A stretch of DNA of 64,000 nucleotides from assembly GCF_000013365.1 (NCBI RefSeq), contig NC_007778.1, positions 4,402,001 through 4,466,000 of the forward strand, written 5' to 3'. Each line of letters opens with the position of its first letter. Position 1 is the first letter of the stretch. The position numbers and the translations under genes are program-made. A model generated the notes under the pieces. The model did no database searches. It saw nothing but the letters and a program-made list of their open reading frames with translations, and was not told the origin of the DNA. Shown here piece after piece: positions 1-64,000 of this stretch. Source of the stretch: Rhodopseudomonas palustris HaA2 (GTDB lineage Bacteria; Pseudomonadota; Alphaproteobacteria; Rhizobiales; Xanthobacteraceae).

Positions 1-729
1 CTGGGCCGCGCCTGCGCCGCGGCGCTCGCAGCCGAAGGCGTGCATGTGACGATGACGGCGCGCGGCGCGGAAGCGCTGGCCCAGGCTGCGGCCGATCTGC
101 GAAAGGCCTATCCGGATGTCGAGATCATCGAAGTGGCCGGAGACATCACCACGCCCGAAGGGCGCGCCGCCGCGCTGCAGGCCTGCCCGGAGCCCGACAT
201 TCTGGTGAACAATGCCGGCGGTCCGCCGCCCGGCGATTTCCGCAACTGGACCCGCGACGACTGGATCAAGGCGCTCGACGCCAACATGCTGACGCCGATC
301 GAACTGATCAAGGCGACCGTCGACCAGATGATCGCGCGAAAATTCGGCCGGATCGTCAACATCACCTCGGCCGCAGTCAAGGCGCCAATCGACGTGCTCG
401 GCCTGTCCAATGGCGCGCGCACCGGGCTGACCGGCTTCGTCGCCGGGCTGTCGCGCAAGACCGTGCGGCACAATGTGACGATCAACGCGCTGCTGCCGGG
501 CCCGTTCGACACCGACCGGCTGCGCGGCGTGTCCGCCGGCCAGGCTAAAGCCTCCGGCGTGCCGGTGGAGCAGATCCTGCAGACGCGGATGAACGAGAAC
601 CCGGCCGGCCGGTTCGGCGATCCGGAAGAGTTCGGACTCGCCTGCGCATTCTTGTGCGGCGCAAAATCCGGCTACATCACCGGCCAGAACATCCTGCTCG
701 ACGGCGGCGCCTTCCCCGGCACGCTGTGA
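1..729 (+). CDS. SDR-family oxidoreductase, 5' end cut by window edge
   Basis: The frame is open from base 1, so the start codon and the N-terminal part of the Rossmann fold lie outside the window; the first visible residues read LGRACAAALAAEG. The SDR fold is shown by the NNAGG segment (around residue 71) and by a C-terminal SGYITGQNILLDGG block typical of FabG-like enzymes. The catalytic serine region reads NITSAA. The usual YxxxK motif is absent: aligning on the following GF pair places SNGAR there, so Tyr is Ser and Lys is Arg. It may belong to a divergent SDR subgroup with an altered or lost reductase chemistry. The substrate cannot be told. It ends 21 bp from the convergent FixJ-like gene. 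Confidence 0.85.
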   Translation: MGRACAAALAAEGVHVTMTARGAEALAQAAADLRKAYPDVEIIEVAGDITTPEGRAAALQACPEPDILVNNAGGPPPGDFRNWTRDDWIKALDANMLTPIELIKATVDQMIARKFGRIVNITSAAVKAPIDVLGLSNGARTGLTGFVAGLSRKTVRHNVTINALLPGPFDTDRLRGVSAGQAKASGVPVEQILQTRMNENPAGRFGDPEEFGLACAFLCGAKSGYITGQNILLDGGAFPGTL

Positions 730-750
730 CGGGGGCGGCCCGCGCCGCCG

Positions 751-1380
751 TCAGGCCTTGGGCGCGGTCATCACGATCCGAACCAGGTCGGTGGCGTTGC
801 GCGCGCCGAGCTTCTTCATGATGTTGGCGCGGTGATACTCGATGGTGCGCGGGCTGATGCCGAGCTGGCGGCCCGCCTCCTTGTTGGTGTTGCCCGACGC
901 GAACAACTCCAGCACCTCCCGCTCCCGCAGCGTCAGCGGCTCCTTGCCCGGGAAGACATAGGACGGCGCCTTCACTTCCGTGCCGGGCCCGCGCCGGCGC
1001 TGGAAGGCGTCGATCGCCTCCTCGACCCGGGCGACGATCTCCTTGCCGCGGAACGGCTTCTCGATGAAATCCAGCGCGCCGTTCTTGATGGCATTGACCG
1101 CCATCGCGATATCGCCCTTGCCAGAAATCATGAAGATCGGCGCCGGATAATCCTCGGCGTGCAGCTCGGCCAGAATGTCGAGCCCTGACCGCCCCGGAAT
1201 ATGGACATCGAGCAGGATACAGGCGGGACTGCGGCTGCGCGCCACCGCGAGCAGAGATTCGCCGTCGGCGAAGCAGATCACCTCGTAGCCCGCCGTGGAC
1301 AGCACAATCGAAAGCGTCTCGCGCACGGCCGGATCGTCGTCGACGACGAACACCTCCCGGGCTGCTGGCTTCTCATTCAT
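751..1380 (-). CDS. FixJ/NarL-type response regulator
   Basis: A 209-aa two-domain regulator. The N-terminal receiver has the acidic pocket VVDDD (residues 12-16), phosphoacceptor Asp58 in ILLDVHIPGRSG and the conserved Lys in EKPF. The C-terminal LuxR-type helix-turn-helix reads LTLREREVLELFASG, then the recognition part NKEAGRQLGISPRTIEYHRA. The order and length match the FixJ family, which are DNA-binding activators paired with histidine kinases. I chose ATG 1380 rather than the in-frame TTG at 1383 because a GGAGG sits 7-8 bases upstream. It is divergent from the Bug protein/hybrid kinase pair, but FixJ-type regulators are usually phosphorylated by FixL-type kinases and no such kinase is in the window, so the partner is unknown. 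Confidence 0.9.
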   Translation of the reverse strand: MNEKPAAREVFVVDDDPAVRETLSIVLSTAGYEVICFADGESLLAVARSRSPACILLDVHIPGRSGLDILAELHAEDYPAPIFMISGKGDIAMAVNAIKNGALDFIEKPFRGKEIVARVEEAIDAFQRRRGPGTEVKAPSYVFPGKEPLTLREREVLELFASGNTNKEAGRQLGISPRTIEYHRANIMKKLGARNATDLVRIVMTAPKA

Positions 1381-1660
1381 CAATCGACCTCCAAAACACT
1401 TGAACGAACTCTAAGCCCACGCCCCGTATCTATACGAGGCTCCAAGATACTTCTCAGACGGCACTAAAACGTTACAACAAAGAATGAAACCCAATACGGC
1501 GGCGGTGCTATCTGCCTCCGACCGACGAACGGAGACTTCTCCCGGACAATGATCGCCTGGATATCGGCGCTGATTGCGCCAACGTGCCCGGCACTATTTA
1601 CGCGCTGCTCATTCGTCTCTGAAATAATACACGAACGCCAATCTTCGTCCGCATAGCACC

Positions 1661-2719
1661 ATGAACCAGATTCGAGCAAGCGACGCAGCCGAGATGCGGA
1701 CATGTCGAGGGGATAACCTGGGACGACTGCTGCACAGGGCGTGTTTCGGCCTGCTCGTCGCTGCGATCTTGGCGACGCCCTCGGGGGCCGGGCCGGCCTA
1801 TCCGGTGCGGGCCATCACGGTGATCGTACCGTTCGCCGCCGGGGGGCCGACCGACATCGTCACCCATATCGTCACCGACCATCTGGCAAAGCGGCTCGGG
1901 CAGCAGATCATCGTCGAAAACGTCGTCGGCGCCGGTGGTACTACTGCGGCAATCCGCGCGACGCGCGCCGCTCCGGATGGCTACACGCTGCTGATGGGGC
2001 ACATGGGAACTCACGGCAGCGCGCTCGCGGCATACCCGCAACTGGTCTACGATCCCGTCACGGACTTCACGCCGATCGGGCTGGTGGTGAGAACGCCGGT
2101 TCTCGTGGTCGTCCGGCGCGGCCTGCCAGTGCACGATCTCGCTGATCTGGTGCGCTATTCGAGCAAGCACGGCAAAGCTATCACGATGGCACACGCCGGT
2201 TTCGGCTCGATCTCCCATGCGACCTGCACGCTGTTCAACACGATCGGCGACATTCATCCCGCAACGCAGGCGTTTCAGGGCACCGGCCCGGCACTGAAGG
2301 CGCTCATCGCCGGACGCGTCGACTATATGTGTGATCAGATCGTCGGCGCGGCGCCGCGCGTCGGAACCGGAGAGGTGAAGGCGCTGGCGATCTCCTCGGG
2401 CCGGCGAAGTCCGATCCTGCCGGACGTCCCGACCTCCGCCGAAGCCGGCTTCCCCGATTTCGAAATCTCAGCCTGGAGCGCGCTGTTCGCGCCGAAAGCA
2501 ACGCCGCAGCACATCGTCGATGGACTCAACGCCGCGTTGGCTCACGCGCTCGACGATCCCGAGGTCCGCCAGGCGCTGGGCAGTCTCGGCGGCGAAATCC
2601 CGCTCGCAGACGAGCGCAGCGCGTCCACGCTCGCCACGCTGATCGAACGCGAAGCCACGCGATGGCGGTCGCTGTCCCGACCGGCCGCCGTATTGGACGG
2701 TTCGCGGGTACGGCAATGA
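1661..2719 (+). CDS. Bug/TctC-family periplasmic solute-binding protein
   Basis: A 352-aa protein of the Bug (Bordetella uptake gene) family, periplasmic binders of carboxylates and related small molecules. Family marks are [19 protein letters not shown] near the mature N terminus, the glycine-rich VGAGGTTAA, and [13 protein letters not shown] hydrophobic stretch ([16 protein letters not shown]) with preceding Arg residues looks like a signal peptide. The start is uncertain: ATG 1661 has no clear ribosome site and an in-frame ATG at 1694 would also work. No tricarboxylate transporter membrane genes (TctA/TctB) are nearby. Its stop overlaps the start of the hybrid kinase (ATGA), suggesting a ligand-sensing rather than transport role; this is inference. 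Confidence 0.88.
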
Positions 2720-5355
2720 CCCTTCCCGCCTCGATCCGCCCCCAGCTCAAACGCTCGAAGATCGCCCTCAGGCTCACCGCGGTCGCGCTGATCCTGTCGA
2801 TCTTCGGGACCAATCTGATTTTTCTCGGCAACCTGCGCGAGACCACGCTGCAGACCGCGGAAGCCAATCTGCAGCGCTACAATCTCACCCTCTCGGAGGA
2901 AGCCGACCGCTCGTTCAAGTCGCTCGACCTCGTGCTGTCCAGCGTCAGCGACTATCTCGCTCGGCGCGAAGTCACCGACGGCCATTCCTACAAGCGCACG
3001 GTGTCCGGTCAGGACACCCATATCCTGCTGAAGGAGAAGATCACCGGCCTGCCCCAGATCGACGCCGTGTCGTTGATCGACGACCAGGGAAAGCTGATCA
3101 ACTTCTCGCGCTATTGGCCGATCCCCGACGTCGACGTGTCGGACCGTGATTACTTCAAGGCGCTCAGCAGCGACACCAATCTCGAGACCTTCATCAGCGC
3201 GCCGGTCCGGAACCGCGGCAACGGTACCTGGACCATCTACCTCGCACGCCGCCTCGACGACCCCAACGGTAAGTTCATGGGGATGCTGTTGGGGGCGATG
3301 TCGCAGCGCTACGTCGAGAATTTCTTCGCCGCGACCGCGCCCGGTCCGGATACCGAGATCGCGCTGGTGCGCGACGACGACCTGCTGCTGGCGGCATATC
3401 CGCATTCGGAGGCGATCGGCCGGTTGAAATCGTCCGGCGGACGCAGCGCCTTGGAGGCCGGCGGCAAGCTCCGCGAGGCCGGCAGCGGAATCGGCAAGCC
3501 CCTGATCCGTTCGGCGCGGATGCTGCCGAACTATCCGGTTCTGGTGACGGTGGCACAGCACGAGGACGGCTTGCTGCGCAGCTGGCAGGAGATGGCGACG
3601 CTGCTGATCGCCATGTCGGTCGTCAGCGCACTGATCATCCTCACCGGCAGCATCGCGATCGCCCGCTGGTGGAACAAGCAGGCCGTCTACACCGAGGCCG
3701 CCGAAGCCGCCAGCGCCGCGAAATCGAGCTTCGTGGCGATGATGAGCCACGAGATCCGCACCCCCATGAATGCGGTGCTCGGCCTCGCCAACAACCTGCT
3801 CGAGACCAGGCTCGACGCCGACCAGCGTCGCGCCGTCGTCGGCATTCACGACGCCGGCGACAACCTGCTGGAGATCCTCGACGACATTCTCGATTTCTCC
3901 AAGCTCGAAGCCGGACGGCTGTCGCTCGAACTGATCCCGTTTTCGCCGCACAACATCGTCGAACATTCGCTGAGCATGATCGGCCCGCGCGCGATCGCCA
4001 AGGGGCTCGCGATCGGCACCGACATCAGCGATGATCTGCCACGGGCGCTGATCGGCGATCCTGGACGGATTCGCCAGGTCCTGCTCAATCTGCTTTCCAA
4101 CGCGGTGAAGTTCACCTCGTCGGGGAAGATCGTCGTCGCGCTGGAATGTCTATCGAACGACGGCTCTGCCGCGCGCATTCAATGGACCGTCAGCGACACC
4201 GGGATCGGGATCGACCCCGACAAGATCGAATCTCTGTTCAGTGATTTCGTCCAAGCCGACAATTCGATCCGGCGCCGGTTCGGCGGGTCGGGGCTCGGCC
4301 TCGCCATCAGCCGGCGCCTGATCGAACAGATGGGCGGGCGGATCAACGTCACCTCGACGCCGGGCCAGGGTTCCGCGTTCCGCTTCACGCTGACGCTGCC
4401 GGTCACGACGGACGTTCCGCCGAAGGAGGAAGACCACCAGCTTCGCTACGTCGATCTGAAGGCGCGGATCGCCGCCGGCGGACGGCCATTGCGGCTGCTG
4501 ATCGTCGACGACAACCCCACCAACCGCGCGGTCGCCGGCCAGATGCTGAGCGAATTCGCGATCCAGTGCGACACGGCCTGCGACGGCGCCGAAGCCGTCA
4601 CGGCGGCGACGCGGTTCAGTTACGACGCGATCCTGATGGACATGCGGATGCCGGAGATGGACGGGCTGGAAGCGACCCGCGCGATCCGCGCCAAGGGGGG
4701 CGCGCTGGCGACGGTTCCGATCATCGCGTTCACCGCGAACGCATTCGCCGAGGACGAGAAGGCCTGCCGCGAGGCCGGCATGAACGATCACATCGCCAAA
4801 CCGGTCCGCAAGAACGTGCTGGTCGGCGCCATCCTGCGCGCGCTGCCGCCGCTCCCGTCGCCGGGCGCGCGCAGCGTCCGGCCGGCGCCGGAGGCGACCG
4901 GAGCCCCGCCGCCCACCGGCTCGCAGAACGGCACCGCAACGCCGCGGGCTCCGGCGCCGATCGCCCATGCGGTCGACACCGGCGCCGCCGTCCGCCTCTA
5001 CGTCGGGAAAACCGCATTCGATCATCTGGTCGCCGAAATCGGCGAGCAGTCGAGCCGCGATGTGCTGGCGGTGTTCATCCGGGACACCGCGGCGCGGCTC
5101 GAATTGCTGGCGGCCCTCGAGATCGGAACCGACCGGCGAAAGATCGAACGCGAAGCGCATTCGCTGAAGAGCGCGGCAGCCACCTTCGGGCTCGACCGGC
5201 TCGCGAGCCTCGCCCGCGAACTCGAGCGCACCGCGCCGCAACTGTCAGAAGCCGGCTACGTCGCGCAGGTCTCGGAGATCAGGGCCGCGTTCGCAGCCGC
5301 ACAGCGGGCGCCGATCGGTGACGATTGTCTGGTCGAATTCGCCGACCCGGCATGA
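2716..5355 (+). CDS. Membrane hybrid sensor histidine kinase with Hpt domain
   Basis: An 879-aa phosphorelay kinase starting at the ATG that overlaps the Bug protein stop by four bases. Order: transmembrane helix about residues 16-40, a periplasmic sensor region of roughly 250 residues (Cache-like, inferred from topology and length), transmembrane helix about 293-318, HisKA with phospho-His345 in SHEIRTPMN, HATPase ([11 protein letters not shown], then DTGIGI and GSGLGLAIS), a receiver starting [11 protein letters not shown] with the acceptor Asp in [11 protein letters not shown], a Pro/Ala-rich linker, and a C-terminal Hpt domain with His815 in EAHSLKSAA. All catalytic residues look intact. 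The four-step relay needs a separate output regulator; the REC-EAL and receiver proteins downstream are candidates. Coupling with the Bug gene suggests the binding protein presents a ligand to the sensor domain. Confidence 0.93.
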
Positions 5356-5380
5356 GCCGGCGCGCCGGGCGGGGCGCAAT

Positions 5381-6634
5381 TCAGGTGGCGCAGGCGCGGT
5401 GTCGCTCCGCCGCCGGACCGACCGACGTCAGCCGCTCGTCCCAGTGCCGGCACCACTCGACGAAAGCGCCTCTGCGCAGCGCCCGCGAGAAGCCGAATCC
5501 CTGGCCGATATCGCACCCCAATCCATCGAGGGCCCGCCAGGTTTCGGCATCCTCGATGCCCTCGGCCACCGCCTGCATGTTGTACTGATGCGCGATCGCG
5601 ACCGACACCGACACCACTTTCCACATGTCGGCGTCGGTGAGGCAATCCCTGACGAAACTGCGATCGATCTTGAGCTCGCTGAAGGGCATTCTGGCGAGCA
5701 CCGCGAGCGATGAATAGCCGGTACCGAAATCGTCGATCGAAATCCCGACGCCCTTGATCCGAAGCCGCAGCATGATGTCCATCGCGCAGGCGATATCGGT
5801 CATCGCCGTGGACTCGGTGACCTCGATGATCAGCGAGCGCGCCGGCAGACCGGTCCCATCGAGCAATCGCTCGACCTCTTCGGGGATGGTCGTATCCGAC
5901 AGCAGCGCCGCCGACAGATTGACGGCCACCGAGAACGAGGGATCGATGTCGAAGAAATAGCGCGCGAGCTCGATCGACTGCCGGAGCATCAGCAGCGTGA
6001 GCGGCTTGATCAGCCCGCTCTGTTCGGCGAGCGGGATGAACACATCGGGGCCGACCGAGCCGAAGGTCGGACTGTCCCATCGCGCCAGCGCTTCACAACC
6101 GACCACCCGTCCGGTCGCGAGATTCACCTTCGGCTGAAACGCCGGATAGAGCTCGCCGGTCTCGAGGCCCCGCGACAGATCGGCTGCCGTGACCGGACGT
6201 GATTGCCGATCGGGCCGATGCCGCAACGACGGCTGTTCACCGGCGCCGAAGCTCAGCGCGTCGCCGAGCGAGGCCAGATCGATCGGCTTCTGCAGCGACA
6301 CCGCATCGACGACTCCGACCGCGTGCGCCATTCTGACCGTCGCGCTGAGGATCCGCTGGTCGCAACCGCTGATCACGATCACGCGCGGCGACCTGCCGCC
6401 GCCGGCGATCAGACGCAGCAATTCGATTCCGTCGCGATCACCGAGCGAAAGATCGATGGTGATACACTCGAAGTCGCCCGCGGCGATCTGATCGACCGCT
6501 GCCTGATACGACGATGCGAAGGTTGGTCGATAGCCGCGTCGTCGACACACGCCGCTGATGATGGCACCCTGCACCGGGTCGTCGTCGACGACGAGGATGC
6601 GTGCGGCCTGCGCTTGATCGGTCGAATCCGGCAT
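5381..6634 (-). CDS. Response regulator with EAL c-di-GMP phosphodiesterase domain
   Basis: A 417-aa REC-EAL protein. The receiver (about residues 12-130) has VVDDDP, acceptor Asp61 in ITIDLSLGDRDG and the Lys in LQKPID. The EAL domain (about 155-400) hydrolyses c-di-GMP in active members. Visible metal and catalytic residues are complete: EALARW, the Asn of VNLSA, the Glu of IEVTEST, DDFGTGYSS, the Lys of ELKIDRSF, AEGIED and the Gln of GQGFGFSR. It is therefore predicted to be active. The protein is convergent with the hybrid kinase. Its receiver is clearly paralogous to the stand-alone receiver at 8658-9155 (DCIT-LDL, PKPIDLA). The ATG start is supported only by the domain boundary; the ribosome site is weak. 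Confidence 0.92.
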   Translation of the reverse strand: MPDSTDQAQAARILVVDDDPVQGAIISGVCRRRGYRPTFASSYQAAVDQIAAGDFECITIDLSLGDRDGIELLRLIAGGGRSPRVIVISGCDQRILSATVRMAHAVGVVDAVSLQKPIDLASLGDALSFGAGEQPSLRHRPDRQSRPVTAADLSRGLETGELYPAFQPKVNLATGRVVGCEALARWDSPTFGSVGPDVFIPLAEQSGLIKPLTLLMLRQSIELARYFFDIDPSFSVAVNLSAALLSDTTIPEEVERLLDGTGLPARSLIIEVTESTAMTDIACAMDIMLRLRIKGVGISIDDFGTGYSSLAVLARMPFSELKIDRSFVRDCLTDADMWKVVSVSVAIAHQYNMQAVAEGIEDAETWRALDGLGCDIGQGFGFSRALRRGAFVEWCRHWDERLTSVGPAAERHRACAT

Positions 6635-6885
6635 CGACGATTCCGTTGTATTCGAGCAGGACGATCAATCTTCGACTATGCGTCCCGCTCGCGTTTCTCG
6701 TTCGAGCACGACGTTTCCGAAGACCGGCATCCACCTTTCGCGATCACGCTCGGGCCGATGTCGCGATCGGCTCGGCTGGACCCACGACCCAGACTACCCA
6801 CTTCTGCTGAACGAATTCTTGTCCGAATACGCATGTGCCCAGCGGAGCGATGGAATGGTTAGCGGTCTTCCAACCCGACTTGCGC

Positions 6886-7200
6886 TCAATTGGCCATTGC
6901 GGAGCTGCCGCTCGACCGGCCGGCCTTGTTCTTGGTCTTGAGGAAGCGCACGTCGATCTCGGAGCCGTTGACCCGGATCAGTTCGCAGCGCCGGTAGGCC
7001 AGCCCGGTCGACGACAACAGCAGAAAGAACTCCTTGAGGTTCAATCCCTCGATCGAGCCTTCCAGCTCCAGTTCCGCCTCGGAATTCGAAATTGCCTTGA
7101 GAACGCAGCTCCGCCGCCAGGTTCCGTCGATCCCCATGATCCAGACGTTGTAGCCTCGCCCGAATGCGACTCTGTCCGTTGCGGCGTTCTCGGTGGTCAA
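6886..7200 (-). CDS. PilZ-like small protein
   Basis: A 104-aa protein downstream of cheR. It resembles PilZ c-di-GMP-binding domains in length and strand pattern: RVAFGRGYNVWIMGIDGTWRRSCVLKAISNSEAELEL, followed by a beta-rich core. The PilZ signature is degenerate: there is no clear RxxxR, and ISNSEAEL stands where D/NxSxxG is expected, so ligand binding is doubtful. I chose TTG 7200 because AAGGAGG sits five bases before it; this places the start 13 bases after the cheR stop. A start further upstream would overlap cheR. Its position suggests co-transcription with cheR and a role in motility or surface signalling. Confidence 0.6.
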   Translation of the reverse strand: MTTENAATDRVAFGRGYNVWIMGIDGTWRRSCVLKAISNSEAELELEGSIEGLNLKEFFLLLSSTGLAYRRCELIRVNGSEIDVRFLKTKNKAGRSSGSSAMAN

Positions 7201-7213
7201 TGCCACCTCCTTG

Positions 7214-8089
7214 CTATCGGCCGGCAAAGCTCACAGGCTTGAGACCGCCCGCTGCAATGCTCGACGCCGTCGACGGAGCCGCCACATTGGGCAGATAGAC
7301 GCCGCGGCGCTTCGGACAAACCTTGTAACTCTCGGTCAGGCCGACCACGGTCTCGGCCGCGCCGAGAAACAGATAGCCGTCGGGCTCGTTGGCCTTCATC
7401 AGCCGGTTGAAGATGTCCGACTTGGTCGCCTGATCGAAATAGATCAGCACGTTGCGACAGAAGATGACGTCGAACTTTCCGAGCGGCGCGAAGTCCTGCA
7501 GCAGGTTGAACGGCCGAAACTGGACCATCGAGCGCACGTCGGCATTGAGTTGCCACATCGTGCCGGTTTGCTTGAAATACTTCACCAGAAACTGGATCGG
7601 CAGGCCGCGCTGGACCTCGAACTGGGTGTACAGTCCCGCCCTGGATTTCTCGAGAACCTCGGGCGACAGGTCGGTCGCGATGATCTCGATCCGCCAGCCG
7701 GCGAGTTCGGCCGCCTTCTCCTTCAGGATCATCGCCAGCGAATAGGGCTCCTGGCCGGTCGATGACGCCGCGCACCAGATCCGCAGGCTGCGTCGCCCGG
7801 CGCGGGCCTTGATCAATTCGGGGATCACGCTGTCCTTGAAGTGATCGAACGGCGTCTTGTCCCGAAAGAAGAAGGTCTCGTTCGTGGTCATCGCCTCGAC
7901 CACGTCGTGGGTGACCGCCTCCGAGCCGGATCGCATCTTCTGGACGAGTTCGCTGATGCCGGGCAGCCCCATCTTTCGCGCCAGCGGAAGCAACCTGCTT
8001 TCGAGCAGATACTTCTTGTCCGCAGACAGCATGAGGCCGGACCGGTCCTTCAAAATCTTCTGCAAATAGTCGTAGTCGAGCGGGGTCAT
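7214..8089 (-). CDS. cheR: CheR-family chemoreceptor methyltransferase
   Basis: A 291-aa SAM-dependent protein-glutamate methyltransferase that methylates chemoreceptors to set adaptation. The N-terminal alpha domain begins LDYDYLQKILKDRSG. The MTase domain shows NETFFFRDKTPFDHF, the SAM motif IWCAASSTGQEPYSLAM, then FDVIFCRNVLIYFD and GYLFLGAAETV, all typical of CheR. Length is normal. No cheB, cheA, cheW or receptor gene is nearby, so this is an isolated CheR, as often seen in alphaproteobacteria with several chemosensory sets. The PilZ-like gene follows in the same transcript. Confidence 0.94.
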   Translation of the reverse strand: MTPLDYDYLQKILKDRSGLMLSADKKYLLESRLLPLARKMGLPGISELVQKMRSGSEAVTHDVVEAMTTNETFFFRDKTPFDHFKDSVIPELIKARAGRRSLRIWCAASSTGQEPYSLAMILKEKAAELAGWRIEIIATDLSPEVLEKSRAGLYTQFEVQRGLPIQFLVKYFKQTGTMWQLNADVRSMVQFRPFNLLQDFAPLGKFDVIFCRNVLIYFDQATKSDIFNRLMKANEPDGYLFLGAAETVVGLTESYKVCPKRRGVYLPNVAAPSTASSIAAGGLKPVSFAGR

Positions 8090-8657
8090 TTGCTGCTTCC
8101 TGCAGAATTCGCGTGCGACAGATCACGTTGACGGACGGCCGGTCGATCCCTGCCTCCCGTCATGATATCGACCTCACCCGGCCGTCGGGAAAATCGCCGG
8201 ATCGGCGATCACGCCCGCTGGAGATGCGGATATTTGGGCCGCCGGGCGCTCGGCGAGGCCTCGCAACACAACATCATGCATCCCTCAGCGCCTTTCTCGA
8301 TCCCGATGTCCGGCCGGGGCCGCCCTGCCGATCGGAGTTCGCATTCTTGCTGATCTAGCCGGGATAGGCCTTCACTCTCGTTAATTTTACTCCTGGTAGT
8401 CGTACCAGCCACGGCGACGCCGACCACCGGGCCCGGAGCGAACACCAGGCGGGACGTGCTTTTGCGCAGTCGCGACCCGGCGGTCACGCCCTGTCGATGA
8501 CCCACGAGGTCTCGTCTGACGACGGGTCGCGCATGTGGAATCGAGCCGTGGCCCGTGACCGCCCGCCGCGGAGACGCGGCCGGACTGGTCGCCGCCGGCA
8601 ATGCCGGAGCGCCGGGTCGGGAGCGTCACGAGTTCGCGGGAGGGGCCGTCCGGCGGC
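8090..8657. other. Intergenic stretch without a recognisable gene
   Basis: About 570 bases between cheR and the receiver gene, both on the minus strand. The open frames here have compositions unlike the neighbouring genes and no recognisable motif. I see no tRNA-like fold, no terminator with a T run and no FixK-type box. It presumably holds the cheR promoter. Confidence 0.5.
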
Positions 8658-9155
8658 TCAGCGGTCGTCGAACCGCGGGCCGCACACCTCGCCCCAGGAA
8701 TGGACGATCGGCAGGCCGGCGACGTTGCTGCGGAGGTTGGCCAGCGATATCCGCAGCGCCGCGAGGTCGATCGGCTTCGGGAAACTCTGCAGCAGATCCA
8801 TCCCGAGCGAACGGGCGAGCGCACGCGAAGCGCGCCGGCGCTCTGAATTCATGCCGCTGATCACGATCATCGGACCGCTGTAGCGAGCGTCCGCCATCGC
8901 CCGCATGACGTCGGCGCCGTCGCCGTCGTCGAGCATCAGATCGAGGGTGATGCAATCGAAACTCTGCTCGCGGACGAGCGCGATGCCTTCGGCACAGGAC
9001 GCCGCCTGGGTCACGCTGTACCCGGCCTTTTCGGCAGCGCCGGCGATCAGCATGCGCTGCGTCGGATCGTCGTCGATCACCAATAGGTTCAGCAACCCGA
9101 GTAGTTTGTCGGGCACGGTCTCCGCATGCGCTGCGTCGTGTTCGCGCGTGGCCAT
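8658..9155 (-). CDS. Stand-alone receiver-domain protein
   Basis: A 165-aa protein made of one receiver domain plus a short tail. Features: VIDDDPTQ (acidic pocket around residues 27-31), Asp72 in ITLDLMLDDGDG as phosphoacceptor, VISGM, and the Lys in FPKPIDLA. There is no output domain; the last 35 or so residues (NLRSNVAGLPIVHSWGEVC) are not a known effector. I chose ATG 9155 because AGGAG lies about eight bases upstream; the ATG at 9182 has none. It is a close paralogue of the receiver of the REC-EAL protein at 5381-6634 and may be a phosphate sink or single-domain output of the same kinase. Confidence 0.85.
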   Translation of the reverse strand: MATREHDAAHAETVPDKLLGLLNLLVIDDDPTQRMLIAGAAEKAGYSVTQAASCAEGIALVREQSFDCITLDLMLDDGDGADVMRAMADARYSGPMIVISGMNSERRRASRALARSLGMDLLQSFPKPIDLAALRISLANLRSNVAGLPIVHSWGEVCGPRFDDR

Positions 9156-9321
9156 CGGTCCGCTCCTGTCAGAATGTCTCATTCCGAGCCATAGCGGGCC
9201 GAGCGCAACCGCTGGTTAATCCGAGGACGCCGGCAGGGCCAACCTGTTCGAATCGACCGCGACTGGTTGATGGCGCCTTTCCGGCTTGGCGACAATTCGA
9301 CCGGGCGGAGGCGTCGCCGCC

Positions 9322-11676
9322 TCACGCCTGCCAGCGCCAATCGCGTATTTCGGGCATGTCGTCACCGTGCTCGCCGATATACAGCTTGTGCCGCTGCATC
9401 GTAGCCCAGTACCTGTCGGTCGCCGATTCGACCTGCCCCGCAAGCCTCGGAATTCGTCGGATCGCATCCAGCGCGAGCCGGTAGCGATCGAGATCATTCA
9501 GCACCACCATGTCGAACGGTGTGGTGGTGCTGCCCTCCTCCTTGTAGCCGCGCACATGGATATTGAAGTGATTGCGCCGCCGGTAGGTCAGTCGGTGGAT
9601 CAGCCAGGGATAGCCGTGGAACGCGAACACCACCGGCTTGTCGACGGTGAACAGTTCGTCGAACCGCCGATCGTCGAGCCCGTGGGGATGCTCGGAGCTC
9701 GGCTGCAACACCATCAGATCGACGACATTGACGACGCGGATGCGGATGTCCGGTACATATTCGCGCAGCAGCATCACCGCCGCCAGCGTCTCGACGGTCG
9801 GGACATCGCCGGCGCAGGCCATCACCACGTCGGGATCGCCGTCGTCGTTGCTCGCCCAATGCCAGATCCCAGCGCCGGCGGTGCAATGCCGGACCGCGGC
9901 GTCGATGTCGAGCCACTGCCACTCGGGCTGCTTGCCCGCGACGATCAGGTTGACGTAGTTGCGGCTGCGCAGGCAGTGATCCGCCACCGACAACAGGCAG
10001 TTCGCATCCGGCGGCAGATAGACGCGGACGACGCTGGCCTTCTTGTTGACGACGTGGTCGATGAAGCCCGGATCCTGGTGCGAGAAGCCGTTGTGATCCT
10101 GGCGCCAGACATGCGAGGTCAGCAGATAGTTGAGCGAGGCGATCGGGCGTCGCCACGGAATGGCGTCGCAGGCCTTCAGCCATTTGGCGTGCTGGTTGAA
10201 CATCGAATCGATGATGTGAATGAACGCCTCATAGCAGGAGAACAGGCCGTGGCGGCCGGTGAGGAGATAGCCCTCGAGCCAGCCCTGGCACAGATGCTCG
10301 CTCAGCACCTCCATGACCCGGCCGTCGGGGCCGAGCGCGATGTCGACATCCTCAATGTCCGCCATCCATTGCTTGTCGGTGACTTCGAGCACGCCGTCGA
10401 GGCGGTTCGAGGCGGTCTCGTCCGGACCGAATAGACGGAAGTTCTTCGTCTCGAGATTGTCGCGCATCACGTCGCGCAGGAACGTGCCGAGCGCCCGCGT
10501 CGCTTCGGCCTTGGCCGCACCGGGCGCAGACAGCGCCACCGCGTAGTTGCGGAAGTCCGGCAGCGACAGCGGCTGCAGCAGCTCGCCGCCATTGGCATGC
10601 GGATTGGCGCTCATCCGGCAATGGCCGGTCGGTGCCAGCGCCGCCAGTTCGTCGCGGAACTTGCCGTTGGCGTCGAACAATTCCTCCGGCCGATAGCTGC
10701 GCAGCCAGGTTTCCAGAAGCTGCACATGCGCCGGATCCTTGAAATCGGCGATCGGCACCTGATGGGCGCGCCAGGTGCCCTCGACCTGCTTGCCGTCGAC
10801 CTGCTTGGGCCCGGTCCAGCCCTTCGGCGTGCGCAGAATGATCATCGGCCAGCGCGGCCGCGCGGTGACGCCCTGGTGACGGGCCGCCGCCTGAATCGCC
10901 TGGATGTCGGCGAGCGCCCGATCCAGCGCCGCGGCGAGCGCATGGTGCACCAGCGCAGGTTCGTCACCCTCGACCACGATCGGCTCGTAGCCGTAACCGC
11001 GCATCAGGTCGGTGAGCTCCTGCCGGCTGATCCGCGCCAGCACGGTGGGATTGGCGATCTTGAAGCCGTTGAGGTGAAGGATCGGCAGCACCGCGCCGTC
11101 GCGGGCCGGATTGAGAAACTTGTTGGAATGCCAGCTCGTCGCCAGCGCGCCGGTTTCGGCCTCGCCGTCACCGACGATGCAGGCGACGATCAGATCCGGA
11201 TTGTCGAAGGCCGCGCCATAGGCATGCGCCAGCGAGTAACCAAGCTCGCCGCCTTCATGGATCGAACCCGGCGTCTCCGGCGAGACGTGGCTGGGTACGC
11301 CGTGCGGCCAGGAAAACTGCCGAAACAAACGCTGTAGGCCGTTGCGATTGCGTTCGATCGCCGGATAGCGCTCGGTATAGGAGCCCTCCAGATAGGAATT
11401 CGCCACCAGACCGGGGCCGCCATGGCCCGGCCCGATGATGTAGATCATGTCGAGGTCGTGCTCGGTGATCAGCCGGTTGAGATGGACGTACAGCAGATTC
11501 AGCCCCGGCGTCGTGCCCCAATGGCCGAGCAGGCGCGGCTTGATGTGCTCGAGCTGCAGCGGCTGCTCCAGCAGCGGATTGTCCTGCAGATAGATCTGGC
11601 CGACCGACAGATAGTTCGCGGCGCGCCAATAGGCGTCCATCTTCTGCATCAGATCGTTGGACAACACGTCGGACAT
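9322..11676 (-). CDS. xfp: Xylulose-5-phosphate/fructose-6-phosphate phosphoketolase
   Basis: A 784-aa thiamine-diphosphate enzyme that cleaves xylulose 5-phosphate (and often fructose 6-phosphate) with phosphate to give acetyl phosphate. Phosphoketolase marks: [20 protein letters not shown] near the N terminus, [39 protein letters not shown], the ThDP motif [19 protein letters not shown], and the C-terminal [15 protein letters not shown]. Length is normal. ATG 11676 has GGAG seven bases upstream and matches the family N terminus; a longer in-frame extension to 11955 overlaps the FixK-type box. It probably supplies acetyl phosphate/acetyl-CoA and ATP from sugar phosphates under low oxygen, given the promoter context (inference). 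Confidence 0.95.
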
Positions 11677-11941
11677 CTCAATCTCCAGCTTCCGCAGTTC
11701 GAATTGACGCGATGCCTCGGACGGCCTCGCGCGATGGACTTCTTCGAGTATCGACTCTGTTCGACATCCGATGGCGCAGGGTTCTCGTGTGTTGGCCGCA
11801 GGTCGTGGCCGGCCGAGTGTCAGACTGAACTGACACACGCCGGCGCGAACGCGGCGCCATGCGCAGATCAGACGATAGTCGTGCGCGCACTCTCGGTAAT
11901 CGGATTGTCGAGATTGCGGCGGCGAAACACGCCGACGACGT

Positions 11942-11955
11942 TTGACGTGGATCAA
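11942..11955. promoter_or_regulatory. FixK/FNR-type box
   Basis: TTGACGTGGATCAA fits the FixK consensus TTG(A/C)-N6-(T/G)CAA, with TTGA and TCAA half-sites. It lies between the divergent phosphoketolase and BON genes, 32 bp from a second box, and 266 bp from the phosphoketolase start. Confidence 0.7.
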
Positions 11956-11973
11956 CGGTCACGTCGCCCCCGG

Positions 11974-11987
11974 TTGATTGGGATCAA
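11974..11987. promoter_or_regulatory. FixK/FNR-type box upstream of the BON gene
   Basis: TTGATTGGGATCAA is a full TTGA-N6-TCAA palindrome. Its centre is about 71 bp before the BON start, so activation from position -41 would give a leader of about 30 bases. Confidence 0.75.
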
Positions 11988-12051
11988 TGTGTTTGACCTT
12001 CAACCACGGAAGATGCCGCCCGTTAGCGCAGCGGAACTCCAGAGGCCACGC

Positions 12052-12702
12052 ATGTCTGAGTCCCAGCTTCGTCAAAACATCCTTGACGAGTTCGAATTCG
12101 ATCCGAGCTTCAACAGCGGACACATCGCCGTCGCTGTCGAGAAGGACGTGGTGATCCTGACCGGTCACGTCATCAGCTACGCCGAGAAGCTCGCCGCGAT
12201 CGCCGCGACGCGACGCGTCAAAGGCGTGCATGCGATCTCCGAGAGCATCGAGGTTCGCTATCCCTTCACCAGGACCGCCGACGATCAGATCGCGCAGCGT
12301 GCGTCCGATATTCTCGACTGGAACGTTCTGGTGCCGGCGAGTTCGATCGAGGTCCAGGTCGAGAACGGCTGGCTGACGCTGAGCGGCACCGTCGACTGGT
12401 ACTACGAGCGCGCCGCGGCCGAAGACGACGTGCGCAAGCTCGCCGGTGTCGTCGGCGTCACAAACACCATCGTCATCAACAATCCGCTCGGCGATCATTC
12501 CTGCATCCGCGCCAAACTCGAATCCGCACTCGAACGTCACGCGGAGATCGCTTCCAAATGTATCCGTGTCACGGTGGAGAACGGCAATATGGTCGTTCTG
12601 GAGGGCAGCGTCGACACCTGGGACGAGCGCCGCGCGGTTCAAAACGCGGCGTGGTCGACCCCCGGCGTAGCAGCGGTCGATGACCGTCTGATGATCAACT
12701 GA
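12052..12702 (+). CDS. Protein of three BON domains
   Basis: A 216-aa protein made of three successive BON (bacterial OsmY and nodulation) domains of about 65-70 residues each: IAVAVEKDVVILTGHVISYAEKLAA, then IEVQVENGWLTLSGTVDWYYERAAAEDDVRKLAGVVGVTNTI, then IRVTVENGNMVVLEGSVDTWDERRAV. BON domains are thought to bind phospholipid or act in stress responses. No signal peptide or membrane helix is visible at the chosen ATG 12052 (AGAGG upstream), so it is probably cytoplasmic. The start follows the FixK-type box at 11974 by 64 bp, which suggests low-oxygen induction. Confidence 0.88.
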   Translation: MSESQLRQNILDEFEFDPSFNSGHIAVAVEKDVVILTGHVISYAEKLAAIAATRRVKGVHAISESIEVRYPFTRTADDQIAQRASDILDWNVLVPASSIEVQVENGWLTLSGTVDWYYERAAAEDDVRKLAGVVGVTNTIVINNPLGDHSCIRAKLESALERHAEIASKCIRVTVENGNMVVLEGSVDTWDERRAVQNAAWSTPGVAAVDDRLMIN

Positions 12703-12759
12703 CCCCACGCCTCCGCCCGGAGGCGACTCGACGATTTCCGAACCACCCATCCATCACGA

Positions 12760-14211
12760 TCAGGCTTGATCGTCCCGGTTGTCCTGCGAAACCGACGGCC
12801 GACGGGACGGCCGCGCCGGCGCCGCGGCGGCACGGACGATGGTGACAGTGCAGTTCGCCTCGCCCGCGACCTTGGCCGAGACGCTGCCGGCCAGCGTGCG
12901 CAGCACCGAATTGCGCCGCGCCCCGATCAGGATGTGATCGACCCGGCTCGCCTGTGCGAATTCGAGAATCGCCGAGGCCGGATCGACCGCCTCGAGCACA
13001 TGCGCCGTGAGGCGATCGTCGTCGAGTTTCAGCGGCTCGGCCCAGTGCCGCAACGCCACCAGGCGATCGACGTGCTTGTTGTGGCCGTGCTCGTCGAGCG
13101 TCCGGTCGATGGTCATGCGGCCGAGCTTGAGCACGTTGAGGCAGGCGAGCCGCGCCGACGGCAGCGTCGCGAGAATGCGCCCGGCGGTGACCCGCAATTC
13201 GTCGTTCAGCGCAGCGGAGCCCTCGGCGATGTCGATCGCCACCGCGATGATCGGCGCCGACGCCAGATGCGCCGCGAGCGTCTCCTGGCGCGGCCGGGTC
13301 AGTTCCTTGTTGAAGCGCCGGCGCAGCACCGTCTTCCACGGATCGCGCCTCAGCTTCTCGGAACGTGTGGTGAGTTTGACCTCGGTCGGATGGGTCAGAT
13401 CGAACACCAATTGCGCCGCCGTCGGATAGCGCCACTGCGGCTGGATCTCGAGGCAGCGCAGCACGATCTCCTGCAGCCAGGGCGGATAGTCCGGTCGCAA
13501 TTTGCGCGGCGGCACCGGATCGCGCCACAGCCGCCGGCGCATGCCGTACATCGTCTCGGTCTCGCCGAACGGACGGATGCCGGTGGTGAAGAAATACAAC
13601 AGCACGCCGAGACCGAACAGATCGCTGCGCGGATCGTTGCGCACGCCGAGCAGCCGCTCCGGCGCCATATAGGGCGCGGTGCCGAACGGCAGCCGGAATT
13701 CTTCCTGCATCAGGTCGGGCAACTGATCGCTGCAGGCGAGGCCCATGTCGAGCAGCACCGCCTCGCCGCTCGGGCGGAACATGATGTTGCTGGGCTTGAT
13801 ATCGTGATGGATGACGTGCTGGCGGTGCAGATCGGCGACCGCGGCGGCGATCTTCGCCGCGATCCCGGCCGCCTCGTCGTAGGGCAACGGCAGATCCGGC
13901 AGCCGCGACAGCAGCGGCTCGCCGGCGATGCGTTCCATCACGATGTAGGGCTGCGTCGAGAAATCCGCGAGCGCGACGAATTGCGGGACGTGCGGCCCGT
14001 TCAGCCGCGGCATCAGCATCTGCTCCATCTCGAAGCTGACGATCGCGGCGGGGTCTTCGCCCTCGCCCGTTCGCGGGATCTTCATCACCATCGGCATCGG
14101 GTTGTCGGCGCGGCGAACCGCGAACAACTCCGCCATGCCGCCGCGATGCAGCGGGCCTTCGATCAGGTAGCCGTCGACCGTCGAGCCAGGCTCGAACGAG
14201 GGTTGGTCCAT
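12760..14211 (-). CDS. Serine/threonine protein kinase fused to a universal stress protein domain
   Basis: A 483-aa fusion. The N-terminal kinase (about residues 10-275) has a glycine-rich loop LHRGGMAELF, the ATP-binding Lys in MVMKIPR, VIHHDIKPSNIMF for the catalytic loop (HHD instead of HRD), LLDMGLA for DFG, and APYMAPERL. The C-terminal UspA-like domain (about 320-460) has PIIAVAIDIAEGS and the nucleotide signature GARRNSVLRTLAGSVSAKV with a final CTVTIV strand. ATG 14211 is used; a GTG at 14220 overlapping the metallophosphoesterase stop (GTGA) is an alternative. The upstream gene encodes a phosphoesterase in the same transcript, so the pair could phosphorylate and dephosphorylate shared targets. 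Targets are unknown. Confidence 0.88.
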   Translation of the reverse strand: MDQPSFEPGSTVDGYLIEGPLHRGGMAELFAVRRADNPMPMVMKIPRTGEGEDPAAIVSFEMEQMLMPRLNGPHVPQFVALADFSTQPYIVMERIAGEPLLSRLPDLPLPYDEAAGIAAKIAAAVADLHRQHVIHHDIKPSNIMFRPSGEAVLLDMGLACSDQLPDLMQEEFRLPFGTAPYMAPERLLGVRNDPRSDLFGLGVLLYFFTTGIRPFGETETMYGMRRRLWRDPVPPRKLRPDYPPWLQEIVLRCLEIQPQWRYPTAAQLVFDLTHPTEVKLTTRSEKLRRDPWKTVLRRRFNKELTRPRQETLAAHLASAPIIAVAIDIAEGSAALNDELRVTAGRILATLPSARLACLNVLKLGRMTIDRTLDEHGHNKHVDRLVALRHWAEPLKLDDDRLTAHVLEAVDPASAILEFAQASRVDHILIGARRNSVLRTLAGSVSAKVAGEANCTVTIVRAAAAPARPSRRPSVSQDNRDDQA

Positions 14212-14216
14212 GCCGG

Positions 14217-14957
14217 TCACCGCCCCGCCAGCAGTCGATCGGCGAGCCAGATCGGCAGGCCATTGTCGCGAATCCGGCGCGCGGCGCCGTCGACATCGTA
14301 GGGCACCCGGCAATAGGTCAGCTGGTGTTTGACCGTATCGTACAAGCCGTAGGCGGCGGCCGGATTGCCGTCGCGCGGCTGCCCGACCGAACCCAGCACC
14401 GCGAGCCATTGCCGGCCGGGCAGCAGGTGCACCGGTACATCGGCCGTCGGCACGAAGGTGGTCATCTTGCCGGTGACCGACAGTGAATACAGCGCCGGCT
14501 TGTGGACGTGGCCGCAGAACGTCACATGCGCCGCGACCGACTGCATGCTGCGCGAGGCGACCGCGGTGTCGGTCACGTAGATCCAGCCCTCCGGTCGGGT
14601 CGCTTCCGAGTGGACGAACAGCAAATTGGCCTCGTCGTGCTTCATCGGCAGCCCGGCGAGAAACTGACGCTGCGCGACATCGAGCTGGCCGCGCGTCCAT
14701 TCGATCGCCGCCTCCGCTTCGGCATTCATCTGCACCTTCGGATTGCCGATCGCGCTGTCGTGATTGCCGAGAATGGCGACCGCGCCGGCATCGACGAGAT
14801 CGGCCACCGTGCCGACGGTCCAGTCCGGGTCGGCGCCGTAGCCGACATAGTCGCCGAGCAGGATGATCTTCTCGGCTCCCTGCTCGCGCGCGTTGGCGAG
14901 GCATGCCGTGAAGGCCTGCCTGTTGGCGTGGATGTCAGCAAAAAGCGCAAGCAACAC
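14217..14957 (-). CDS. Calcineurin-like metallophosphoesterase
   Basis: A 246-aa YfcE/ApaH-like phosphoesterase. All metal-binding blocks are present: ADIHAN near the N terminus, GDYVGYGADP, LGNHDSAI, FVHSEAT and CGHVHKP. It may act on phosphoproteins or on small phosphodiesters. The start is GTG 14957, chosen because a strong GGAGG lies seven bases upstream and the protein then begins with the expected beta strand VLLALFADIHAN. The gene precedes, and overlaps at GTGA, the kinase-Usp gene, which supports a linked function. The promoter region is shared with the divergent DUF6455-like gene and holds two FixK-type boxes. Confidence 0.88.
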   Translation of the reverse strand: MLLALFADIHANRQAFTACLANAREQGAEKIILLGDYVGYGADPDWTVGTVADLVDAGAVAILGNHDSAIGNPKVQMNAEAEAAIEWTRGQLDVAQRQFLAGLPMKHDEANLLFVHSEATRPEGWIYVTDTAVASRSMQSVAAHVTFCGHVHKPALYSLSVTGKMTTFVPTADVPVHLLPGRQWLAVLGSVGQPRDGNPAAAYGLYDTVKHQLTYCRVPYDVDGAARRIRDNGLPIWLADRLLAGR

Positions 14958-15090
14958 GTCCCACCTCCCATGTTCGCGATCCTCTCTTTGCGAGCGGATG
15001 TCGATTGTTGGCGCCTCACGCCCGCAGGCATGAAACCGCTGTGCCGACGGCCTTTTCTGCCGCGTCCGGTCGGACCGGAACGACCCGTCT

Positions 15091-15104
15091 TTGATCCATC
15101 GCAA
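15091..15104. promoter_or_regulatory. FixK/FNR-type box
   Basis: TTGATCCATCGCAA fits TTGA-N6-GCAA. It is the first of a tandem pair 28 bp apart in the divergent promoter between the phosphoesterase/kinase operon and the DUF6455-like gene, and is the better placed for the minus-strand operon. Confidence 0.6.
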
Positions 15105-15118
15105 CCACGCCACGCTCC

Positions 15119-15132
15119 TTGATCTGGCGCAA
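15119..15132. promoter_or_regulatory. FixK/FNR-type box upstream of the DUF6455-like gene
   Basis: TTGATCTGGCGCAA fits TTGA-N6-GCAA and ends 55 bp before the start codon at 15188, the same distance as the box in front of bchE. Confidence 0.68.
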
Positions 15133-15187
15133 TGGGATGCGGGGCGCGGATGAGTATATCAGCAAAACAGTTGCGTTGGAGGCGATC

Positions 15188-15616
15188 ATGTCATCCGGCA
15201 ATCCGAACACCAGCAACGCGCCTGTGACCGACGCCGTCGCCACCGTCATCAGCGAGTGGGAAGAGATCACCGCCAGTCCGACCGAGCTGGAAGCGTTCGG
15301 ACGGGCGATGGCCAACATGGTGAAAGACCTCGGCCTGACACCCGCCGAAGTGCACGCGCTCGCGACCAAGGGCAGCAGCGCCAAGGAACTACCCTGTCTG
15401 CTCGAAGCGCTGCGGATCAGCATTCGCGCGCTCGCCGAAAAGGAGCCTATGTTGCTCAACGATCTGAGGCGCACCTGCACGATGTGCGAACACAAACGCG
15501 AATGCGACGCGGACATCGCCGCGGGCACGCTGGTGCCGGCCTATCAGAAATACTGCCTGAACGTCGACGCGCTCGACGCGCTTCAGCACGACAACAAGTT
15601 TATCGCGGAGCTCTGA
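15188..15616 (+). CDS. Cys-rich DUF6455-like protein upstream of bchE
   Basis: A 142-aa soluble protein of unknown function. The N-terminal half is helical (EWEEITASPTELEAFGRAMANMVKDLGL). The C-terminal half carries a compact cysteine motif CTMCEHKREC followed by one more Cys (YQKYC), a possible metal or Fe-S site, as in proteins annotated DUF6455. ATG 15188 has GGAGG seven bases upstream. It sits between two FixK-type promoters, immediately before bchE, so it likely acts during microaerobic or phototrophic growth. A redox, ligand-sensing or assembly role is inference only. Confidence 0.8.
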   Translation: MSSGNPNTSNAPVTDAVATVISEWEEITASPTELEAFGRAMANMVKDLGLTPAEVHALATKGSSAKELPCLLEALRISIRALAEKEPMLLNDLRRTCTMCEHKRECDADIAAGTLVPAYQKYCLNVDALDALQHDNKFIAEL

Positions 15617-15725
15617 AGATCGATTCGACCGCGGAGCTCTAGACATCGACGCGGAAGCAGGGCGAGCAGCCCCGCGTGGTCAAGACGCTTGCCAGCGGCC
15701 TACTAACTACCAAAGCACCATTCGT

Positions 15726-15739
15726 TTGATCTGCGTCAA
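15726..15739. promoter_or_regulatory. FixK/FNR-type box of bchE
   Basis: TTGATCTGCGTCAA, a TTGA-N6-TCAA palindrome, 55 bp before the bchE start. Activation from about -41 would put transcription start near 15773. Confidence 0.78.
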
Positions 15740-15746
15740 TATTCAT

Positions 15747-15776
15747 TGACACCTGATGTGTCACTGTTTCTTGACA
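15747..15776. promoter_or_regulatory. PpsR/CrtJ-type operator of bchE
   Basis: Positions 15759-15776 read TGTCACTGTTTCTTGACA, an exact TGT-N12-ACA site with TGTCA/TGACA arms. An additional outward TGACA at 15747-15751 pairs with the same TGTCA half-site over a 7-base spacer. The site would cover the predicted -10 and transcription start, as expected for PpsR repression in oxygen. Confidence 0.75.
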
Positions 15777-15794
15777 ATTATGGGAGAAATGTCA

Positions 15795-17498
15795 GTGCGC
15801 ATCCTTCTGATTCACCCGAATTATCATTCCGGTGGTGCCGAGATCGCCGGCAACTGGCCGCCGGCATGGGCCCCCTATCTCGCGGGCGCGCTGAAGGCCA
15901 ACGGGTTCACCGACATCAAGTTCATCGATGCGATGACCGAGGATACGTCGGACGAACAGCTGGCCAAGATCGTCGCCGACTACCAGCCCGATCTGGTCGG
16001 CGCGACCTCGATCACGCCGTCGATCTACAAGGCCGAGGAGGCCCTGAAGGTCGTCAAGCAGGTGAACCCCAAGATCGTCACCATGCTCGGCGGCGTGCAC
16101 GCGACCTTCATGTATCAGCAGGTGCTGACTGAAGCGCCGTGGGTGGACGTGATCGTGCGCGGCGAAGGCGAGGAGATCGTCGTCGAACTCGCGCGGGCCG
16201 TCGCCTCCGGCAACTGGCCGGCCAATCGCGATGCGATCAAGGGCCTGGCCTACACCGAGGGCATGAACGGCGAGAGCAAGATCGTCGCGACGCCGGCGGC
16301 GCCGACGGTGAAGGATCTCGACGCCATCAGCCCGGACTGGGGCATCCTCGACTGGACGCTCTACAAGTACATCCCGATGAACACCCGGGTCGCGATCCCC
16401 AACATGGCGCGCGGCTGTCCGTTCACCTGTTCGTTCTGCTCGCAGTGGAAGTTCTGGCGCGACTATCGCGTCCGCGATCCGAAGAAGGTGGTCGACGAAA
16501 TCCAGGAACTGGTCGAAAAATACCAGGTCGGCTTCTTCATCCTCGCCGACGAAGAACCCACCATCAACCGCAAGAAGTTCATCCAGTTCTGCGAAGAGCT
16601 GATCGCCCGCGGCCTGAACAAGAAGGTGCAGTGGGGCATCAACACCCGCGTCACCGACATCCTGCGCGACGAGCAGCTTCTGAAGTTCTACAACGAAGCC
16701 GGCCTGATGCACGTGTCGCTCGGTACCGAGGCGGCGGCGCAGCTCAAGCTCGACCTGTTCAACAAGGAAACCAAGATCGCCGACAACAAGAAGGCGATCC
16801 GGCTGCTGCGTGAAGCGGGCATCGTCACCGAGGCGCAGTTCATCGTCGGCCTCGACTCCGAGACTCCGGAGACGCTGGAAGAAACCTATCGCATGGCGAT
16901 GGACTGGAAGCCGGATCTGGCCAACTGGTCGATGTATACGCCCTGGCCGTTCACGCCGCTGTTCAAGGAACTGAGCGACAAGGTCGAAGTGTTCGACTTC
17001 GACAAGTACAATTTCGTCACGCCGATCGTGAAGCCGGCGGCGATGGAACGCGGCGAACTGCTCGACCGGGTGATGAACAATTATCGCCGGTTCTACATGT
17101 ACAAGGCGTTCTTCTCCTACCCGTGGTCGGGCAGCGGGCGGCGCCGTCGCTATCTGCTGGGCTGCCTCAAGGCGTTCCTGAAGGCCGGCTTCGAACGCAA
17201 ATTCTACGACCTCGGCCGGGTCGGCTATTGGGGTCCGCAGTCGAAGAAGAAGGTCGACTTCCACTTCGACACCACCCGCAAGATCTCGCACGCGCAGATG
17301 GCCGACTGGGAAGCCAACGCGGATCGTTCGCGCAAGTCGGCAGCCTCCCAGATGGCCATCGTCTCGGCCTGCGGCGGCGGCTCCGAACAGATGTCGGAAC
17401 CGATCAGTTGCGAAGGCGCCAAGGAGAAATTGGCGGAGACCGTTACCAGCCGCATGGTGGACAACGCCAATGAAGCAGGTTCGCTCACCCGCCACTGA
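15795..17498 (+). CDS. bchE: Anaerobic Mg-protoporphyrin IX monomethyl ester cyclase (BchE)
   Basis: A 567-aa cobalamin- and radical-SAM-dependent enzyme that forms the isocyclic ring E of bacteriochlorophyll without oxygen, taking the oxygen atom from water. The N terminus [24 protein letters not shown] and the B12-binding region ([11 protein letters not shown]) are characteristic. The radical-SAM cluster motif is C208-x3-C212-x2-C215 in [23 protein letters not shown] 15795 is preferred because GGGAG lies eight bases upstream and family members begin M-R-I-L; ATG 15789 is possible but too close to the ribosome site. It overlaps bchJ by 29 bases and is preceded by FixK-type and PpsR-type sites, which agrees with low-oxygen expression. 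Confidence 0.96.
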
Positions 17499-18180
17499 CG
17501 CAGGGACCGGTCCGGCGATCGCCGAGATCGGCCCCAACGCGGTCACGCAACTGATCAACGCCCTCGACGCGGCCGGCCTTCAGCCGGCCGCCCGAGAGAT
17601 TTTTTCAGAAGCGGCCGCAAGCGACTGGCTGGCACATCCTCCGACCGCGATGGTCGACGAGCGCCCTGTCGCGGCGATTCACCAGACCGTGCGTCGGCTG
17701 TTGCCGCCGCAGCAGGCGGCGATCATCCTCGACGACGCGGGGCGGCGGACCGGCGACTACATCCTGGCCCACCGCATTCCGAAGCTGGCGCAAACGGTGC
17801 TGAAATTCATGCCGGCGCCGATCGCGGCCCGGATGCTGACCAAGGCGATCACCGCCCATGCCTGGACCTTCGCCGGCTCGGGCAAGTTTTCGGCCCGCGT
17901 CGGCAGGACGGTGACGTTCGAGATCGCCGCCAATCCGCTGTGCGCCGGCGAGCACGCCGATCATCACGTCTGCGTCTGGCACGCGGCCGTGTTTCAGCGG
18001 CTGTTCCAGGTGCTGGTCTCGCCCTATACGCGGGTCACGGAAACGACCTGCGGAGCGCGCGGCGACGATTGCTGCCGCTTCGTCGCGGACTGGACCACCA
18101 TCCCGGACGCCGCCAACATCTACGCCGACCGACGATCTCAGCCGATCGCGGCAAACACTGAAACCCTTTCCGCGCGTTGA
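17470..18180 (+). CDS. bchJ: BchJ, V4R-domain bacteriochlorophyll biosynthesis protein
   Basis: A 236-aa protein with a C-terminal V4R (4-vinyl reductase) domain: the region from [22 protein letters not shown] to [20 protein letters not shown], including [25 protein letters not shown]. BchJ was originally named a divinyl chlorophyllide 8-vinyl reductase; later work assigns that reaction mainly to BciA/BciB, and BchJ may instead bind or channel Mg-porphyrin. It starts inside the 3' end of bchE, which implies translational coupling. Cys/His residues in the V4R region could bind metal. Identity is well supported by order and motif; the exact function is not settled. Confidence 0.9.
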
Positions 18181-18207
18181 TCCGCGGACGATGTGAGAGA
18201 CAAACCG

Positions 18208-19557
18208 ATGTCGTCTGCCCTCGACAAATACGCCAAGAGCTCGGTGCCGCGCTACACCAGCTATCCGACGGCGCCGCATTTCGCCAAGGATTTTCCGGAG
18301 GCCGTGTATCGTGGCTGGCTCGCCCAGCTCGACACCGACGAGCCGATCTCGCTTTATCTCCATGTGCCGTTCTGCAAGCAGATGTGCTGGTACTGCGGCT
18401 GCAACATGAAGCTGGCGTCGAAATACGGGCCGGTCGCCGACTATGTCGAGAGCCTGATCAACGAGATCGATCTGGTCGCCGATGCGATGCCCGGCACGAT
18501 GCCGGTCCGCCATCTGCATTTCGGGGGCGGCACGCCGACGGTGATCGAGCCCGAGGACCTCGGCGCGATCATGACGCTGCTGCGCGAGCGCTTCGAATTC
18601 GTGCCCGATGCGGAGCTCGCGATCGAGAGCGATCCGCGCACCCTGACCGACGAGATGGTCGCCAAGATCGGCGAACTCGGCTTCACCCGCGCCAGCTTCG
18701 GCGTCCAGGAGTTCGACCCCAAGGTCCAGGCGGCGATCAACCGGATTCAGCCGCCGGAGATGGTCGCGCACGCCATGAGCCGCTTCAAGGCGGCCGGCGT
18801 CGAGCGGATCAATTTCGACCTGATCTACGGCCTGCCCTATCAGACCGCCGAAGATCTGCGTAGCACCGTCGAGCAGTGCGTCGAGATGAAGCCCGACCGC
18901 GTCGCGCTGTTCGGCTACGCCCATGTGCCGTGGGTCGCCAAGAACCAGCGGATGATCCCGGACGATTCGCTGCCGCAGTCGGATCTGCGCGCCGAGCAGG
19001 CCGACGCCGCCGCCGAGGCGCTGGTCAAGGGCGGCTATGTGCGGATCGGCATCGATCACTTCGCGCTGCCCAAGGATTCGCTGGCGATCGCCGCCGCGAC
19101 CGGCGAACTGCACCGCAATTTTCAGGGCTACACCAGCGACGCGGCGCAGACCCTGATCGGGATCGGCGCCACCTCGATCGGTCGGACCCCGAGCGGCTAT
19201 CTGCAGAACATCAGCGAGACCGGCGCCTGGGCGCGCGCCGTCGCGGCCGGCCAGTTGCCGGTGGCGCGCGGGCACGCCCTGACCCAGCAGGACAATCTGC
19301 GGGCGCATGTGATCGAACGGATCATGTGCGACGGCAAGATCGACCTCGCCGCCGCCGGCCGCGCTTTCGGCTGCAGCGATGATTGGTATGCGCCCGAGCA
19401 GGATGCGCTCGCCGAGCTGCAGCGCGACGGCGCCGTGATCTGCGACCAGGGCAAGCTGACGCTGACGCCGGACGGCGTCCGGCTGTCACGCGTGGTCGCC
19501 GCGGTGTTCGATACCTACCTGCGGAATTCGTCGGTGCGGCATTCCATCGCCGTCTGA
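18208..19557 (+). CDS. hemN: Oxygen-independent coproporphyrinogen III oxidase
   Basis: A 449-aa radical-SAM enzyme that decarboxylates coproporphyrinogen III to protoporphyrinogen IX without oxygen. Features: YTSYPTAPHF, LYLHVPFCKQMCWYCGC with Cys56, Cys60 and Cys63 for the [4Fe-4S] cluster, HFGGGTPT, ESDPRTLT, RASFGVQEFD, NFDLIYGLPYQT and GIDHFALP. The full-length C-terminal HemN domain (NLRAHVIERIMCDG) separates it from HemW-type proteins. ATG 18208 begins MSSALDKYAKSSVPRY, as in the family. It lies 27 bases after bchJ, probably in the bchE transcript, so haem and bacteriochlorophyll precursors are made together when oxygen falls. A terminator follows. Confidence 0.95.
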   Translation: MSSALDKYAKSSVPRYTSYPTAPHFAKDFPEAVYRGWLAQLDTDEPISLYLHVPFCKQMCWYCGCNMKLASKYGPVADYVESLINEIDLVADAMPGTMPVRHLHFGGGTPTVIEPEDLGAIMTLLRERFEFVPDAELAIESDPRTLTDEMVAKIGELGFTRASFGVQEFDPKVQAAINRIQPPEMVAHAMSRFKAAGVERINFDLIYGLPYQTAEDLRSTVEQCVEMKPDRVALFGYAHVPWVAKNQRMIPDDSLPQSDLRAEQADAAAEALVKGGYVRIGIDHFALPKDSLAIAAATGELHRNFQGYTSDAAQTLIGIGATSIGRTPSGYLQNISETGAWARAVAAGQLPVARGHALTQQDNLRAHVIERIMCDGKIDLAAAGRAFGCSDDWYAPEQDALAELQRDGAVICDQGKLTLTPDGVRLSRVVAAVFDTYLRNSSVRHSIAV

Positions 19558-19580
19558 AGCTCCAACGCCGTCCACTTGCA

Positions 19581-19610
19581 ACGCGCGCTTCGGCGCGCGT
19601 TTTGCGTTTT
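19581..19610 (+). terminator. Rho-independent terminator after hemN
   Basis: ACGCGCGC-TTCG-GCGCGCGT forms a perfect 8-bp stem with a stable UUCG loop, followed by TTTGCGTTTT. It closes the bchE-bchJ-hemN unit. Confidence 0.85.
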
Positions 19611-19622
19611 GATGCAGGTCAA
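19609..19622. promoter_or_regulatory. FixK/FNR-type box
   Basis: TTGATGCAGGTCAA, TTGA-N6-TCAA, directly after the hemN terminator and 182 bp before the start of the 100-aa protein. The longer distance makes the target promoter less certain than for other boxes here. Confidence 0.6.
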
Positions 19623-19804
19623 TCCGAACAGGTCGCATCAGGTGCATAAGTACCGCCAACGGTAATATGTCAGCGGCTTCCTCCCACCGGCGTACCGCCT
19701 TAACGGAAAATAGCCGATGCCGAGGGCCGGGCCGGCCGCAGTCGCAGATCGTTAAGTGCCAGCGCGTATCGCTGTCGAAGCTCAGACCGATCGAGGTAAC
19801 AACC

Positions 19805-20107
19805 ATGACCCAGAAACTCAAAGTCACCGACGATATGGTCGCCAAGGCCACGGCTGCGTTTCGCGCCGCCGGCGGCCACGACGATATCTGCCTCCGCGCC
19901 GCGCTGGAAGCGGCGCTCGCCAACGAGACGTTCTCGGTCGGCGACGAAGTGACCGCGCATGGCAGCGTCACCGGCATCATCCTGTCGATCAGCGGCGACG
20001 AGGCTCTCATCTCCTGGTCCTGCCGCGGCAAGACGACGACCAAGCTGTCCGAGCTGGACCATATCGACCACGCCAATTCGGTCTCGGCCGAGCATTTCGC
20101 CGCCTGA
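19805..20107 (+). CDS. Conserved-looking 100-aa protein, function unknown
   Basis: I do not recognise a family. The protein begins MTQKLKVTDDMVAKATAAFRAAGGHDDICLRAALEAAL, a helical part with a single Cys, followed by a beta-rich half, VGDEVTAHGSVTGIILSISGDEALISWSCRGKTTTKLSELDHI, that resembles a small SH3-like barrel. No signal peptide or membrane segment. ATG 19805 has GAGG upstream and the codon use fits neighbours. It stands alone between hemN and the VOC gene, behind a FixK-type box, so it may belong to the same low-oxygen response. Confidence 0.75.
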   Translation: MTQKLKVTDDMVAKATAAFRAAGGHDDICLRAALEAALANETFSVGDEVTAHGSVTGIILSISGDEALISWSCRGKTTTKLSELDHIDHANSVSAEHFAA

Positions 20108-20179
20108 GGCGTCGCTCACCGGCCGCGCCGCTGAGGGGCGCAGCTGCCTCGCGGATTTCGATCGGCCCGGTGCCGATCG

Positions 20180-20193
20180 TTGATCCAGGTCAA
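20180..20193. promoter_or_regulatory. FixK/FNR-type box upstream of the VOC/HpaD operon
   Basis: TTGATCCAGGTCAA, a TTGA-N6-TCAA palindrome 64 bp before the VOC gene start; activation from -41 would start transcription near 20227. Confidence 0.75.
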
Positions 20194-20210
20194 CCTCCCG
20201 ACTGCCTGCG

Positions 20211-20231
20211 TTTGATCCACTGCTGATCAAA
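20211..20231. promoter_or_regulatory. Perfect inverted repeat over the predicted VOC operon start
   Basis: TTTGATC and GATCAAA, seven bases each, are separated by seven bases. The spacing is wrong for a FixK box (the TTGA and TCAA arms are too far apart). It lies at the predicted transcription start, where a second regulator or a variant dimer could bind. No T run follows, so it is not a terminator. Confidence 0.45.
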
Positions 20232-20257
20232 TGCAAAAGCAAATTCGGGAGGACATC

Positions 20258-20800
20258 ATGCAGATTCAGCAGATCCACCACGTCGCCTATCGCTGCAAGG
20301 ACGCCAAGCATACGGTCGAATTTTACGGCCGGGTGATGGGGATGGAGCTGATCGGCGCCATCGCCGAGGACAAGGTGCCCTCGACCAAGGCCCCCGATCC
20401 GTACATGCACATCTTCCTCGATGCCGGCGCCGGCAACATCCTGGCCTTCTTCGAACTGCCGAACTCGCCGCCGATGGGCCGCGACCCCAACACGCCGGAT
20501 TGGACCCAGCATATCGCCTTCCAGGTCGCCGACGTCGACGCGCTGATGCGCGCCAAGGAACGCGCCGAAGGATACGGGCTCGACGTCGTCGGCCCCACCG
20601 ACCACACCATCTTCAAGTCGATCTACTTCTGGGACCCGAGCGGCCACCGGCTCGAGGTCGCCACCTGGACCGCGACGCCGCAGCAGCTCGCACAGATGAA
20701 GGACGTCGCCCACGCCATGGTCGACGAATGGGCGGAGACCAAGAAACCGCCGCGCCACACCGCCTGGCTGCACCAGAAAGAATTCGCCGACGCCGAGTGA
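20258..20800 (+). CDS. VOC-family (glyoxalase/extradiol dioxygenase fold) protein
   Basis: A 180-aa vicinal-oxygen-chelate protein with paired beta-alpha-beta-beta-beta modules. Candidate metal ligands are His in IHHVAYRC, His in DWTQHIAFQV and Glu in SGHRLEVATW, the usual 2-His-1-Glu set. It could be a ring-cleavage dioxygenase, an isomerase or a lyase; substrate unknown. ATG 20258 has GGGAGGA seven bases upstream; an in-frame ATG at 20231 lies inside the inverted repeat and is less likely. It is followed after 28 bases by the HpaD-like dioxygenase gene, so the two probably act in one pathway. Confidence 0.85.
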   Translation: MQIQQIHHVAYRCKDAKHTVEFYGRVMGMELIGAIAEDKVPSTKAPDPYMHIFLDAGAGNILAFFELPNSPPMGRDPNTPDWTQHIAFQVADVDALMRAKERAEGYGLDVVGPTDHTIFKSIYFWDPSGHRLEVATWTATPQQLAQMKDVAHAMVDEWAETKKPPRHTAWLHQKEFADAE

Positions 20801-20828
20801 TCTTGCCCCCGCGACGATGGAGTGAAGC

Positions 20829-21680
20829 ATGGGCAAACTGGTGCTCGCCGCGAAGGTGACCCACGTTCCCTCGTTGATGTTGTCGGAGGCCGGCGACAGT
20901 CCACTGAAGCAGGCGCGCGCCGGCGCGGTGGAGTCGCTGCGCGAACTCGGCCGACGCGCCAGGACCCGCGACGTCTCCACCTTCGTGGTGTTCGACACCC
21001 ATTGGCTGTCGAATTTCGGCTACCACGTCAACGCCAATGCCCGGCATCGCGGCTCCTTCACCAGCCACGAAGCGCCGCACATGATCCAGGATCTGCGCTA
21101 CGATCTGCCGGGCGACACCGCGCTCGCCGAAGCGATCGCCAGCGAGGCGGAGAGCGCCGGTCTCAAGGTGCTCGCGCATCAAGTTCCGACGCTGGGGCTG
21201 GAGTACGGCACCATCGTGCCGATGCACTATCTGAATCCCGACGGCTGGGCCAAGGTGGTGTCGATCGCCTCGCCGTTGTTCACCTCGATCGAGGAAAGCC
21301 GCGCGCTCGGCGAGGCGACGCGGCGCGCGATCGATCAGTCCGGCGAGCGAGTGGCTCTTCTCGCCAGCGGATCGCTGTCGCATCGGCTGTGGCCGAACAA
21401 AAACCTCGGCCCGGAGGCCTGGACCTCGATCGCCAGTGAGTTCAATCGCCAGGTCGACCTGCGCGTGCTGCAACTCTGGCAGGAGCGGCGCTACCGCGAA
21501 TTCACCGCGATGCTCCCGGACTATGCGGTGAAGTGCAACGGCGAGGGCGGCATGGGCGACACCGTGATGCTGTTCGCCGCGCTCGGCTGGGACAAGTACG
21601 ACGGCGAGGCGGAGCCGCTTTGCGACTACTTTCCGTCGAGCGGCAGCGGGCAGATCAACGTCGAATTCCATGTCGCGTGA
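20829..21680 (+). CDS. HpaD-like class III extradiol ring-cleavage dioxygenase
   Basis: A 283-aa LigB-superfamily protein that resembles the class III 3,4-dihydroxyphenylacetate 2,3-dioxygenase HpaD along its whole length: GKLVLAAKVTHVPSLMLSE, THWLSNFGYHVN, LGLEYGTIVPMHYLNPD, LLASGSLSHRLWPN, and DTVMLFAALGWDKYDG near the C terminus. His residues in KVTHVPS and DTHW are the expected Fe ligands. The enzyme would need O2 to open a catechol ring. No other homoprotocatechuate genes (hpaE, hpaF, hpaG, hpaH, hpaI) are nearby, so the substrate is open. Co-transcription with the VOC gene under a FixK-type box is unusual for an oxygen-consuming enzyme. Confidence 0.85.
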   Translation: MGKLVLAAKVTHVPSLMLSEAGDSPLKQARAGAVESLRELGRRARTRDVSTFVVFDTHWLSNFGYHVNANARHRGSFTSHEAPHMIQDLRYDLPGDTALAEAIASEAESAGLKVLAHQVPTLGLEYGTIVPMHYLNPDGWAKVVSIASPLFTSIEESRALGEATRRAIDQSGERVALLASGSLSHRLWPNKNLGPEAWTSIASEFNRQVDLRVLQLWQERRYREFTAMLPDYAVKCNGEGGMGDTVMLFAALGWDKYDGEAEPLCDYFPSSGSGQINVEFHVA

Positions 21681-21792
21681 TCTGCGAATGCCTGCCGTTG
21701 TCGAGGTCACGGCCCTCCACGCTTGACAAACCGCCCCGCGGGACGGCGAAATCATCGCGAAACTCGCACGATCCGCTGCCCGTGGGACAGGC

Positions 21793-22449
21793 ATGACCGA
21801 TTTCCGAACGCTGACCTCGTTGCACCTCGCGATTGCGCTGGCCGCCACTGCGCTGCCGTCGCAGGCGCAGGCGCAATGGTGGCCGAGCCGCGCGCCGGTG
21901 GACTACGAGGACTGCATCGAGAAGGGCGAGAAGACCGCCGAGGGCAAGGACGCCAAGGCCGCATTGGCCGCTCAATGCGACGCGAAATTCGCCGGCCGGC
22001 GCAAGCCCGACGGCGGCTACAGCTATTTCGACTTCATGCAGAACCGCAGCTTCGACATCGCCGGGCCGAATCCGACCGCCGAAGAACTGCGCAAGATGGA
22101 CGAGCAGTACACCGCGTTTCTCGACCAGCGGCGCAAGACCATCATCGCAGCGGCGTTCGCGGCGAAACAGCAGCAGATCGCGGCGTTGTCCCAAAGCCAG
22201 CCGCCCGCCGAGGCACGCCCGGTGGCAAAGCCGCAATCGGCTGTGGACAAGTCGCGCCCGACCGCGACCAAGCAGCGTCAGCCGACCGACAGGCCGCGCA
22301 GCAACGACAAGCAGCGGCCGGCACGGGCGACCAAATACGCCTGCAACACCGATCCGGTCTCCTGTGGCTGGGATCATCTTTCCAGCGGCCTCGCCGCGGT
22401 GAAGACGTCGCTGTTCGGCCCGGCTCCCAAGAAAAGACAGGCGAACTGA
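21793..22449 (+). CDS. Secreted protein of unknown function
   Basis: A 218-aa protein with a signal peptide (about residues 8-27: SLHLAIALAATALPSQAQAQ) and then WWPSRAPVDYEDCIEKGEK. The mature part has four Cys (DYEDC, AAQC, YACNTDPVSC), a helical middle, and a Pro/Arg/Lys-rich low-complexity stretch around residues 135-180. The C-terminal block YACNTDPVSCGWDHLSSGLAAV could form a disulfide-closed loop. No family recognised. It is tandem with hpaD but separated by 112 bases, so it may have its own promoter. Confidence 0.75.
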   Translation: MTDFRTLTSLHLAIALAATALPSQAQAQWWPSRAPVDYEDCIEKGEKTAEGKDAKAALAAQCDAKFAGRRKPDGGYSYFDFMQNRSFDIAGPNPTAEELRKMDEQYTAFLDQRRKTIIAAAFAAKQQQIAALSQSQPPAEARPVAKPQSAVDKSRPTATKQRQPTDRPRSNDKQRPARATKYACNTDPVSCGWDHLSSGLAAVKTSLFGPAPKKRQAN

Positions 22450-22508
22450 GCGGCCGCGCGCGCCCATTTTGATCGACCGCAACGCGGTCGACCTCGGAAT
22501 GCCTCACA

Positions 22509-22784
22509 TCAGCGGCTGGACCGCTGGATCACATCCATCAGTTCGGCGATCTTCTGGCGCTGATCGGCCTTGTCGCCGCTTGCGATCGCATGTTCGACGC
22601 AATGCGCGACGTGATCCTTCAGCACCTCTTCCTCGACCCGACGCAGCGCCGCGCGGACCGCGGAGATCTGCGTGACGATGTCGATGCAATAGCGGCCCTC
22701 CTCCAGCATTTTGGAGATGCCGCGCACCTGCCCCTCGATCCTGCCGAGGCGCTTCTGACATGACGCCTTGATGTCCGATTTCAT
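22509..22784 (-). CDS. csoR: CsoR/RcnR-family metal-responsive repressor
   Basis: A 91-aa all-helical repressor. The Cu(I) ligand pattern of CsoR is present: Cys33 (YCIDIVTQI), His58 and Cys62 ([10 protein letters not shown]). The N terminus [13 protein letters not shown] is the family signature. In copper the protein releases its operator. It is divergent from copA, and the short space between them holds an ACCCC/GGTA inverted motif. Another metal or a sulfur ligand (CstR/FrmR type) cannot be excluded, but the copA neighbour argues for copper. Confidence 0.92.
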
Positions 22785-22790
22785 TCGCGA

Positions 22791-22813
22791 TATATACCCC
22801 TACACGGTATGGG
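22791..22813. promoter_or_regulatory. Probable CsoR operator between csoR and copA
   Basis: ATACCCC-TACAC-GGTATGGG, with ATACC/GGTAT arms, resembles G/C-tract CsoR operators. It lies 7 bases upstream of the csoR start and 24 bases upstream of copA, so one site could control both. Confidence 0.6.
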
Positions 22814-22837
22814 TTACAAGCGCCGAGGCGACGCAGG

Positions 22838-25564
22838 ATGCACGACACAGAGCACACCGGGGGCAGCACGGCTGTCAAGGATGCGGGTTGCGGATGCTCG
22901 GCGGAGGCAGCTGTTCCTGCGCCGCCTGCGGCGTCGTCCTGTTGCGGCCGCCACGCGAGCGATCAGCCGATCTCACCTGCGTCCGCCAAGGCGATCGATC
23001 CCGTCTGCGGCATGACCGTCGACCCGGCGTCCAGCAAGCATCGCTTCGACCACGCCGGCACCACCTATCACTTCTGCTGCGCCGGATGCCGCACCAAATT
23101 CGCGGCCGACCCGGAAGGCATTCTGGCCAAAGCCGCCAGGCCGACTGCGGCGCCCAAGCCCGCAGCGCAATTGCATCAACTGACCGACTTCGCCGCACCG
23201 TCGTCCTGCTGCGGCGGGCATGATCATGCCGCACATCACCACGATCACGGCGCGACTGCAGCAGCCGACGGCAAGGTGATCGATCCGGTCTGCGGCATGA
23301 AAGTGGACCCGGCGACCACGCCGCATCGGTTCGATTACCAGGGCCAGACCTATTTCTTCTGCGCGGCGAGCTGCCGCGGCAAATTCGCCGCCGATCCCGT
23401 CTCCTATCTCGACAAGTCGAAAGCGAAGCCGGCGCCGGTGGTGCCGGAGGGCACGATCTACACCTGCCCGATGGATCCGCAGATCCGTCAGGTCGGCCCG
23501 GGAAGCTGCCCGATCTGCGGCATGGCGCTCGAACCCGAGCTGGTGTCGCTCGACGCGCCGCCGAATGCCGAACTGATCGACATGACCCGGCGTTTCTGGA
23601 TCGGCCTCGCGCTGGCGCTGCCGGCGGTCGTGCTGGAAATGGGCGGCCACCTCGTTGGTGGTCACGGCTTGATCGATCCTGCGCTGTCGAATTGGATCCA
23701 GCTCGCCTGCGCGACGCCGGTCGTGCTGTGGGCCGGCTGGCCGTTCTTCGTCCGCGGCTGGCAGTCGCTGGTCACGCGCAACCTCAACATGTTCACGCTG
23801 GTCGCGATGGGCACCGGCGTCGCCTATGTCTACAGCCTGGTCGCGACGCTGGCGCCGCAGCTGTTCCCACCGGCCTTCCAGAGCCATGGCGGCAGCGTGC
23901 CGGTGTATTTCGAGGCCGCAGCGGTGATCACCGTGCTGGTGCTGCTCGGCCAGGTGCTCGAACTGCGCGCCCGCGAGGCGACCTCCGGCGCGATCAAGGC
24001 ACTGCTCACCCTCGCGCCGAAATCCGCACGGCGAATCGCGGCGGACGGGACCGACCACGAGGTCGAGATCGACAGCCTCGCGGTCGGCGACAAGCTCCGC
24101 GTCCGCCCCGGCGAAAAGGTGCCGGTCGACGGCATCATCCTCGAGGGACGCTCGACGCTCGACGAATCGCTGGTGACCGGCGAATCGATGCCGGTGACGC
24201 GCGAGGCCGGCGGCAAGGTCGTCGCCGGAACGCTCAACCAGGCCGGCGGCTTCGTGATGCGCGCCGAACAGGTCGGCCGCGACACCGTGCTGTCGCAGAT
24301 CGTGCAGATGGTGGCGCAGGCGCAGCGATCGCGCGCGCCGATCCAGCGCGTCGCCGACCTCGTCGCGGGCTGGTTCGTGCCGGCCGTGGTGCTGGCCGCG
24401 CTGGTCGCGTTCGCCGCCTGGGCGACCTTCGGCCCCGAGCCGCGGCTGACCTTCGCGCTGGTCGCCGCGGTCAGCGTGCTGATCATCGCCTGCCCGTGCG
24501 CGCTCGGTCTCGCCACGCCGATGTCGATCATGGTCGGCGTCGGCCGCGGCGCGCAGGCCGGGGTGCTGATCCGCAACGCCGAAGCGCTGGAGCGGATGGA
24601 GAAGGTCGACACGCTGGTGATCGACAAGACCGGCACGCTGACCGAAGGCAAGCCGAAGGTGGTGGCGATCGCCACCGCGAGCGGCTTCGACGAGGCCGAA
24701 TTGCTGCGGCTCGCGGCCGGCGTCGAACGCGCCAGCGAACACCCGCTCGCGCACGCCATCGTCACCGCCGCCAGTGATCGCAGTCTCGACCTCGCGCCGG
24801 TCGACGGGTTCGAGGCGCCGACCGGCAAGGGCGCGACCGGCCGGGTCGCCGGCCGTTCGGTCGTGATCGGCAACGTCGACTATCTCGCTTCGCTCGGGAT
24901 CGACACGGCCCCGCTCGCCGACATAGCGGAGCATCACCGCGCCGACGGAGCCACCGTGGTCAGCGTCGGCATCGACGGGCGGTTCGCCGGATTGATCGCG
25001 ATTGCCGATCCGGTGAAAGCATCGACGCCGGACGCGTTGCGCGCACTCGCCGCCGAAGGCCTCCGGGTGATCATGCTGACCGGCGACAACCGAACCACGG
25101 CGCAGGCCGTCGCCCGAAAACTCGGCATCGCCGATGTCGAAGCCGAGGTCCTGCCCGATCAGAAGAGCGCGGTGGTCGAAAAGCTGCGCAAGCAGGGCCG
25201 CATCGTCGCGATGGCCGGCGACGGCGTCAACGACGCTCCGGCATTGGCCGCCGCCGATGTCGGCATCGCGATGGGAACCGGAACCGACGTGGCGATGGAG
25301 AGCGCGGGCATCACGCTGCTGAAGGGCGACCTTGGCGGCATCGTTCGCGCGCGAAAACTGTCCCAGGCGACGATGCGCAATATCCGGCAGAATCTGTTCT
25401 TCGCCTTCATCTACAATTCGGCTGGAATCCCGATCGCCGCCGGCATTCTGTATCCGAGCTTCGGCCTGCTGCTGTCGCCGATCATCGCCGCAGCGGCAAT
25501 GTCGCTGTCGTCGGTCAGCGTGATCGGCAATGCCCTGCGGCTGCGCGCCACCTCGCTGGATTGA
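22838..25564 (+). CDS. copA: Cu(I)-exporting P1B-type ATPase with two YHS domains
   Basis: A 908-aa copper efflux pump. Instead of HMA domains, the N terminus has a Cys-rich start ([15 protein letters not shown]), two YHS/TRASH modules ([19 protein letters not shown]...[10 protein letters not shown] and [19 protein letters not shown]...[10 protein letters not shown]) separated by a His-rich linker ([10 protein letters not shown]), and a heavy-metal-binding block [22 protein letters not shown]. The ATPase core has the A-domain [16 protein letters not shown] (Cys552, Cys554), phosphorylated Asp596 in [29 protein letters not shown], and Cu(I) signatures FIYNSAG and MSLSSVSV. Normal core length. 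The divergent csoR and shared operator make it copper-inducible. Confidence 0.95.
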
Positions 25565-25597
25565 GCATCCGTTGCGACTGATAGCCGCCCGCGGCCA

Positions 25598-25611
25598 TTG
25601 ATCTACCGCAA
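25598..25611. promoter_or_regulatory. FixK/FNR-type box upstream of the hemerythrin gene
   Basis: TTGATCTACCGCAA fits TTGA-N6-GCAA and ends 85 bp before ATG 25697, so a start site near 25645 is plausible. Confidence 0.65.
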
Positions 25612-25696
25612 GGATCGGCGCGCATCGGCCACTATCGTCCGCGCTGGATTTTGCCGCAGCTGCGGCCTTCCGGTCAGCGAGCAGTCGAGGTCGGCC

Positions 25697-26290
25697 ATGT
25701 CACGAATGATTGAATTACTTCACGACGAGCACCGCAACATCGCGAAGCTGCTCAACGTCATCGAACACGAACTCAGCGTGTTCGATCGTCGCGAACGGCC
25801 CGACTACGAGATCTTCCAGGCCATCATCCAGTACTTCCGCGAGTATCCGGAGGCCTGCCATCATCCGAAGGAGGATGTGGTCTACCAGATCCTCAAGGAA
25901 CGCAACCCGGCCGTCGCCGGCGCCGTCGGCGACGTCGAAGCCGAGCACGAGCTGGAGGGCGAACGCCTCGACCGTTTCGCCAAGGTGGTCGAGGACGTCC
26001 TCGCCGACCAGGAATTGCCGCGCGAGGCCTTCCACGCCGCCGCCCAGGAGTTCCTCGAGCATCAACGCCGCCACATGGCGAAAGAGGAACAGTTGCTGTT
26101 CCCGGCCGCGCTCGAGACCCTGACCGACGATGACTGGGCCAGGATCGACGCGCGGATCGAGGAGCGCAAGGACCCGATGTTCGACGGCGAGACCGCGAGC
26201 AAGTTCCACAACCTCTACGCGACCATTCTGCGCTGGGAGCAGGAAACCCAGGAAGACCGCAGCAGGGCCGCGGCGGCCGCCGTGCGCTGA
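25697..26290 (+). CDS. Hemerythrin-like (HHE) protein
   Basis: A 197-aa helical protein with the hemerythrin-like pattern of di-iron ligands: LLHDEHRNIAKLLNVIE, the EACHHPKEDVVYQ helix, AEHELEGERLDRF, and EHQRRHMAKEEQLLFPAA. Such proteins bind O2 or NO or protect Fe-S clusters. ATG 25697 has GAGGT about seven bases upstream; a longer in-frame reading from TTG 25598 would begin inside the FixK-type box and is rejected. An oxygen/NO-binding role fits the box, but ligand and partner are inferred. Confidence 0.88.
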   Translation: MSRMIELLHDEHRNIAKLLNVIEHELSVFDRRERPDYEIFQAIIQYFREYPEACHHPKEDVVYQILKERNPAVAGAVGDVEAEHELEGERLDRFAKVVEDVLADQELPREAFHAAAQEFLEHQRRHMAKEEQLLFPAALETLTDDDWARIDARIEERKDPMFDGETASKFHNLYATILRWEQETQEDRSRAAAAAVR

Positions 26291-26352
26291 GCGGCCCGGC
26301 TGTTTCGCCTGCCCGGCCTATTCCGCTGTCGGACGCCCGATGTGGCACCCGA

Positions 26353-26721
26353 TCAGACGCCGGTGTCTTCACCGGCGTAGTCGGCCCAGCAATCCGGCGT
26401 CTCGTAGACCCGGACGTTCGACAGCGCCGGCAAGCCGGGCTTGGTTCGATCCCAGATCCAGATCGCGATATTTTCCGCGGTCGGATTTTCGAGTCCCTCG
26501 ATGTCGTTCAGGCAATAATGGTCGAGCCGCGCCAGCAGCGGCCCGAACGCCGCCTCGATCTCGAAGAAATCGAGCACGAAGCCGGTCGTCGGGTTGATGG
26601 GCCCCGAGAGCTGCAGCTCGACGCGATAGGAATGCCCGTGCATCCGCCGACAGCGGTGCGTTTCCGGGACATTGGGCAATTGGTGGGCGGCTTCGAACCT
26701 GAATGCTTGGGTGATTTTCAT
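26353..26721 (-). CDS. queD: 6-carboxy-5,6,7,8-tetrahydropterin synthase (QueD)
   Basis: A 122-aa PTPS-family enzyme, the second step of queuosine/deazapurine synthesis. Zinc ligands are His13, His28 and His30 (FEAAHQLP, RMHGHSY), and the catalytic Cys24 sits in HRCRRMHGH. Later blocks DFFEIEAAFGPLLARLDHYCLND and ENPTAENIAIWIWDR are typical. Start ATG 26721 gives MKITQAFRFEAAHQL, matching the family; longer frames add an Arg-rich nonhomologous tail. Other que genes are not next to it. It is convergent with the hemerythrin gene. Confidence 0.93.
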   Translation of the reverse strand: MKITQAFRFEAAHQLPNVPETHRCRRMHGHSYRVELQLSGPINPTTGFVLDFFEIEAAFGPLLARLDHYCLNDIEGLENPTAENIAIWIWDRTKPGLPALSNVRVYETPDCWADYAGEDTGV

Positions 26722-27090
26722 CGATGTCGGGGGTTGGGCGCATGGCGCCATAGATCGGTCGCGGCGGACCCTATCGGAGCGCTGCCGGCATTTGAAGCCG
26801 GGTTTGCGGGAGAATCGTACCTCGTCGGTCGAATTCCGACGTGATCGACGCACCCGGGCCGGCCCGGCCGTTGTCCGAATGACGGGCCGGTCATGCTTAA
26901 CAAAGGTTGGATCGCGCGCCGCAGCTCTGCGGGGTGCCATTCATCCTTTCAAAACCAACCCGTAGTTTTCCCGGTCCCCCTCAGACTCCGTTAAGCGCTG
27001 AAGCTGCAACCTGCCGTCAACTTCGGGAGTTGCAATGAACCGGCAGAAAATCCAGAGCAGGATATCGGCGACGCATCGCGCAGGCGTGCG
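26722..27090. other. Intergenic region between queD and the GGDEF gene
   Basis: About 370 bases between divergent genes. I see no FixK, CtrA or repeat motif. It must contain both promoters, with moderately AT-rich segments near 26880-26990. Confidence 0.4.
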
Positions 27091-28302
27091 ATGTTGAGCG
27101 TCCCGACACTCTGGGTGGTCTTTCTGATCAACTTCCTCGCGCTGGGTCTGGTCTGGACCCACGTGATGCGGAGCTATCCGAACTTCACACCGGCGCGCTA
27201 CTGGACCGCGGCCTGCTTTGTGGTTTCACTCGGCGCGGGCTTCGGGATGCTGCGGGGCGTGATGGACACCAAGGTGCCCCTCATCGTCGGCGGCAGCACC
27301 GTCGTTCTGGCCGCCTATCTGATCGCAATGGGCGTCTTCTGCTTTTACGGCCGGCACATGAGCTGGCGGCTCGCCCTCGGCGCGACCGCAGCCTGCAGCG
27401 CGGGTCTCGGCTTCTTCCTGCTCGTGATCGATTCGATGATGATGCGGATCCTGATCTATTCGGTGGCCCAGGCGGTCCCGATCGCGATGACGTTGCCACT
27501 GATGCTGTCGCGCAGCGGCCGCCGCAATCCCGGCGCGCGGATGGCCGCAGCGGTGGCGATCGCGATGCTGCTGGTCTACGCGGTCCGCTCCGGGGCTGCG
27601 ATCATCGGCGTCGGCGGCGAATTGTCGGTGGTCAATTTCAATGACTTTCAGGCTTCGCTGGTGCTGATGCTGGTGTTCCTGTCGATGACGCTGAACTTCT
27701 CGTTCCTGCTGATGGCGATCGACCGGCTGCGCTCCGAAGTCGAGAGCCTCGCGCTGATCGACGACCTCACCGGCATCGCCAACCGCCGCCATTTGCTGCA
27801 GCGGATGGTGGCGCAGTGTCGGACCGCGATGCAGACCGGCGAGCCGTTCACGGTGCTGGCGATCGACCTCGACGGCTTCAAGGCGATCAATGACGGCCAC
27901 GGTCACGCCGCCGGCGACGAGTGCCTGCGCCGGTTCTCCGGCGCCGCGCAGGCGCGGCTGCGTCCCGGCGACCTGTTTGCGCGCACCGGTGGCGACGAGT
28001 TCTGCGTGGTGATGCCGGCGACCACCCTGCGCGAAGGCGCGATGGTCGCCCGCCACATCCTCGAAGAAAGCCGCGCGCTCTCGACCCAAGGCGGCGATGC
28101 GGCCAGCGCCATCGCCATCGCCGCTTCGATCGGCGTCGCGCAGTGGACGCCGCAGGTCGGATTGCATCCCGACCGGCTGATCGCGGCCGCGGACGCCGCG
28201 CTGTACAACGCCAAGAAACTCGGCAAGGATCGCTACGCGATCCACGAGCCGAAGCTGGAACCGCTGCCTCCGTTCCTCGAGCCGGTGCGCAAGATCGCCT
28301 GA
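27091..28302 (+). CDS. Membrane-anchored diguanylate cyclase (GGDEF)
   Basis: A 403-aa protein with about six N-terminal hydrophobic helices (residues 5-210), then a GGDEF domain (about 225-390) that makes c-di-GMP. The active site is intact, RTGGDEFCVV, and an RxxD inhibitory site (RPGD) precedes it at the correct distance, so product inhibition is expected. Other blocks: DDLTGIANRRHL, LAIDLDGFKAINDGHGHAAGDECL, and ADAALYNAKKLGKDRYAI. The membrane part may be a 7TM/MASE-like sensor. The amidase gene follows after 32 bases, so the two may be co-transcribed. Confidence 0.93.
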   Translation: MLSVPTLWVVFLINFLALGLVWTHVMRSYPNFTPARYWTAACFVVSLGAGFGMLRGVMDTKVPLIVGGSTVVLAAYLIAMGVFCFYGRHMSWRLALGATAACSAGLGFFLLVIDSMMMRILIYSVAQAVPIAMTLPLMLSRSGRRNPGARMAAAVAIAMLLVYAVRSGAAIIGVGGELSVVNFNDFQASLVLMLVFLSMTLNFSFLLMAIDRLRSEVESLALIDDLTGIANRRHLLQRMVAQCRTAMQTGEPFTVLAIDLDGFKAINDGHGHAAGDECLRRFSGAAQARLRPGDLFARTGGDEFCVVMPATTLREGAMVARHILEESRALSTQGGDAASAIAIAASIGVAQWTPQVGLHPDRLIAAADAALYNAKKLGKDRYAIHEPKLEPLPPFLEPVRKIA

Positions 28303-28334
28303 TCGTTTCGCGGCCGTTCGCAAGGCGTCCATCG

Positions 28335-28967
28335 ATGATCCATCGCCTGATCGGAACGACGCTGCTGGCCGCGGCGGTGTTGCCGTTGCACCAGGCCTCG
28401 GCGCAGACGCTTGCGCCGGATCTGGCGGAGATCGCGCAGCGCGCGGGCACGCCGGAGATTCCCGGCCTCAGCATGGTCTGGCTGGCGCCGTGGGGCGATC
28501 GTCGCAAGGCGCCGTGGCGCAACATCATCGTGCACCAGACCGAAGGCCCGACCGGATCGGCCCGCAACGGCGCGCGCGAACAGGCGAAGACCCCGACCCG
28601 GCGCGGCGTGACGCTCTGGGTCGAGACCGACGGCACGGTGTATTGGGCGGTGCCGGAAACCGTCGTCACCACCCATGGCGACGGCGCCAACCGCAACGAC
28701 AACAAGTACATCGACAACAAGCCGACCTACCGTCGGGTCACCCGCGACAATTCGATCGGGATCGAGTTCGCCGGCAATTATCCGGACGTGACCAGGCCCG
28801 CCACCGAGGCGCAGATCGCGGCGTGGCGCATTCTCGTCCGTGTGCTGCGCGCGCGCTACGACATTCCGGCCGAGCGGGTCTATGCGCACAACTGGATCGA
28901 CTACAAGGATTCGCGCTATTGCGAGGGCTGCGAACTCGCCAAGCTGGCGCGCGATCCGGCGTTCTGA
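28335..28967 (+). CDS. Exported N-acetylmuramoyl-L-alanine amidase-like protein
   Basis: A 210-aa protein with a signal peptide (IGTTLLAAAVLPLHQASAQ) and an amidase_2-type fold: zinc ligands His in NIIVHQTEGP, His in VVTTHGDGANRND and likely His in VYAHNWIDYKDSRYCEGC. It would cut the amide between MurNAc and the peptide in the periplasm. Two Cys at the C terminus could form a disulfide. It follows the GGDEF gene closely. A palindromic repeat lies just downstream. Confidence 0.85.
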   Translation: MIHRLIGTTLLAAAVLPLHQASAQTLAPDLAEIAQRAGTPEIPGLSMVWLAPWGDRRKAPWRNIIVHQTEGPTGSARNGAREQAKTPTRRGVTLWVETDGTVYWAVPETVVTTHGDGANRNDNKYIDNKPTYRRVTRDNSIGIEFAGNYPDVTRPATEAQIAAWRILVRVLRARYDIPAERVYAHNWIDYKDSRYCEGCELAKLARDPAF

Positions 28968-28990
28968 AAGTCCTTCGAAACTTCCCAGCC

Positions 28991-29112
28991 GTCATTGCTT
29001 ACGAGGAGCACCCGGATCGGCGCTCCGCGCCGTCCGAGCACAGGCTCCGCGACGAAGCAATTCAGACTTGCTGCGCGGCCTTCTGGATTGCTTCGCCGCG
29101 CTCGCAATGACG
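28991..29112. repeat. Palindromic intergenic repeat, GTCATTGC type
   Basis: Ends are inverted: GTCATTGC at the left and GCAATGAC at the right, with internal GAAGCAAT and ATTGCTTCG as further complementary blocks. This is the common GTCATTGCGAGGAGC-type element of Rhodopseudomonas/Bradyrhizobium genomes (recognised from memory), able to fold into a long hairpin. Confidence 0.75.
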
Positions 29113-29136
29113 AATGCGGGCGTTGATGTGAGGCTC

Positions 29137-29835
29137 TCAGGACAACAGCGTCGACTGGATCGTGTGTAGCCCGATGGCGATGGTCAGCACGCCGACCGCG
29201 ATCTGCAGCCCGCGATTGACGGCAGTCAGACCGCGCGCCGAGATCACCAGCGGCACCGCGATCGCGGCCGACAGCGCGCCCATGCCGACCATCGAGCCGA
29301 CGCCGAACAGCGCCACGTAGAGCAGCCCCTGCGTCGGGCTCTGCGCCTGCGACACCGCGAGCACCAGCAGCGCCGCGGAGCCGGCCATGCCGTGCATCAG
29401 CCCGACGATCAGCGTGCGCCAGCGGAAGCCGTGCGCGTGGATGTGGGCGCTCGGCGCATCGTGCGCGGCGCGCTGGTCCGCGTGGCTGTGCAGATGAATG
29501 TGGCGCGTGCCGTCGCCGTGCTGATGCACATGGGCGTGGACGCGGTCCTGCCACAGCCGCCACAGCAGATGGCCGCCGAGGCCGACCAGCATGAATCCGA
29601 CCGCGCCTTCCAGCGGGGTGGCGATGTGGTCCGGGATCGCCTGGCCGAGCACGATGGCGACGCCGGCGAACAGGAACAGCGTCAGCGTGTGGCCGAGCCC
29701 CCAGGTCAGCCCGTGCTTGACGATGTCGCGCACGCCGCTGCGCCGCGCCGCGATCGTCGAGACCGCCGCGATATGATCGACCTCGAGCGCATGCTGCATC
29801 CCCAGCAGAAACCCCAACCCCAGAATTGCGAACAT
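29137..29835 (-). CDS. NicO/UreH-like nickel or cobalt transporter
   Basis: A 232-aa membrane protein with about six helices. The first helix carries GMQHALEVDHIAAVSTIAARR, close to the HAxDADHI motif of nickel/cobalt permeases, and the second has GLGHTLTLFLFAG. A central cytoplasmic or periplasmic loop is very His-rich (HAHVHQHGDGTRHIHLHSH, HIHAHGF) and may collect metal ions. The family moves Ni2+ or Co2+. No urease, hydrogenase or cobalamin genes are adjacent, so the metal is undecided. Confidence 0.85.
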   Translation of the reverse strand: MFAILGLGFLLGMQHALEVDHIAAVSTIAARRSGVRDIVKHGLTWGLGHTLTLFLFAGVAIVLGQAIPDHIATPLEGAVGFMLVGLGGHLLWRLWQDRVHAHVHQHGDGTRHIHLHSHADQRAAHDAPSAHIHAHGFRWRTLIVGLMHGMAGSAALLVLAVSQAQSPTQGLLYVALFGVGSMVGMGALSAAIAVPLVISARGLTAVNRGLQIAVGVLTIAIGLHTIQSTLLS

Positions 29836-29942
29836 CGTCCCCTGATCGTCGTGTTAGGCCGGCCGAAATTGCAGCAGCATCGGAATGGTGTAAGTTCGCG
29901 ATCACAACACGGCCGCAGAGCCGGAACAAGGGAGAAACCAGC

Positions 29943-31163
29943 ATGGTCGCCAAACCATTGGCGGTGGCGATAATGACGGCCGCATGGCTGTCACCGTCGG
30001 CCGCGTTCGCACAAGCCTCGCCCCAGATTTCCGACGACGTCGTCAAGATCGGCGTGCTCACCGACATGAACGGCCCGGCCTCGACGCCGACCGGCCAGGG
30101 CTCGGTCACCGCCGCGCAGATGGCGGTCGAGGATTTCGGCGGCAGCGTGCTCGGCAAGCCGATCAGCATCATCGTCGGCGATCATCAGCTCAAGCCCGAT
30201 ATCGGCGCCGCCCTGGCGCGGCGCTGGTACGACGTCGAACAGGTCGATCTGATCGTCGACGTGCCGGTCTCCGCCGTCGGCCTCGCGGTGCAGAACATCG
30301 CGGGCGAGAAGAAGCGGATGTTCATCACCCATTCGACCGGCGCCGCCGATTTTCACGGCAAGTTCTGCTCGCCTTACGCGATGCAATGGGTGTTCGACAC
30401 CCGCGCGCTCGCGGTCGGCACCGCGCAGGAAGTGGTCAAGCGCGGCGGCGACAGTTGGTTCTTCATCACCGACGACTACGCTTTCGGCCAGTCGCTGGAG
30501 CGCGACGCCGCCGCGGTCGTCACCAAGTCCGGCGGCAAGGTGCTGGGCGCGGTGCGGCCTCCTTTCGCGACGCCGGATCTATCGTCCTTCGTGCTGCAGG
30601 CGCAGGCCTCGAAGGCCAAGATCATCGGCATCGCCGGCGGCCCGCCGAACAATATCAATGAAATTAAAACCGGCGCCGAATTCGGCGTGTTCAAGGGAGG
30701 CCAGCAGATGGCGGCGCTGCTGGCGCTGATCACCGACATCCACTCGCTCGGCCTGCCGGCCGCGCAAGGCCTGCTGCTGACGACGTCGTTCTATTGGGAC
30801 ATGGACGACAAGACCCGGGAATGGTCGAAGCGCTATTTCGCCAAGATGAACCGGATGCCGACGATGTGGCAGGCCGGCGTGTATTCGTCGACCATGCACT
30901 ATCTGCAGGCGATCAAGGACGCCGGCACCGACGAGCCGCTGCAGGTCGCGGCCAAGATGCGCGAGAAGCCGATCGAGGATTTCTTCTCCCGCAACGGCCG
31001 GCTGCGCGAGGACGGGTTGATGGTGCACGATCTGATGCTGGTGCAGGTGAAGTCCCCGGAAGAGTCGAAATATCCATGGGACTATTACAAGATCCTCGCC
31101 AAAATCTCCGGCGCCGAGGCGTTCGGTCCGCCCGACCCGGCCTGCCCGCTGGTCAAGAAATAG
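29943..31163 (+). CDS. Branched-chain-amino-acid-type periplasmic binding protein (orphan)
   Basis: A 406-aa protein with a signal peptide (LAVAIMTAAWLSPSAAFAQ) and a Peripla_BP_6 fold: IGVLTDMNGPASTPTGQGSVTAAQMAVEDF, IIVGDHQLKPDIGAALARRWYD, FITDDYAFGQSLERDA, and LLTTSFYWDMDDKTREWSKRYF. ATG 29943 has GGGAG ten bases upstream. It is unaccompanied by permease or ATPase genes, so it may serve a transporter encoded elsewhere or a sensor. Substrate unknown; the family covers amino acids, amides, urea and aromatic acids. Confidence 0.9.
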   Translation: MVAKPLAVAIMTAAWLSPSAAFAQASPQISDDVVKIGVLTDMNGPASTPTGQGSVTAAQMAVEDFGGSVLGKPISIIVGDHQLKPDIGAALARRWYDVEQVDLIVDVPVSAVGLAVQNIAGEKKRMFITHSTGAADFHGKFCSPYAMQWVFDTRALAVGTAQEVVKRGGDSWFFITDDYAFGQSLERDAAAVVTKSGGKVLGAVRPPFATPDLSSFVLQAQASKAKIIGIAGGPPNNINEIKTGAEFGVFKGGQQMAALLALITDIHSLGLPAAQGLLLTTSFYWDMDDKTREWSKRYFAKMNRMPTMWQAGVYSSTMHYLQAIKDAGTDEPLQVAAKMREKPIEDFFSRNGRLREDGLMVHDLMLVQVKSPEESKYPWDYYKILAKISGAEAFGPPDPACPLVKK

Positions 31164-31263
31164 GCGGGATTTGATCGAGCGCATGCTGCGGGTTCCACGC
31201 CACGGCTAAGGTCGCGGCAAGCGCGCCGGACCGTCCGGCGCGCGCCTGAAAGGACTCCGCCTC

Positions 31264-31638
31264 ATGACGACCCACCACTTCCACGCCGTGATCTGGATCG
31301 ACCACAAGGAAGCCCGTGTCTTCCATTTCAATCCGGAGGACGTCGAGCGCACGGTGGTTCACTCCGAGCATCCCGCCAAGCAGCTGCACCACAAGCCCGA
31401 GGACCCGCATTATCTGAAGGCGGCGATGGATGCGATTTCGGACGCCGGCGTCGTGCTGGTGATCGGCCCGGCCCATACCAAGACCGAGCTGGTCAAATAC
31501 ATCGAGCAGCACAATCCGGCGCTGAAGGCCAAGATCGCCGCGGTCGAGACCGTCGATCACCCCACCGACGGCCAGATCGTCGCCCACGCCCGCAAGTACT
31601 TCAAGGCCGAAGACCGGGTGACGCCGCAGACGAAGTAA
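31264..31638 (+). CDS. Small release-factor-like (translational machinery) protein
   Basis: A 124-aa soluble protein, MTTHHFHAVIWIDHKEARVFHFN at the start, with ALKAKIAAVETVDHPTDGQIVAHARKYFK near the end. Proteins of this kind are annotated as translational machinery protein in related genomes and resemble the eRF1/baeRF domain 2-type fold (the WIDHKEARVF strand-turn and the GPAHTKTELVKYI helix). A role in ribosome rescue is therefore possible but unproven. Rich in His and Lys; no export signal. It stands alone. Confidence 0.8.
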   Translation: MTTHHFHAVIWIDHKEARVFHFNPEDVERTVVHSEHPAKQLHHKPEDPHYLKAAMDAISDAGVVLVIGPAHTKTELVKYIEQHNPALKAKIAAVETVDHPTDGQIVAHARKYFKAEDRVTPQTK

Positions 31639-31711
31639 GCGCTGCCCTTCCACGCATCGCCTCGCGCGCATGGCGCGAGGCGGCGCTGCCGGCGCGGCAA
31701 TCTCAAGCGTC

Positions 31712-31820
31712 GTCATCCTGAGGCGCTCGCCCGCAAGGGCGAGCCTCGAAGGATGCGGAGACGTGGACGGCGCGTGCGGCCGATCCTTCGAGGCTCGCTA
31801 CGCTCGCGCCTCAGGATGAC
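31712..31820. repeat. Palindromic repeat, GTCATCCTGAGG type
   Basis: GTCATCCTGAGG on the left and CCTCAGGATGAC on the right, with inner GAGCCTCGAAGGAT against ATCCTTCGAGGCTC. The element is nearly a complete inverted repeat with a short variable centre. It is a second common intergenic element type of these genomes. Confidence 0.8.
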
Positions 31821-31892
31821 GCTGTGCGTGTCGATCGCGATGTCAAACCGCCACGCGAATTCCTTCTCGCGGCTCGCTGAGCCCGAGTTATG

Positions 31893-32330
31893 CACCCGTC
31901 GCTTCCCAGCGAGGGGTGGGGGCGCGCCGGTCGGCGCGGGTTGGTGGTGGTTCTCGCGATGACTTGCGAAGTCATCGCGCGTCGCCTTCCGGCGCGCCCA
32001 CCGCGGCGCTTTTTTGTCTTCGGGCCCGTGCTTCCGTTGACAGGCAAGGGTAATGAAACCCCACGGTCCGGCGGATTTCGCCGCCTTCGCCTGCCCCCGT
32101 GCAGCGAACTAACAAGTCGCAGAGCCTCGTAGTAGGCCCGGACGGGTCCCCGAAGCCTCCCGGACGTGCGGGTGCGAGCCGCAACGCGCAGGACGCCGCG
32201 TCCGTCCGACTCCACCGGCACAGCGCCGGCTTCATCGAACCATCGTTTCGGGCTGGTTTCCCAGCCCGCCGATCTGTCCCGCTTGTACGACGCCTCGCGA
32301 AGCGCCCCTCACGGACAGGACACGAAGGAC
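31893..32330. repeat. Non-coding multi-hairpin block, probable dispersed repeat
   Basis: About 440 bases without a convincing gene. It contains several perfect hairpins: 31955-31979 (11-bp stem, CGCGATGACTT/AAGTCATCGCG), 32069-32083 (CGGCG/CGCCG) and 32249-32268 (CGGGCTGG/CCAGCCCG). The sequence resembles a block that recurs in Bradyrhizobiaceae (memory, not searched) and is often mis-annotated as short hypothetical genes. Edges are approximate. Confidence 0.55.
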
Positions 32331-32352
32331 TATAATCATAATAGGAATATTG

Positions 32353-32973
32353 TCAAGTCGGCCGGCGGATATTTGCGCGGCGGCTTCGCCACACCCGAAG
32401 ATCGACCATGACGGTTGCGGCCGCCGCGACGACCAGCGCGCAGAGCGCCGCCTTCGACATCATCTCCATCGTCCCCTCGATCAGCATGCCGTGAACCACG
32501 CTGCCGACGACGATCACCACGGCGAGCAGCATGTGGGCGGTCCGCCATTGCCGCGGTCCCAGGCCCGCTCGTCGGCGGAAGCCTGCGAGCAGCGCGACGG
32601 CGAAGATCGCCCACATCGCGACCACGCCCCATGGGGAGAACGGCGTCGGCGAGGTGAATGTCAGAGCGTCGATCATGTCCGGCGGGCTGGTGAACCACAG
32701 ACCGGCGACGTGGATCAGCACGGCGGCCACCAGCGTGCCGCCGATCCAGCGATGCGCATGCCGCGCGCGCCAGGCCGACAGCCCAGGCAGGTAGCCGCCA
32801 ATCAGCAAAGGCTGAACCAGGACGAGACCGAGTGCGACGATGCCCGCGAACCCGGCCAGGATGTAGACCGGATCGCGCCAGGCGAGCAGCGGGCTCATGG
32901 CTGCGGCGGCGATCGGCACGCCGAGGACGGCCGCGAGCGCCGCCCAGATCAGGGTCGCCCGGAGCCGGTTCAT
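32353..32973 (-). CDS. Ferric-reductase-like/cytochrome b-type membrane protein
   Basis: A 206-aa protein with about six helices. Histidines in two helices (AHRWIGGTLVAAVLIHVAGLW and RTAHMLLAVVIVVGSVVHGMLIEG) are spaced as haem ligands in the ferric-reductase-like (FRD/MsrQ) membrane domain. No FAD/NAD module is attached. The start is ATG 32973, 19 bases after the stop of the exported intradiol-like protein, so the two are likely one operon and may transfer electrons across the membrane. Confidence 0.75.
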   Translation of the reverse strand: MNRLRATLIWAALAAVLGVPIAAAAMSPLLAWRDPVYILAGFAGIVALGLVLVQPLLIGGYLPGLSAWRARHAHRWIGGTLVAAVLIHVAGLWFTSPPDMIDALTFTSPTPFSPWGVVAMWAIFAVALLAGFRRRAGLGPRQWRTAHMLLAVVIVVGSVVHGMLIEGTMEMMSKAALCALVVAAAATVMVDLRVWRSRRANIRRPT

Positions 32974-32992
32974 GCCTTCGTCTCCAAAGCGG

Positions 32993-33481
32993 TCAGGCCG
33001 GCTGCAGGACGAAATGGGCTTCCAGGCTGGTGTCTTTGGTGCTGCGCATGACCGGACGCAGGAACACGGTCTTGAACTCGCCGCTGTCGTAAGCGAGGTG
33101 GCCATGCGGCTGGCCGAACACCGGAATGATCTGCGGCATCTCGAGACGGAACGCGCCGTTCTTGTCGGTGAGCGTGGCGCCGTGACTGCGCTGCTCGTGC
33201 TCCTGCCCTTCGACCGTATGCGCCCAGATCTGGATCCGCTGCCCGGCGAGCGGCGCACCGTCACCTGCACGGCGAACGGTGCCGCGCATCCAGAATCCAC
33301 CCGCGCCGATCCGATCGACGATCGGAGCACCTTTGCGATAATTGTTGGCCCCGCCCGACATCGACGGGGTCGGCGAGAGCCCTTCGGCGCGGGCAGGTAG
33401 CCACAGCCCGGACATGCCGGCTGCCAGCAAGGAACCGCTGGCCACGAGGAGCTTGCGGCGGTTCAGAACGACCGTGCTCAT
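32993..33481 (-). CDS. Exported intradiol-dioxygenase-like protein
   Basis: A 162-aa protein with a Tat-like signal (NRRKLLVASGSLLAAGMSGLWLPARA). The mature part has an intradiol ring-cleavage dioxygenase fold: FWMRGTVRRAGDGAPLAGQRIQIWAHT, TDKNGAFRLEMPQI and GQPHGHLAYDSG, where the H-x-H pair matches the two His ligands of Fe(III). The Tyr ligands usually found in PGPYP and near the end are not evident, and the protein is shorter than enzymes of the family. It may be non-catalytic or use another metal. ATG 33481 has AGGAGG seven bases upstream; ATG 33487 is too close. Confidence 0.72.
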   Translation of the reverse strand: MSTVVLNRRKLLVASGSLLAAGMSGLWLPARAEGLSPTPSMSGGANNYRKGAPIVDRIGAGGFWMRGTVRRAGDGAPLAGQRIQIWAHTVEGQEHEQRSHGATLTDKNGAFRLEMPQIIPVFGQPHGHLAYDSGEFKTVFLRPVMRSTKDTSLEAHFVLQPA

Positions 33482-33729
33482 GTTCATTCCTCCTGGGGAC
33501 TGCTCCGCTGCTGCGATGGAACAGCGCCGAACCCGTCCCCTGAACTTAGCGATCATGCCCTCGAATACCAGCCAAGGCGGCGAGCGGCACCGCGGAGTCG
33601 CAATAAAAGTCTTGTGAACGGGAGAAGCCCTGCTCTGCCTGATGCAGGCCGACGCGAGCGCGAGCGACAACCGAGGTCTCGCGGCTGCGGCGCAACGTAG
33701 CAGGTCACGCCCCGCCTGCTGACGCTGGA

Positions 33730-34419
33730 CTAATTACCCTCGCCTGCGATCACCCCATCCACGACGCGCACGATGCGGTCGCATCTTGCGGCGAGGTCGT
33801 CATTGTGGGTCACCAGCAGAAACGTGGTGCCGCGTTCGCGGTTGATCTCGCGCATCAGCGCGAACACGTCGTCGGCGGATTTGGTGTCGAGATTGCCGGT
33901 CGGCTCGTCGGCGAGCACGAGGTCGGGGTCCATCGCCAGCGCGCGCGCGATGGCGACACGCTGCTGCTGGCCGCCCGACATGTTGTTGGCGCTGTTGTTG
34001 CGCCAGCGGCTCAAGCCGACGCGGTCGAGCAGTTCGTCGGCGCGGCGCTCCATCGCGCTGTCCGGACGGCCGCGATCGACCAGCATCGGCATCATCACGT
34101 TCTCGCGCGCGGTGAAGGCCGAGATCAGATAGTGATACTGGAACACGAAGCCGATGGCGCGGCCGCGAAGCTGCGTCAGCGCGGCATCGCCGAGCTCGCC
34201 GGTGTCCTCGCCGTTGATCGCGAGCCGGCCGGCGGTCGGCCGGTCGAGCAGGCCGATGATGTTGAGCAGCGTCGATTTACCCGAGCCGGACGGCCCCATC
34301 AGCGCCAGAAAGTCGCGCGCCTGCAAGGTCAGGTCGATGCCGTGCAGCACCTCGGTCTCGACCGGGGTGCCGACATTGTAGGATTTGCGGATGCCGTCGA
34401 GGCGCAGGACTTCAGCCAC
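33730..34419 (-). CDS. ABC transporter ATPase, MacB/LolD type
   Basis: A 229-aa ATPase with Walker [10 protein letters not shown], the signature [15 protein letters not shown], Walker [14 protein letters not shown] and the H-loop LLVTHND. The [16 protein letters not shown] and [17 protein letters not shown] features fit the MacB/LolD subgroup that drives substrates from the inner membrane to an export complex. It begins at GTG 34419, within the permease end (8-base overlap). The three-gene operon is HlyD-like adaptor, FtsX-like permease, ATPase. Confidence 0.93.
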
Positions 34420-35638
34420 GGATCGCCACCACCGGATCGAGCCGCGCCGCGCGCAGCGCCGGCGCGATCGCCGCCGCGACGCCGGTGAGCGTCGCCAGCA
34501 GCGACGACGCGATGAACAATTCGGATTCGAGGATCAGCGGAAACAGCTCGCTGCCGTCGACCTGGCGCGCCGACTGGTGCCACACGAACAGCGCGAGCGC
34601 GCCGAGGCCGGAGCCGATCAGCGCGCCGACGAAGCCGAGCAGCCCGCCCTGGATCAGGAACACGCGCAGGATCTGCCCGCGGCGCGCGCCCATCGCGCGC
34701 AGGATGCCGATGTCCTTGGAGCGCTGGATCACCGAGACGATCAGCACCGCCGCGATGCCGAACGCCACCGACAGGCCGACGAACAGCCGGATCAGCGTGT
34801 TGGAATTCTGCTGCGCCTTCACCGCGGTGAAGAACTGCGCGTTGGTCCTGATCCAGCTGTCGGCCTTCACCGGCAACGTCGCCTGGATCTCCTGCGCGAT
34901 GGTCTCGGCGGTGTAGATGTCCGCCACGGTGATGTCGACCGAGGTGATGCCGCCGATCAGGCCGAGCATGCTCTGGGCGTTGCGCAGCGTCACGAAGGTG
35001 TTGCGCTGATTGGCGGCCTTGTTGCCGAAATCGAAGATGCCCTTGATGGTGAGGACGCGATTGCCGGCGAGCGAGGTCGACACGATGAGCTTGTCGCCGA
35101 GCGAGGCGCCGAGATCGCGCGCCAGTTCGACGCCGATCAGGATGCCCTCGGTGGTGATCTGGGCTTCGCCGGCGACGATGAAATCCGGCACCTTGACGAT
35201 CTGGAAATAGATCTCCGGCTCGATGCCGTACAGCGTGATGGCGCGGCTGGTGTCGCCGCGCAGCGCCAGCGCCGAGCCGGACGCGGTGGCGGCGGCGTAG
35301 ACGACGTCCGGCCGCGCCTGCATCTCGGCGCGGATCTTCGGCCATTGGTCGATCGAAATCACCCGCTGGGTCGGGCGCTGCACCGTCGCGATCTCGACGG
35401 TGCCCGGCTCGTCGCGCAGCGGCCGCGCCACCTGATCCGGCGGGATCAGCTGGATCTGCGGCTGCGAGGTGAGCACGCGCTTGATGAAGTTCGCCTGCAG
35501 CCCCGCCAGCATCGCCGACATGAAGACGATGACGCCGACGCCGATGGCGATGCCGCCGACGATCACCAGCGTCTGCAGTGCGCCGTCGAGCAGGAAGCGC
35601 ACCGCGGCGATCCAGGCGAACGGCAGCCAGCGCTTCAC
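34412..35638 (-). CDS. FtsX-like ABC transporter permease, MacB type
   Basis: A 408-aa permease. One helix near the N terminus ([26 protein letters not shown]), a large periplasmic domain (about residues 50-275), and three C-terminal helices ([77 protein letters not shown]), as in MacB/LolC. It starts at GTG 35638, overlapping the adaptor's stop (GTGA), and its end overlaps the ATPase gene. Likely extrudes a peptide, lipoprotein or small toxic compound. Confidence 0.9.
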
Positions 35639-36909
35639 GGCGCGACCACGCGGACGCGCTGGTCGGGCACGACGCCGGTGGCGAGCGGAATCACCCGGTC
35701 GCCCGGCGAAAGCCCCTCGATCACTTCGTAGGCGCCGACGCCGCGGAGACCCAGCTTGACCGGCTGCCGCACCGCGCGGCCGCCCGCCACCTTCAGCACA
35801 TAGGGCACCGTCGTCGCATCATTGACCGCGCGCGCCGGGACGACCACCGCATTGTCACGGCGCGCGGTGGCGATGTCGACCGACACCGTCATGTCCTGGC
35901 GCAGATAGTCCGGCGGATCGATCACCGCGAGCTTGATCTCGACCGACGCGCGGTTGATGTCGACCGACGGGTTGATGTAGCTGAGCCTTGCCGCGAAGCG
36001 CTTGTCCGGATAGGCGTCGGCCGAGGCCAGCGCGTGCTGGCCGAGCGCGAGCTGGCCGAGATTCTTCTCGTCGATCTGCACCACGATCTGGCTGTCGCCG
36101 GCCGGCGCCAGCACCAGCAGCGCCTTGCCGGGCTGCACCACGCTGCCGCGCTCGACCTTGCGGGTGATCAGCACGCCGTCGCGTGGCGCAGTAATGCTGG
36201 CATAGCCGAGCCGGGCCTGCGTGGTGTTGAGCGTGGCGCGGGCCTGCGCCAGCTGGGTCTCCGCCATCACGAAATCGCTGCCGACCGGACTGGACGTATA
36301 GACCTGCAACTCGGCGGTCCGCACCTGGGTGCGCGCGACGTTCAGATTTCTGGTGGCGTCGTCCAGCGTGGCGCGGGTGCCGAAGCCGCCGGCCGCGAGC
36401 TTGGAAGCGCGTTCATACGCCGCCTCGGCGTTGAGCAGATTGGCCTGCGCCTGCTGCAGCGACTGATCGGCGGCCGGCTTGGTGAGTTCACGGAGCTGAC
36501 GCACCCGCGCCTCGGCCTGCTGCACCGCGCCCTCGGCCTGGACCACCGCGGCTTCCAGCTCGCTGGCCTCGATCGCGATCAGCTTCTGGCCTTCGCGAAC
36601 CACCTCGCCCTCGCGCACCAGCACGTCGGCGACGGTGCCGGTGATCTGGCTGCCGATCTCGACCCGGTACGGCGTCTCGATATGGCCGGAGGCGACCACG
36701 CTCTGCACCAGATCGGCGCGCGCGACGACGACGGCGACGACCTTCGGGCCGAGCATCAGCCGGGCCAGCCCGAGCCCCGCCGCGATCAGCACCAGCCCGA
36801 TACCGAGCACCGCCCATTTGTAGCGCCAGACCGCGCCCGCCCAGCGGACGACCACAGGCGGCCGCGACTGCAGCGTCAGGTCGCCCGACGGATCGACTTT
36901 GTGCAGCAT
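35635..36909 (-). CDS. Membrane-fusion protein (HlyD/MacA-like)
   Basis: A 424-aa periplasmic adaptor. One N-terminal transmembrane helix (WAVLGIGLVLIAAGLGLARLML), a lipoyl/barrel-hybrid part (GSQITGTVADVLVREGEVVREGQKLIAIEASEL), a coiled-coil hairpin (about residues 115-210, QAEGAVQQAEARVRQLR and TQARLGYASITAPRDG) and a beta-barrel end (VVVPARAVNDATTVPYVLKV). Together with the permease and ATPase genes it forms a MacAB-type tripartite export system; the outer membrane channel would be encoded elsewhere. Confidence 0.93.
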   Translation of the reverse strand: MLHKVDPSGDLTLQSRPPVVVRWAGAVWRYKWAVLGIGLVLIAAGLGLARLMLGPKVVAVVVARADLVQSVVASGHIETPYRVEIGSQITGTVADVLVREGEVVREGQKLIAIEASELEAAVVQAEGAVQQAEARVRQLRELTKPAADQSLQQAQANLLNAEAAYERASKLAAGGFGTRATLDDATRNLNVARTQVRTAELQVYTSSPVGSDFVMAETQLAQARATLNTTQARLGYASITAPRDGVLITRKVERGSVVQPGKALLVLAPAGDSQIVVQIDEKNLGQLALGQHALASADAYPDKRFAARLSYINPSVDINRASVEIKLAVIDPPDYLRQDMTVSVDIATARRDNAVVVPARAVNDATTVPYVLKVAGGRAVRQPVKLGLRGVGAYEVIEGLSPGDRVIPLATGVVPDQRVRVVAP

Positions 36910-37061
36910 GAGAACCCATTGCAGGAGCCGACCGAGCCGTAACCCGCGGGACCCGATGCGCTATTGCGGAAGATCAATTGCGCGGACCTCCGGGCGTGAT
37001 CAAATTTCCGTTGGCGTCGCGGACCTCGTCCGCCGTTCATGACGCGGGCGAAGGGATCCGA

Positions 37062-38087
37062 ATGATAACCGCTGTTGTGCTGGTGCTGATCGCCGCCGCG
37101 CTGTTGTTCGGCTCCGGATGGCTGTCCTGCTCGATCGCACGCAAGCTGGAGGCGCGGTTCCCGCCGCGCGGCCTGTTCGTCTCCGCCAACGGCGTGCGGA
37201 TGCACCTGCTCGACCTGCCCGCGGCGCAGCCTTCCGATCGGACGCTGCCGACGGTGCTGCTGGTGCACGGCGCCAACCTGTGCAGCGAGGATATGCGGAT
37301 GGCGCTCGGCGAGCGGCTGTCGCGCAAGCTGCGGGTGATCATTCCGGACCGGCCCGGGCAAGGCTACAGCGCGCCCGGCCTCGGCCCGCTGGCGTCGCCG
37401 GCCTATCAGGTGACGCTGATCCGCGAAGTGCTGCGCGAACGCGGCGTGTCCGGGCCGCTGATCGTGGTCGGACATTCGTTCGGCGGCCTGATCGCGCTGC
37501 GCTACGCGCTCGACAATCCCGACACCGTGAAGGGGCTGGTGGTGATCAACCCGACCACCCACCCGCGACCGCACGGCATCCGCTGGATCCAGCGCGTGTT
37601 CGACGTGCTGATGAAGCCGTCGATCAACTACACGGTGCTGCCGCCGATGTTCATGGCGATGATGGGGCGCGTCGCGACCCGGATCTTCCGCCCGGAACCG
37701 CCGCCGCCGGACTACGCCGAGCGCAGCCGACTCGGGCTGGCGCTGATGGCGAAGCGGTTCTCCGGCAGCCTGCAGGAATATTCCGGGCTGCGCGATCAGC
37801 TCACCGACCACGTGCCGCGCTATCCGGCCGTCCGGGTGCCGACCGTGATCGTCGCGGGCAGCGCCGATCCGGTGGTGCCGCCGCAGATCCACGCCGAGGC
37901 GCTGGCGCAAGCGATCCCGGGGGCGCGGCTGGTCCGCATCGCCGGCGCCGGGCACATGGCGCACCACGCCCATGCCGAGGTGATCGCCGCCGAAATCGAG
38001 CGGCTGGCGGGCTGCGCCGGCGGCCAGACCACGCTGCGCGCGGTGGAACGCCCGCTGCAGGCCGCTGCGGCACCGCAACGCGCTTGA
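37062..38087 (+). CDS. Alpha/beta hydrolase with N-terminal membrane anchor
   Basis: A 341-aa hydrolase. The N-terminal helix (TAVVLVLIAAALLFGSGWLSCSIA) anchors it in the membrane or acts as a signal. The catalytic Ser is in GHSFGG, oxyanion region HGANLCSEDMR, and the C-terminal His in GAGHMAHH; the acid is probably in AGSADPVVPP. Activity could be esterase, lipase or C-C hydrolase; no substrate clue. ATG 37062 has GAAGGGA upstream. Divergent from the MacAB-like operon. Confidence 0.85.
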   Translation: MITAVVLVLIAAALLFGSGWLSCSIARKLEARFPPRGLFVSANGVRMHLLDLPAAQPSDRTLPTVLLVHGANLCSEDMRMALGERLSRKLRVIIPDRPGQGYSAPGLGPLASPAYQVTLIREVLRERGVSGPLIVVGHSFGGLIALRYALDNPDTVKGLVVINPTTHPRPHGIRWIQRVFDVLMKPSINYTVLPPMFMAMMGRVATRIFRPEPPPPDYAERSRLGLALMAKRFSGSLQEYSGLRDQLTDHVPRYPAVRVPTVIVAGSADPVVPPQIHAEALAQAIPGARLVRIAGAGHMAHHAHAEVIAAEIERLAGCAGGQTTLRAVERPLQAAAAPQRA

Positions 38088-38158
38088 CATCGGCCGGGGC
38101 GGCGATGCAACCCGATAGCGTTGCCTCGCGTTCATTGCCGACAAGCAGGAGATTTCCG

Positions 38159-38407
38159 ATGACTTTCGTCAAGCTGATCTGCGCCGCCGCGCTCGCATCC
38201 GTCGTGACCACCGCGCCGGCCGCGGCCGGGCACAAGTCCCGCCACCATCATCATCACGTCGCGGGCTCGCTCTACAGCCACAATTACGGCCCGCCGGTGT
38301 GGCCGGGCGAGCGCTTCGCCACCTATGACGGCCCGCTGCGCGCACTGTGCAAGCAGGGCGCCGCCGCCTATCGCGGCCAGGACGGCCGTCGACACCCCTG
38401 CTATTGA
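38159..38407 (+). CDS. Small secreted His-rich protein
   Basis: An 82-aa protein with a signal peptide (KLICAAALASVVTTAPAAAG). The mature part begins HKSRHHHHHVAG and ends in GRRHPCY, with one Cys pair candidate (RALCKQG and HPCY). The His run could bind metal. No family recognised. AGGAG lies eight bases before ATG 38159. Confidence 0.7.
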   Translation: MTFVKLICAAALASVVTTAPAAAGHKSRHHHHHVAGSLYSHNYGPPVWPGERFATYDGPLRALCKQGAAAYRGQDGRRHPCY

Positions 38408-38497
38408 CGCCCCCGCGCGTCGCCTTCGATTGCAACGCCGCCGGAACGGCGGCACACTCGCGCCGAGGCCGACCGCCCGCCGCACCGGATTGAAGCC

Positions 38498-38725
38498 ATG
38501 ATCGACATCAGCCCCGAAGAGACCCGCAAGATCGCCGCCGCACTGGTCAAGACGGCGATCGAAATCGTCTCCGAAGAAGACGGAGGCGCACACAACCAGT
38601 GCAAGCTCTGCGGCGCCTCGGTGCCGTGGCTGAAGACCGGCGACGAGATCAAGCACGCCCCCGACTGCCCGGTGGTGATCGCGCAGCGCGTGCTGGCGGC
38701 GAAGCCCCGGCTGCACAGCGTCTGA
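38498..38725 (+). CDS. Small protein with CxxC zinc-ribbon-like motif
   Basis: A 75-aa protein of unknown function: an N-terminal helix (SPEETRKIAAALVKTAIEIVSEE), then CKLCGASVPWLKTGDEIKHAPDCPVV. The two-plus-His-plus-Cys pattern looks like a zinc knuckle. The transglutaminase-like gene follows after 14 bases, so the two may be co-transcribed. Confidence 0.65.
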   Translation: MIDISPEETRKIAAALVKTAIEIVSEEDGGAHNQCKLCGASVPWLKTGDEIKHAPDCPVVIAQRVLAAKPRLHSV

Positions 38726-38739
38726 CGGCGCGGCGCGTG

Positions 38740-39438
38740 ATGGCGGACACCAACGACATCGACGCCTCCGAACGCGCGGTCTGCCTCGCACCGGCGGACT
38801 ACATCGACAGCGACCACCCCGAGGTGCGGGCGCTGGCGGCGCAGACGACCGCCGGCGCCGCGACGCCGGACGACAAGCTCCGCGCGCTGTACCTCGCGGT
38901 GCGCGACGGCGTCCGCTACGACCCCTACGTCGATTTCAGAAGCGCCGAGGTGTTCCGCGGCTCCAGCGTGCTGCGGGCGCAGCGCGGCTATTGCGTCGGC
39001 AAGGCGGCGGCGTTCGCGGCGCTGTGCCGCGCCTCCGGCATTCCGGCGCGGGTGCGCTTCGCCGATGTGCGCAACCATCTGGCGACCGAGAACCTGACCA
39101 AATCGATGGGTACCGATCTGTTCGCCTGGCACGGCTACACCGAATGCTGGAACGCCGGCCGCTGGGTCAAGGCGTCGCCGACGTTCAATCTCACGCTGTG
39201 CCAGAAGCTCGGCGTCGCACCGCTGGATTTCGACGGCCGCACCGACTCCGTGATGCAGGCATTCGACACCAAAGACGCGCGCTTCATGGAATACGTCCGC
39301 GACCACGGCGCGTATTTCGACGTGCCGGTGAAGTTCCTGCAGGCCGAAATGTTCGCGCAATACCCCCACCTCGTCCGCGAAGGCGGCGTGCGCGGCGACA
39401 TGGAGCAGGAAGCGGAGCGGGAGCGGGCGAAGGCGTAG
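38740..39438 (+). CDS. Transglutaminase-like cysteine-fold protein
   Basis: A 232-aa protein with the transglutaminase/protease-like triad: Cys in RGYCVGKAAAFAALCRASGIPARVR, His in FAWHGYTECW, and the acid probably in the following strand. DDKLRALYLAVRDGVRYDPY is the common N-terminal pattern. Such proteins are peptidases or amidases in bacteria; no signal peptide is visible. Two palindromic repeats lie downstream. Confidence 0.82.
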   Translation: MADTNDIDASERAVCLAPADYIDSDHPEVRALAAQTTAGAATPDDKLRALYLAVRDGVRYDPYVDFRSAEVFRGSSVLRAQRGYCVGKAAAFAALCRASGIPARVRFADVRNHLATENLTKSMGTDLFAWHGYTECWNAGRWVKASPTFNLTLCQKLGVAPLDFDGRTDSVMQAFDTKDARFMEYVRDHGAYFDVPVKFLQAEMFAQYPHLVREGGVRGDMEQEAERERAKA

Positions 39439-39473
39439 TCCGTTCGTCGCTTCGTCCAGTGACACCCAGCATC

Positions 39474-39560
39474 GTCATGGCCGGGCTCGTCCCGGCCATC
39501 CACGCCTTGTTTCGACGCGAGCGCAGATTCGTGGATGCCCGGCACAAGGCCGGGCATGAC
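39474..39560. repeat. Palindromic repeat, GTCATGGCCGGG type
   Basis: GTCATGGCCGGGCTCGTCCC against GGCCGGGCATGAC, and inner CATCCACG against CGTGGATG. It can fold into a long imperfect hairpin. Third repeat type in the window. Confidence 0.75.
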
Positions 39561-39611
39561 GAGTTGAAACGAAAGTGCCTGATTTCATCGGCCGGCATTC
39601 TCGGTCGGACT

Positions 39612-39710
39612 CTGAGGAGCCCGGCGAAGCCGGGCGTCTCGAAGGATGGGGCGACGCAGCGCTGGAGGCGCATGGTTCGAGACGGCGCTTCGCGCCTCCT
39701 CACCATGAGG
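39612..39710. repeat. Palindromic repeat, CTGAGGAGCCC type
   Basis: CTGAGGAGCCCGGCGAAGCC and CGTCTCGAAGGATGG on the left face GGTTCGAGACGG, GCGCCTCCTCACCATGAGG on the right. It is related in layout to the element at 31712-31820 but with diverged arms. Confidence 0.6.
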
Positions 39711-39731
39711 TGTGCCGTTGCAAGCGTTCGT

Positions 39732-40748
39732 TCACCTCACCCGCACCGCCAGCTTCAGCAGCGCGGCGACGCTGCGCAGGGTCGGCATCGGGTGGCCGAT
39801 CTGGTCGGCGAGTTCGAGCGGCGCCTGCGCAATCGCGCCGAGTTCCGGTTCGCGGCCGGTGCGGACGTCCTGCAGCATCGAGGTGGCGAACGGGCCGGCG
39901 CTGCGTAGCACCGCGATCAGTTCCTCGATTTCCGGATCGACCGGGCGACCGAGCCGCGCCGCGAGATCCGCAACCTCCTGCGCGATCGCGGCGACGAGGC
40001 GGATGGCTTCGGCGTCGTGGCCGATCTGCTCCAGCGTCGCGCCGGTGAGCGCGGAGACGACGTTGGTGGCGGCGTTGCGGATCAGCTTGCGCCACATCGC
40101 CCGGCGGATGTCGGGCTCGACGGTGACGGCGATGCCGGCGTCGCTGAAGCGCGCGGCGATCTGCGCCAGCGGCGGCGCGCCGCCGACCGCGCCGAGCTGC
40201 AGCTCCTGCCGGCCGCTGACGATGACGTGGCCGCTGCCGAGCATCGTCACCCGGCTGTAGACGACGCAGCCGATCAGCCGCTGCGGCGCGAACAGCGGCA
40301 GCAGCGCGCCGCCGGGATCGACCGCATCGATCGGCCGATCGGCCAGCGGCCCGTTGTCGCCGAGCCCGTACCACCACGGCAGCCCGTTGATCGCCGGCAT
40401 CAGCAGCGCGTCGGGGCGCATCGCGGCGGCGAGCTGCGGCAGCAGCGAAGGCAGCGCGCCGGCCTTCACCGCGACGATCACCAGGTCGTAGGCCGACAGA
40501 TCGGTGAGATCGGCCAATGCCGGCCGGAAGGCGAAATCGCGGTCGCCGTCGCGCAGCGACAGGCCGTGCGTCGCGAGAAAGGACCGCCGCGCGCCGCGCG
40601 CCAGCACCGATACCGCATGGCCGGCGGCATGCAGCCGCCCGGCCAGCGCGGTGCCGATCGCGCCGGCGCCGACCACGCAGACATTCAGGCGCGTAACGGG
40701 CGCCACCGATGCCCCGATGGCGCCCGTGCCTTGCGCGCTGCCGCTCAT
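39732..40748 (-). CDS. 2-dehydropantoate 2-reductase-like (PanE/ApbA) protein
   Basis: A 338-aa NADPH-dependent reductase. The Rossmann motif is VGAGAIGTALAGRL; the catalytic Lys in MWRKLIRNAATN and the strand VIVAVKAGAL match ketopantoate reductases. The C-terminal half (helices from LEQIGHDAEAIRL on) is present, so length is normal. PanE homologues also reduce other 2-oxo acids; location beside a class II aldolase and a Liv system suggests a catabolic substrate rather than pantothenate synthesis. Start ATG 40748 avoids a nonhomologous upstream extension. Confidence 0.85.
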   Translation of the reverse strand: MSGSAQGTGAIGASVAPVTRLNVCVVGAGAIGTALAGRLHAAGHAVSVLARGARRSFLATHGLSLRDGDRDFAFRPALADLTDLSAYDLVIVAVKAGALPSLLPQLAAAMRPDALLMPAINGLPWWYGLGDNGPLADRPIDAVDPGGALLPLFAPQRLIGCVVYSRVTMLGSGHVIVSGRQELQLGAVGGAPPLAQIAARFSDAGIAVTVEPDIRRAMWRKLIRNAATNVVSALTGATLEQIGHDAEAIRLVAAIAQEVADLAARLGRPVDPEIEELIAVLRSAGPFATSMLQDVRTGREPELGAIAQAPLELADQIGHPMPTLRSVAALLKLAVRVR

Positions 40749-40768
40749 GGCGTTCAAAACGCCCGCGT

Positions 40769-41521
40769 TCAGAACGCCGGCCCCTGGGCCTTGATCATCC
40801 GCCGCACCGCGCCGTCGAAGAACAGCCGTGCGAACGCGCTTTCCGCGATCAAGTCTTTCGAATTGTCGACGCATTGCTGGCGGACGTGGTCCGGCAGCGG
40901 CGTGTCGGGACCAGGAATGCCGCCCGCGGCGCACTGGATTTCGCAGGCGCGCTGCACCGTCCACAGCAGCATGAAGGCGCGCGGAATGTCCGGCGCGCCG
41001 ACCGCGACGCCGTGATTGCGCAGGATCAGCACGTCGCCGTCGCCGAGGCTCGCCAGCATGCGTTCGCGCTCGTCGTCATACAGCGTGATGCCCTCGAAGG
41101 TGTGGTAGCCGACCCGGCCGGTGAGCTGCGCGCCGTAGAAGCTGTCGTGGCTGAGGCCGCCCGCCTTCTGCGCCACCGCCGACATCGGCGTGGTGTGGGC
41201 GTGCAGCACGCAGTGCAGATCCTCGCGCGCCGAATGAATCGCGCCGTGCAGCGCGAAGCCGGCCGGGTTCGGCCTGTAGTTGGAGGTGCCGATCAACTCG
41301 CCGGAGACGTCGACGGTGAGCAGATTGTCCGGCGTCACCTCGTTGTAGTTGAGGCCGAACGGATTGACGAGATAGCGCTTCTCCGCGCCGGGCAGCCGCA
41401 CCGAGACGTGGTTGAAGATCATTTCGGTCCAGCCGAAGAAGTCGATCAGGCGATAGCACAGCGCCAGCTCGGTGCGGAGCTGGGCTTCGGTCATGTGGGT
41501 CATCGAGGCGTGGGCGTTCAT
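40769..41521 (-). CDS. Class II aldolase/adducin-family protein
   Basis: A 250-aa protein with the zinc-dependent fold of fuculose-phosphate aldolase: LHAHTTPMSAVA holds two His ligands, ILRNHGVAV a third, and DLHCVLH precedes them. The N-terminal helix AQLRTELALCYRLIDFFGW and NHVSVRLPG are typical. It could be an aldolase, epimerase or decarboxylase acting on a sugar acid or hydroxy acid. It is 20 bases upstream of the PanE-like gene and downstream of the Liv ABC genes, likely the same transcript. Confidence 0.88.
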   Translation of the reverse strand: MNAHASMTHMTEAQLRTELALCYRLIDFFGWTEMIFNHVSVRLPGAEKRYLVNPFGLNYNEVTPDNLLTVDVSGELIGTSNYRPNPAGFALHGAIHSAREDLHCVLHAHTTPMSAVAQKAGGLSHDSFYGAQLTGRVGYHTFEGITLYDDERERMLASLGDGDVLILRNHGVAVGAPDIPRAFMLLWTVQRACEIQCAAGGIPGPDTPLPDHVRQQCVDNSKDLIAESAFARLFFDGAVRRMIKAQGPAF

Positions 41522-41587
41522 GAGCAGGCGCTCCTTGTTGCTGCGAAATCTGTCACCGCCGGAGCGCGCGCTTCGGCGGGCCGCGGT

Positions 41588-42351
<764 letters not shown>

Positions 42352-42355
<4 letters not shown>

Positions 42356-45216
42356 TCGGCGCCTCCGAGATAGGCTTCGATCACGGCCGGGTTACGCTGG
42401 ATCTCGCACGGCGTGCCCTCGGCGAGCTTCTCACCGAATTGCATGACGACGATGCGGTCGGCGAGATTCATCACGAAATCCATGTCGTGCTCGACGACGA
42501 TCACCGCCATGCCTTCGGCCTTGAGCTGCTTCAAGAGCCGCGCCAGCGCCTGCTTTTCGAGATGGCGCAGCCCGGCCGCCGGCTCGTCGAGCAGCAGCAG
42601 GCAGGGGTCGGAGGCGAGCGCGCGGGCGATTTCGAGCACGCGCTGCTGGCCGAGCGCGAGGCTGCCGGCGATCTGCGTCGCGCTGCTCGCGAGCCCGACG
42701 CGCTCGAGCTGGCGCAGCGCCTCGGCGATCAGCATCGCTTCCTTGCCGCGGTCCAGCCGCAGCGCGGACGACAGGAACGAGATGTCGGCGCGCGCATGGG
42801 CGCCGAGCGCGGTGTTCTCCACCACCGTCATTTCCGGAAGGATGCGGACGTGCTGGAAGGTGCGGCCCATGCCGCCGCGCGACAGCGTGCGCGGGAAGTA
42901 GCTGCTTTCGTGGCCGAGGAAATGCACCGTGCCGCTCGACGGACGCTGCACCCCGGAAATCAGGTCGAACAGCGTGCTCTTGCCGGCGCCGTTGGGGCCG
43001 ATCAGCGCGAGAATTTCGCCGGCTTTGGCGTCGAGGCTGATGTTGCGGTTGGCGGCGATCGCGCCGAAATTCTTGCAGACCCCGCGCACCGCCAGCACGG
43101 TCTCGCCCGGCGCGGGCTTGGGGCGCGCCGGCAAGGGGGCCGCGTCGGTCGAGAACGTCCAGGATTTCGGCAGCCGCATCTGGAACAGATCGAGCAGCGC
43201 CGGCCAGATGCCGCGCGGCAGCAATTGCAGCATTGCCATCGCGGCGACGCCGAAGATGATCACCTGGAAATCGCCCTGCATCCCGAGCACCAGCGGCAGG
43301 TTGGTCTGCAGCCACTGATTGGCGAGCACGACGATGCCGGAGCCGACCAGCGCGCCGCCGATCGAGCCGGCGCCGCCGATCACCGCCATGAACAGATATT
43401 CGATGCCCTGGTTGAACGAGAACGGCGACGGATTGAGGAAGCGCTGGTAGTGCGCGTAGAACCAGCCGGCGAGTGCGGCGAGCAGGCATGCGATCACGAA
43501 GGCGGCGATCTTCGCCCGCCAGGTGTCGACGCCGAGGCTCTCGGCCATGATGGTGCCGGATTTCAGCGCGCGGATGGCGCGGCCCGGGCGCGAGTCGAGC
43601 AGATTGGCCATCGCCAGTTGCAGCAGCAGCAGCGCGCCCCAGATCCCGACATACCACGCCTTCGGGCTCACGATCGCGATGCCCAAGATGGTCAGCGGCG
43701 GAATGTTGGTCATGCCGGCCTGGCCGCCGGTCTGCGGCAAAGCGGCGAACAGATAATAGGCGACCACCGCCAGCGACAGCGTCGCCAGCGGCAGATAGTG
43801 CCCCGACAGCCGCGCCGTGATCAGCGAGCCGAACAGCGCCAGCACGAAGGCGACCGCCAGCGCCATCGGCAGCGTCAGCCACGGCGACAGGCCATAGACC
43901 GACGAGACATAGCCGGTGATGTAGGCGCCGATGCCCACATAGGCCGCCTGCGCGAACGAAGTCAGCCCGGCAACGCCAGTGAGCAGCACCAGGCCAAGCA
44001 CCACGATCGCGGCGAGCCCGACATAGTTCAAGAGCGCGATCTCGTAGTTCGACAGCAGCAGCGGCGCCGCGGCGACGGCGAGCACGAAGGCGGCGCCGAG
44101 GCCGGTCCTGATCTGCCGGCGGCGGCGCAGCGCCTCCGGCGACAGGCTCAGTTGCGTCGGGATCGCTTCGCCGCCGTGGTCGTCGTCCTCCTTGATGCGG
44201 TGCTGGCGCAGCGTCTGCACCAGCAGGATCGGGATGATCAGGCTGAAGACGATGACTTCCTTGTAGGTCGAGGCGAAGAACGACGAGTAGCTCTCCAAGA
44301 GGCCGATCAGCAGCGCGCCGAGCGCCGAGATCGGATAGCTCGCGAGACCGCCGAGAATGGCGCCGACGAAGCCCTTGAGGCCGAGCAGGAAGCCGGTGTC
44401 GTACAGGATGGTGGTGGTCGGCGAGATCAGCACGCCGGCCAGCGCGCCGATGAAGGCGGCGAGCAGGAACGAGGTGCGGCCCGCCAGCGTCGTCGAGATC
44501 CCCATCAGCCGCGCGCCGGTGCGGTTCAGCGCCACCGCCTGCATCGCCTTGCCGTACAGCGTGTGCTGCGAAGCGACATACAGCGCCACGATGACGACGA
44601 TGGTGACGCCGAGGATCAGCAGCGTCTGCCCGGCGATCGGAACGCCCATCAGCGGCATGGTGAAGTCGATCAGCGGCGCGGAGCGCTGGCCGCTGGGACC
44701 GAAGATGTACAGCGCGAGCCCCGTCATGACGAAATGCAGCGCCACCGAGACGATCAGCAGCACCAGCACCGAAGCATCGGCCAGCGGCTGATAGACGATG
44801 CGGTACAGCAGCGGCCCGGCGGCGGTGATCACCGCGATCGCGATCACCGCCTTCAGGATGAGCGGCAATTCGAAACTCGTCGCGGCATAGGCCAGCGCCA
44901 GCACGATCAGCGCCGCGCCGACGCTGCGCAGGCTCGACACGAGCAGCGTCGCGAGCCGCTGCCTGCGCCAGCCGGCGGCGATGTCGACGACGAGGTGCAG
45001 CGCGATCAGGAGGCCGAGCAGCGCGAACGTGCCCGGGCGCTGGCCGTCCTGCAGGGTGACGAAGGTCAATGCGCCATAGGAGACGAACTCGCCCTGCGGC
45101 ACGAAAGTGATGCGAGTGACCGAGAACAGCACCACGATCGCCACCGCCAGCAGCGCGTAGACCACGCCGTTGGCGATGCCATCCTGAGCCAGAAACAGGG
45201 CGACGACGAGATTCAC
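42352..45216 (-). CDS. Fused LivH-LivM-LivG ABC transporter protein
   Basis: A 954-aa fusion of three usually separate Liv parts. Residues about 1-340 form a LivH permease (IANGVVYALLAVAIVVLFSVTRI ... GLKGFVGAILGGLASYP). A charged linker (RIKEDDDHGGEAIPT) leads to a LivM permease (about 365-690: IVVLGLVLLTGVAGLTSFAQAAYVGIGAY, IGGAGSIGGALVGS). A Pro-rich linker leads to a LivG ATPase (about 710-954) with GPNGAGKST, LALGQQRVLEIARAL, LLLLDEPAAGL and VEHDMDFVM. The signature reads LALGQ. No frameshift is needed: the frame is open throughout. GTG 45216 is the start. LivF and a LivK-type binding protein gene flank it. Confidence 0.92.
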
Positions 45217-45346
45217 GAGGATCCTTTCGACGGCGCGGGCGGCGCGTCGTCTGCCGTGCGGATGGTCGGAACGGGGTTCGAACGGTGTGCGGGCCGGCCG
45301 CGGATCGCGTCGCCCGCGGCGACGGATCGCGGCCGGCGGCGCGTTG

Positions 45347-46492
45347 TTACTTCAGCAGCTTCCAGGCGCCGTCCTTCACCGCGATGGTGACGATGCTGCG
45401 GGCGTCGAAGCCGGAATGATCGGCCGCAGTCATGTTGTAGACGCCCTGCGCGCCGGTGAGATTCTTGACGTTCTCCAGCGCGTCGCGCAGCTCGGCGCGG
45501 AATTCCGGCGTGCCGGGCTTGGCCTTGGCGGCCGCGATCGGAATGGTGCGTTCCAGCAGCAGGCCGGCGTCCCAGACATTGGCGCCGAAGGTGCCGGGCG
45601 CTACGCCGTACACCTTGGTGTAGGCGTCGATATAGGCTTGTCCCGAGGCCTTCGACGGCACATCGTCGCCGATCTGCGCCTGCACCAGCATCGGGCTCGC
45701 GGCGAGAATGGTGCCCTCGACCTTCTTGCCGCCCAGCTTGATGAATTCCGGCGTCGCGGCGCCGTGGGTCTGGTAGATCTTGCCCTTGTAGCCCTGATCG
45801 ACCAGCGTCACTTCGGGCAGCACGGTGGTGGCGCCCGCCGCGCCGACCAGCACCGCGTCCGGCGCGGCCGACAGAATCTTCAGGCTCTGGCCGGCCACCG
45901 ACGTATCGGCGCGGCTGAAGGTTTCTTCGGCGACCAGCTTGATGCCTTCCTTGTCGATCACGGCCTTGAAGGCCTTGGCGAAATTGGCGCCGAGCGGATC
46001 GTTGGTGCCGATGAAGGCGACCGTCTTGACGCCGTTGGTCTTCATGTGCGCGACCAGCGCGTCCATCACGAGATTGTCGTTCTGGGTGGTCTTGAACACC
46101 CACTTCTTTTTCTCGTCCATCGGCAGCACCACCGCGGTGGTGCCGACCGGCGCCAGCATCACCGTCTTGGCGTCGGCGATGAAGGACAGCACGGCCATCG
46201 CGTTCGGCGATCCGGACGGGCCGATGATGGCGTCGACCTTGTCCTCGATCAGGAATTTCTGGACGTTCTTGGTCGCCTGGGTGGGATCGCTGTTGTCGTC
46301 CATGTAGATGTAGTCGACCGTGAGATTGCCGATGGTCTTCGGCAACAGCGCCACGGTGTTCTTCTGCTGCAGCCCGACCACCGAGATCGGACCGGTCGAC
46401 GACGCGATCACGCCGACCTTGACCTGCGCCGATGCGGCGCCGGCGGTCGACGCGAGCACGGCCGCGGCCAGGAGCGCCTTGAGTTTGTTCAT
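45347..46492 (-). CDS. Periplasmic substrate-binding protein of the Liv system
   Basis: A 381-aa protein with signal peptide (KALLAAAVLASTAGAASAQ) and a Peripla_BP_6 fold: VKVGVIASSTGPISVVGLQQKNTVALLP, DDNSDPTQATKNVQKFLIEDKVDAIIGPSGSPN and GTNDPLGANFAKAFKAVIDKEGIKLVAEETFSRADTSVAGQ. It is the first gene of the minus-strand Liv unit. Homologues bind branched amino acids, aromatic acids or amides; the nearby oxygenase operon suggests an aromatic ligand. Confidence 0.92.
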   Translation of the reverse strand: MNKLKALLAAAVLASTAGAASAQVKVGVIASSTGPISVVGLQQKNTVALLPKTIGNLTVDYIYMDDNSDPTQATKNVQKFLIEDKVDAIIGPSGSPNAMAVLSFIADAKTVMLAPVGTTAVVLPMDEKKKWVFKTTQNDNLVMDALVAHMKTNGVKTVAFIGTNDPLGANFAKAFKAVIDKEGIKLVAEETFSRADTSVAGQSLKILSAAPDAVLVGAAGATTVLPEVTLVDQGYKGKIYQTHGAATPEFIKLGGKKVEGTILAASPMLVQAQIGDDVPSKASGQAYIDAYTKVYGVAPGTFGANVWDAGLLLERTIPIAAAKAKPGTPEFRAELRDALENVKNLTGAQGVYNMTAADHSGFDARSIVTIAVKDGAWKLLK

Positions 46493-46808
46493 GATAACCC
46501 TCTTCCCATCCGTCGTTGCGGGGCCGCGGCCGGAGCGTCGCGGCTGCGGCCGCTGGGATCAGGCGCGGGCATCTGCAGCGGGCGGAGTTTTTAAAGCGAC
46601 TAATTCCCGCCTGCAGTGACCGCCCAATTAGTGAAATATTCCAGCGAACAATCAAGCAACTTAAAACGGCGCGCTGCACATATTATCGCAGAGCTTTGCT
46701 GCTTTCGCAGTCAGGCGGCGATCGCGCGCCGTCGCGCGCCGCCCCGTCCGCGGCGACACCGCAGACGTGAAACAGGCTGTATTGTCAGGGCAGAAGGGCC
46801 GTCGCGCG
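46493..46808. other. Leader region of the Liv operon
   Basis: A 316-base gap between the Liv binding protein and the MarR gene on the same strand. It is richer in A and T near 46580-46690 than the flanks and should hold the operon promoter. No named motif found. Confidence 0.4.
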
Positions 46809-47264
46809 CTACGGCGACAGGTTGTCGTAAATCTTGACGGACAACGTGTTGAGGAGTTGCACCTCGGCCTTGGTGAGGCCGCGCAGCGCTTCCTTGAACA
46901 GATAACTCACCTTCTCGCGCACCAGTTCGAGCACGCGCTCGCCCTGTTCGGTGATGAACACATCGGTGGATCGGGCGTCGGTGCTCGAGGTCCGGGTGGT
47001 CACCAACCCGTCGTCGGTCATCCGGTTGATGATCTTGGCCATGGTCGAGATGTTGACCACCGCCTCGTCGGCGATCTGCGACACCGTGAGCGGCCGTCCC
47101 TCGACCAGCAGCATCAGAACCCGCCATTTCGGCACGTCGAGGCCGGCCGGCTTGAGGATGGCGTTCATCCGCGCCGAATAGCGCGCCAGCATCCGGACAT
47201 TGTGGAAGAACGGCGAGCGGTTGGAGAGAAACCGGCTGTCGTCGGCCCGGATTCTCTTCTTCAT
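46809..47264 (-). CDS. MarR-family transcriptional regulator
   Basis: A 151-aa winged-helix regulator: ILKPAGLDVPKWRVLMLLVEGRPLTVSQIADEAVVNISTMAKIINRMTDDGLVTTRTSSTDARSTDVFITEQG is the MarR HTH-wing core. MarR repressors release DNA when they bind aromatic or related ligands. ATG 47264 has AGGAG eight bases upstream. The gene is divergent from the oxygenase operon and in line with the Liv operon, so it probably controls both; the ligand is likely the pathway substrate. Confidence 0.9.
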   Translation of the reverse strand: MKKRIRADDSRFLSNRSPFFHNVRMLARYSARMNAILKPAGLDVPKWRVLMLLVEGRPLTVSQIADEAVVNISTMAKIINRMTDDGLVTTRTSSTDARSTDVFITEQGERVLELVREKVSYLFKEALRGLTKAEVQLLNTLSVKIYDNLSP

Positions 47265-47360
47265 CACGTCGCTCCTGGTCTGCATCTGCCCGTCCTGTTG
47301 CTGTTTTCGACGCGGCCCGGTCCGGCGCCGCGCGCGTTCGATCCCCGGACGACACTTCCC

Positions 47361-47386
47361 GAGATTGTGGAAAATGACAACATCTC
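47361..47386. promoter_or_regulatory. Possible MarR operator
   Basis: An imperfect inverted repeat, GAGAT...ATCTC, encloses TTGT and ACAA arms around GGAAAATG. It lies between the divergent MarR and monooxygenase genes, and a TTGACA follows at 47396, which could be a -35 element. Confidence 0.4.
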
Positions 47387-47702
47387 CGGACGGCCTTGAC
47401 AATAATTCTATCGGCTCGCCGCGGGCGCGGCCGCGGCGGTGCACCGCACGGATCGGCTCCGTACTACGCGCCGCGCACCGCCGCCAGCGCGCCCGCCTGC
47501 GCTCCGATTGCCTCCGACGTTCGCAGAATGAGCAAGCAGCGGGCACGGCACCGCCCGAAATTGATGCGCAGACGCTCGATAATTCACTGGAAAGTTCGAG
47601 TAGTTCATGATTTCCTTTCGCATGTAGCGGCACGGATGCTCGCCGGCAACGGCCGAGACCGCAGCGCGGGACGACAGCAGCGCCAACGCCAAAGAGGGCA
47701 CC

Positions 47703-48863
47703 ATGAACGACCTCGCCAGCGTGATTCACCTGAAGCCGGCCGCGCCGATCGAAGATTTCGATGCGCTGACCGCCGACATCCGCGCCCGCCGGGGCGAGTT
47801 CACCGCACAGCAGCACGTGTCGCAGGACATCATCGCGCGGCTGCGCAAGGCCGGCATCTATCGCGCCATGGTGGCGAAGATGTTCGGCGGCGACGAGAAG
47901 AGCCCGGCGGAATTCTGCCGGATGATCGAGCGGATCGCGCAGGCCGACGGCTCGACCGGCTGGGTCGCGAGCTTCGGCGCGGCGGCGACCTATCTCGCCG
48001 CGCTGCCGGAGCCGACGCTGCGCAAGCTCTACGCCAATGGCCCCGACGAGGTGTTCGCCGGCGGCCTGTTTCCGCTGCAACCGGCGAAGCGGACGCCGGA
48101 AGGGTTTCTCGTCAACGGCACCTGGAAATTCGGCAGCGGCAGCATGGGCGCCTCGCTGATCGGCGTCGGCATCTCGGTCGAAGGCGATGCGTCCGGCGGA
48201 TTGCCGCGCGTCGCGGTGATGCCCGCCGAGCAGGTCGAGATCCGTCCGAACTGGGACGTGATCGGCTTGGAAGGCACCGGCAGCCACGACCTCGTCGTCA
48301 AGGACGTGATCGTGCCGGAGGAATGGACGCTGATCCGCGGCGGCGCGGCTTCGGTCGACGCCGACATCTATCGCTATCCGTCGCTCGGCCTCGCCGCGCA
48401 GGTGCTCGCCGTGGTCGGGCTCGGCGTCGCGCGCGGCGCGCTCGACGAGGTGATCGAGATGGCCGGCGGCCGGGTGTCGATCACCGGCGCGCCGAAGCTC
48501 GCCGATCGTGGCTATGTGCAGGTCGCCATCGCCAAGGCCGAAGCCAATCTGCGCGCGGCCCGCGCCTTCTTCTACGACGCCACCGAAGAGACCTGGCGCA
48601 TCGTCCGCGCCGGCGACAAGCCGTCGGTCGAAGCGACCACGGTGCTGCGGCTGGCGGCCAGCCACGCCGCCAAGACCGGCGCCGACGTCACCCGGATGGC
48701 GACCGAACTCACCGGCACCACGTCGATCTACAACGGCCATCCGCTGGCGCGAGCGCTGACCGACAGTTTCGTGGTCGCGCAGCACGCCTTCCTCAACGAG
48801 GGCACGATGCAGAGCGCCGGCCGCGTGCTGCTCGGGCTGCCCTCGGTCCCCGGCTATCCATGA
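47703..48863 (+). CDS. Acyl-CoA-dehydrogenase-like flavin-dependent monooxygenase
   Basis: A 386-aa protein of the group that includes HsaA, DszC and HpaB-like oxygenase components: an N-terminal helical region, DGSTGWVASFGAAATYL, the beta domain (FLVNGTWKFGSGSMGAS, VIGLEGTGSHDLVVKDVIVPE) and a helical C terminus ending GRVLLGLPSVPGYP. Such enzymes use reduced flavin from a partner and O2 to hydroxylate or oxidise an aromatic or sulfur compound. A flavin reductase gene three places downstream is the obvious partner. Start ATG 47703 follows AGAGGGC. Confidence 0.85.
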   Translation: MNDLASVIHLKPAAPIEDFDALTADIRARRGEFTAQQHVSQDIIARLRKAGIYRAMVAKMFGGDEKSPAEFCRMIERIAQADGSTGWVASFGAAATYLAALPEPTLRKLYANGPDEVFAGGLFPLQPAKRTPEGFLVNGTWKFGSGSMGASLIGVGISVEGDASGGLPRVAVMPAEQVEIRPNWDVIGLEGTGSHDLVVKDVIVPEEWTLIRGGAASVDADIYRYPSLGLAAQVLAVVGLGVARGALDEVIEMAGGRVSITGAPKLADRGYVQVAIAKAEANLRAARAFFYDATEETWRIVRAGDKPSVEATTVLRLAASHAAKTGADVTRMATELTGTTSIYNGHPLARALTDSFVVAQHAFLNEGTMQSAGRVLLGLPSVPGYP

Positions 48864-48909
48864 TGCCGCGCCCCTCTCCGACCATTTCCCAGCGACAAGG
48901 ATCAGACAC

Positions 48910-50181
48910 ATGACCAGCCTGGCGGAGCTCTCCACCAATCCCGACGACCTGATCCGCAAGGATCGCGTTCGCACCCCGCTCTACACCGATCCGGCGATCT
49001 TCGACGCCGAGATGACCAAGATCTTCCGCAATACATGGGTCTGGGTCGCGCATGTCAGCGAGATCGCCAACAACGGCGACTTCAAGATGGCGCAGGTCGG
49101 GCTCGAGCCGGTGATCGTGGTGCGCGACCGCAAGGGCAAGGTCCACGTCCACCTCAACCGCTGCCGGCATCGCGGCGCGACGCTGTGCGAAGTGCGCAAG
49201 GGCAAGACCTCCAGCTTGGTCTGCCCGTATCACGGCTGGGGCTATTCGCTCGACGGCAAGCTGCGCGGCGTGCCTTACGAGAACGGCTACGACGAGACGA
49301 CGCTCGACCGCAACGAGCTGTCTTTGAAGTCGCTGCGGGTCGAGGAATATAACGGCCTGATCTTCGCGACCTTCCGCGACGACATCGAGCCCCTGGCCGA
49401 CTTCCTCGGGCCGGCGAAGAAGTGGATCGACCTGTTCATGAAGCAGGGCGGCGGGTTTCCGGTGAAGGTGCTCGGCGAACACAAGTTCCGCTTTCCCGGC
49501 AACTGGAAGATCCAGCTCGAGAACACCACCGACGCCTATCACTTCCCGCTGGTGCACAAATCCTTCCTCACCGCGGTCGACAAGGAAACCGAGCAGCAGC
49601 TCGACATGCTGAACAATGGCGGCTTCGTCGAGGATCTCGGCAACGGCCACAGCGTGATGGTGATGATCCCCGAACTGATCGACCTCGACGACAATCTCGA
49701 GGCGCCGATCCCGGAGAAGTTCGCCGATCTCGCCAAGGAGCTCGTCGCCGAAGGCTATTCCGACACGGAAGTCCGGCGCATCGTCCGCGCCGCCGGCGGC
49801 TCCGGCTTCAACATCAATCTGTTTCCGAATCTGGCCTGCTCGATGGCGTTCTTCCGCGTGCTGCAGCCGGTCTCGGTGAACGAGACCGAGATCCGCCACA
49901 TCGCGATCGGCATGGACGGCGGGCCGGCGGCGGCCAACCGCGCGCGGATCCGCCTGCACGAATTCTTCCAGGGCCCGATGGGCTTCGGCAGCCCCGACGA
50001 CGCTGAGGTGTGGGATCGCGTCCAGCACGGCGCGCAGGGCGGCGACGAGATGTGGATCATGCTGAACCGCGGTTTTCCAAAGGAGGAAAACCTGCCCGAC
50101 GGGCGCGCCCGCAGCGACGTCAGCGCCGAAACCGGGATGCGCGCCGCCTATGATCAATGGAAGCGGATGATGACGGTCTGA
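48910..50181 (+). CDS. Rieske non-haem iron oxygenase, alpha subunit
   Basis: A 423-aa ring-hydroxylating oxygenase large subunit. The Rieske cluster ligands are Cys85, His87, Cys105 and His108 (CRHRGATLC...CPYHGW). The mononuclear iron site is NTTDAYHFPLVHK with Asp208, His211 and His216, including the bridging Asp. Full length. Its beta subunit follows after two bases. No ferredoxin or ferredoxin reductase gene lies in the cluster, so electrons must come from proteins encoded elsewhere. Substrate unknown; an aromatic acid is likely given the neighbours. Confidence 0.94.
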   Translation: MTSLAELSTNPDDLIRKDRVRTPLYTDPAIFDAEMTKIFRNTWVWVAHVSEIANNGDFKMAQVGLEPVIVVRDRKGKVHVHLNRCRHRGATLCEVRKGKTSSLVCPYHGWGYSLDGKLRGVPYENGYDETTLDRNELSLKSLRVEEYNGLIFATFRDDIEPLADFLGPAKKWIDLFMKQGGGFPVKVLGEHKFRFPGNWKIQLENTTDAYHFPLVHKSFLTAVDKETEQQLDMLNNGGFVEDLGNGHSVMVMIPELIDLDDNLEAPIPEKFADLAKELVAEGYSDTEVRRIVRAAGGSGFNINLFPNLACSMAFFRVLQPVSVNETEIRHIAIGMDGGPAAANRARIRLHEFFQGPMGFGSPDDAEVWDRVQHGAQGGDEMWIMLNRGFPKEENLPDGRARSDVSAETGMRAAYDQWKRMMTV

Positions 50182-50183
50182 CC

Positions 50184-50693
50184 ATGAACATGCCCATGAC
50201 AATCCCCGCGACCACCTCCCTGCCCGTCACGCTCGCCGAGGCGATGGAATTCGCCTGGACCGAGGCCGATCTGCTCGACCACGCCATCTACGACGAGTGG
50301 CTGGCGCAGTGGACCGCCGACGCGCTCTACATCGTGCCGATCGAACCCGGCACGACCGATTTCGAAAACAGCCTGAACTACGCCTATGACGATCACGGCA
50401 TGCGCAAGAAGCGCGTCGAGCGGCTGCTCAACGGGCAATCCATTTCGGCCTCGCCGGTGGCGCTCACGGTGCGCTCGCTGTCGCGCTTCCGCCTGCTGCA
50501 GGCCGACGAAGCCTCCTGCGAACTGCGCTGCGCGCAGATCGTCACCGAATATCGTCGCGGCCGCGAGCGGACCTACACCGGCGACGTCACCTATCGTCTG
50601 GTGCGAGGCCCGACCGGTCTGCAGATCGCCCGCAAGGTGGTCTGGCTGATCAACTCCACCGAGGCGCTCGGCGGCATCGGCTACATCCTATGA
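50184..50693 (+). CDS. Ring-hydroxylating oxygenase, beta subunit
   Basis: A 169-aa NTF2-fold small subunit: EAMEFAWTEADLLDHAIYDEWLAQWTADALYIVPI, then NYAYDDHGMRKKRVERLLNGQSISASP and SRFRLLQADEASCELRCAQIVTEYRRGRERTYTGDVTYRLV, matching beta subunits of alpha3beta3 oxygenases. It has structural rather than catalytic function. It follows the alpha gene directly; its TGA overlaps the start of the SDR gene. Confidence 0.93.
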   Translation: MNMPMTIPATTSLPVTLAEAMEFAWTEADLLDHAIYDEWLAQWTADALYIVPIEPGTTDFENSLNYAYDDHGMRKKRVERLLNGQSISASPVALTVRSLSRFRLLQADEASCELRCAQIVTEYRRGRERTYTGDVTYRLVRGPTGLQIARKVVWLINSTEALGGIGYIL

Positions 50694-51454
50694 GCGCGCC
50701 CTCCGCCAACAGCGAAGGACGCGTCGCGCTGGTCACCGGCGGCGGCAACGGGCTCGGCGAGATCATCGCCGGCGCGCTGCACGGCGCGGGCTATCGGGTC
50801 GCCGTCGCCGACATCGACGAAGCTGCGGCGCAGACCGTCGCAACGCGGCTGGACCCGGGCGGACAAACGGCGATCGCGCTGCATCTCGACGTCCGCCTCA
50901 AAGGCGATTTCGAGGCCGCGCTGGCGGCGCTGCTGGCGCGCTGGGGTGGCGCCCACGTCCTCGTCAACAACGCCGCCGTCACCGTGGCGCGGCCGGTGAT
51001 GGAGATCTCGCCGGAGGAATTCGACGCGGTGATCGCGGTCAATCTGCGCGGCACGTTTCTCGGCTGCCAGGTGTTCGGCGCTTACTTCCGCGATGCCGGG
51101 CACGGCCGCATCGTCAACATGGCCTCGCTCGCCGGCCAGAACGGCGGCACCGCCACCGGCGCGCACTATGCGGCATCGAAGGGCGGCATCGTCACGCTGA
51201 CCAAAGTGTTCGCGCGCGATCTCGGCAAGGCCGGCGTCACCGTCAATGCGATCGCGCCGGGGCCGCTCGATCTGCCGATCGTGCACAAGACGGTGCCGGC
51301 CGAGCGCTTCGCCGAGTTCAAGGCGAACATTCCGGTCGGCGATATCGGCGATCCGAAATTTGTCGCGCAGCTGGTGCTGCAACTGGCGTCGCCCGAATCC
51401 GGCTTCGTCTCCGGCGCGACCTGGGACGTCAATGGCGGGCTGTTCATGCGATGA
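50690..51454 (+). CDS. SDR-family dehydrogenase in the oxygenase operon
   Basis: A 254-aa short-chain dehydrogenase with the full motif set: ALVTGGGNGLGEIIA (TGxxxGxG), VNNAAV, Ser in MASLAGQNG, and the YAASKGG (YxxxK) active site. C-terminal SGATWDVNGGLFM. It overlaps the beta subunit by four bases. It would oxidise a cis-dihydrodiol or hydroxy intermediate made by the Rieske enzyme, as dihydrodiol dehydrogenases do; that assignment is inferred from the operon. Confidence 0.93.
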   Translation: MSAPSANSEGRVALVTGGGNGLGEIIAGALHGAGYRVAVADIDEAAAQTVATRLDPGGQTAIALHLDVRLKGDFEAALAALLARWGGAHVLVNNAAVTVARPVMEISPEEFDAVIAVNLRGTFLGCQVFGAYFRDAGHGRIVNMASLAGQNGGTATGAHYAASKGGIVTLTKVFARDLGKAGVTVNAIAPGPLDLPIVHKTVPAERFAEFKANIPVGDIGDPKFVAQLVLQLASPESGFVSGATWDVNGGLFMR

Positions 51455-51993
51455 GGCCGACGATGAAGCAGGCCATGACGCCCACGGTCGAGCGCGACGA
51501 ATTTCGCGAGGCGATGAGCCGGCTCGGCGCCGCGGTCAACATCATCACCACCGACGGCGCGGCCGGGCTGCACGGCTTGACCGCCTCGGCGGTGTGCAGT
51601 GTCACCGACGATCCGCCGACGTTGCTGGTCTGCGTCAACCGCGCCTCCAACGTCCATGCGGCGCTGTCGCAGAACGGCGTGCTGTGCGTCAACGTGCTGG
51701 CGAGCCGGCATCAGGAATTGTCGACTCTGTTCGGTCGCGGCGGCATCCCGGTGGAGCAGCGCTTCGCCGGAGCCGAATGGCGGGTGCTGACGACCGGCGC
51801 GCCATCGCTCGCCGACGCCGTGGTCAGCCTCGATTGCGCGATCGCGCAGACCACCGAGATCGGCACCCACAGCGTGTTCTTCTGCCGCGTCCGGGCGATC
51901 GCGCTCGGCGCGCAGCCGGAAGGGCTGATCTACTTCAACCGCTCCTATCACGACCTCGCGCCGGCGCAGCGCGACCTGTGCCACCAGGACTGA
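51451..51993 (+). CDS. Flavin reductase (HpaC/DIM6-NTAB type)
   Basis: A 180-aa FMN-binding split-barrel reductase: EFREAMSRLGAAVNIITTDGAAGLHGLTASAVCSVTDDPPTLLVCVN, then NGVLCVNVLASRHQELSTLF. It uses NAD(P)H to make free reduced flavin for a monooxygenase, here probably the acyl-CoA-dehydrogenase-like protein at 47703. Its ATG overlaps the SDR stop (ATGA); a second ATG at 51463 is possible. Confidence 0.9.
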   Translation: MRPTMKQAMTPTVERDEFREAMSRLGAAVNIITTDGAAGLHGLTASAVCSVTDDPPTLLVCVNRASNVHAALSQNGVLCVNVLASRHQELSTLFGRGGIPVEQRFAGAEWRVLTTGAPSLADAVVSLDCAIAQTTEIGTHSVFFCRVRAIALGAQPEGLIYFNRSYHDLAPAQRDLCHQD

Positions 51994-52024
51994 TCCCGCT
52001 TCGACCAGAGAAAGCCGCATCCCG

Positions 52025-52591
52025 ATGAACATCGACCAACTCGCATCGACCGTGAAGGCCCTGCAGGACGAGATCGCCACGCTGCGCGCGGAGGCGGATA
52101 TCCGCCGCATCCAGGCGCGCTACATGTTCCTGTGCGACACGCCCTGCCCCGAATTCGGCGTCGACAACGACGACGAGCGGATCGAGCGCATCCTCGATCT
52201 GTACACCGAGGACGCGATCTGGGAGGGCGTCGGCGCTTACTACGACAACCAGTTCGGCCGCAGCGTCGGCAAGGACGCGATCCGCAAGCACTTCCAGGGC
52301 TTCTGGGGGCCGACACGGGTGCCGGGGCTGGTGCTGAATGTGCACTATCTCACCTCCGAGCAGATCCACGTCCGCGGCGACGAGGCCGATGGCCAGTGGG
52401 TGCACTGCCAGCCCTGGATCTTCACCGACGGCTCGTCGCTGCTGCGCTCCAGCCGGCTGAACAATTTGTTCCGCAAGGTGGACGGCGTCTGGAAGGTCGC
52501 GCGCACGCGCACCGAAAATCTGTTCGTCGCGCCGCTGACGCCGGGCTGGGCGCAGAGCGTGCCGGAGAAATCGGTGCTGATGCAGCCGTGA
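52025..52591 (+). CDS. SnoaL/NTF2-like protein
   Basis: A 188-aa NTF2-fold protein starting with a short coiled region (LASTVKALQDEIATLRAEADIRRIQARYMFLCD), then YTEDAIWEGVGAYYDNQFGRSVGKDAIRKHFQGFWG. Members bind or convert small molecules, or act as lyases or isomerases. It could handle a product of the oxygenase. AAGCC and a weak ribosome site precede ATG 52025. Confidence 0.8.
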   Translation: MNIDQLASTVKALQDEIATLRAEADIRRIQARYMFLCDTPCPEFGVDNDDERIERILDLYTEDAIWEGVGAYYDNQFGRSVGKDAIRKHFQGFWGPTRVPGLVLNVHYLTSEQIHVRGDEADGQWVHCQPWIFTDGSSLLRSSRLNNLFRKVDGVWKVARTRTENLFVAPLTPGWAQSVPEKSVLMQP

Positions 52592-52630
52592 CAGCAACGC
52601 CCTGGTTGGGATGACAAGGAAGGATTTGCG

Positions 52631-53041
52631 ATGACCACCACGACGCCCGCTTTCGCCGAGGCCGTGCCGCTCGAGGCGGACGCGCTGCACCGCCTGTTGC
52701 AGGCCTGGTTTCGCGCCGAGGGGACCGACGATCCCGCCGCGATCCGCGCCCGCTTCGACGACGGCTTCACCATGGTGACGCCGGCCGGCAAGGTGCTGAC
52801 CTACGAGCAGTTCTCCGGCGGCCTGCCGACGATGCGCGGATCGCGGCCGACGCTGATCATGCAGATCAGCGACGTCGTGGTGCGCTATCTCGACGCGTCC
52901 ACGGCGCTCGTCACCTATTGCGAGCGGCAGATCCAGGACAGCGGCACCACCGACCGGATCTCCACCGCGCTGCTGATCGCCCGCGCCGACCGGCCGACGC
53001 CGATGTGGCGGCATCTGCAGGAGACCTGGATCACGCCGTGA
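52631..53041 (+). CDS. Small NTF2-like (DUF4440/SnoaL) protein
   Basis: A 136-aa protein: DALHRLLQAWFRAEGTDDPAAIRARFDDGFTMVTPAGKVLTYEQFSGGLPTMRGS, then LIMQISDVVVRYLDASTALVTYCERQ, ending RPTPMWRHLQETWITP. It is the second NTF2-fold protein of the unit. Function unknown; probably a small-ligand binding or processing protein for the same pathway. Confidence 0.78.
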   Translation: MTTTTPAFAEAVPLEADALHRLLQAWFRAEGTDDPAAIRARFDDGFTMVTPAGKVLTYEQFSGGLPTMRGSRPTLIMQISDVVVRYLDASTALVTYCERQIQDSGTTDRISTALLIARADRPTPMWRHLQETWITP

Positions 53042-53079
53042 TCACGCTGCCCGACCCAGGACGATCCGCGGAGACCGCC

Positions 53080-53271
53080 ATGCCCGAGGCTGAAATGTGG
53101 AAGACCTACCGCTATCAGGGCCACCGCGTCATGGTGATCCAGCAATGGGACGACCCGTTCGGCCGCCGCATGATCCGCATCGAAAGCGTCGACGACGACG
53201 GCGCCCATGCCGCAGGAATGTTCGAGGCGGAGTTCATGCGGGACGCGGTGGCCGAGGGGCTGGCCGGTTAG
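53080..53271 (+). CDS. Small hypothetical protein at the end of the oxygenase operon
   Basis: A 63-aa protein, MPEAEMWKTYRYQGHRVMVIQQWDD at the start, with a hydrophobic core of alternating strands and an acidic C terminus. No family recognised. It starts 39 bases after the NTF2-like gene and its codon use fits the operon. Confidence 0.6.
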   Translation: MPEAEMWKTYRYQGHRVMVIQQWDDPFGRRMIRIESVDDDGAHAAGMFEAEFMRDAVAEGLAG

Positions 53272-53363
53272 CTCGCGCGGGACCGCCGCCCCAAGTCGCG
53301 CGTTGCGCCTGGAACCGAGTTGATGGACCGGCGTTCTGCCTCCCAGAACATGGGAGCGACCAC

Positions 53364-53624
53364 ATGGGTATTCTCTGGATTATCATCATCGGCTTCGTCG
53401 CCGGCCTTATCGCGAAATTCCTGATGCCGGGCGACAACGAGCCGTCGGGCTTCATCATGACCACGGTCCTCGGCATCGTCGGCGCCTTCGTCGCGACGTT
53501 TCTCGGTCAGTCGCTCGGCTGGTACAGCGCCGACCAGGGCGCCGGTCTGATCGGCGCGGTGGTCGGCGCCATCATCGTGCTGTTGGTCTACGGCTTCATC
53601 GCCGGACGGCGGCGGACGGTCTAG
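53364..53624 (+). CDS. GlsB/YeaQ/YmgE-family small membrane protein
   Basis: An 86-aa protein of three hydrophobic helices with the family pattern GILWIIIIGFVAGLIAKFLMPGDN, GFIMTTVLGIVGAFVATFLGQSLGW and GLIGAVVGAIIVLLVYGFIAGRR. The family is associated with stress and acid resistance; mechanism unknown. ATG 53364 follows GGGAG. Confidence 0.9.
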   Translation: MGILWIIIIGFVAGLIAKFLMPGDNEPSGFIMTTVLGIVGAFVATFLGQSLGWYSADQGAGLIGAVVGAIIVLLVYGFIAGRRRTV

Positions 53625-53742
53625 TCGACGTGTTCGCAAGCGAGCGGCCATCACGATGTGGCCGCGACGCGGCCTGGCGCGGTCATGGCGCGGTTCCGTG
53701 CAGTTCCTCTGACGCGTCTCCTCTCACGGCAGGACAGCAAGT

Positions 53743-53928
53743 ATGGATAATCTCAAGAAGAGGGGCGTAGAGGACCGCAGCAAGATCAACATGCATGAAG
53801 ACTACGAGGTCAAATACTGGATCAAGCAGCTCGGCATCACCAAGGAGCAGCTGCAGCGCCTGATCGACAAGGTCGGCAACTCGGCCGCCGCGGTCAGGAA
53901 AGAACTGGCGGGGCAGGCGAAGGGGTGA
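53743..53928 (+). CDS. DUF3606-type small protein
   Basis: A 61-aa protein: MHEDYEVKYWIKQLGITKEQLQRLIDKVGNSAAAVRKELA, a short DUF3606-like fold common in rhizobia. It is charged and probably a small DNA- or protein-binding module. No clear partner gene. Confidence 0.75.
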   Translation: MDNLKKRGVEDRSKINMHEDYEVKYWIKQLGITKEQLQRLIDKVGNSAAAVRKELAGQAKG

Positions 53929-53976
53929 GGGCAGCGCACGCCCCCTCGTCTCACTCCGCGATAGCGATGTCAGCTC

Positions 53977-54405
53977 TCAGCCACTCGACTTGGGCGGCGT
54001 CGTCAAATCGACAGGCACAACCACAAATCCCTCCGCTATCAGATCGCGAATACGATCGACGACGGCTCGCGCGCAGCGTGGATCTTGGCCACGTGTCGGC
54101 ACACTGCCGTCGCGCAGATCTGGAAAATAGTCGCGATTGATCGGCAAACGGGCGACCCGGCTCGCATCAATGACGAACGGCTTTTTCTGTCCGAGCAAAC
54201 CCGCCTGCGGTTGATCGACATAGAGCTGCTGACGCGGCCGCCTTGAACCCTCAAAGGAAACACGGCTGCTCGTATAGACAACCACCGCATAGGCTCGATC
54301 CGCAACTCGACCGGTGCCGATACAGATGACGATGTGAGCCGATGGGCCGGGGCCGGCCACCTCCCTGAAGGGAAAATTGCACCGGACGTAGTCACCGGCT
54401 CTCAT
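53977..54405 (-). CDS. Probable PemK/MazF-like toxin
   Basis: A 142-aa protein beginning RAGDYVRCNFPFREVAGPGPSAHIVICIGTG, the first strands of the PemK/MazF mRNA interferase fold, with a second conserved stretch KKPFVIDASRVARLPINRDYFPDLRDG. MazF-type proteins cut mRNA. It starts three bases after the antitoxin stop. Toxin function is inferred from the layout and partial motif match; critical residues cannot be verified by eye. Confidence 0.6.
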   Translation of the reverse strand: MRAGDYVRCNFPFREVAGPGPSAHIVICIGTGRVADRAYAVVVYTSSRVSFEGSRRPRQQLYVDQPQAGLLGQKKPFVIDASRVARLPINRDYFPDLRDGSVPTRGQDPRCARAVVDRIRDLIAEGFVVVPVDLTTPPKSSG

Positions 54406-54408
54406 GGC

Positions 54409-54669
54409 TCAGGGGAAGAGACGGTCGAGCGTCGAAGAACGCGCCTGATAGTCGTCGTCGCTCTCATCGCTGTCGCGGTCAAGAACGAATCCGGATCCTG
54501 GCCGAGCGGCATCGTAAGCCAGGAGAATGAGTTCATTCGGTCCGATTTCCAATTCACGCAGCAGAACCTGCATCACGTAGTCCTCGGTCGTGAGCCCTTG
54601 CTGCCTGGCGCGGTCGGCAGCCGCGTCGATCACGGTCCGGGTTAGACTGAGGGTTGCGAATTCGCTCAT
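54409..54669 (-). CDS. Probable antitoxin of the PemK/MazF-like pair
   Basis: An 86-aa acidic protein (FATLSLTRTVIDAAADRARQQGLTTEDYVMQVLLRELEIGPNEL ... DSDESDDDYQARSSTLDRLF). The N-terminal half may be a ribbon-helix-helix DNA-binding part; the acidic tail likely covers the toxin. It precedes the toxin gene on the same strand with a three-base gap, the usual order. Confidence 0.6.
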   Translation of the reverse strand: MSEFATLSLTRTVIDAAADRARQQGLTTEDYVMQVLLRELEIGPNELILLAYDAARPGSGFVLDRDSDESDDDYQARSSTLDRLFP

Positions 54670-54737
54670 GAGCGACCTCCAATCCGGTCAATATAGGTGG
54701 AATTGAATCCGAATGCGAACACTGCTGCGGGTATGCT

Positions 54738-54813
54738 TGGTGGGCCCGGCAGGACTCGAACCTGCAACCAGACCGTTATGAGCGGCCGGCTCTAACCATT
54801 GAGCTACAGGCCC
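54738..54813 (-). tRNA. ileX: tRNA-Ile(CAU)
   Basis: A complete 76-base cloverleaf with the CCA end encoded. The acceptor GGGCCTG pairs with CGGGCCC (one G-U), the anticodon arm GGCCG-CTCATAA-CGGTC carries CAT at 54778-54780, and the T loop is TTCGAGT. The CAT anticodon with this body resembles the lysidine-modified tRNA-Ile2 that reads AUA, rather than initiator or elongator Met. Bound by convergent gene ends and the MFS gene. Confidence 0.9.
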
Positions 54814-54911
54814 CGCCGGCGGCCGCTCGGGCGGCGGACGGTGCGGGGACGGCATACAATGACGGGTTCGGCGCGGCAATCGCTACCTTGCGCAGGCGCG
54901 GCGCCCTCGCC

Positions 54912-56162
54912 TCACGCCATCGCCACCCGTGAGCCGCCGCCGCGCCGCCTGGCGCGCAGCAGCAGCGCGGCCATGATGGCGACGTTGAGGGCGTTCCAGC
55001 CGATGCCGTTGAGGAAGGCGGCGGCGTAGGAGCCGGTGGCGTCGAAGATCAGGCCGGAGATCCAGCCGCCGAGCGACATCCCGACCACCGAGGCCATGAT
55101 CACAATGCCGACACGGGTGGCGGCTTCGTGCGCCGGCATCGCCTCGCGCACGATGATCGCATAGGCCGGCACGATGCCGCCCTGGAACAGGCCGAACATC
55201 GCCGAGATCACGTAGAGCGACACCAGGCTGTCGAAGAACAGATAGAACAGCAACGCTGCGCCCTGCGCCACCGCGCCGATCAGCAGCGTCGCGATGCCGC
55301 CGATGCGGTCGGCGAGGAAGCCGGAGCCGATCCGGCTGATGATGCCGCAGGCCAGCATCAGCGACAGCATCTCGGCGCCGCGCGCGACGCCGTAGCCGAG
55401 GTCGCCGCAATACGCCACGATATGGACCTGCGGCATCGCCATCGCCACGCAGCAGGCGATCGCGGCCATGCACAGCAGCGCCGTCAGCGTGTTGGTGCCG
55501 AGCTGCAGGTCGATCTTCGGCGGCGGGGCCGCGGTGTGCGCGGCCACCACATGGCCGCCCATCCGCGCCCGCAGCAGCGCCAGCACCAGCGCCATCGACA
55601 CCACGCAGAACGCCCCGATCGCCACGTGGGTGGCGCGCCAGCCGTAGGTCTGCGTCGCCCAATTCACCAGCGGCGGCCATATCGTGCCGCCGAGATAATT
55701 ACCGGTGGCGGCGATCGACACCGCGACGCCGCGATAGCGCAGAAACCAGTGCGAGGCCTCCGCCATCAGCGGGCCGAACGTCGCCGAGGCGCCGGCGCCG
55801 ATCACGAAATGCATCAGATTGAACTGCCACAGCGCGGTCGACAGACCGGCGCCGAGATAGCCGAGCCCGATCAGCCCGACGCCGCTGCCGATCGCCGCGA
55901 CGATGCCGAAACGGTCGGTGAGCTTGCCGGTCGCCACCCCGCCGAGGCCGAAGCCGAGCATCGCCAAAGTGAAGGCCAGCGACGCCGCAGCGCGGGTCGC
56001 GCCGTAGTCGGTCTGCACCACCGGCAGCACCACCACCACCGACCACATCCCGACGCTGCCGATCGAGCCGATGACGAGCGCCAGCGCCAGCCTGATCCAG
56101 GCCTGGCGCGAGTCGAGCATGAATGCCGGCGTTGTGCCGGTCTTTTGTGCAGGCGTTTCCAC
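54912..56162 (-). CDS. MFS transporter
   Basis: A 416-aa transporter with twelve helices. The first loop signature GKLTDRFG (residues about 75-90) and the RIGSGFLADRIGG repeat in the second half are typical. The group resembles oxalate/formate and monocarboxylate carriers (OFA/MCT-like: GVATGKLTDRFGIVAAIGSGVGLIGLGYLG). The start is uncertain: GTG 56162 has GGAG well placed, ATG 56120 lacks one. Substrate unknown. Divergent from flhA; the CtrA-type box lies between. Confidence 0.88.
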   Translation of the reverse strand: METPAQKTGTTPAFMLDSRQAWIRLALALVIGSIGSVGMWSVVVVLPVVQTDYGATRAAASLAFTLAMLGFGLGGVATGKLTDRFGIVAAIGSGVGLIGLGYLGAGLSTALWQFNLMHFVIGAGASATFGPLMAEASHWFLRYRGVAVSIAATGNYLGGTIWPPLVNWATQTYGWRATHVAIGAFCVVSMALVLALLRARMGGHVVAAHTAAPPPKIDLQLGTNTLTALLCMAAIACCVAMAMPQVHIVAYCGDLGYGVARGAEMLSLMLACGIISRIGSGFLADRIGGIATLLIGAVAQGAALLFYLFFDSLVSLYVISAMFGLFQGGIVPAYAIIVREAMPAHEAATRVGIVIMASVVGMSLGGWISGLIFDATGSYAAAFLNGIGWNALNVAIMAALLLRARRRGGGSRVAMA

Positions 56163-56242
56163 CCCGCCAACTTCTCCGGACGCGGGCCGAGGGTCAAGGG
56201 CATCGGCCGCGCCGCTGCCATGACGCCGCAGGTTAACCGGCG

Positions 56243-56259
56243 TTAACGCTTTCCTAACC
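56243..56259. promoter_or_regulatory. CtrA-type box upstream of flhA
   Basis: TTAA-N7-CTAACC (TTAACGCTTTCCTAACC) matches the CtrA consensus TTAA-N7-TTAA with one mismatch in the second half-site. A further TTAA lies at 56233. It is 166 bp before flhA ATG 56425. Confidence 0.5.
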
Positions 56260-56424
56260 ATAAACTGGGCAAATTTTGCCGAGTGATCGGACGTGTCGTC
56301 AGCCGCGAACATCGGGGGAATGCCCGTGGACGCCAGTGCGGTGCCTCACATCGGAGTCGGCGACGCCGCGGTCGCGACGTGGGCGTTCGGCAAGCGCAGA
56401 CGACAGCGGGAGAGAGCGGCGGAC

Positions 56425-58554
56425 ATGACGGATACGACGGTCGGCCAGGGCCCCGGCAGCAAGCTGCCCAGCCTGCGCGACATCGGCGGGATGCTGAAGC
56501 GCGGCGATCTCGCGCTCGCCTTCGGCGTGCTCACCATCCTGGTCGTGCTGATCATGCCGCTGCCGGCGATCGTGCTCGACCTGTTCCTGGCGATCTCGAT
56601 CACGCTGTCGATCCTGATCCTGATGACCGCTCTGTTCATCCAGGCGCCGCTGGAATTCTCGTCGTTTCCGACCGTGCTGCTGATCTCGACCATGCTGCGG
56701 CTGTCGCTGAACATGGCCTCGACCCGGCTGATCCTGTCGCACGGCCATGAAGGCACCGCCGCCGCCGGCCACGTCATCGAGGCGTTCGGCAACTTCGTGA
56801 TGGGCGGCAATTTCGTGATCGGGATCATCGTGTTCACGATCCTGATCATCGTCAACTTCGTGGTCATCACCAAGGGTTCGGGCCGCATCGCCGAAGTCGC
56901 GGCGCGGTTCCAGCTCGACTCGATGCCCGGCAAGCAGATGGCGATCGACGCCGATCTCAGCGCCGGCCTGATCGACGAAGCCACCGCCAAGAAGCGCCGC
57001 CAGGAGCTCGAAGACGAGAGCGGCTTTTTCGGCGCGATGGACGGTGCCTCGAAATTCGTCCGCGGCGACGCCATCGCCGGCCTCCTGGTGGTGTTCATCA
57101 ACGTCATCGGCGGCATCATCATCGGCGTAGCCCAGCAGGGTCTCTCCTTCGCCGAGGCCGGCCACACCTACACGCTGCTGACCGTCGGCGACGGCCTCGT
57201 CACGCAGGTGCCGGCGCTGATCGTCTCCACCGCCGCCGGCCTCTTGGTGTCGAAGGCCGGCATCTCCGGCTCCGCCGACAAGGCGCTGATGAGCCAGCTG
57301 TCCGGCTATCCGCAGGCGCTCGGCATGTCGGCCGGCGTGATGCTGGTGCTGGCCGCCCTGCCCGGCATCCCGACGCTGCCGTTCCTGTTTCTCGGCGGCG
57401 GCGCGGCGTGGCTCGCGGTATCGGCGAGCAAGCGCAAGACCGCCGGCAAGGCCGCGGACGATGCGGCGCTGGCGCTGGCGCCCGAGGCGGTCGCGGCCGC
57501 GGCCGCGGCGGCGGCCGAAGAGCCGATCAGCGCGGCGCTGAAGATCGACGATCTCAAGATCGAGCTCGGCTACGCGCTGCTGCCGCTGGTCAACGGCCCG
57601 GACGGCACCGACCGCCTCACCGAACAGATCAAGGCGCTGCGCCGTTCGCTGGCGATCGAAATGGGCTTCGTGATGCCGGCGGTGCGGATCCTCGACAACG
57701 TTCAGCTCGAGGCCAACACCTACGTCATCAAGATCAAGGAAGTCGACGCCGGCAGCGGCCGGATCTGGCCGAACCAGTTCATGGTGATGGACCCGGCTGG
57801 CGAACAGGTGACGGTGCCGGGCATCCACACCACCGAGCCGACCTTTGGATTACCTGCGACCTGGGTCGACGCCGCCTTCAAGGAAGAGGCCTCGCTGAAG
57901 GGCTACACCGTGGTCGACGCCGCCACCGTGCTGTCGACGCACCTGACCGAGCTCTTGAAGGGCAACATGTCGGACCTGTTGTCCTATGGCGAGACCCAGA
58001 AGCTGCTCAAGGAGCTGCCGGCGGAGCAAGGCGAACTGGTCAAGGACATCGTGCCCGGCCAGATCACCGTCTCGGGCATCCAGCGCGTGCTGCAGCTGCT
58101 GCTCGCCGAGCGTATCTCGATCCGCGACCTCTCGACCATCCTCGAAGGCGTCGCCGACGCGCTCGCCTTCTCGCGCAACCCGAACACCATCGTCGAGCAC
58201 GTCCGCGCCAGGCTGGCGCGGCAGATCTGCGCGCAGAACACCTCGTACAACGGCTATTTGCCGCTGATCGCGCTGTCGGCGAAATGGGAGCAGGCGTTCG
58301 CCGAATCGATCATCGGCCAGGGCGACGAACGCAGCCTGGCGATGGCGCCGTCGAAGCTGTCCGAATTCATGACCGCGGTGCGCGACCGGTTCGAACAGGC
58401 CGCGCGCGAAGGCGAGGCCCCGGTGCTCGTGACGTCGGCCTCGATCCGGCCGTTCGTGCGTTCGCTGGTGGAACGGTTCCGTGCCCAGACCACCGTGCTG
58501 TCGCAGGCCGAGATTCATCCGCGCGCCCGGCTGAAGACGGTCGGCAGCGTATGA
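56425..58554 (+). CDS. flhA: Flagellar export apparatus protein FlhA
   Basis: A 709-aa inner-membrane component of the flagellar type III export gate. N-terminal helices (ALAFGVLTILVVLIMPLPAIVLDLFLAISITLSILILMTALFI) include the conserved FHIPEP-region equivalent SSFPTVLLISTMLRLSLNMASTRLIL and LDSMPGKQMAIDADL, and the cytoplasmic domain (about 370-709) contains QEVAAA-free linker and LSTHLTELLKGNMSDLLSYGE. ATG 56425 has GGGAGAG upstream; ATG 56293 and 56320 would add a nonhomologous start. It is the only plus-strand flagellar gene here; fliJ and fliI are on the other strand. Confidence 0.95.
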   Translation: MTDTTVGQGPGSKLPSLRDIGGMLKRGDLALAFGVLTILVVLIMPLPAIVLDLFLAISITLSILILMTALFIQAPLEFSSFPTVLLISTMLRLSLNMASTRLILSHGHEGTAAAGHVIEAFGNFVMGGNFVIGIIVFTILIIVNFVVITKGSGRIAEVAARFQLDSMPGKQMAIDADLSAGLIDEATAKKRRQELEDESGFFGAMDGASKFVRGDAIAGLLVVFINVIGGIIIGVAQQGLSFAEAGHTYTLLTVGDGLVTQVPALIVSTAAGLLVSKAGISGSADKALMSQLSGYPQALGMSAGVMLVLAALPGIPTLPFLFLGGGAAWLAVSASKRKTAGKAADDAALALAPEAVAAAAAAAAEEPISAALKIDDLKIELGYALLPLVNGPDGTDRLTEQIKALRRSLAIEMGFVMPAVRILDNVQLEANTYVIKIKEVDAGSGRIWPNQFMVMDPAGEQVTVPGIHTTEPTFGLPATWVDAAFKEEASLKGYTVVDAATVLSTHLTELLKGNMSDLLSYGETQKLLKELPAEQGELVKDIVPGQITVSGIQRVLQLLLAERISIRDLSTILEGVADALAFSRNPNTIVEHVRARLARQICAQNTSYNGYLPLIALSAKWEQAFAESIIGQGDERSLAMAPSKLSEFMTAVRDRFEQAAREGEAPVLVTSASIRPFVRSLVERFRAQTTVLSQAEIHPRARLKTVGSV

Positions 58555-58881
58555 CGGCCGTCAAGCAGGTCCGCGCGGTCGGGTTCGACCGCGGCATTTT
58601 CGCCACAGACAAGCCAAAGGATTGATGAGTCGTCGAGCAGCGGTCAATCCAACAAACCTGCCAAAAGTCGCCATCTCGCTCGCAATGTCTTGTTTATTTT
58701 ATCATTTTCGAAACACGCGGAGTCGCATAGTCGCGACTGTTCACATCCTATCACTGCCTTGTGATCGGTTCTTGGGAACGTACAGGCCATGACCTACGTT
58801 TTTATGGCGAGTTGTTTGAACCAGCTTCGAGATCTCAGCCACCAAATCTCGAAGGCGGCAAAAGGCGCCAGGAGGCTCACC

Positions 58882-59085
58882 ATGAACCATTCGATCTACA
58901 GCGCTGATCGTTCGACCCACCTCAAGGTGGTTGTTGTCGCGCTGGTCGCGGGGATCACGGTGGCAGGTCTCGGAATTTCCGCCCGTCTCGGCGGCGCCGA
59001 GGACGGCTATACCCAGACCGCGCGCGTCATCAAGGCCGGCAAGCCGGTCATGGTCACGACGTCGGGCGAGACGGCCATTCGCTGA
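58882..59085 (+). CDS. Small single-pass membrane protein
   Basis: A 67-aa protein with one hydrophobic helix (KVVVVALVAGITVAGLGISAR) after a short polar N terminus, and a polar tail GGAEDGYTQTARVIKAGKPVMVT. ATG 58882 has AGGAGG eight bases upstream. Similar small proteins occur widely in Bradyrhizobiaceae (memory); function unknown. A strong terminator follows. Confidence 0.7.
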   Translation: MNHSIYSADRSTHLKVVVVALVAGITVAGLGISARLGGAEDGYTQTARVIKAGKPVMVTTSGETAIR

Positions 59086-59171
59086 TACACGGTTGCATTC
59101 ACGCTGCGCCTGATAAGCCCCCAGGCCCGCGTGGACATGCAGAGGTCCACTCGCCCCAAGTGGACCGAACG

Positions 59172-59210
59172 AAAAGCGCCCGCTCCCCACGGGCGCTTTT
59201 CTTTTGCCCG
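59172..59210. terminator. Bidirectional terminator
   Basis: AAAAGCGCCC-N9-GGGCGCTTTT, a perfect ten-base inverted repeat followed by CTTTT. With A and T runs on both sides it can end transcripts from either strand, here the small membrane gene and the anti-sigma gene. Confidence 0.85.
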
Positions 59211-59290
59211 TGTGAGACTTCGCGCGTGAGACTTCCCGCATGAGACATCGCGCCGCGCGGACGCCGTGAGGCGGGGCATGGGCGGCGACG

Positions 59291-60199
59291 TCAGCGCCGC
59301 GGTGTCACCGGCGTCGGCGGCACGCTCTCGACCAGCTTGCCGGTGTAGACGATCGGACCGGTGGCGACGCCGGTCGGCGAGCCGCCTTCGGGCTCGATCG
59401 TCACCGCATAGGTCGCCTTGCTGACGATGTCCGCATCATAGGCGGCGAGCGACGGATTGACGGTGAAATCGCGGCCGCCGATGACGCCGAGCGAGCGCGG
59501 CTTCTGCAGCTTGTCCGACACCAGCCAGAGTTCGTAGCTCTTGCCCGGCTCCGGCGTCGCCGCGACGCGGCGCACGGTGAAGCTCTTGCTGCCGGCATCG
59601 ACGGTGAGGATGAAGGCCGGCGAGTTGCCGTCCTGCTGCAGCACCGCGACGTATTGCGCCGGGATCGCCGGCGGCGGGGTCTCGACCCTGACGATCTGGG
59701 TGCGGATCGCCGGCCGCATGGCATTCGGCAACACATCCGGCTGATAGAGCTGCGCGCCGATCACCAGCGCCAGCGACGCGGCCAGCAGGCCGGCCGCGCC
59801 AGCGACCCGCTTCCAGACATAGGTCTGCTTGGCGAAGCGAACGACGCGCATCGATTCCGGGCTGAGGCCGGAGCCGGTGTCGTTGGCCGGCGTCGGCGGC
59901 GTCAGCGGCGTCAGCGGCGGCGCAGCTTTGGGCGTCTCCGCAGCCGGCGGCAATGCAAACGCCTGCTGCTCGCCGGCCATCCCGATCGACGCCTTGATCC
60001 GCTCCCACACCTCGGGGGACGGCTCGACGAAGCCGACCATCTGGTTGAGCGCGCCGAGCTTGATCTGCCAGGCGTCGACCAGCGCCGCGTAGTGCGCGTC
60101 GGCAGCCATCATGGACTCGACCTGCGCCCGCTCGCCGGCATCGAGCGTACCGAGCGCGTATTCCGCGGCGAGCGCGATATGGTCTTCGCTAATGGCCAT
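59291..60199 (-). CDS. Anti-sigma factor, RskA-like
   Basis: A 302-aa protein with a cytoplasmic N-terminal part (HIALAAEYALGTLDAGERAQVESMMAADAHYAALVDAWQIKLG), one transmembrane helix (WKRVAGAAGLLAASLALVIGAQLY, about residues 125-150) and a periplasmic anti-sigma-K (RskA) domain with FILTVDAGSKSFTVRRVAATPEPGKSYELWLVSD. No zinc-binding HxxxCxxC. Its ATG overlaps the sigma factor stop (TGATG). It should hold the ECF sigma factor inactive until a periplasmic signal arrives. Confidence 0.9.
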   Translation of the reverse strand: MAISEDHIALAAEYALGTLDAGERAQVESMMAADAHYAALVDAWQIKLGALNQMVGFVEPSPEVWERIKASIGMAGEQQAFALPPAAETPKAAPPLTPLTPPTPANDTGSGLSPESMRVVRFAKQTYVWKRVAGAAGLLAASLALVIGAQLYQPDVLPNAMRPAIRTQIVRVETPPPAIPAQYVAVLQQDGNSPAFILTVDAGSKSFTVRRVAATPEPGKSYELWLVSDKLQKPRSLGVIGGRDFTVNPSLAAYDADIVSKATYAVTIEPEGGSPTGVATGPIVYTGKLVESVPPTPVTPRR

Positions 60200-60747
60200 C
60201 AGACGAGTCCCAGACACTCCCGGATATCGAGCAGGCTGCGACGCAGCCAAGTCTTGACCGTGTTCACCGGCGCATCGAATTTCGCCGCGAGCTGTTCGCG
60301 GCTCCAACCATTGTAGTAAGCGAGCAGCACGAGCTTCTGGCGATCCGGCTCCAGCCGGCCGACGCATTCGAGCAGCCGCTTCAATTCTTCAGTCATCTCC
60401 CGGCGCGCCAGCGGATCCGGCGAATCCGCCGCGGCTTCCTGCGCCGCAGGCTCGTCCTCGATCGAAACCTCGCTGCGCTTGCGCGCCACGTCGATGGCCC
60501 GGTTCCGCGCGATCGACGCCATCCAGGTGATCGGCGACGCCACGCCGGGATTGAACGTTCCGGCGCTGTTCCAGATCTTGACGTACGTTTCCTGGATGAC
60601 TTCTTCCGCGAGATCCTGACGTCTCAAGATACGCAGAACCACGCCGTAGAGTTTCGCGCGCGTGGCGTTGTAGAGCCGCTCGAAGGCTGCCTGATCCCCT
60701 TTGGCCACAGCGGCAAGCAGCCAGACCAACTCAGCCGACGTCAGCAT
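60199..60747 (-). CDS. ECF RNA polymerase sigma factor, SigK-like
   Basis: A 182-aa ECF sigma factor. Region 2: RLYNATRAKLYGVVLRILRRQDLAEEVIQETYVKIW and GVASPITWMASIARNRAIDVARKR. Region 4: LECVGRLEPDRQKLVLLAYYNGWSREQLAAKFDAPVNTVKTWLRRSLLDIRECL. It is regulated by the coupled RskA-like anti-sigma protein. Target genes cannot be told. It separates flhA from fliJ-fliI. Confidence 0.93.
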   Translation of the reverse strand: MLTSAELVWLLAAVAKGDQAAFERLYNATRAKLYGVVLRILRRQDLAEEVIQETYVKIWNSAGTFNPGVASPITWMASIARNRAIDVARKRSEVSIEDEPAAQEAAADSPDPLARREMTEELKRLLECVGRLEPDRQKLVLLAYYNGWSREQLAAKFDAPVNTVKTWLRRSLLDIRECLGLV

Positions 60748-60875
60748 TCAGTCCCCATCCCGGCAATTCCGCGCCGCCCCGACCGTCCGGTCGAGCGCGT
60801 CGGCCGTTCGTAGCATATCTCGCGACGTTTCGGTCCGCCATGTCGCAGCGGTCTCTGCTGTGGATACAGCACGGC

Positions 60876-60903
60876 AAAAGCCCGGGCGCGGGCGCCCGGG
60901 CTT
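60876..60903 (-). terminator. Rho-independent terminator of the fliJ unit
   Basis: AAGCCCGGGCGC and GCGCCCGGGCTT form a long GC-rich stem with a very short loop; on the minus strand it is followed by TTTTGC. It ends the fliI-fliJ transcript before the ECF sigma gene. Confidence 0.75.
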
Positions 60904-60929
60904 GTCGGAATCGGCAAGGCAGAGGTCGG

Positions 60930-61355
60930 TCAGGCCGAGGCAACGGCGCCGAGGCGCGACCGCATCAGCCCGATGCTGTCGAGGTCGGCCTGTTCGCGCG
61001 CGCTTTCCTCGGCGCGCTCGCGGGCCTGATCGCGCTCGTCGAGCAGCTCGACCTTCTTCAACTCGTCGAACGCCTCGGACAATTGCGCGCGCGCGTCCTC
61101 GAGCTGAACCCGCAATTCGTCGGCCGAGCGGGTGAGATTCTCGCGGCGCTGGATCGCGGCCTTGGCATAGGTCGGATAGGCGAAGTGGGTGGGATCGGTG
61201 ATGCCGGCGCGGTCCTGCTCGGTCTGGATTTCGCGCTCCAGATCGTTCGACATCCGCTGGAAGTCCGCGATCATCCCCTCGATCTGGGCCACCCGCCTGC
61301 GCCGCTCGTCGACCTGAAACTTCTTCAAGCGGATCAGCGTGTCACGTGACTTCAT
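60930..61355 (-). CDS. fliJ: Flagellar export chaperone FliJ
   Basis: A 141-aa, almost wholly coiled-coil protein: LIRLKKFQVDERRRRVAQIEGMIADFQRMSNDLEREIQTEQDRAG, and a second helix LTRSADELRVQLEDARAQLSEAFDELKKVELLDERDQARERAEE. FliJ links the FliI ATPase ring to FlhA and couples ATP use to export. The gene lies 107 bases after fliI in the same orientation. Identity rests on order and coiled-coil form, as sequence conservation is low. Confidence 0.9.
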   Translation of the reverse strand: MKSRDTLIRLKKFQVDERRRRVAQIEGMIADFQRMSNDLEREIQTEQDRAGITDPTHFAYPTYAKAAIQRRENLTRSADELRVQLEDARAQLSEAFDELKKVELLDERDQARERAEESAREQADLDSIGLMRSRLGAVASA

Positions 61356-61462
61356 CGACTCTTACTCCCCAGAAGTCCCGATTCGACGCGGGACAGGCCG
61401 GTCTCCCGCAAGGGGCCAACCGGCAAAACGATTGACGTGCCAAGCATGATGACGCGACAAAG

Positions 61463-62788
61463 TTAGCGTTCCGTTTCCACACTCTTCAGGATCTGCTCGA
61501 GCTGGAGATATCCTGCGGACAGGCTGGTCGCCTCGTCCTTGCCCTGCCGCAGGAACTCCTCCAGCGGCTCGTGCAGCCGCACCGCTTCGTCGACCTCGGC
61601 GCTGGAGCCGGGCCGGTAGGCGCCGAGCCGGATCAGCTCCTCCATGTCGGCGTAAGTCGCCATCACCTGACGGGCGCGCTTGATCACCGGCAGATAGGCC
61701 GGATCGGCCGAGCGCGGCATGGTCCGCGACACCGATTTCAGCACGTTGATCGCCGGGAAACGGCCGCGCTCGGCGATCGAGCGTTGCATCACGATGTGGC
61801 CGTCGAGAATGCCGCGCACCGCATCGGCGACCGGCTCGTTGTGATCGTCGCCGTCGACCAGCACGGTGAAGATGCCGCTGATCGTCCCCTCGCCGAGGCC
61901 CGGCCCGGCGCGCTCCAGCAGCTTCGGCAACTCCGTGAACACGGTCGGCGTGTAGCCCTTGGCGGTCGGCGGCTCGCCGGCGGACAGGCCGATTTCGCGC
62001 TGCGCCATCGCAAAGCGCGTCACCGAATCCATCAGGCACAGCACGTCCTTGTCCTCGTCGCGAAAATATTCGGCGATCGACAGCGTCAGATAGGCGGCCT
62101 GCCGCCGCATCAGCGCCGGCTCGTCGGAGGTCGCCACCACCACCACCGAGCGCGCCATGCCCTCCTCGCCGAGATCGTCCTGCAAGAACTCCTGCACCTC
62201 GCGGCCGCGTTCGCCGATCAGCCCGATCACCGAGACCGCGGCGTCGACGTTGCGCGCCAGCATCGACAACAGCACCGACTTGCCGACGCCGGAACCGGCG
62301 AAGATGCCCATGCGCTGGCCGCGGCAACAGGTGAGGAAGGTGTTCAGCGCACGCACGCCGAGATCGAGCGGCGCGCCGACCCGCTTGCGCGAATGCGCCG
62401 GCGGCGGCGTATTGCGGAACCGCATCGGCGACGGCCCCTGCGGCAGCGGCCCCTTGCCGTCGATCGGCTCGCCGAGAGCGTTAATGACACGGCCGAGCCA
62501 GGCCTGCGACGGCCGGACCTGGGCGGCCGAATTGGCGATCACCGCGCGGCAGCCGCGGCGCACACCTTCCAGCCCGGCGAACGGCATCACCATCGCATTG
62601 TTGCCGGTGAAGCCGATCACCTCGCAGGGAATGTTGCGATCGCCCCCTGTTTCAACGACAATTCGCGCGCCGACCGACATCGCATGGATCGGTCCGGCGA
62701 TCTCGACCATGAGGCCGCGGACGCCCACAACCCGGCCATAAATATTGACGCCGTCGATGTCGCCGATCTGTTCGGCCAGGGCCTTCAT
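61463..62788 (-). CDS. fliI: Flagellum-specific ATPase FliI
   Basis: A 441-aa F1-like ATPase. Walker [18 protein letters not shown] (about residues 168-185), [13 protein letters not shown], Walker [48 protein letters not shown] and [17 protein letters not shown] are all typical. It energises unloading of flagellar export substrates. ATG 62788 is used. A CtrA-type box lies 40 bp upstream. Confidence 0.96.
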
Positions 62789-62827
62789 TGCAAAACCCTT
62801 AAGTTTGTGGGGCGCTGCGCTGTCACC

Positions 62828-62844
62828 TTAACTTCGTGTTTACC
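62828..62844. promoter_or_regulatory. CtrA-type box upstream of fliI
   Basis: TTAACTTCGTGTTTACC: TTAA-N7-TTTACC, one mismatch from TTAA-N7-TTAACC. It is 40 bp from the fliI start and 314 bp from ctrA, in the divergent promoter region. Confidence 0.55.
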
Positions 62845-62911
62845 CGCATCGTTAATCATTGCGTCACTGTCTTTGGTGGCTGAACGCGCTTGCCCTTCAG
62901 AACGAAGGTAC

Positions 62912-63080
62912 GAGTCGCGGGAGTCGGTTGACGCTGACTCTTAATGTGAAACCTGAAGAGGCCCGGTAACAAAAAACTGCTTCTACGCAACATCTTACGG
63001 CGATTCTGCAAAAATTGCACGAACAGACCTTGCGGACCAGAATCAGGATTTGTTAACCATACCTTGTCAGGATCCGAATC
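62912..63080. promoter_or_regulatory. Cluster of six GANTC sites before ctrA
   Basis: GAGTC at 62912 and 62921, GACTC at 62936, GATTC at 63002, GAATC at 63040 and 63076: six CcrM methylation sites in 169 bases. A TTAACC half-site lies at 63053-63058. GANTC in ctrA promoters links transcription to the replication-dependent methylation state in Caulobacter. Confidence 0.6.
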
Positions 63081-63157
63081 AGTTGTTCAGAGGCGTTTCC
63101 AGTGCCGCAGGTAGTGCGGACGCCTGACGCCCGGAGCGGCGCTATAAGGGGACTGGC

Positions 63158-63859
63158 ATGCGCGTATTGCTGATTGAAGATGACAGCGCGACTGCGCAGT
63201 CGATCGAATTGATGCTCAAATCCGAGAGTTTCAATGTCTACACGACGGATCTCGGTGAAGAAGGCGTCGACCTCGGCAAATTGTACGATTACGACATCAT
63301 CCTGCTCGATCTGAACCTGCCGGACATGTCCGGTTACGACGTTCTCAAGCAGCTGCGGGTCTCCAAGATCAAAACCCCGATCCTGATCCTGTCCGGCCTC
63401 GCCGGCATCGAGGACAAGGTGAAGGGTCTCGGCGTCGGCGCCGACGACTACATGACCAAGCCGTTCCACAAGGACGAGCTGGTCGCCCGCATCCATGCCA
63501 TCGTCCGCCGTTCCAAGGGCCATGCCCAATCGGTGATCCAGACCGGCGATCTCGTCGTCAATCTCGACACCAAGACCGTCGAAGTCGGCGGCCAGCGCGT
63601 GCATCTGACCGGCAAGGAATACCAGATGCTGGAGCTGCTCTCGCTCCGCAAGGGCACGACGCTGACCAAGGAAATGTTCCTGAACCATCTCTATGGCGGG
63701 ATGGACGAGCCGGAACTGAAGATCATCGACGTCTTCATCTGCAAGCTGCGCAAGAAGCTCGCCAACGCCTCCGACGGCCGCAACTTCATCGAAACGGTGT
63801 GGGGCCGCGGCTACGTGCTGCGCGAACCGACCGAAGACGACGTCCGCATCCCGGCCTGA
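63158..63859 (+). CDS. ctrA: Cell-cycle response regulator CtrA
   Basis: A 233-aa OmpR-type master regulator. Receiver: [23 protein letters not shown] with phosphoacceptor Asp51 in [47 protein letters not shown]. Winged helix: [52 protein letters not shown], almost invariant among alphaproteobacteria. It binds TTAA-N7-TTAA and controls flagellar, division and DNA-methylation genes. Neighbouring fliI and flhA have such boxes. Divergent from fliI, and followed by a terminator. Confidence 0.97.
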
Positions 63860-63909
63860 TCGCTTTCGTCTTTCAAGGAGCGCCCGGTCAGGCGCTCACC
63901 TCCCGACTG

Positions 63910-63940
63910 AACCCCGCCGCAAATGGCGGGGTTTTTGTTT
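63910..63940 (+). terminator. Rho-independent terminator after ctrA
   Basis: AACCCCGCC-GCAAAT-GGCGGGGTT, a perfect nine-base stem with a six-base loop, followed by TTTGTTT. Confidence 0.88.
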
Positions 63941-64000
63941 GTGGGGGGAGCGCCGCCGGCGGCTTGCATCGCGCTGCAAACACCACGATTGTGGGCGGGC

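Follow-up and report, generated by a model that had tools for sequence, protein, structure and literature searches.

The closest described system to the locus studied here is the FixK regulon of Rhodopseudomonas palustris, to which RPA1672, RPA1673 and the bchE orthologue group are assigned in the available part of PMC2908626. In the portion of PMC3050613 at hand, a TIE-1 fixK mutant has the BON gene (Rpal_1868) down 145-fold on succinate and the phosphoketolase gene (Rpal_1869) down 9.4-fold on Fe(II), with phosphoketolase at 0.6, 1.1, 0.7, 1.5 and 2.1 of wild type on the other five of six substrates. In the same mutant aadR mRNA is also lower on several substrates, so indirect effects of FixK are still possible. 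RPA1666-1668 rise anaerobically in R. palustris, and excerpts of PMC12844201 give a significant aerobic versus anaerobic difference for the CGA009 hemerythrin-domain protein RPA1659. By position, RPA1659 is probably the orthologue of a hemerythrin in our window, the 64,000-nucleotide stretch of DNA analyzed; window genes were matched to RPA and Rpal tags by names and gene order.

We conclude that promoters of an already described Rhodopseudomonas regulon, the low-oxygen regulon of FixK (with AadR), very probably form a chromosomal cluster in the window. The sequence-only reading had described a low-oxygen island with at least eight intergenic TTGA-N6-(T/G)CAA boxes from 11942 to 25598. We recovered all eight where they had been placed, and every one is intergenic; of the 17,398 bases of this region, only 1,689 fall between genes (gene starts, here and for the spacings, were picked from RBS and alignment). 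The spacing of 55-85 bp proposed for five of the genes was roughly right, at 49-85 bases from box end to start: 64 for BON, 55 for the DUF6455-like gene (nearer box), 49 for bchE, 64 for VOC and 85 for hemerythrin. Longer gaps separate boxes from the phosphoketolase (265), orphan (182) and phosphoesterase (133) starts. A conserved box at 36964 had been overlooked, as had matches at 22469 and 42521. We rejected the latter two as parts of the island: 22469 lies between two convergent gene ends, with a box in one of five relatives, and 42521 lies inside a coding region. Both look like chance matches.

The FixK of this genome matches the solved Bradyrhizobium FixK2 structure 4i2o (E 2.1e-114), and their recognition helices are identical; fixK adjoins genes that by eye resemble fixJ and fixL. 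From 15 HTH_Crp_2 matches in the genome we recovered 13 Crp-family proteins, four of which carry an E-x-x-S-R recognition helix. These include FixK and an AadR-like protein, inferred to be AadR from its N-terminal cysteines and gene place, whose gene has its own box. Box sequence as such cannot tell FixK, AadR and a DNR-type protein apart. The boxes might be bound mainly by AadR, which is FNR-type and senses oxygen directly, or by an NO regulator of the DNR type, and the island would then answer anoxia or NO rather than microaerobiosis. We consider this unlikely, if a serious alternative: the shared helix, the box before the AadR-like gene itself and the virtually identical predicted targets of FNR, FixK and DNR (PMC2908626, available part) speak for it, whereas BON is strongly FixK-dependent in TIE-1 during anaerobic phototrophy (PMC3050613, as excerpted) and the published assignment of the RPA1672, RPA1673 and bchE group is to FixK.

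The first two boxes lie between the phosphoketolase and BON genes:

9322..11676, minus strand: phosphoketolase (PF09364/PF03894/PF09363, NF003619)
11942..11955, no strand assigned: FixK/FNR-type box TTGACGTGGATCAA (TTGATCCACGTCAA on the minus strand), phosphoketolase side
11974..11987, no strand assigned: FixK/FNR-type box TTGATTGGGATCAA before the BON gene
12052..12702, plus strand: three-BON-domain protein, OsmY-like (PF04972, three stretches)

At the BON promoter the -10 score peaks 20-22 nt past the box. The distant phosphoketolase box has no convincing -10 by eye, and FixK control of phosphoketolase is weakly indicated.

A tandem pair of boxes precedes a cysteine-rich protein:

15091..15104, plus strand: FixK-type box TTGATCCATCGCAA, upstream tandem member before the DUF6455-like gene, in some relatives, not all
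15119..15132, plus strand: FixK-type box TTGATCTGGCGCAA, tandem member nearer the DUF6455-like gene; 5/5 relatives carry a box in this band
15155..15160, plus strand: -10-like TATATC at class II distance from box 15119, by -10 scoring
15188..15616, plus strand: DUF6455-like protein with invariant C-x2-C-x5-C-x16-C-x-N, by Pfam search and alignment

The window protein missed the DUF6455 (PF20056) gathering score, with 15.9 bits versus 23.7. Allowing E values up to 0.1, 14 of the 15 proteins in the alignment matched PF20056, the best at 2.8e-7; the four cysteines are invariant in 15 aligned rows and lie in the stretch that aligns with the profile's C-terminal half. Of the non-syntenic loci examined outside the island, 20 of 21 have a box before the gene; these are best matches in the host's taxonomic family, and the 120-bp band used for the boxes was fixed after the distances were known. 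Ten further genera of this family have the gene with a low-oxygen box. The genome studied here has a second copy of the gene, at genome position 5244590. Like the orphan set below, the wider locus sets consist of the best matches, up to 30, and are not a random draw. Class-wide, the gene was found in 19 of 387 genomes, a lower bound since at most 10 candidates were scored per genome. Five of the 19 class-wide loci outside the host's family lack the cysteine motif and were set aside; the remaining 14 have a box in the expected band in four cases, and in two the scored motif lies well off the matched place. A structure model from six sequences was too poor for a fold search (mean pLDDT 54.7), and the alignment found nothing credible among solved structures (best E 0.0047, a 'CAP repeat' chain).

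We tentatively suggest, while thinking it rather improbable, that DUF6455-like proteins are an unrecognized, widespread class of low-oxygen effectors. They would bind a metal or a [4Fe-4S] cluster via C-x2-C-x5-C-x16-C, have their gene under a nearly fixed FixK/FNR box (often TTGATCCAGCGCAA) wherever it has moved, and serve below FixK either as a protein partner or as a second switch sensitive to redox or NO. The family is almost absent from the literature, yet its conserved low-oxygen box makes its function directly approachable.

On the other side of these boxes, the proposed FixK control of a kinase-Usp/phosphoesterase pair did not find support. No box precedes kinase-Usp in any of five relatives, and the box upstream of the phosphoesterase in 5/5 relatives, 94-226 bp from a projected, uncertain start, is shared with the DUF6455-like gene.

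The next box fronts bacteriochlorophyll genes:

15726..15739, plus strand: FixK/FNR box TTGATCTGCGTCAA before bchE, by sequence and conservation
15759..15776, plus strand: TGT-N12-ACA element between box and bchE, seen in the sequence, which we take to be a PpsR/CrtJ-type motif
15789..17498, plus strand: bchE, anaerobic Mg-protoporphyrin ester cyclase (TIGR02026)
17470..18180, plus strand: bchJ (TIGR02019)
18193..19557, plus strand: hemN-type radical SAM protein (PF04055, PF06969 below cut-off)

The box is present at 64 of 80 bchE loci and absent from 16, with the reversed control at 0/80; neither bchJ nor hemN has a box of its own in five relatives.

Two boxes precede an orphan gene and a dioxygenase pair:

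19609..19622, plus strand: FixK/FNR box TTGATGCAGGTCAA before the orphan gene
19805..20107, plus strand: orphan protein of 100 aa, present in 10 of the 149 family genomes searched
20180..20193, plus strand: FixK/FNR box TTGATCCAGGTCAA before the VOC-HpaD pair
20211..20231, no strand assigned: palindrome TTTGATC-N7-GATCAAA over the predicted VOC -10, seen in the sequence
20258..20800, plus strand: VOC (glyoxalase/dioxygenase superfamily) protein (PF00903)
20829..21680, plus strand: HpaD-Fe type extradiol dioxygenase, LigB (TIGR02298, PF02900)

The orphan leader is variable except for short blocks, and Rfam at gathering score gave no match in window positions 9000-38500, so no known structured RNA leader was found for this gene. 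An in-frame ATG at 19667 was rejected as the start since it is not conserved, as 19805 is; a structure model from six sequences (mean pLDDT 51.0) was too poor for a fold search. The VOC palindrome occurs at 5/5 syntenic loci and 0/15 other VOC loci (10 further fetched VOC loci were left out), making it a possible second operator.

The last boxes precede the hemerythrin and HlyD/ABC genes:

25598..25611, plus strand: FixK-type box TTGATCTACCGCAA before the hemerythrin gene, also in 12/19 wider loci
25633..25638, plus strand: -10-like TATCGT at class II distance, by -10 scoring
25697..26290, plus strand: hemerythrin HHE-domain protein (PF01814)
36964..36977, minus strand: FixK-type box TTGATCTTCCGCAA before the HlyD-type adaptor/ABC genes
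35635..36909, minus strand: HlyD-type adaptor, first gene, followed by two ABC transporter genes (family names by eye)

Box 36964 ends 54 bases ahead of the adaptor start, and its -10 fit is weak.

Conservation follows the boxed genes. In named Rhodopseudomonas loci that have the gene, the box is present for BON, DUF6455-like, bchE, orphan and hemerythrin (5/5 each), phosphoketolase (4/4) and VOC (3/3), and its position is the same across the five named relatives wherever the gene is present; the reversed control gave 0 before each of these seven genes. Among neighbors, bchJ, hemN, kinase-Usp, copA and unk218 had a box in 0/5 named loci each, LigB in 0/2 and csoR in 1/5.

We scored -10 elements in seven promoter groups, with HlyD included and phosphoketolase excluded; sequences inside one group are related and thus not independent. 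The mean score peaks at 3.6 at 21-22 nt after the box, with 3.2 at 20 and 1.9-2.7 at the remaining offsets from 10 to 40 nt, and the score at 21-22 bp exceeds the group's own mean in 7/7 groups. A -10 at this distance, which puts the box center near -41.5, is class II geometry; the palindromic TTG(A/C)-N6-(T/G)CAA box, its conservation at orthologous promoters and a cognate regulator gene are the other marks of a FixK/FNR class II regulon seen here. The peak itself falls at the class II place in four of the seven groups (BON, DUF6455-like, bchE, hemerythrin). It falls elsewhere for VOC (16-17), orphan (37-39) and HlyD (48, with 2.5 at the expected place).

Those three displaced peaks, and the clear response of phosphoketolase on one of six substrates in TIE-1 (PMC3050613, as excerpted), would fit a narrower island in which only the BON, bchE, DUF6455-like and hemerythrin boxes function, and the phosphoketolase, orphan, VOC and HlyD boxes are conserved for other reasons or bound without effect. 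We doubt this, because the boxes are kept while their flanks vary, at 10/10 orphan, 15/15 HlyD (genus loci) and 5/5 syntenic VOC loci, the window counted in each case.

The cluster also stands out in number. In the window TTGA-N6-KCAA has 11 distinct sites, or 17 hits counted by strand; dinucleotide shuffles average 1.67 strand hits with the same pattern, with a maximum of 6, and 0/100 reach 17. The excess over chance is real, and the earlier estimate of less than one box expected in the window was slightly low. Reversed, the wider TTG[AC]-N6-[TG]CAA form has 1 site there against the 11. Genome-wide, scanning with consensus patterns rather than a full position matrix, TTGATNNNNRTCAA occurs 46 times counted by strand, at 31 distinct sites, versus 2 hits for its reversed control, TTGATYNNNCGCAA has 25 versus 0, and the loosest form, TTGANNNNNNGCAA, only 127 versus 75. 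The two well-behaved types sum to 56 sites, 9 of them inside 13.7 kb, which 0/20,000 random placements match; next to the remaining boxes of the genome, genes were identified just by eye. An FNR box is richer in AT than the 66% GC window, so intergenic sequence somewhat favors such boxes, but coincidence on that account is practically inconceivable, and we rejected a chance origin, given the shuffles and the same-composition reversed controls in the window, in the genome (2 vs 46, 0 vs 25) and upstream of each gene tested in the five named relatives (0).

From the boxes, their conservation and spacing, and the regulator genes, we infer binding and an oxygen response by FixK with AadR as follows. 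As oxygen falls, FixLJ would induce FixK, and AadR, FNR-type and with its own gene boxed, would become active. Dimers of either would bind TTGA(T/C)-N4-(A/G)TCAA or mixed TTGATY-N3-CGCAA boxes whose centers lie about 41 bp upstream of the transcription start, activating promoters of the sigma-70 type in class II fashion. BON, DUF6455-like, orphan and hemerythrin would be switched on, and phosphoketolase more weakly. bchE would respond with the added PpsR-type element, bchJ and hemN presumably following by read-through; the VOC-HpaD pair would respond with the added palindrome, and the nearby HlyD/ABC genes, with the same kind of box, may join them.

The low-oxygen reading is thus partly upheld, as a FixK/FNR-type promoter cluster, by enrichment, conservation, -10 spacing and regulators, less the kinase-Usp/phosphoesterase pair and with 36964 added. 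A sequence impression becomes a testable promoter map, with a predicted start about 41 bp past each box center. New here are the conserved boxes before the orphan gene, the VOC/HpaD pair and hemerythrin, and most of all the one before the four-cysteine DUF6455-like protein. With the HlyD/ABC genes, we propose these as further members of a regulon that, in a model phototroph, is known for photosynthesis and respiration.

Each known system, compared through the available portions of its sources, shares part of this arrangement. The Pseudomonas aeruginosa Anr regulon belongs to a gammaproteobacterium, and its hemerythrin is likened to ours by family; in it a single regulator of the FNR type controls hemerythrin (mhr), a cbb3 oxidase and hemN (PMC12403760). 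The Rhodobacter sphaeroides FnrL regulon has an FNR-type regulator and, in the text available, no further island gene that we recognized, while bchEJGP and hemN carry this kind of box and are ChIP-chip targets (PMC2908626). In the Bradyrhizobium diazoefficiens FixK2 regulon we found no bchE in the accessible part of PMC9104804, and gene set overlap is partial; alike are its TTG(A/C)-N6-(T/G)CAA boxes, including GCAA half-sites, the phosphoketolase bll2518 with box TTGACCTCACGCAA, and universal stress, HlyD-type and hemN2 genes. For R. palustris, the claim that several of these genes had never been joined into one response can hold for some genes only, since BON, phosphoketolase and the RPA1672/RPA1673/bchE group are already linked to FixK in the available parts of PMC3050613 and PMC2908626. 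The DUF6455-like, orphan and VOC-HpaD genes were not among the members found there, the gene list of Rey and Harwood 2010 lying outside the comparison. This CGA009/TIE-1 regulon otherwise resembles the island in genus, in box and in having both FixK and AadR.

The island at 11942-25611 is best read as a dense chromosomal piece of the known FixK/AadR low-oxygen regulon. In a pattern scan the window, positions 4,402,001-4,466,000 of one single 5,331,656-base contig, gave 17 strand matches to TTGA-N6-KCAA, or 11 distinct sites, against a mean of 1.67 and a maximum of 6 strand matches in the shuffled window. All eight boxes reported by the sequence-only reading (11942, 11974, 15091, 15119, 15726, 19609, 20180 and 25598) are among the 11, and the additional sites lie at 22469, 36964 and 42521. 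Across the whole genome, the strict form TTGATNNNNRTCAA had 46 strand matches (31 distinct sites by our own count) versus 2 for the same pattern reversed, and the mixed form TTGATYNNNCGCAA had 25 versus 0. The looser form TTGANNNNNNGCAA had 127 versus 75, and thus among GCAA boxes only the TTGATY...CGCAA subset is trustworthy alone. Nine of the 56 well-behaved genome sites fall in the island, counting 22469; the next-densest 14-kb stretch, starting at 1,558,306 between the fixK and aadR-like genes, holds four. When 56 sites were placed randomly, none of 20,000 runs put nine within the island span. For the strict class alone, 0/20,000 runs reached five of 31 sites in 8.24 kb, and with the adjacent pair merged to one, 9/20,000 reached four of 30.

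The genome has 15 matches to HTH_Crp_2, from which 13 proteins were recovered, four of them (L003, L004, L006 and L007) with an E-x-x-S-R recognition helix. L003 is FixK: its recognition helix is the same as in the solved structure of Bradyrhizobium FixK2 (4i2o), which it matches at E 2.1e-114, and its gene adjoins genes resembling, by eye, fixJ and fixL. L004 has a cysteine cluster at its N terminus, as described for AadR (PMC4999443, in the text available), and is called AadR-like on these cysteines and its genomic place. The L004 gene itself carries a box.

The boxes are conserved in relatives. The closest named relatives by BchE are five Rhodopseudomonas records (81-93% identity; loci L016-L020), in which every boxed gene, wherever present, has a box at the orthologous place. 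The reversed control gave 0 for each of these genes, and neighbouring genes of the same island served as an internal control.

Box at the orthologous place in L016-L020
Boxed genes:
BON, 5/5
phosphoketolase, 4/4
DUF6455-like, 5/5
bchE, 5/5
orphan, 5/5
VOC, 3/3
hemerythrin, 5/5
Internal-control genes:
kinase-Usp, 0/5
bchJ, 0/5
hemN, 0/5
unk218, 0/5
copA, 0/5
LigB, 0/2
csoR, 1/5

The phosphoesterase also has a box upstream in 5/5, but shares its upstream region with the DUF6455-like gene, at a box distance of 94-226 bp, and is at most a candidate member. In wider sets, bchE has a box in 64/80 loci (reversed control 0/80) and the orphan gene in 10/10, including the window. The hemerythrin has one in 12/19, comprising 10 syntenic loci (the window among them) and 2 distant ones; these are 2 of 4 more distant loci (44-49% identity), and weak homologues gave 0/5. 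Of 27 VOC loci tested, only five syntenic loci, again including the window, and one other (L182) have a box, which is therefore a feature of the island copy rather than of the VOC family. Outside the island, the box at 36964-36977, which precedes an HlyD-type adaptor/ABC operon by 54 bases, is present in 15/15 genus loci including the window's own, covering 15 of 16 genus genomes; HlyD and ABC genes are among the predicted FixK targets (PMC2908626, available part).

We scored similarity to TATAAT at each offset after the box, with one base of slack, per promoter group. The mean over seven groups peaked at 3.6 at 21-22 nt, the position expected for a box centre near -41.5, with 3.2 at 20 nt and 1.9-2.7 elsewhere in 10-40. 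All seven groups exceed their own mean at 21-22 nt, although group members are related and the samples are not independent. The top score falls there for BON, DUF6455-like, bchE and hemerythrin; it falls elsewhere for VOC (16-17), orphan (37-39) and HlyD (48), and the phosphoketolase promoter, outside this scoring, has no convincing -10 by eye. In aligned close relatives the DUF6455-like promoter has a TATATC-like sequence, with a spacer that varies. Two further elements were seen:

20211-20231, palindrome with TTTGATC arms, overlapping the -10 predicted for VOC
15759-15776, TGT-N12-ACA element, downstream of the bchE box and ahead of the gene

The palindrome occurs in 5/5 syntenic loci and in 0/15 other VOC loci examined, and is a possible operator of a second regulator. 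The TGT-N12-ACA element resembles the PpsR/CrtJ motif.

Published work, in the portions available, bears directly on several island genes. In R. palustris TIE-1, the neighbours Rpal_1868 (osmY, BON) and Rpal_1869 (phosphoketolase) are putative FixK targets; in a fixK mutant BON mRNA was down 145-, 39.5-, 18.7-, 2.8-, 26.3- and 12.4-fold on six substrates, and phosphoketolase 9.4-fold on Fe(II), with changes of about twofold or less on the others (PMC3050613). RPA1673 and RPA1672 are FixK-dependent, and the characterised R. palustris FixK regulon takes in orthologue groups 1987 (bchE-type cyclase) and 1230 (oxygen-independent coproporphyrinogen oxidase, which may be a further copy of hemN) (PMC2908626). 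RPA1666 and RPA1667-1668 rise anaerobically (PMC6974649, PMC12844201), RPA1668 being bchE (PMC13289028). The hemerythrin-domain protein RPA1659, by position probably the orthologue of the island hemerythrin, shows a significant difference when anaerobic growth is compared with aerobic growth, with no direction given (PMC12844201). In the accessible literature on RPA tags 1659, 1660, 1663-1665 and 1667-1673, the DUF6455-like, orphan and VOC genes, whose exact tags are deduced, did not appear. The remark of the sequence-only reading that several of these genes had never been joined into one response can thus apply only to part of them, not to BON, phosphoketolase or the bchE group; several members had no regulon link in that literature. 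The kind of regulon is known, and some of the genes in it are new.

What looks new above all is the DUF6455-like gene with its box. Its protein has four invariant cysteines, C-x2-C-x5-C-x16-C-x-N, in a 15-row alignment; the cysteines at the N terminus of E. coli FNR have the same C-x2-C-x5-C spacing. The structure model was of too poor quality to show a metal site. Relatives are present in 70/149 family genomes, and in 28 of the best 30 loci, window included, a box precedes the gene by 45-100 bp. The island arrangement, with bchE, phosphoesterase and kinase-Usp adjoining, recurs in a further two genera, g6 and g46. After removal of ten syntenic loci and addition of our genome's second copy, 20 of 21 non-syntenic loci among the best matches listed have a box within a 120-bp upstream band, chosen after box distances had been seen; outside the band these loci have 8 boxes in ~68 kb, and the reversed control none. 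Because the 21 loci span ten other genera plus the own genome, with differing gene neighbourhoods, the box goes with the gene. Outside the family, 4/14 motif-bearing loci have a box in the band, and the association is therefore a rule at the level of the family, with sporadic cases beyond it. The second copy (L210, G000:C1:5244590-5244988) has the box TTGATCTGGCGCAA ~66 bp upstream. One distant genome (L216) encodes two convergent DUF6455-type cysteine proteins (1471-1875, plus strand; 1935-2594, minus strand), with an FNR-type box near each gene. The sole paper found by family name, in its available part, names a DUF6455 gene as one of the Azospirillum transcripts changing with ethylene (PMC11819568).

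Two other boxed loci of this genome were noted:

L246, G000:C1:5034694, TTGATCTATCGCAA box at the start of a bacteriophytochrome-like gene (by eye), response regulator adjoining
L247, G000:C1:5067687, TTGATCAGGCGCAA box between lipid-carrier-like and UbiD-like genes (named by eye)

Through the first, light sensing may be connected with the low-oxygen regulon. The second is reminiscent of the FnrL site that R. sphaeroides has at RSP0466/0467-ubiD (PMC2908626). In other bacteria, as far as the available texts go, Bradyrhizobium FixK2 targets include phosphoketolase with a GCAA-type box (PMC9104804), and in P. aeruginosa a hemerythrin is under Anr control (PMC12403760).
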